A DNA stretch of 14,270 nt from Comamonadaceae bacterium (lineage in GTDB: Bacteria > Pseudomonadota > Gammaproteobacteria > Burkholderiales > Burkholderiaceae_C): contig JAJTBK010000429.1 of the NCBI GenBank assembly GCA_021286965.1, positions 1-14,270 of the forward strand. Direction: 5' to 3'. Position numbers and translations under genes: made by a program. This document shows positions 1 through 14,270 of the stretch, one piece after another; the first letter of the stretch is position 1, and the number at the start of each line of letters is the position of its first letter. The notes beneath the pieces are model-generated. The model did not search any database. It was given only the letters and a program-made list of their open reading frames with translations, and had not been told where the DNA came from.

Positions 1-24
1 GGTGGGGGTGGCTTGATCGGTCAT
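1..24 (-). CDS. N-terminal codons of a divergent gene, probably copper-exporting P-type ATPase (partial)
   Basis: Only eight codons are visible, reading leftward from an ATG at 24-22 (MTDQATPT) with no stop before the window edge. The sequence alone does not identify the protein. The copA guess rests on context: it lies just downstream of a CueR-type promoter with a 19-bp spacer and is divergent from copZ-cueR, a frequent arrangement for copA. No Shine-Dalgarno sequence precedes the ATG, and the predicted -10 is only 10 nt upstream. Confidence 0.4.
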
Positions 25-34
25 GGTGGTGCGC

Positions 35-65
35 AGCTTAAACCTTGACATCCTGTCAAAGTCAA
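35..65 (-). promoter_or_regulatory. MerR/CueR-type promoter and operator for the leftward gene
   Basis: On the minus strand a -35 TTGACT (65-60) and a -10-like TAAGCT (40-35) are separated by 19 bp, the over-long spacer typical of promoters activated by MerR-family regulators. Between them lies a 21-bp dyad at 42-62, with arms ACCTTGACA and TGTCAAAGT around TCC (one mismatched pair). In this family a metal-loaded regulator bends the DNA to realign the two hexamers. CueR, encoded at 349-768, is the likely ligand. The assignment is inferred from sequence geometry. Confidence 0.6.
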
Positions 66-80
66 GCAAGATGGCAGGCG

Positions 81-112
81 CTTGACCTTGCCACCATGTC
101 AAGCTGCACCAT
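81..112 (+). promoter_or_regulatory. Second CueR-type dyad, probable promoter of copZ-cueR
   Basis: A second inverted repeat has perfect 6-bp arms CTTGAC (81-86) and GTCAAG (98-103). Read rightward, TTGACC (82-87) can act as -35, and CACCAT (107-112) as a poor -10 after a 19-bp spacer. This would make copZ-cueR autoregulated by the same copper sensor. The -10 matches only three consensus positions, so the promoter is less certain than the dyad. Confidence 0.45.
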
Positions 113-154
113 AGCGCCTGTTCTCACTTTGCCCCTTTGGAAAGGAAGCCCGCC

Positions 155-352
155 ATGCAATACCAATTCACCGTCGAAGGCATGACCTGCGGCCACTGCG
201 AGCGCGCCGTGGTGCACGCCGTGCGCGAGGTCGATACCGAGGCCGTGGTGCAGGTCGATCTGGCCACCAAGCAGGTCACCGTCGAGAGCGACGCCGCCCG
301 CGAAGCCATCGCCAATGCCATCCAGGAAGAAGGCTACAAGGTCGTCGCATGA
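155..352 (+). CDS. copZ: Copper chaperone CopZ-like (heavy-metal-associated domain)
   Basis: A 65-residue single-domain HMA protein. It carries the metal-binding loop GMTCGHC near residue 10, in which the two cysteines of MTCxxC coordinate Cu(I). The rest fits the compact ferredoxin-like fold of the family and ends EEGYKVVA. Such chaperones carry cytosolic Cu(I) to a P-type ATPase or to the regulator. The ATG at 155 is chosen because AAGGA (142-146) precedes it at a good distance; an upstream in-frame TTG at 137 is not supported. The stop codon overlaps the start of cueR (ATGA at 349-352), so the two are translationally coupled. Family assignment is firm. The ligand could in principle be another soft metal, but the CueR-like partner argues for copper. 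Confidence 0.9.
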   Translation: MQYQFTVEGMTCGHCERAVVHAVREVDTEAVVQVDLATKQVTVESDAAREAIANAIQEEGYKVVA

Positions 353-768
353 AGTCCGCCGCTGCTGCGCCGCGCTGGCCCGTCACCATCGGCCAGGCAG
401 CCGGGCTTGCCGGTGTGTCGGCGCGCATGGTGCGCCACTACGAGGGCCTGGGCCTGCTCGGCGGCGTGGCGCGCACCGGCAGCGGCTACCGCCAGTACAC
501 CGAGGCCGAGGTGCACCAGCTGCGCTTCATCCGCCGCGCGCGCGACCTGGGTTTTTCCATGGAAGAAATCGCCCAGCTCCTGGGCCTGTGGCAAGACAAG
601 GCGCGCGCCAGCAGCCAGGTCAAAAAAATTGCCCAGCAGCACATCGCCAGCCTGGCCGAGCGCATCACCGCCCTGCAGGCCATGCAGCGCAGCCTGCAGG
701 CGCTGGTGGGCTGCTGCCATGGCGACGAGCGGCCCGACTGCCCGATCCTGGATGACCTGGCGGGCTGA
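349..768 (+). CDS. cueR: MerR-family Cu(I)-responsive regulator (CueR-like)
   Basis: 139 residues, the normal length for CueR. An N-terminal MerR winged helix-turn-helix (TIGQAAGLAGVSARMVRHYE, about 13-32, then the wing with GYRQYTE) is followed by a dimerisation helix and a C-terminal metal loop with Cys123 and Cys131 in the spacing C-x7-C (CHGDERPDC). That pair binds one Cu(I) in CueR. Serine rather than cysteine in the segment before the long helix (ASSQV) fits the monovalent-metal branch instead of the Zn/Hg branch. The start overlaps the copZ stop, with AAGG seven nt upstream inside copZ. It should activate the two dyad promoters at 35-112. Its stop lies 3 bp from the convergent DUF3297 gene. 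Confidence 0.88.
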   Translation: MKSAAAAPRWPVTIGQAAGLAGVSARMVRHYEGLGLLGGVARTGSGYRQYTEAEVHQLRFIRRARDLGFSMEEIAQLLGLWQDKARASSQVKKIAQQHIASLAERITALQAMQRSLQALVGCCHGDERPDCPILDDLAG

Positions 769-771
769 AGC

Positions 772-1029
772 TTATTTGTAAAACACCTCGACGCTGCCCT
801 TGAGCGCGAGCAGCAGCGGGCGGCCCGTACGGTCGCGGGTTTTGCCGGCGGGCACCTTGATCCAGCCTTCGCTGACGCAGTATTCCTCGACGTCAAAGCG
901 CTCCTTGCCATTGAGCCGCACGCCAATGTCGGCCTGCTGCGCCAGCACGGCGGCGGCGTGGTGCGGGCTGCGCGGGTCGATCGCCAGGCGGTCGGGCAGG
1001 GGCAGAAGATTGTCGGCAAAGTTGTTCAT
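772..1029 (-). CDS. DUF3297 family protein
   Basis: An 85-residue soluble protein that I recognise as DUF3297 from LPDRLAIDPRSPHH near the N-terminus, the central VEEYCVSEGWIKV and the closing LKGSVEVFY. Length matches the family and the function is unknown. No signal peptide or membrane segment is visible. The ATG at 1029 is preceded by GAGG with about 7 nt spacing. A -10-like CACAAT on the minus strand (1073-1068) lies about 40 bp upstream. The gene is convergent with cueR, only 3 bp between stops, leaving no room for a dedicated terminator. Confidence 0.85.
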   Translation of the reverse strand: MNNFADNLLPLPDRLAIDPRSPHHAAAVLAQQADIGVRLNGKERFDVEEYCVSEGWIKVPAGKTRDRTGRPLLLALKGSVEVFYK

Positions 1030-1098
1030 GGCGGGGCCTCAAAGATGCAAAAAAACGAAAGGCCGCCATTGTGGCCCAAGCCAGGAATGGCTTTGTTT

Positions 1099-1165
1099 AC
1101 TATTAAAACAATAGCTATTCACGCTTGCTACATAAGCGCTAGAGGCTTTTTTGGCTCAAAAAATC
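1099..1165 (+). repeat. Dispersed Comamonadaceae-type intergenic repeat, copy 1
   Basis: The copy starts with a small hairpin CTATT-AAAAC-AATAG, then GCTTGCTACATAAGC (a second hairpin), then GCTAGAGGC followed by a T/A-rich tail. Two further copies are visible at 11917-11983 (minus-strand gene) and 12551-12599 (opposite orientation). The shared order is CTATnAAAA..AGCT, an arm of GCGCTT type, its complement, and TAGAGGC or CTAGGC. I have seen similar elements between genes in Acidovorax and Comamonas relatives; that statement is from memory and was not searched. This copy lies between the DUF3297 gene and DnaA-box module A. Confidence 0.65.
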
Positions 1166-1171
1166 AGCCCC

Positions 1172-1382
1172 TGTGGACAACTGCGGGCACAACGCCGGCA
1201 CAAGCCGCCCTCTGTCCCCAAGTGCAGGCCGCCTGGCATTTTTATCCACAAACCCGGTACACCTGGCGCTGGGGCCCATCCCCAAACTTGTGGATAAGCC
1301 AAGTCATTGTCAAAAAAAGAAAATCACCGCTTATCCACAGACACGGGCAGGGCTCTACTACTACCACTATGTCTTTTTAATA
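1172..1382 (+). repeat. DnaA-box / DnaA-trio module A (origin-like element)
   Basis: Intergenic module with DnaA boxes TGTGGACAA (1172-1180, one mismatch), TTATCCACA (1242-1250), TGTGGATAA (1289-1297) and TTATCCACA (1331-1339). The last box is followed after 15 nt, G-rich in its 3' half, by CTACTACTACCACTATG (1355-1371) and then TCTTTTTAATA. The complement of the tract reads as repeated 3'-GAT-5' triplets, the signature of DnaA-trios next to an origin unwinding region. The distance from the first box to the last is 159 bp, the same as in module B. Together with copy 1 of the repeat, this accounts for most of the gene-free stretch 1030-1432. Confidence 0.7.
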
Positions 1383-1432
1383 CCTTGAAAGAACAACCCT
1401 GAAAGCCCCAGCGCCCCCTTCAACACCCTGGT

Positions 1433-2686
1433 TCAGCGCAACAGCCAATACCCCACGCCCATGGCAGCGGCGATGCCGACGGCGTCGGCAAACAAGGCGC
1501 AGGCCAGGGCATGGCGGGTGTTTTTGATGCCCACGCTGCCAAAGTACACCGCCAGCACGTAAAACGTGGTCTCGGTCGAGCCCTGCATGATGGCTGCCAG
1601 GCGCGCGGGAAAGGAATCGACGCCGTAGGTCTGCATCACGTCCACCATCAGGCCCCGGGCGCCCGCGCCCGAGAGCACCTTCATCAGCCCCACGGGCAGG
1701 GCCGGCAAAAAATCGGTGTTCCAACCCAGCCCGGCCACCAGGCGTGCGACCACGGCCAAAACGGCATCCATACAGCCCGCAGCGCGAAAAACGCCAATCG
1801 CCGCCAGGATGGCGATGAGGTAGGGAATGATCTGCACCGCCACGCCAAAGCCCTCCTTGGCGCCGTCGATGAACGCTTCATACACGTTCACACGCCGCCA
1901 AGCCCCCGCGAGCAAAAACAGCAGCACCAGTCCCAAAATCACGGCGGCCCCCAAGGCGCCAGTGATGTCCGCCGCCTGCTGCGCCGGCAGCCGTGCCAGC
2001 GCCGCCACCCCCGCCCCGAGCAAACCCGTCACCGCCAGCAGCGGCAACAAAAACCGTGCCCGCCACAGCGGCAGGCGCTGCACCAGGCCCAGCAGCAGCA
2101 GCGCAGCAACAAAGGCAATGGCCGTGGCCAGCAGCGTGGGCACAAAAATATCGGCGGCGTTGAAACCCGCGCCCAGGCCCTGCTTCAAGGCCACGCTCTG
2201 GCGCATGGCGATGACTGCGGTCGGGATCAGCGTCAGCCCGGCGGTGTTGAGCACCACGAACATGATTTGCGCATCGCTGGCCACGCCCTCGGGTTCGCGG
2301 TTGAGGCTTTGCAACTCACGCATCGCCGTCAGGCCCAGGGGGGTGGCGGCGTTGTCCAGGCCCAGCAGGTTGGCCGAGAAATTCATGGTCATGGCGCCCT
2401 GTGCCGGGTGGCCGGCGGGCACGCCCGGAAACAGCAGGCGCAAAAGCGGCGCCGCCAGGCGTGCCAGCAGCGCCACCATGCCGGCCTTCTCGCCCACGCG
2501 CATCAGCCCCAGCCACAGCGCCATGACACCGGCCAGGCCCAGGGCAATGTCAAAACCGGCGCGCGCACCGTCGAACAAGGCTTGCAGCAGCTGGGAAAAA
2601 ATCTGCGCCTCGCCCAGCCACCAGCGCACCGCCGCCGTGGCGCAGGCGCTGACGAAAAAAACAATCCACACCACGTTCAGCGCCAT
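1433..2686 (-). CDS. SpmA-SpmB fusion, nucleoside-recognition (Gate) domain membrane protein
   Basis: 417 residues, very hydrophobic, with two homologous halves that are separate SpmA and SpmB proteins in Bacillus. The N-terminal half has the SpmA-type signature NFSANLLGLDNAATPLGL (around residue 102). The C-terminal half has the SpmB-type segments AFIDGAKEGFGVAVQIIPYL and STETTFYVLAVYFGSVGI. Roughly ten membrane helices are expected. Gate-domain proteins resemble nucleoside transporters, but their substrate in non-spore-forming proteobacteria is not known, and the Bacillus name is only historical. The ATG at 2686 has AAAGGG about seven nt upstream. It begins 18 bp after the rdgC stop, so the two probably share a transcript. 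I see no clear terminator downstream, where module A begins. Confidence 0.85.
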   Translation of the reverse strand: MALNVVWIVFFVSACATAAVRWWLGEAQIFSQLLQALFDGARAGFDIALGLAGVMALWLGLMRVGEKAGMVALLARLAAPLLRLLFPGVPAGHPAQGAMTMNFSANLLGLDNAATPLGLTAMRELQSLNREPEGVASDAQIMFVVLNTAGLTLIPTAVIAMRQSVALKQGLGAGFNAADIFVPTLLATAIAFVAALLLLGLVQRLPLWRARFLLPLLAVTGLLGAGVAALARLPAQQAADITGALGAAVILGLVLLFLLAGAWRRVNVYEAFIDGAKEGFGVAVQIIPYLIAILAAIGVFRAAGCMDAVLAVVARLVAGLGWNTDFLPALPVGLMKVLSGAGARGLMVDVMQTYGVDSFPARLAAIMQGSTETTFYVLAVYFGSVGIKNTRHALACALFADAVGIAAAMGVGYWLLR

Positions 2687-2704
2687 GGCCAGGCCCTTTG
2701 CGGA

Positions 2705-3733
2705 TTAAAACGGCGCGGTGTTCGGGTCGGTGTCCACCGGCGCCTGCGCCGGCCCGGTGACGGTGCCCCCGCTCCTGCGTGTGGATGGCGCTGTGGTGTT
2801 GCCTGATATGGCGGCGGTGGGGGGCGCTGCAGTGGTCGGCTCCAGGCTGCGGCCCTCGCCGCCCAGGGCTTCGATCAGGTCGGGAATGAGCTTGGACAGC
2901 TCCCCCGTGGCGATGGCCACGTCGGTGTCAAAGCCTTCGTCGGCGCTGTCCTGGCCCTCGAACACGCTGTCGAGGAAGCTGATTTTTTTCAGCTGCAGGC
3001 CCTCGGTGAGCAGGAACGAGACGCGCTCGTCCCAGGTCAGCGCCAGCTTGGTCGGCAGCTTGCCGGCGTCGATGTGCGCGCGCACCTCGTCGATGTCGAG
3101 CGGGTGGCGCGCGTAGCGCACCACGGCCTTGGATTCGTCGGCGCTCTTGAGCTCGCATTCGCGATCCACGGAAAAGCCCACCGGCGCCTCCTGCTCCTTG
3201 AGCCAGTGCGCCATCGCAGCCTGAGGGGAAGTCTGGGTGTCGAGCAGCGCCAGGGCAAAGCCGGGCAGCAGCTCGGTCAGCACCGAGGCGATCTCGTCGG
3301 CATGGCCCTGGCTGCCGGTATCGAGCACCAGCGTGTGGGCGCTGGGGTCGATCCAGACCCAGGTCGAGCCCTGCTTGGTGAACGCCATCGGCAGCAGGTC
3401 GAGCTTGGCCTCGTCCTTGAGCTCGCGGCTTTCCTTCTTGCCCGGCTTGCGCCCGGTTTCCTGCTCGATGCGGGCGGCTTTTTCCTGCACTTTGCGCGCC
3501 AGCACGCTCGCCGGCAGCAGCTTGCTCTCTTGCATGAAGCGCAGCAGCCATTGGCCGCCCACGCTCTCGGCCAGCGCCCCGTGGGCCTGGCCGCGCGGCG
3601 GCACAAAGCCGCTGCTGCGCTCTTGCGTGGCCCCGCATTCGGTGAATGGGGCTTTTTGCAGCGCCGCCTCCAGCACCTCCAAACCGATCTGCCATGTGGG
3701 CGCGATGCGGTACACGATCATGTTCTTGAACAC
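2705..3733 (-). CDS. rdgC: Recombination-associated protein RdgC
   Basis: 342 residues. RdgC forms a ring-shaped dimer that binds double-stranded DNA without sequence specificity and restrains RecA-promoted strand exchange. Recognised from the N-terminus FKNMIVYRI, the GFVPPRG block, the FTKQGSTWVWIDPSAHTLVLD core and the LTWDERVSFLLTEGLQLKKI region. The GTG at 3733 is chosen because AGAGGA lies five nt upstream and family members begin FKN-x-(I/M)-VYR; the ATG four codons later has no such support. After about residue 295 comes a 47-residue Pro/Thr/Ala-rich tail, probably disordered, beyond the end of the ~303-residue E. coli protein. It lies upstream of spmAB in the same direction and is divergent from the Spy-like gene. 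Confidence 0.93.
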   Translation of the reverse strand: MFKNMIVYRIAPTWQIGLEVLEAALQKAPFTECGATQERSSGFVPPRGQAHGALAESVGGQWLLRFMQESKLLPASVLARKVQEKAARIEQETGRKPGKKESRELKDEAKLDLLPMAFTKQGSTWVWIDPSAHTLVLDTGSQGHADEIASVLTELLPGFALALLDTQTSPQAAMAHWLKEQEAPVGFSVDRECELKSADESKAVVRYARHPLDIDEVRAHIDAGKLPTKLALTWDERVSFLLTEGLQLKKISFLDSVFEGQDSADEGFDTDVAIATGELSKLIPDLIEALGGEGRSLEPTTAAPPTAAISGNTTAPSTRRSGGTVTGPAQAPVDTDPNTAPF

Positions 3734-3761
3734 GCGGATCCTCTGCTGTGGTGAAAAAAGT

Positions 3762-3821
3762 GCGCGATTGTCGCGCCTGCTGGCGAACTTTACACAGCCT
3801 CACGCAAGCGGCACGCCGCTT
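3762..3821. promoter_or_regulatory. Two perfect dyads in the rdgC / spy-like divergent region
   Basis: Two perfect inverted repeats lie between the divergent starts: GCGCGA-TTG-TCGCGC (3762-3776) and AAGCGGC-AC-GCCGCTT (3806-3821). The second abuts TTGACA (3821-3826), a possible rightward -35, though no good -10 follows at 16-18 bp. On the leftward strand the first dyad is followed by a run of six T within two nt, so it could instead act as a short attenuator ahead of rdgC. Which role applies cannot be decided from sequence alone. Confidence 0.4.
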
Positions 3822-3878
3822 TGACACAAGAGGCGCACACTGCCTTCCCATCATCCACCACCACCGAAGGAAAGCACC

Positions 3879-4409
3879 ATGAACCTCCTGCCCCGCCACG
3901 CCATTGCCGGCGCCGCCGCAGCCCTGTTCGCCACCCTGGCCCTGCCGGCCTTTGCCCAGGCCCCCGTGAGCAACCCCAGCACGCCCGACCCCCAGGTGCG
4001 CTACGAGCCGCGTCCCGAGCGCATGGAGCGTATGCAAAAGCGCATGGGCGAATTCAAGCAGGCGCTGCAGCTGAACCCGGCGCAGGAAGACGCCTGGAAC
4101 CAGTACCAGCAAGCCATGAAGCCGCCGACCCAGCCGCCCGCCCGTCCGGACGTGGAGGCGTTCAAGCAGCTCTCCACCCCCGAGCGCATCGAGCGCCTGC
4201 GGGCCCTGCGCGAGCAACATGCGGCCGAGATGGATCGTCGGGGCGAAGCGACGAAGGCGTTCTACGCCCAGCTCAACCCGGCACAGCAAAAGACGTTCGA
4301 CGCCCACTCCTTGCGCTGGATGCAACGGATGCACGACCATGACCACGGCCCGCGCCACGGTGCAATGCGCGGATCCAAGCCACCGGTCAGCGCACCCGCA
4401 CAGCAATAA
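3879..4409 (+). CDS. Spy/CpxP-like periplasmic protein with LTxxQ-type motifs
   Basis: 176 residues. A classical signal peptide (MNLLPRHAIAGAAAALFATLALPAFA, cleavage after residue 26) directs it to the periplasm. The mature part is rich in charged helices and contains two LNPAQ motifs (about residues 65-69 and 132-136), variants of the LTxxQ motif of Spy and CpxP, which are envelope stress chaperones or regulators. Arrays of Arg, Glu, Gln and Met match the helical cradle fold. The C-terminus is His/Met-rich (MQRMHDHDHGPRH), which suggests metal binding. The ATG at 3879 has GAAGGA seven nt upstream. The gene stands alone, divergent from rdgC; no terminator is obvious before module B starts 11 bp downstream. 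The exact role is inferred from the family. Confidence 0.78.
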   Translation: MNLLPRHAIAGAAAALFATLALPAFAQAPVSNPSTPDPQVRYEPRPERMERMQKRMGEFKQALQLNPAQEDAWNQYQQAMKPPTQPPARPDVEAFKQLSTPERIERLRALREQHAAEMDRRGEATKAFYAQLNPAQQKTFDAHSLRWMQRMHDHDHGPRHGAMRGSKPPVSAPAQQ

Positions 4410-4419
4410 CCCGCCTTCA

Positions 4420-4637
4420 TGTGGATAACTTTGGGGATTGTTTTTGAGCAACCCCGGGTTTATCCACATCGACACCGCCCGGTGCCAAGTTGTACCCAAA
4501 CCGCGCCGCACTTGCCCCTGTGCCTGACCACACCTTTTTTCCGTACATAACTGCTTGTCATGGAAAGAAATTTCATAGTTATCCACAAAATTTAGCGCCT
4601 TCTACTACTATCACTATGTATTGTTATTACATGAGTA
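4420..4637 (+). repeat. DnaA-box / DnaA-trio module B (origin-like element)
   Basis: DnaA boxes TGTGGATAA (4420-4428), TTATCCACA (4460-4468) and TTATCCACA (4579-4587), all perfect. The last is followed after 14 nt by CTACTACTATCACTATG (4602-4618) and then TATTGTTATTA. First-to-last box distance is 159 bp, as in module A. Between the boxes there is no open frame of coding character. It lies directly downstream of the Spy-like gene. Confidence 0.7.
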
Positions 4638-4698
4638 CAAGATAGTGGTTGATCGCCGCTGGCAGCGGCAGGTCAGTTCCAGCGGCCTCGGATAACTC

Positions 4699-4895
4699 TG
4701 TGGATAAAAAAAGCACAACGCCCCAGTTTTCCACTGCCTGAAAGATGGCCTGCCAACTGTCCCCAAACCTGGTACAGCACCGAAGCAGGGTCGCGCACAG
4801 CCTTGTACATTGGTCTAACTGCTTGCCACGCCAAGAAAAAAACAGGTTATCCACAAAAATCGGCGGCTTCTACTACTACCACTATGTTTTTATAA
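4699..4895 (+). repeat. DnaA-box / DnaA-trio module C (origin-like element)
   Basis: DnaA boxes TGTGGATAA (4699-4707) and TTATCCACA (4847-4855), both perfect. The second is followed after 14 nt, which include CGGCGGC, by CTACTACTACCACTATG (4870-4886) and then TTTTTATAAAAA. A stretch CCAAACCTGGTACA is shared loosely with module A (ACAAACCCGGTACA), suggesting duplication of one ancestral element. With module B and the two terminators this fills the gene-free stretch 4410-5019; short frames crossing it read through these motifs and show no recognisable protein. Confidence 0.7.
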
Positions 4896-4928
4896 AAACA
4901 AAGAAGGAAAAGTCAGACAGAAGAAAAA

Positions 4929-4955
4929 ACCGCCGGCGCTCTGCGCCAAAGCGGT
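4929..4955 (-). terminator. Second, distal leftward intrinsic terminator after aroG
   Basis: Read leftward: ACCGC, three unpaired T, GGCGC, loop AGA, GCGCC, one unpaired G, GCGGT, then a run of six T. The imperfect two-part stem plus T-run resembles an intrinsic terminator and backs up the stronger one at 4984-5006. Confidence 0.55.
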
Positions 4956-4983
4956 ACCCCGGAAGAAAAAACACAGGCGTAAA

Positions 4984-5006
4984 AAAACCGCCCTCAGGGC
5001 GGTTTT
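4984..5006 (-). terminator. Intrinsic terminator of the leuA-nlpC-aroG direction
   Basis: A perfect 10-bp stem AAAACCGCCC / GGGCGGTTTT with a three-base loop, with seven A on the plus strand giving a T-run on the leftward transcript. It lies 13 bp beyond the aroG stop codon. Its symmetry means it may also stop rightward transcripts leaving module C. Confidence 0.9.
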
Positions 5007-5019
5007 CATGATATGAAAA

Positions 5020-6123
5020 TTACACAGTACGCCGGCTGCGCACCGCCGCTGCAAGCTGCTGCAGCACGGGTACGGTCTGGGCAAAGCTGATGCAGGCGTC
5101 CGTCACCGACACACCGTAGGCCAACGGCTGGCCTGCCACGATGTCCTGGCGGCCTTCTTCCAGGTGGCTTTCAATCATCACGCCGGTAATGCGCGTCTCG
5201 CCAGCGGCAATTTGCGCGGCCACGTCTTGTGCCACGTCGATTTGCTTGGCGTGCTGCTTGCTGCTGTTGGCGTGCGAGAGATCGATCATCACCTGCTCGC
5301 GCAGCCCGCTCTTGTGCAGCAGGGCGCAGGCCGCCTGCACGTCGGTGCGGGCGTAGTTGGGTTGCTTGCCGCCGCGCAGGATGATGTGGCAGTCGTGGTT
5401 GCCACGGGTTTCAAAAATGGCGGCCTGGCCCATTTTCGTCATGCCCATGAAGGCGTGCTCTGCCTGCGCTGCCAGGATGGCATCGGCAGCGACTTTCACG
5501 CCGCCGTCAGTGCCGTTTTTAAAGCCCACGGGGCACGAGAGGCCGCTGGCGAGCTGGCGGTGGCTCTGGCTCTCGGTGGTGCGCGCGACGATGGCGCCCC
5601 AGCTCAACAGGTCGCGGATGTACTGGGGCGAGAGCAGGTCGAGGAATTCGGTGCCGACCGGCAGGCCCAGTTCCAGCACGTCCAGCACCAGGGCGCGCGC
5701 CATCTCCAGGCCCTCGTTGATGGCAAAGCTGTCATCCATGTGCGGGTCGTTGATGTAGCCCTTCCAGCCCACCGTGGTGCGCGGTTTTTCAAAGTACACG
5801 CGCATCACGATCAGCAGGTCTTGCGCCAGGGCGTCGGCCTGTTCCTTGAGCAACTGCGCGTACTGCATGGCCTGCTCGTGGTCGTGGATGGAGCAGGGGC
5901 CGACGACGACGATCAGGCGGTCATCCTGGCCGTGCAGCACGCGCGAGAGCGCCGCGCGGCTGCTTTCCACCAGCTGCTGCGCTGGCACCGGCGTGGGCAG
6001 CCATTCTTCGAGGATGGCCGGGGTGATGAGCGGGCGCACCGCCTTGATGCGCACATCGTCGATGCGCGTGCGGTCTTGCGTGGACAAGGGGGTGGCGTGG
6101 TGGGGGTGGGCAGTGGTGGTCAT
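5020..6123 (-). CDS. aroG: 3-deoxy-7-phosphoheptulonate (DAHP) synthase, class I
   Basis: 367 residues, slightly longer than E. coli AroG (350). It condenses phosphoenolpyruvate and erythrose-4-phosphate, the first step of the shikimate pathway to aromatic amino acids, in the cytoplasm. Visible motifs are VVGPCSIHD with metal-ligand Cys77, KPRTTVGWKG (113-122, phosphate binding), GFKNGTDGG (about 200-208) and DLSHANSSK. An N-terminal extension before the barrel matches the feedback-regulated type; which aromatic amino acid inhibits it cannot be told from sequence here. The ATG at 6123 lacks a good Shine-Dalgarno sequence, and a -10-like hexamer sits 8 nt upstream. It follows nlpC by 35 bp, is followed by two terminators, and may be co-transcribed with leuA. 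Confidence 0.93.
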   Translation of the reverse strand: MTTTAHPHHATPLSTQDRTRIDDVRIKAVRPLITPAILEEWLPTPVPAQQLVESSRAALSRVLHGQDDRLIVVVGPCSIHDHEQAMQYAQLLKEQADALAQDLLIVMRVYFEKPRTTVGWKGYINDPHMDDSFAINEGLEMARALVLDVLELGLPVGTEFLDLLSPQYIRDLLSWGAIVARTTESQSHRQLASGLSCPVGFKNGTDGGVKVAADAILAAQAEHAFMGMTKMGQAAIFETRGNHDCHIILRGGKQPNYARTDVQAACALLHKSGLREQVMIDLSHANSSKQHAKQIDVAQDVAAQIAAGETRITGVMIESHLEEGRQDIVAGQPLAYGVSVTDACISFAQTVPVLQQLAAAVRSRRTV

Positions 6124-6131
6124 AGCCCACC

Positions 6132-6161
6132 ATTGTGGCGCTGTGGCGCAGGTGCTGTTCA
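6132..6161 (-). promoter_or_regulatory. Candidate aroG promoter giving a near-leaderless mRNA
   Basis: On the minus strand TGAACA (6161-6156, four of six consensus -35 bases) and CACAAT (6137-6132) are separated by 18 bp. The -10 ends 8 nt before the aroG ATG, so a transcript would start almost at the start codon. The -35 overlaps the nlpC stop codon. Confidence 0.35.
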
Positions 6162-6665
6162 GGGGCGGCGAAACGCCACCACCTGCCTGGCCCAGTAAGG
6201 GCCGCTCAGGCGGTCGAGCCGCACCTCGCCGCCGCTGGAGGGCGCGTGCACAAAGCGCCCCTGGCCGACGTAGATGCCGGCATGGCTGGGCCGGGCGCCG
6301 CCAAACACCACCAGATCGCCGGTGCGCAGCGCCTCGGCATCAACGGCAGCGCCAAATTGGTTGAGCTGGGCTACGGTGCGCGGCGGCGCCACGCCGGCCC
6401 GGCTTTGGTACACGTAGCCGATCAGGCCGCTGCAGTCAAAGCCGCCTTCGGGCGTGTTGCCACCGTAGCGGTAGGGGGTGCCGACCAGGCCCAGGGCGTG
6501 GATGGCAATGTCGCTCGACTGCTCGGGCGAGAGTTGCTCCGGCGCCAGCACCGCCAGGCCGCTGCGCTGTGGCGGCGCACTGGAGCAGCCGGCCAACAGC
6601 AGGGCGCAGCCCAGGGCCAGCAGGCCCCGGTGGTGCCGGCGTGACAAAAAACGCAAACCACTCAT
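6159..6665 (-). CDS. NlpC/P60 family lipoprotein, peptidoglycan endopeptidase
   Basis: 168 residues from the ATG at 6665. The N-terminus has a lipoprotein signal with lipobox LLLAGC, so Cys27 should be lipidated. The rest is an NlpC/P60 domain with catalytic Cys78 in GGFDCSGLIGYVY, His128 in PSHAGIYVG and His140 in FVHAPSSGG, the normal Cys-His-His arrangement of gamma-D-glutamyl-diamino acid endopeptidases of the NlpC/Spr type. It probably acts in the periplasm on peptide stems during wall growth. The ATG at 6665 is preferred because the lipobox is then correctly placed; the frame extends 37 codons upstream into leuA but that extension is Arg/Pro-rich and not signal-like. No clear Shine-Dalgarno sequence. 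It lies 34 bp after leuA and 35 bp before aroG. Confidence 0.88.
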   Translation of the reverse strand: MSGLRFLSRRHHRGLLALGCALLLAGCSSAPPQRSGLAVLAPEQLSPEQSSDIAIHALGLVGTPYRYGGNTPEGGFDCSGLIGYVYQSRAGVAPPRTVAQLNQFGAAVDAEALRTGDLVVFGGARPSHAGIYVGQGRFVHAPSSGGEVRLDRLSGPYWARQVVAFRRP

Positions 6666-6699
6666 GGTTGGCGAGCTTAGCGCAGGGCGGCGCCAGGCA

Positions 6700-8403
6700 T
6701 CAAGCCATGGCCTGGGGGCGGGCCTGCGCCGCTGCCTGCGGTGGCTGGCGCCGCTGGCGCAGCCGGTTGGCAGCACTCACCATGGCCTGCACCGAGGCGG
6801 TGACGATGTTGTGGTGCAGGCCGACGCCAAAGGTGGCGCCGGGCAGGCCGTCCATGCCCGCCTCCACCAGGGCCAGTGCCTGCGCGCCCGAGCCGCTGCC
6901 GGTGGCGCGCTCCTCGTAGCCGTGGATGCGCAGCGGCAGGCCGAGCGCATCGACGGCGGCATCGATCGGGCCGTTGCCCTGGCCCTGCAGCGTCAGGCGC
7001 TGGCCGTCGATGGCGACGTCAATTTCAATGTGCTGGCCGTCGCCCGCCAGGCGGTGGTCGCAGTACGTCACCATGCCCGGCACGCCCTGGGGCTGCTGCA
7101 GGTAGGTGGCCTGGAACAGGGCCCAGAGGGCTGCGCCCGTCATCTCGGCCTCGCTCGCGTCGGCGGCACGCTGCACCACGGCGCTGAACTCGACCTGCAT
7201 CCGCCGGGGCATGACGATGCCGCGCTCGCGTTCGAGTAGGTAGGCAATGCCGCCTTTGCCCGACTGGCTGTTGACGCGCACGATGCCGTCGTAGCTGCGC
7301 CCCAGGTCTGCCGGGTCGATCGGCAGGTAGGGCACCTGCCACGGGCCAGTGCTGTCGTGCGCGGCAAAGCCCTTCTTGATCGCGTCCTGGTGCGAGCCCG
7401 AGAACGAGGTGAACACCAGGTCGCCGGCGTAGGGGTGGCGCGGATGGATCGGCAGGCCGGTGCATTCCTCGGCCACGCGTGCGACGGCGCCGATGTCGGA
7501 AAAATCCAGCCCCGGGTGCACGCCCTGGGTGTAGAGGTTGAGCGCCACCGTCACCAGGTCGAGATTGCCGCTGCGCTCGCCGTTGCCGAACAGGCAGCCT
7601 TCCACGCGCTCGGCGCCGGCGAGCAAGGCCAGCTCGGCGGCGGCCACGCCCGTGCCCCGGTCGTTGTGCGGGTGCACCGAGAGCACGATGTGCTCGCGCG
7701 GGTGGAGGCGCTGGTGCATCCACTCCACCTGGTCGGCAAAGCGGTTGGGCGTGGCGTTTTCCACCGTGGTCGGCAGGTTGATGATGACGGGGCGCTGCGG
7801 GCCCACGCCCCAGGCGATGAGCGCGGTCTGGCAGGCTTTGAGCGAGACGTCGAGCTCGGTGGCGTTGAAGGTTTCGGGCGAGTACTGCAGCGTCCACTGC
7901 GTCTCGGGCTGGGCGTCGGTCAGGTGCTTGAGGTGGCTGACGTGCTCGTGCACGAAGGCCAGCATCTGCGTCACGTTCATGCCGAACACCACGCGGCGCC
8001 ACACCGGGGCGGTGGCGTTGTACAGGTGCACGATGGCGCGCGGCGCGCCGCGCAGCGCCTCGACGGTGCGCGCGATCAAATCGGGGCGCGACTGCGTCAT
8101 GACCATCAGGGTCACGTCCTCGGGAATGAGGTCTTCGTCGATCAGGCGGCGCACGAAGTCGTAGTCGGTCTGCGAGGCGGCGGGAAAGCCGACTTCGATC
8201 TGCTTGAAGCCGATGCGCACCAGCTCCTGAAAGAGCTTCATCTTGCGCGCGCCGTTCATGGGCTCGAACAGCGCCTGGTTGCCGTCGCGCAGGTCGGTCG
8301 AGAGCCACTGCGGCGCGCGGCTGAGGGTGTTGGCGGGCCAGCGGCGCTCGGTGAGGGTGATGGGGGCGGCGGCGGGGTACTTGCGGGAAGGCTGGGCAAT
8401 CAT
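6700..8403 (-). CDS. leuA: 2-isopropylmalate synthase (long LeuA type)
   Basis: 567 residues. It condenses acetyl-CoA and 2-oxoisovalerate, the committed step of leucine synthesis. The HMGL-like TIM barrel shows STDLRDGNQAL (about 35-45; metal-ligand Asp37) and HPHNDRGTG (metal-ligand histidines), followed by NGERSGNLDLV. The C-terminal part (from about residue 430) matches the LeuA allosteric domain that binds leucine. The WPANTLSRAPQWLSTDLRDG start and the length are of the actinobacterial/yeast-like class rather than the ~520-residue E. coli class. The ATG at 8403 is chosen because GGAG lies eight nt before it; an in-frame GTG at 8415 overlaps that Shine-Dalgarno. Upstream is a probable leader-peptide attenuator (8529-8632). 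Confidence 0.94.
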   Translation of the reverse strand: MIAQPSRKYPAAAPITLTERRWPANTLSRAPQWLSTDLRDGNQALFEPMNGARKMKLFQELVRIGFKQIEVGFPAASQTDYDFVRRLIDEDLIPEDVTLMVMTQSRPDLIARTVEALRGAPRAIVHLYNATAPVWRRVVFGMNVTQMLAFVHEHVSHLKHLTDAQPETQWTLQYSPETFNATELDVSLKACQTALIAWGVGPQRPVIINLPTTVENATPNRFADQVEWMHQRLHPREHIVLSVHPHNDRGTGVAAAELALLAGAERVEGCLFGNGERSGNLDLVTVALNLYTQGVHPGLDFSDIGAVARVAEECTGLPIHPRHPYAGDLVFTSFSGSHQDAIKKGFAAHDSTGPWQVPYLPIDPADLGRSYDGIVRVNSQSGKGGIAYLLERERGIVMPRRMQVEFSAVVQRAADASEAEMTGAALWALFQATYLQQPQGVPGMVTYCDHRLAGDGQHIEIDVAIDGQRLTLQGQGNGPIDAAVDALGLPLRIHGYEERATGSGSGAQALALVEAGMDGLPGATFGVGLHHNIVTASVQAMVSAANRLRQRRQPPQAAAQARPQAMA

Positions 8404-8528
8404 GATCGGCTCCACGAATCAAAACGGCAATGCTTGGAAAACAAGATGCGGCATCCCCTGCAGCCCTTCACGCGGGGGGGAAGGCTGGTGTGTGGGCCGG
8501 GATCGGGGGGATGCGGTGGTTGCGCGCA

Positions 8529-8546
8529 AAAGCCGCTGCGGGCTTT
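8529..8546 (-). terminator. Candidate attenuator hairpin in the leuA leader
   Basis: Read leftward: AAAGCC, loop CGCAGC, GGCTTT, continuing into T and then GCG. It is a terminator-like hairpin with a short T-run, placed directly at the end of the leader peptide. A second possible interaction in the 8416-8528 leader is GGGGATGC (8507-8514) with GCATCCCC (8451-8458), and GATGC/GCATC next to TTGTTTT (leftward, near 8436-8455) is a weak alternative. The actual attenuator pair cannot be decided by eye. Confidence 0.4.
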
Positions 8547-8632
8547 CAGGCAACCAGGGTGGCGAACGCAGGCAGACCCCGGCCAGGTACTAGACCTAGC
8601 GCTAGGGTGGCGGTGAGCAGGCTGCGTTGCAT
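8546..8632 (-). CDS. Putative leucine leader peptide (LeuL-like) upstream of leuA
   Basis: A 28-codon frame beginning MQRSLLTATLALGLV and ending ATLVA, 142 bp ahead of leuA. Codons 5, 6, 10, 12, 14, 20 and 26 are leucine. Codons 10, 12 and 14 are CTA and codon 15 is GTA, rare codons in this GC-rich genome where leuA itself uses almost only CTG and CTC. Slow decoding of rare leucine codons is the known principle of leuL attenuation in E. coli. A hairpin follows directly (8529-8546). A -10-like TACGAT (8647-8642) ends 9 nt before the ATG and no Shine-Dalgarno is present. The peptide's role is inferred; the alternative is a chance frame. Confidence 0.55.
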   Translation of the reverse strand: MQRSLLTATLALGLVPGRGLPAFATLVA

Positions 8633-8679
8633 AGGGCGGCCATCGTAGCACAGGCGTTTGCACCTGTGCGCTGGCGCGT

Positions 8680-9084
8680 TCAGCGGGCGCGCTCGGCGTA
8701 GCGCGTAAAGCGCAGCGCCTGGCCCTCAGCGGTGATGCGGCGCCAGACGGCGCGCTTTTCGCTCGGGTCGAGTTCGAGCCACTGCTGCACTTCGGCAAAG
8801 CTGCGCCCGCAGCCCTTGCACTGCGCGTCGCCCTGGCTGGTCGAGCAAATGGCGATGCAGGGGGTGTCGCTCTGGCACTCGTACCAGGCCAGCCAGGCGG
8901 CCAGTGCCGGGGCGCTGAATTCTGTGGCCAGGGCCTCGCTGCGGCGGTGGTAGGCCAGGTGGGCGTAGAGCGTGGCCAGCGCCGCCACTTCGGGCGCCAG
9001 CGCGGCGCCCGTTGGCACCGGGCGCAGGGCGCGCCAGTGGTTGATGGCGGCTTCGATGTCGGTGATGTGGATGGCGCAGCGCAT
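8680..9084 (-). CDS. DUF3717-DUF1289 domain protein
   Basis: 134 residues from the ATG at 9084. The N-terminal part ITDIEAAINHWRAL is the DUF3717 signature. The C-terminal half is DUF1289: DTPCIAICSTSQGDAQC with KGCGRSFAEVQQWLEL, whose four conserved cysteines probably hold a metal or iron-sulfur centre. Function is unknown; DUF1289 proteins are small, cytoplasmic and often near metabolic genes. The start is uncertain, because an in-frame ATG at 9099 gives five more residues but overlaps the -10-like TATGAT (9100-9095). No Shine-Dalgarno precedes either codon. It is divergent from the riboswitch-terC unit. An imperfect hairpin, CACAGG/CCTGTG at 8649-8668, lies downstream but has no T-run. Confidence 0.8.
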   Translation of the reverse strand: MRCAIHITDIEAAINHWRALRPVPTGAALAPEVAALATLYAHLAYHRRSEALATEFSAPALAAWLAWYECQSDTPCIAICSTSQGDAQCKGCGRSFAEVQQWLELDPSEKRAVWRRITAEGQALRFTRYAERAR

Positions 9085-9135
9085 GGGGGGCGCGATCATA
9101 GAACGTGCCCATAGAACTGTGTTCCAATACCGGCT

Positions 9136-9245
9136 CTTCAAAGGGGAGTAGCTCCTCGTTGCCAGGTCGTCAACACGAAATCTTGCGATTTCCGGCCTGT
9201 CAGGCTGGCGCACGGCGCGCCGGCCGAGCAAGACCTTTGAGCCCG
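9136..9245 (+). promoter_or_regulatory. yybP-ykoY Mn2+ riboswitch aptamer
   Basis: Recognised by its conserved pieces in order: TCAAAGG (9138-9144) joined to GGAGTAGCTCC, then GGTCGTCAACACG (9165-9177), a variable GC-rich arm, and GAGCAAGACCTTTGA (9226-9240). TCAAAGG and CCTTTGA form the closing P1 helix with seven perfect pairs. This RNA class senses Mn2+ and typically controls Mn2+ exporters, which agrees with the TerC gene 100 bp downstream. Confidence 0.88.
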
Positions 9246-9332
9246 GGGCCCTCACGCGCCCGGCTCAAAGCGTTGTGCGCCCCACCGGGCCTGCCCCGCC
9301 CCCGCCGTCCGTGTGCCCCTTCGTTGTGAAGG
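9235..9332 (+). promoter_or_regulatory. Expression platform of the terC riboswitch
   Basis: CTTTGAGCC (9235-9243), which contains the 3' strand of P1, can alternatively pair with GGCTCAAAG (9262-9270), nine perfect base pairs, so aptamer and alternative helix are mutually exclusive. Further down CCTTC (9318-9322) can pair with the Shine-Dalgarno GAAGG (9328-9332) over a five-base loop. There is no T-run after either helix, so control is more likely translational or Rho-dependent; the stretch 9279-9320 is strikingly C-rich, as rut sites are. By analogy Mn2+ would turn expression on. Confidence 0.6.
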
Positions 9333-9339
9333 CATTGCT

Positions 9340-10092
9340 ATGGATTTGGATTTTCTTACCCACACCCCGTTCTGGATTGCGCTCGGCCAGATCGTCGTCA
9401 TCGACATCCTGCTTGGCGGCGACAACGCCGTCGTCATCGCCCTGGCCTGCCGCAAGCTGCCGCCGGCGCTGCGCACGCGGGGCATTTTGTATGGCACGGC
9501 GGGCGCCATCGGGCTGCGCGTGCTGCTCATCGTCTTTGCCATGGCGCTGCTGCAGCTGCCGGCGCTCAAGCTGGTGGGGGCGCTGCTGCTGCTGTGGATC
9601 GGCGTCAAGCTGCTGGCGCCCGATGAGGATGCCCACGGCTCGATCGAGGGCAGCGACAAGCTGCTGGCGGCGATCCGCACCATCATCGTGGCGGATTTGG
9701 TGATGAGCGTGGACAACGTCATCGCCATCGCCGGCGCGGCCCAGGCCTCGCACCAGGATCACCATGTGCTGCTGGTGTCGCTGGGGCTGCTGATCTCCAT
9801 CCCCATCATCATCTGGGGCTCGCAGCTGGTGCTGCACCTGATGGAGCGTTTTCCGTTCATCATCACCGCCGGCGGCATGTTGCTCGGCTGGATTGCGGGC
9901 GGAATGCTGGTGACCGATCCGCTGTTCTTGCACCCCGAGCAATGGCCGTGGGCGCCCAAGCTGGGCAGCCTCAACGCCCAGGGTTTGGCTGAAATCAGCC
10001 GCCCCCTGTACTGGGGCGCGCACCTGGGCGGGGCGCTGCTGGTGCTGGCGCTGGGGCAGTGGCTCAAGGGGCGGCGCCAGCGCGCGGCCTGA
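9340..10092 (+). CDS. TerC-family membrane protein, probable Mn2+ exporter
   Basis: 250 residues with about seven membrane helices. Two conserved acidic motifs face each other in the TerC repeat: GGDNAVVIAL with Asp28 and SVDNVIAIAG with Asp125. A cytoplasmic loop rich in acidic residues (APDEDAHGSIEGSD) separates the halves, and a His-containing stretch (QASHQDHH) follows. TerC relatives such as Alx and MeeF/MeeY-type proteins export Mn2+; the upstream yybP-ykoY riboswitch makes this the likely substrate. The ATG at 9340 is chosen from GAAGG seven nt upstream; a GTG at 9313 lies inside the control region. It is followed by a small membrane protein gene 38 bp downstream. Confidence 0.88.
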   Translation: MDLDFLTHTPFWIALGQIVVIDILLGGDNAVVIALACRKLPPALRTRGILYGTAGAIGLRVLLIVFAMALLQLPALKLVGALLLLWIGVKLLAPDEDAHGSIEGSDKLLAAIRTIIVADLVMSVDNVIAIAGAAQASHQDHHVLLVSLGLLISIPIIIWGSQLVLHLMERFPFIITAGGMLLGWIAGGMLVTDPLFLHPEQWPWAPKLGSLNAQGLAEISRPLYWGAHLGGALLVLALGQWLKGRRQRAA

Positions 10093-10130
10093 ACACCGTC
10101 ATTGGCGCGCCTGCGGTATCCTGGCGCGCT

Positions 10131-10484
10131 ATGAAACTGCTCTTCAAATGGCTGCTCAGCGGTGCCGCCCTGCTGCTGGTGGCCCAGCTCTACAGCGGCG
10201 TCGAGGTGCGCAGCTTTGGCGCAGCGCTGTGGGCGGCGCTGGTCATCGGCCTGTTCAACGCCGTGCTGCGCCCGCTGCTGGTGGTGCTGACACTGCCGGT
10301 GACGGTGGTCACCGTGGGCCTGTTTTTGTTCGTCATCAACGCCCTCATGTTCTGGGCCGCAGCCGGGGTGCTCGACGGTTTTCACGTCGGCGGCTTTGGC
10401 GCGGCGCTGCTGGGTTCGCTGCTGTATTCCGCCTTGGGGCTGGCGGTCGATTCAGCGCTCGAGCGCCTGTTCCCGCGCCAGTGA
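10131..10484 (+). CDS. Phage holin family 4-type small membrane protein
   Basis: 117 residues with about four membrane helices. The pattern (IGLFNAVLRPLLVVLTLPVTVVTVGLFLFVINALMFW) is that of the phage_holin_4_2 family, chromosomal proteins common in bacteria and not evidence for a prophage. Function unknown. The ATG at 10131 has no Shine-Dalgarno; a -10-like TATCCT (10117-10122) ends 8 nt upstream. The last 33 bp overlap the 3' end of the convergent protease gene. It may be read with terC. Confidence 0.82.
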   Translation: MKLLFKWLLSGAALLLVAQLYSGVEVRSFGAALWAALVIGLFNAVLRPLLVVLTLPVTVVTVGLFLFVINALMFWAAAGVLDGFHVGGFGAALLGSLLYSALGLAVDSALERLFPRQ

Positions 10485-11993
10485 CTGCACGGCACGCAGC
10501 CGCGTGTCGATGATCGAAGCCTCGACGTAATCAGCCGCCGCGCTGCTCTGGCGTGCCAGGTCTTGCCCGGCCTTGAAGCGGTCGATGGCGCCAGCGTAGT
10601 CGCAATGCGCCACCTGCGCCTCGGCCTCGGCGCGGATGGCGCGCAGGCGCTGGCCCTGCTGCTGCCAGGCTTGCGCCAGCAGCTGCCACAGCGTGGCGTC
10701 CTGCGGGTGCTCGACCAGCCAGGTCTCCAGCGCCCCCGTCACCTCGGCCCCCTGCCCCAGGCGCAGCGCCGCCTGGCTGCGCAGCAGCAATTCTGGCCGG
10801 GCGCGGCTCGGGCCGGTGAGCAAGGCGGCCACCTGCTCGGGCTTGCCCGCCTGCAGCGCGATTTCAGCGGCCAGCAGGCGCACCTGGCGCGCGGCGCCGG
10901 CGTGGCTGGTGCTGGCAGTACGCAGCAGCTCCAGGTTGCGCTCGGCAGCGGCCCATTCGCCCGCCTGGGCATGGCCCAGGGCGGCGGCGTACCAGGCGGC
11001 CACTTTCTCTGCGGGCGCCCGGCTGGCAAAGCCGGTGCTTTGCGGCTCGGCCATCCACTGGCGCAGCAAATCGACACCGGGGCGCGCGAGCACGCGCGCG
11101 CGGGCGGCGAGCATGGCGTGTTCGAGCGTGGGCAGCGGGCTCGGCGCTTGCGCCAGCGCGGCGGGCAGGCGCGCGTGCATGTCGGCCATGCGCTCGGTGG
11201 TCAGCGGGTGGCTGCGCAGGTAGGGCCAGCTGCCGTTGTCGTTCAGGCGGTTGGCCTGCTGCAGCTTGTCGAACATGCTGACGAAGCCCTGCGGCGCAAA
11301 GCCGGCGGGCTGCATCAGGCTGTAGCCGACGCGGTCGGCCTCGCGCTCCATGTCGCGGGAGAAGTTGAGCTGGTTTTGCACCGCCAGCGCTTGGCCGCCG
11401 ACCATCAGCGCCTGGCCGGCGTTCGGGCTTTTGCTGGCTGCGAGTGCGCCCAGCACCATGGCGCCGATCATCAGCGGCGTGCTGCGCTGCTGCTGCGCCA
11501 TCAGGCGTGCGATGTGGCGCTGCGTGATGTGGCTGAGCTCGTGCGCCAGCACCGAGGCGAGCTCGTCGCGGCTCGTGACGACGCCGATCAGCCCCAGGTG
11601 CACGCCCATGTAGCCGCCGGGCAGGGCAAAGGCGTTGACGCTGCGGTCGCGCCCGAGCAGGATGTGCCAGGCAAAGCGCTCTTGCAGCTCCGGCGCGAGC
11701 TCGCCGCGCGCGCGCGCCGCCTGCACCAGCTGGTCAAAAATGCCCTGCACGTATTCCTGCAGCGGGGCGTCGTCGATGTAGTCCGGGTCGCGGTAGAGCT
11801 CGCGGATGATGCTGTCGCCAATGCGCCGCTCGGCGCTGGTGGTGAGCGCCAGGCCGTCGCCCAGCGTCGGCAGCGCCGACTGCGCGTGCACCGGCGGCGC
11901 CTGTAGCCCCCCTATTGCTATCAAAAGAGAAGCTGCTAGCGCTTGTCCACAGCGCCTTAGAGGCAAATTTTGTTTGATTTTTTGCACGGCCAT
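10452..11993 (-). CDS. Periplasmic M48 metalloprotease with TPR-like C-terminus (BepA-like)
   Basis: 513 residues. A signal peptide (GQALAASLLIAIGGLQAPPVHA, cleavage near residue 37) sends it to the periplasm. The M48 domain carries the zinc motif HELSH (151-155) in VLAHELSHITQRH, with the third ligand Glu218 in MEREADRVG. The C-terminal ~200 residues are alanine-rich helical repeats of TPR type, as in BepA (YfgC), which degrades or assists assembly of outer-membrane proteins such as LptD. Two starts are close together: ATG at 11993, and GTG at 11987, which has AAGGA five nt upstream. Residues 4-26 are encoded by a dispersed repeat (11917-11983). The tail overlaps the holin-like gene by 33 bp; both proteins read ALER over the palindrome GCGCTCGAGCGC (10455-10466). 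Divergent from moaC. Confidence 0.9.
   Translation of the reverse strand: MAVQKIKQNLPLRRCGQALAASLLIAIGGLQAPPVHAQSALPTLGDGLALTTSAERRIGDSIIRELYRDPDYIDDAPLQEYVQGIFDQLVQAARARGELAPELQERFAWHILLGRDRSVNAFALPGGYMGVHLGLIGVVTSRDELASVLAHELSHITQRHIARLMAQQQRSTPLMIGAMVLGALAASKSPNAGQALMVGGQALAVQNQLNFSRDMEREADRVGYSLMQPAGFAPQGFVSMFDKLQQANRLNDNGSWPYLRSHPLTTERMADMHARLPAALAQAPSPLPTLEHAMLAARARVLARPGVDLLRQWMAEPQSTGFASRAPAEKVAAWYAAALGHAQAGEWAAAERNLELLRTASTSHAGAARQVRLLAAEIALQAGKPEQVAALLTGPSRARPELLLRSQAALRLGQGAEVTGALETWLVEHPQDATLWQLLAQAWQQQGQRLRAIRAEAEAQVAHCDYAGAIDRFKAGQDLARQSSAAADYVEASIIDTRLRAVQSLAREQALER
11917..11983 (+). repeat. Dispersed repeat copy 2, inside the protease signal-peptide coding region
   Basis: GCTATCAAAAGAGAAGCTGC, then TAGCGCTTGTCCACAGCGCC, then TTAGAGGCAAATTTTG: the same order of elements as copy 1 (1099-1165) and copy 3 (12551-12599). 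The copy lies entirely within the 5' part of the M48 protease gene and is read antisense as its residues 4-26. Confidence 0.65.
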
Positions 11994-12066
11994 CCTTGGG
12001 CGCCCAGGGCGCGGGCGCAGGGCCGTATGATGCCCGGCTTGCCCTTTGCGTTCCGCCTTTTTTGCC

Positions 12067-12558
12067 ATGACCACCAGCTCCCCCCTCACCCACTTCGATG
12101 CCCAGGGCCAGGCCCACATGGTGGACGTGGGCGCCAAAAGCGCCACGCGCCGCCAGGCGATCGCCACCGGCCGCATCCGCATGGCGGCGGCCACGCTGGC
12201 GCTGATTGCGAGCGGCAGCGCCAAAAAAGGCGATGTGCTGGGCGTGGCGCGCATCGCCGCCATCATGGCGGCGAAGAAAACCAGCGACCTGATTCCGCTG
12301 TGCCACCCGCTGGCGCTGACCCGCGTGGCAGTGGAATTTGCCCTGCTGTCGGCAGACAACGCCGTGCAATGCACCGCCACGGTAGAAACCGTGGGCCCGA
12401 CGGGGGTGGAGATGGAGGCGCTGACCGCCGTCCAGGTGGGCCTGCTGACGATCTACGACATGTGCAAGGCGGCCGACAAGCACATGGTGATGGAGGGCGT
12501 GCAGGTGCTGGAGAAGCACGGCGGCAAATCGGGCAGCTTTGTGGCTGATTTAGCCTAG
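12067..12558 (+). CDS. moaC: Cyclic pyranopterin monophosphate synthase MoaC
   Basis: 163 residues, normal family length. With MoaA it converts GTP to cPMP, the first stage of molybdenum-cofactor synthesis, in the cytoplasm. Seen are [23 protein letters not shown] (79-80 CH), [10 protein letters not shown] and YDMCKAADK, where Asp131 and Lys134 correspond to the catalytic pair of the E. coli enzyme. The ATG at 12067 has no Shine-Dalgarno; an in-frame TTG at 12046 is not supported. A -10-like TATGAT lies at 12026-12031. The last codons (TTA GCC TAG) fall in dispersed repeat copy 3. No other molybdopterin gene is in the window. Confidence 0.93.
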
Positions 12559-12599
12559 AAGGCGCTTGCAGAAAGCGTTAAAAGCTATCTTTTTGATAG
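12551..12599 (-). repeat. Dispersed repeat copy 3, between moaC and tRNA-Arg
   Basis: Read leftward from 12599: CTATC-AAAAA-GATAG, CTTTTAACGCTTTCTGCAAG, CGCCTTCTAGGCTAA. This aligns with copies 1 and 2. It begins at the base after the encoded CCA of the tRNA and ends within the last codons of moaC, so the repeat fills the whole space between the two genes. Confidence 0.6.
12580..12599 (-). terminator. Probable tRNA-Arg terminator supplied by the repeat
   Basis: Leftward stem CTATC / GATAG with an A5 loop, followed by C and four T. The stem is only five A/T-rich pairs, so it is weak on paper, but it starts one base after the tRNA 3' CCA. Confidence 0.4.
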
Positions 12600-12676
12600 T
12601 GGCCTGCCCGGAGGGACTCGAACCCCCGACCTATTGCTTAGAAGGCAATTGCTCTATCCGGTTGAGCTACGGGCAG
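12600..12676 (-). tRNA. tRNA-Arg (anticodon TCT), CCA encoded
   Basis: 77 nt on the minus strand. The acceptor stem is CTGCCCG (12676-12670) with CGGGCAG (12610-12604), discriminator G at 12603 and encoded CCA at 12602-12600. The D arm is GCTCAACCGGATAGAGC. The anticodon arm is ATTGC, loop CTTCTAA, GCAAT, giving anticodon TCT for AGA/AGG codons. The T arm is GGGGG, TTCGAGT, CCCTC. All arms pair fully except normal wobble positions. No intron or odd residue is seen. Confidence 0.96.
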
Positions 12677-12691
12677 CCGTGAAGGCTGGCG

Positions 12692-12697
12692 ATCATA
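12692..12697 (-). promoter_or_regulatory. -10 element of the tRNA-Arg promoter
   Basis: TATGAT on the minus strand, 15 nt before the mature tRNA 5' end, which gives a short 5' leader for RNase P. No convincing -35 lies at 16-18 bp (TGTTTG at 17 bp). The same hexamer is the candidate -10 at 9100-9095 and 12026-12031. Confidence 0.5.
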
Positions 12698-12731
12698 CCG
12701 CCCTGGGACGGGCGCAAACAGGGAATGCACA

Positions 12732-14270
12732 ATGTCTCACACCCCATATTTCATGGCCACCGGTACGCTGTTAGAGCAGCACATGGCGTCTCGGTTTCGT
12801 GGGGATATTGAGGGCTTGCGCGCTGTCGCCGTTCTCTTGGTGATTGCCGCGCATTACGCCCTACCGGGATTTGCCGGCGGTTTCGTGGGAGTGGACATTT
12901 TTTTTGTCATCTCCGGCTACTTGATCACGGCACTCTTGGTGCGCGAGCACGAGGAAACCGGGCGCATCGCGTTGCTGCGGTTTTACGCCAACCGCTTGCG
13001 TCGCCTGTTACCGGCTTTGCTGACCATGCTGGTGGTGTGCACGGCGGCAGCGTGGCTGCTGTTGCCCATGAACCAGCAACCAGCACAGAACCTGGGCGCT
13101 GCCATGGCTGCATGGTGGGTGAGCAATTTTTATTTTGCCTTCTCGGACGTTGATTACTTTGCTGCGGAAACAGTGCAGAACGTTTTTTTGCACACCTGGT
13201 CATTGGGCATTGAGGAGCAGTTTTATCTTGCTTGGCCGTTGCTGACCATGCTCTGCATTGCCTGGGCCCGGGGGGCGGGGTGGCGACTGGCGTTCGCCGG
13301 GCTGGTTTTTTCCGTCCTTTCGCTTGGAATATGTCTCGCCTGGACATACGGTCGTGAGCCCATGCTGGCGTATTACCTGATGCCGGCGCGCGCATGGCAG
13401 TTTGCTGCCGGGGCACTGACCTGGCTTGGCACGCGCCAATACGTGCCGACTGCGCTACAAGCGCGGGCCATGGCTTGGGTGGGGGGGCTCATGCTGCTGG
13501 GTAGCATGGTGTTTGTTGGGCCCCATATTTCCTACCCTGGGGTGTGGGCCCTGCTACCGACGTTCGCGGCCTGCGCTTTTTTAGCGGCAGGCACTGCGCC
13601 AACGCCCTCCCGCTGCAGCGTCGTGCTGGCGTGTGGGCCGCTGCGCGGTATTGGGCGGTTGTCTTACAGCTGGTATCTGTGGCATTGGCCGGTGCTGGTG
13701 ATAGGGCAGGAGCTGGTGCCGGTGCATGGCTCGCTGGGGGGAACGACCATGGCACTGGGTATTTCCTTGCTGGCAGCCATGGCCACACACCATTGGATTG
13801 AAAAGCCGGTGCGTTTTGGACGCATGGCGCAGTGGCGACACGGTTGGCAGGTGGTTTTATTGGTGGGATTGATGTTTGTTTTCAGTACGCTGATGCTGTT
13901 GAGCAACCGCCATGCACAGCAACTTTTGGACGATGCATCGGCGGCGCAGAATGCCTACACCCAAGCCATGCGTGACACGCCTTCGTTGTACCGTGACCGG
14001 TGCGACGACTGGTATCACAGTGATGAGCTCAAGCCCTGTCGTTATGGCAACCGCAGCACGGGGGAGAAAGTCGTGCTTTGGGGAGACAGCATTGGGGCGC
14101 AATGGTTTCCGGCCATCACCCAGATGTTTGATCTGCAGCAGTGGGAGGTCATTGTGTTGACAAAATCCTCCTGCCCCCTTGTGGATGAGCCCTTTTTCTA
14201 CGCCCGCATTGGCCGTGAATACACCGAATGCGCCACCTGGCGCGACCGGGCCATGAAGTGGTTGCAACAG
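12732..14270 (+). CDS. OafA/YrhL-type acyltransferase with C-terminal SGNH domain (partial, 3' end outside window)
   Basis: 513 codons open to the window edge. The N-terminal half is an acyltransferase-3 membrane domain with about ten helices: RFRGDIEGLRAVAVLLVIAAH (21-41, with Arg30 and catalytic His41), then GGFVGVDIFFVISGYLIT and WSLGIEEQFYLAWP. After a last helix near residue 395 comes a periplasmic part with VVLWGDSIGAQWF (447-459), whose GDS block places the SGNH nucleophile at Ser453. Proteins of this layout acetylate O-antigen or other surface polysaccharides. The ATG at 12732 has AGGGA seven nt upstream; ATGs at 12753 and 12783 are less supported. Base composition is more AT-rich with many TTG, TTT, TTA and GTT codons, unlike its neighbours, so recent acquisition is plausible. 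The gene starts 55 bp from tRNA-Arg. Confidence 0.9.
   Translation, partial: MSHTPYFMATGTLLEQHMASRFRGDIEGLRAVAVLLVIAAHYALPGFAGGFVGVDIFFVISGYLITALLVREHEETGRIALLRFYANRLRRLLPALLTMLVVCTAAAWLLLPMNQQPAQNLGAAMAAWWVSNFYFAFSDVDYFAAETVQNVFLHTWSLGIEEQFYLAWPLLTMLCIAWARGAGWRLAFAGLVFSVLSLGICLAWTYGREPMLAYYLMPARAWQFAAGALTWLGTRQYVPTALQARAMAWVGGLMLLGSMVFVGPHISYPGVWALLPTFAACAFLAAGTAPTPSRCSVVLACGPLRGIGRLSYSWYLWHWPVLVIGQELVPVHGSLGGTTMALGISLLAAMATHHWIEKPVRFGRMAQWRHGWQVVLLVGLMFVFSTLMLLSNRHAQQLLDDASAAQNAYTQAMRDTPSLYRDRCDDWYHSDELKPCRYGNRSTGEKVVLWGDSIGAQWFPAITQMFDLQQWEVIVLTKSSCPLVDEPFFYARIGREYTECATWRDRAMKWLQQ

Follow-up and report, generated by a model that had tools for sequence, protein, structure and literature searches.

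The basal unwinding system (BUS) of bacterial chromosomal origins (oriC) consists of a DnaA-box, a spacer and DnaA-trios, and the program published with it accepts spacers of 0-16 nt and, by its authors' account, leaves a single candidate in almost all genomes (Pelliciari et al. 2021, PMC8287927). More complex arrangements have been described. As summarized in one review, the box clusters of the bipartite origins of Bacillus subtilis and Helicobacter pylori are divided by coding sequence, with the unwinding element in one of the two subregions and a spacer that is usually dnaA and spans up to ~2 kb (PMC4285127). Putative double oriC regions, with more than one predicted origin per chromosome, are presented as either a dnaA-adjacent plus a distant origin, as in Ralstonia pickettii 12D, where origins at dnaA and hemE lie 291 kb apart, or a dnaA duplication (Gao 2015, PMC4403523).

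Here we analysed a window of 14,270 nt from a 2.73-Mb draft genome (571 contigs, 87% complete) in which an earlier note had recognized three related modules of DnaA boxes and DnaA-trios. The modules (M1, M2 and M3) share with datA and DARS of Escherichia coli the clustering of DnaA boxes away from dnaA. To our knowledge datA and DARS are box clusters without an unwinding element; regulators of this type act on the nucleotide state of DnaA together with IHF/Fis. The present modules differ in possessing a candidate unwinding element. Each resembles a BUS in its perfect box, 14-15-nt spacer, trio tract and AT-rich DNA, although three such units fall within one origin region. As in bipartite origins, coding sequence divides the box clusters, but there are three subregions, each with its own candidate unwinding element of tract and AT-rich stretch, the spacers are Gate-domain, rdgC and LTXXQ genes, and the whole arrangement spans 3.75 kb. 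Unlike the regions of a double oriC, the modules are homologous, lie within 4 kb and have counterparts in other genera.

Results

Scanning of the whole window recovered eight perfect DnaA boxes (TTATCCACA/TGTGGATAA), confined to two intergenic regions as the earlier note had stated, and none in the rest of the window (Table 1); the draft genome as a whole contains 19. The note's chance expectation of about 0.1 perfect boxes became 0.025 on recomputation (independent-base estimate), and its view that the cluster lies far above chance was upheld: with up to one mismatch allowed, the window held 12 boxes against a shuffle mean of 0.80 and a maximum of 4, and 0/200 shuffles reached 12. First-to-last box distances of 159, 159 and 148 bp and box-to-tract spacers of 14-15 nt were likewise reproduced. 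The proposed common order, opening with a reverse box, was seen in all three modules, although the leading box of M1, TTGTCCACA, carries one mismatch and stands outside the eight perfect ones.

Table 1 Modules and neighbouring genes, with positions in the 14,270-nt window
Feature	Position	Strand	Description	Basis
DUF3297 gene	775..1029	-		Pfam; synteny
M1	1172..1404	+	between DUF3297 and Gate-domain genes; boxes 1172-1180(-, one mismatch), 1242-1250(+), 1289-1297(-), 1331-1339(+)	
M1 DnaA-trio tract	1355..1371	+ (trios on complement)	15 nt past box 1331-1339	
M1 AT-rich stretch	1372-1400			base composition
Gate-domain (nucleoside recognition) gene	1433..2686	-	between M1 and M2; presumably SpmAB-like, by name	Pfam; synteny
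rdgC	2705..3733	-	between M1 and M2	Pfam; synteny
LTXXQ-family gene	3879..4409	+	directly left of M2	Pfam; synteny
M2	4420..4645	+	boxes 4420-4428(-), 4460-4468(+), 4579-4587(+)	
M2 DnaA-trio tract	4602..4618	+	14 nt past box 4579-4587	
M2 AT-rich stretch	4619-4647			base composition
M3	4689..4919	+	boxes 4699-4707(-), 4847-4855(+)	
M3 DnaA-trio tract	4870..4886	+	14 nt past box 4847-4855	
M3 AT-rich stretch	4887-4915			base composition
DAHP synthase (aroG-like) gene	5020..6123	-	right neighbour of M3	Pfam; synteny

In M1, M2 and M3 alike, the last box is followed by the spacer, the trio tract and AT-rich DNA. The tracts had been described as runs of 3'-GAT-5' triplets on the complement. The trio layout held, except that the fourth triplet is 3'-GGT-5' or 3'-AGT-5' and off the trio consensus; each tract therefore holds four consensus trios interrupted by a single deviating triplet (three consensus, one off-consensus, one more consensus), and at least three trios with a central adenine lie within 16 nt of a box. 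The AT-rich stretch reported after each tract was also borne out, the 50 bases rightwards from each tract start ranking in the top 0.3-0.9% by AT content among all 50-mers of the window. The entire draft contains three copies of the tract CTACTACTANCACTATG, each of them within the window. One IHF-like site was seen in the two module regions (1378, minus strand, one mismatch to the IHF consensus), and Rfam at gathering thresholds returned nothing in the window besides a tRNA.

Two further groups of boxes were noted in the source genome. A box array without a trio tract lies downstream of hemE and fits a datA/DARS-like role better than the modules do; no account of datA/DARS2 with hemE and a DnaA box was found in the literature searched. 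A possible fourth module, at three additional boxes on contig C378, was rejected because the profile did not match there in full (best score 7.4 bits).

A 235-position module profile, which scored M1, M2 and M3 at 160.6, 143.6 and 160.1 bits, was searched in 200 family genomes in place of a first, stricter pattern for counting copies that had matched 12/199 relatives. Matches were found in 195/200 genomes and were absent from five, consistent with a conserved element with one region per chromosome. A single match was present in 131 genomes and two or more in 64, and none of the 200 had more than three. Among the pairs listed, 38 lay within 25 kb, 36 of them co-oriented. The multi-copy positions listed included one case of copies 46 kb apart on one contig (G241), while copies listed in twos or threes for a single contig of other genomes lay within about 30 kb; in G016 and G042 the copies were on different contigs. 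Lineage-specific duplicates were apparent in the tree for G238, whose dnaA-adjacent pair is divergent, and for G250.

The copies are also conserved in detail. Against the complete congener G002, box positions were identical at 81/81 and tract positions at 50/51, compared with 75-84% identity over the remaining module positions. M1 occupies the equivalent place in four genera, and the M1 copies of three of these cluster in the tree (values 87/90 and 96/74); the DUF3297 gene is its left neighbour in congeners and also in G006, G007 and G075.

The locus had been described as lacking dnaA, and indeed dnaA of the source genome is on a separate contig (C248). Where module and dnaA shared a contig, the module was directly behind dnaA in 6/22 genomes, with 25-128 bp between it and the dnaA match, and at a distance of 39-259 kb in 16/22. 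Eighteen dnaA-containing stretches from genomes with modules elsewhere had no module, and box scans of nine of them found a single perfect box in each. Among the GTDB matches listed for the bare box-plus-tract motif, dnaA was adjacent in 66/80 loci. The 14 listed loci without dnaA included nine named as Burkholderiales, four whose sequence stops no more than about 100 bp upstream of the motif, and 'Pantoea sp. 18069', with the rdgC-LTXXQ neighbourhood seen in the family.

GC skew is weak in the Comamonadaceae relatives examined. Cumulative skew, which the earlier note had proposed as a check, was computed in G002 over a contiguous 307-kb stretch including dnaA, the remainder of the genome being sampled only; its minimum (3,076,970) lies 0.4 kb from the M3 tract (3,076,606) and 58 kb from dnaA. 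In a second complete congener, G001, skew was centred on the module roughly and no more. The all-base skew step was positive at the modules in 21/22 genomes (17 genera) without adjacent dnaA, compared with 3/17 at dnaA and 28/64 in control stretches. G029 was an outright exception, with a negative step at its distant module and a slightly positive one at dnaA. In the six genomes with a dnaA-adjacent module the step was positive in 3/6 (all bases) and 1/6 (fourfold sites), and skew thus gives no confirmation of the module in this group. An exact parS match on the chromosome contig was available in five genomes and was closer to the modules than to dnaA in all five.

In the source draft the signal is a local sign change alone, at about M3, with fourfold-site skew of -0.07 over 1400-4410 and +0.12 over 4900-14270. 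The Gate-domain and rdgC genes have skew as if left of the main start, suggesting that the M1-M2 interval lies to its left and that M1 may therefore be silent; the sign is reversed in the small DUF3297 gene on the left side of M1. The same left-of-origin look of same-strand genes in this interval recurs in G266, G091 and Paracidovorax, in which no M1 was found, the Paracidovorax locus examined stopping short of the M1 position. Counts of GGGNAGGG, which we take to be a KOPS-like motif, were too sparse in the window to show a strand switch by themselves.

Discussion

We take this locus, with high probability, to be the chromosomal origin of a relative of Paracidovorax. The first option of the earlier note, a real oriC away from dnaA, gains support from GC skew, from the closeness of parS, from the phylogenetic spread of the module and from its dnaA-adjacent homologues. 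Judged from sequence comparison, we consider it highly likely that regions 1172-1404 and 4420-4919 form one such oriC with three homologous, co-oriented cores of ~230 bp. On the model of the published BUS, DnaA would occupy the outer boxes of each module, the last TTATCCACA would direct it over the 14-15-nt spacer to the trio tract, and the AT-rich stretch to the right would open for helicase loading; what the sequences themselves show is the anatomy and position of the modules. Initiation probably takes place for the most part at M2/M3, the point at which strand composition switches. M1, a conserved third copy, lies 3.2 kb further left, on the far side of three genes, and would serve either as a second opening site or as an assisting DnaA platform.

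The note's other two options fared poorly. Many high-affinity boxes near housekeeping genes, with dnaA elsewhere, are what a datA/DARS-like locus that titrates or reactivates DnaA would offer, with the true origin beside dnaA. This is very unlikely, because the modules possess unwinding parts in the form of a trio tract with an AT-rich stretch and lie at the skew switch and minimum; the dnaA stretches without a module, nine of them with a lone perfect box each, also argue against it. Copy numbers of one to three and the duplicates in G238 and G250 could reflect the spread of an origin-derived repeat with no replication role. We regard this as highly improbable because no genome of the 200 exceeds three matches, and the close, mostly co-oriented spacing of the listed pairs and the restriction of the tract to this window within the source genome point the same way.

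Within the oriC reading, how many modules fire is a closer question. Homologous modules, two or three of them within a few kb and mostly in one orientation, might each open through a DnaA-guided unwinding element of its own and load helicase, a reading suggested by sequence that we put forward tentatively, at a little under an even chance. A competing account accepts the oriC and disputes only multiple opening: a single module would do the work of the origin, with M3 or the M2/M3 pair as the likeliest candidate, and the others would be DnaA-binding accessories or decaying duplicates, comparable to the box-only half of a bipartite origin. The skew switch at M2/M3, the left-of-origin look of the M1-M2 genes in several relatives and the single match in most family genomes favour this account, whereas it sits poorly with boxes and tracts kept against G002 while other module positions drift, and with an M1 whose place is constant in four genera and whose copies cluster in the tree. 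It is a serious contender that falls slightly short of being an even bet.

What is unusual here is the presence of two or three complete opening modules, with genes between them, away from dnaA. In the literature searched we found no account of DnaA-trios in Comamonadaceae; for oriC together with DnaA boxes in this family a Cupriavidus genome alone surfaced (title level), and for Acidovorax no oriC was reported with rdgC nor, by title, with DnaA boxes on such a locus. By title or start of abstract, no duplicated or tandem oriC of this architecture appeared among the papers listed, most subscription papers and DoriC lying outside the search.

Since dnaA is a common indicator gene for finding origins (Ori-Finder 2022, PMC10225481), origins could be misplaced in a family in which the module so often lies 39-259 kb from it. 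The repeated module offers a natural test of the number of unwinding elements that one origin can use. It bears on how initiation stays limited to one round per cycle when several such elements are present, and on how two helicases are loaded when 36/38 adjacent listed pairs are co-oriented and the dnaA-adjacent pair of G238 is divergent. If the multi-opening reading is true, one chromosome would have several initiation sites, with genes enclosed between them, that act as alternatives or in cooperation, and several genera of a single family would have kept this architecture.

The origin-like modules and their boxes

The window carries eight perfect DnaA boxes, all within two intergenic regions and none in the rest of the window, as the earlier note had it. 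All three modules (M1 to M3) share the layout it described, in which an outer reverse box is followed by inner boxes, a last TTATCCACA, 14-15 nt, a DnaA-trio tract (CTACTACTA(C/T)CACTATG) and AT-rich DNA. The window's own genome, a draft of 571 contigs that is 87% complete, holds 19 perfect boxes, 8 of them here, and three copies of the tract, every one inside the window. dnaA lies on another contig, with one perfect box upstream. The window is unlikely to be plasmid DNA because it holds genes typical of chromosomes, among them rdgC and aroG-like and leuA-like genes.

Features of the window
Feature	Position	Strand	Source
M1	1172-1404		
DnaA box with a single mismatch	1172		
M2	4420-4645		
M3	4689-4919		
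tRNA gene	12603-12676	minus	Rfam

Relaxed scanning recovered 39 modules at selected loci. The 35 that were aligned represent congeners, further members of the family and named loci (Curvibacter, Paracidovorax, Simplicispira, a Burkholderiaceae MAG and 'Pantoea sp. 18069', whose gene neighborhood resembles that of the window's family); two Janthinobacterium MAG modules, one Polynucleobacter MAG module and a repeat of G053 were omitted. The sequence blocks conserved over ~230 bp are the outer reverse box and another box ~40 bp further on, a weak TTGTCCCC site, CAAGT..TTG, a stretch rich in A, the last box and the tract. When modules were sought across the family, as the earlier note proposed, the profile matched 195 of 200 genomes at E <= 0.001 (one match in 131, two in 53, three in 11, none in 5); weak copies may have escaped this sequence-only profile, whose filters were strict and which scored eleven candidates in each genome. 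The window's place in the family rests on kinship labels and synteny with the named loci.

The module locus as a probable chromosomal origin

The module locus is very probably the chromosomal origin. In G002, a congener with a complete genome, cumulative GC skew over one contiguous 307 kb has its minimum at 3,076,970; the same stretch holds the M3 tract at 3,076,606 and the dnaA match, which starts at 3,134,928. The remainder of this genome was covered by sampling. Across 22 related, hence not independent, genomes (17 genera) with dnaA distant or on another contig, the skew step at the module was positive in 21, by all bases and likewise by fourfold sites. At dnaA it was positive in 3/17 (all bases) and 2/17 (fourfold sites); another three genomes, whose dnaA sits at the edge of the record, all gave a negative step. 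Of 64 control stretches, taken from G001, G002 and five others and including one with dnaA, 28 were positive. The 22 genomes were drawn from 31 stretches (26 positive) by dropping nine (5 positive), namely six dnaA-adjacent genomes, G100 and second stretches of G241 and G007. At the dnaA-adjacent modules the step was positive in just 3/6 (all bases) and 1/6 (fourfold sites), and the skew therefore gives no confirmation of these; in G029 the skew at the module opposes an origin.

Exact matches to the parS consensus lay ~17-45 kb from the nearest module versus 79-287 kb from dnaA in five genomes (G002, G006, G075, G226, G266). This search gave no match in G001 or G003, and in G000 the match was on another contig.

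A scan of GTDB genomes for the box-plus-tract motif reported 119 stretches; the matches listed gave 80 loci, most with Firmicutes titles. A DnaA-like match accompanied 66 of the 80, almost always just upstream of the motif (downstream in L197). The other 14 comprise ten Burkholderiales or Burkholderiales-looking loci, including L199 with just 206 bp available upstream, and four whose sequence ends within ~100 bp upstream of the motif. Within the family, dnaA matched 25-128 bp from a module in six genomes (G059, G067, G102, G238, G242, G250). In another 16 that have both on one contig the distance is 39-259 kb, and the two were on different contigs in 8 of 30 examined. We infer that origin and dnaA became separated in the window's lineage.

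The earlier note had also raised datA/DARS-like loci, and a separate candidate for such a locus is a set of co-directional DnaA boxes, without a trio tract, downstream of hemE (own genome, contig C378, locus L026, 7844-8269). Across the own genome and relatives, at least one perfect box occurred there in 11/13 genomes and at least two in 9/13; in G250 the boxes form a repeated array. This locus lay 60-937 kb from a module in nine of the 11 box-bearing genomes, where both could be placed. A putative origin beside hemE is recorded for Ralstonia pickettii 12D in an entry of Gao 2015 (PMC4403523).

Copy number, ancestry and possible roles

The order DUF3297-M1-Gate-domain gene-rdgC-LTXXQ-right-hand module(s)-aroG is common to four congeners, with two right-hand modules in G002, as in the window, and one each in G001 and G003. 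M1 plus two right-hand modules are also present in G006, which belongs to another genus; G007 and G075 have M1 and one within the stretches covered. Two modules also lie right of LTXXQ in Curvibacter (three loci), Paracidovorax, Simplicispira, the Burkholderiaceae MAG and 'Pantoea 18069'. In a 63-module tree, one G241 module clustered with the first right-hand copies of Paracidovorax, G006, G091, G266, G007 and the Burkholderiaceae MAG (81/89). The second copies from Paracidovorax, G091, G006 and G266 clustered weakly (85/46), and M1 of the window's genus joined G075 M1 (87/90) and next G007 (96/74); G006 M1 fell in no supported group. Since these groups span genera, several duplications seem older than the genera, with modest support from 235 columns, and those in G238 and G250 occurred independently.

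Between the window and G002, DnaA box positions were identical at 81/81 and tract positions at 50/51, while remaining module positions were 84% (M1), 75% (M2) and 81% (M3) identical and fourfold sites of six genes here 79-97%. This near-invariance suggests that selection acts on the DnaA sites of M1, M2 and M3 alike. In Curvibacter (L214, L225), sequence right of the tract was near-identical between the two modules of one genome; gene conversion may link the copies, or another conserved element (AAAGAAGAAGTCAG) may lie there.

By the basal unwinding system outlined in PMC8287927, DnaA bound to the last box would be directed to the trios on one of the strands and would stretch that strand, and the AT-rich DNA would open. 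Unlike bipartite origins, described in the review PMC4285127 as having the unwinding element in one subregion, each of the window's modules has unwinding parts. That the three are equal in function is conjecture. In G000-G003, minus-strand genes between M1 and M2 had lower fourfold-site skew (Gate-domain gene -0.12 to -0.04, rdgC -0.02 to +0.08) than those right of M3 (0.00 to +0.22), which suggests that forks start mainly at M2/M3 and that M1 may assist or rarely fire. Against this simple picture stands the positive skew of DUF3297, left of M1 (+0.11 to +0.20, from 35-45 sites of a short gene), and gene-specific bias could imitate the M1-M2 pattern.

Among the matches listed, 36 of 38 adjacent module pairs within 25 kb were co-oriented. 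Modules of one chromosome span 29-46 kb in G241 (contig C1, 48934 and 95365, opposite orientation) and G007 (contig C1, 40051, 49252 and 69328). In G238 (locus L293, 9788-10279), two divergent modules adjoin dnaA, their outer boxes facing each other and their tracts outward, a natural layout for loading onto both strands.
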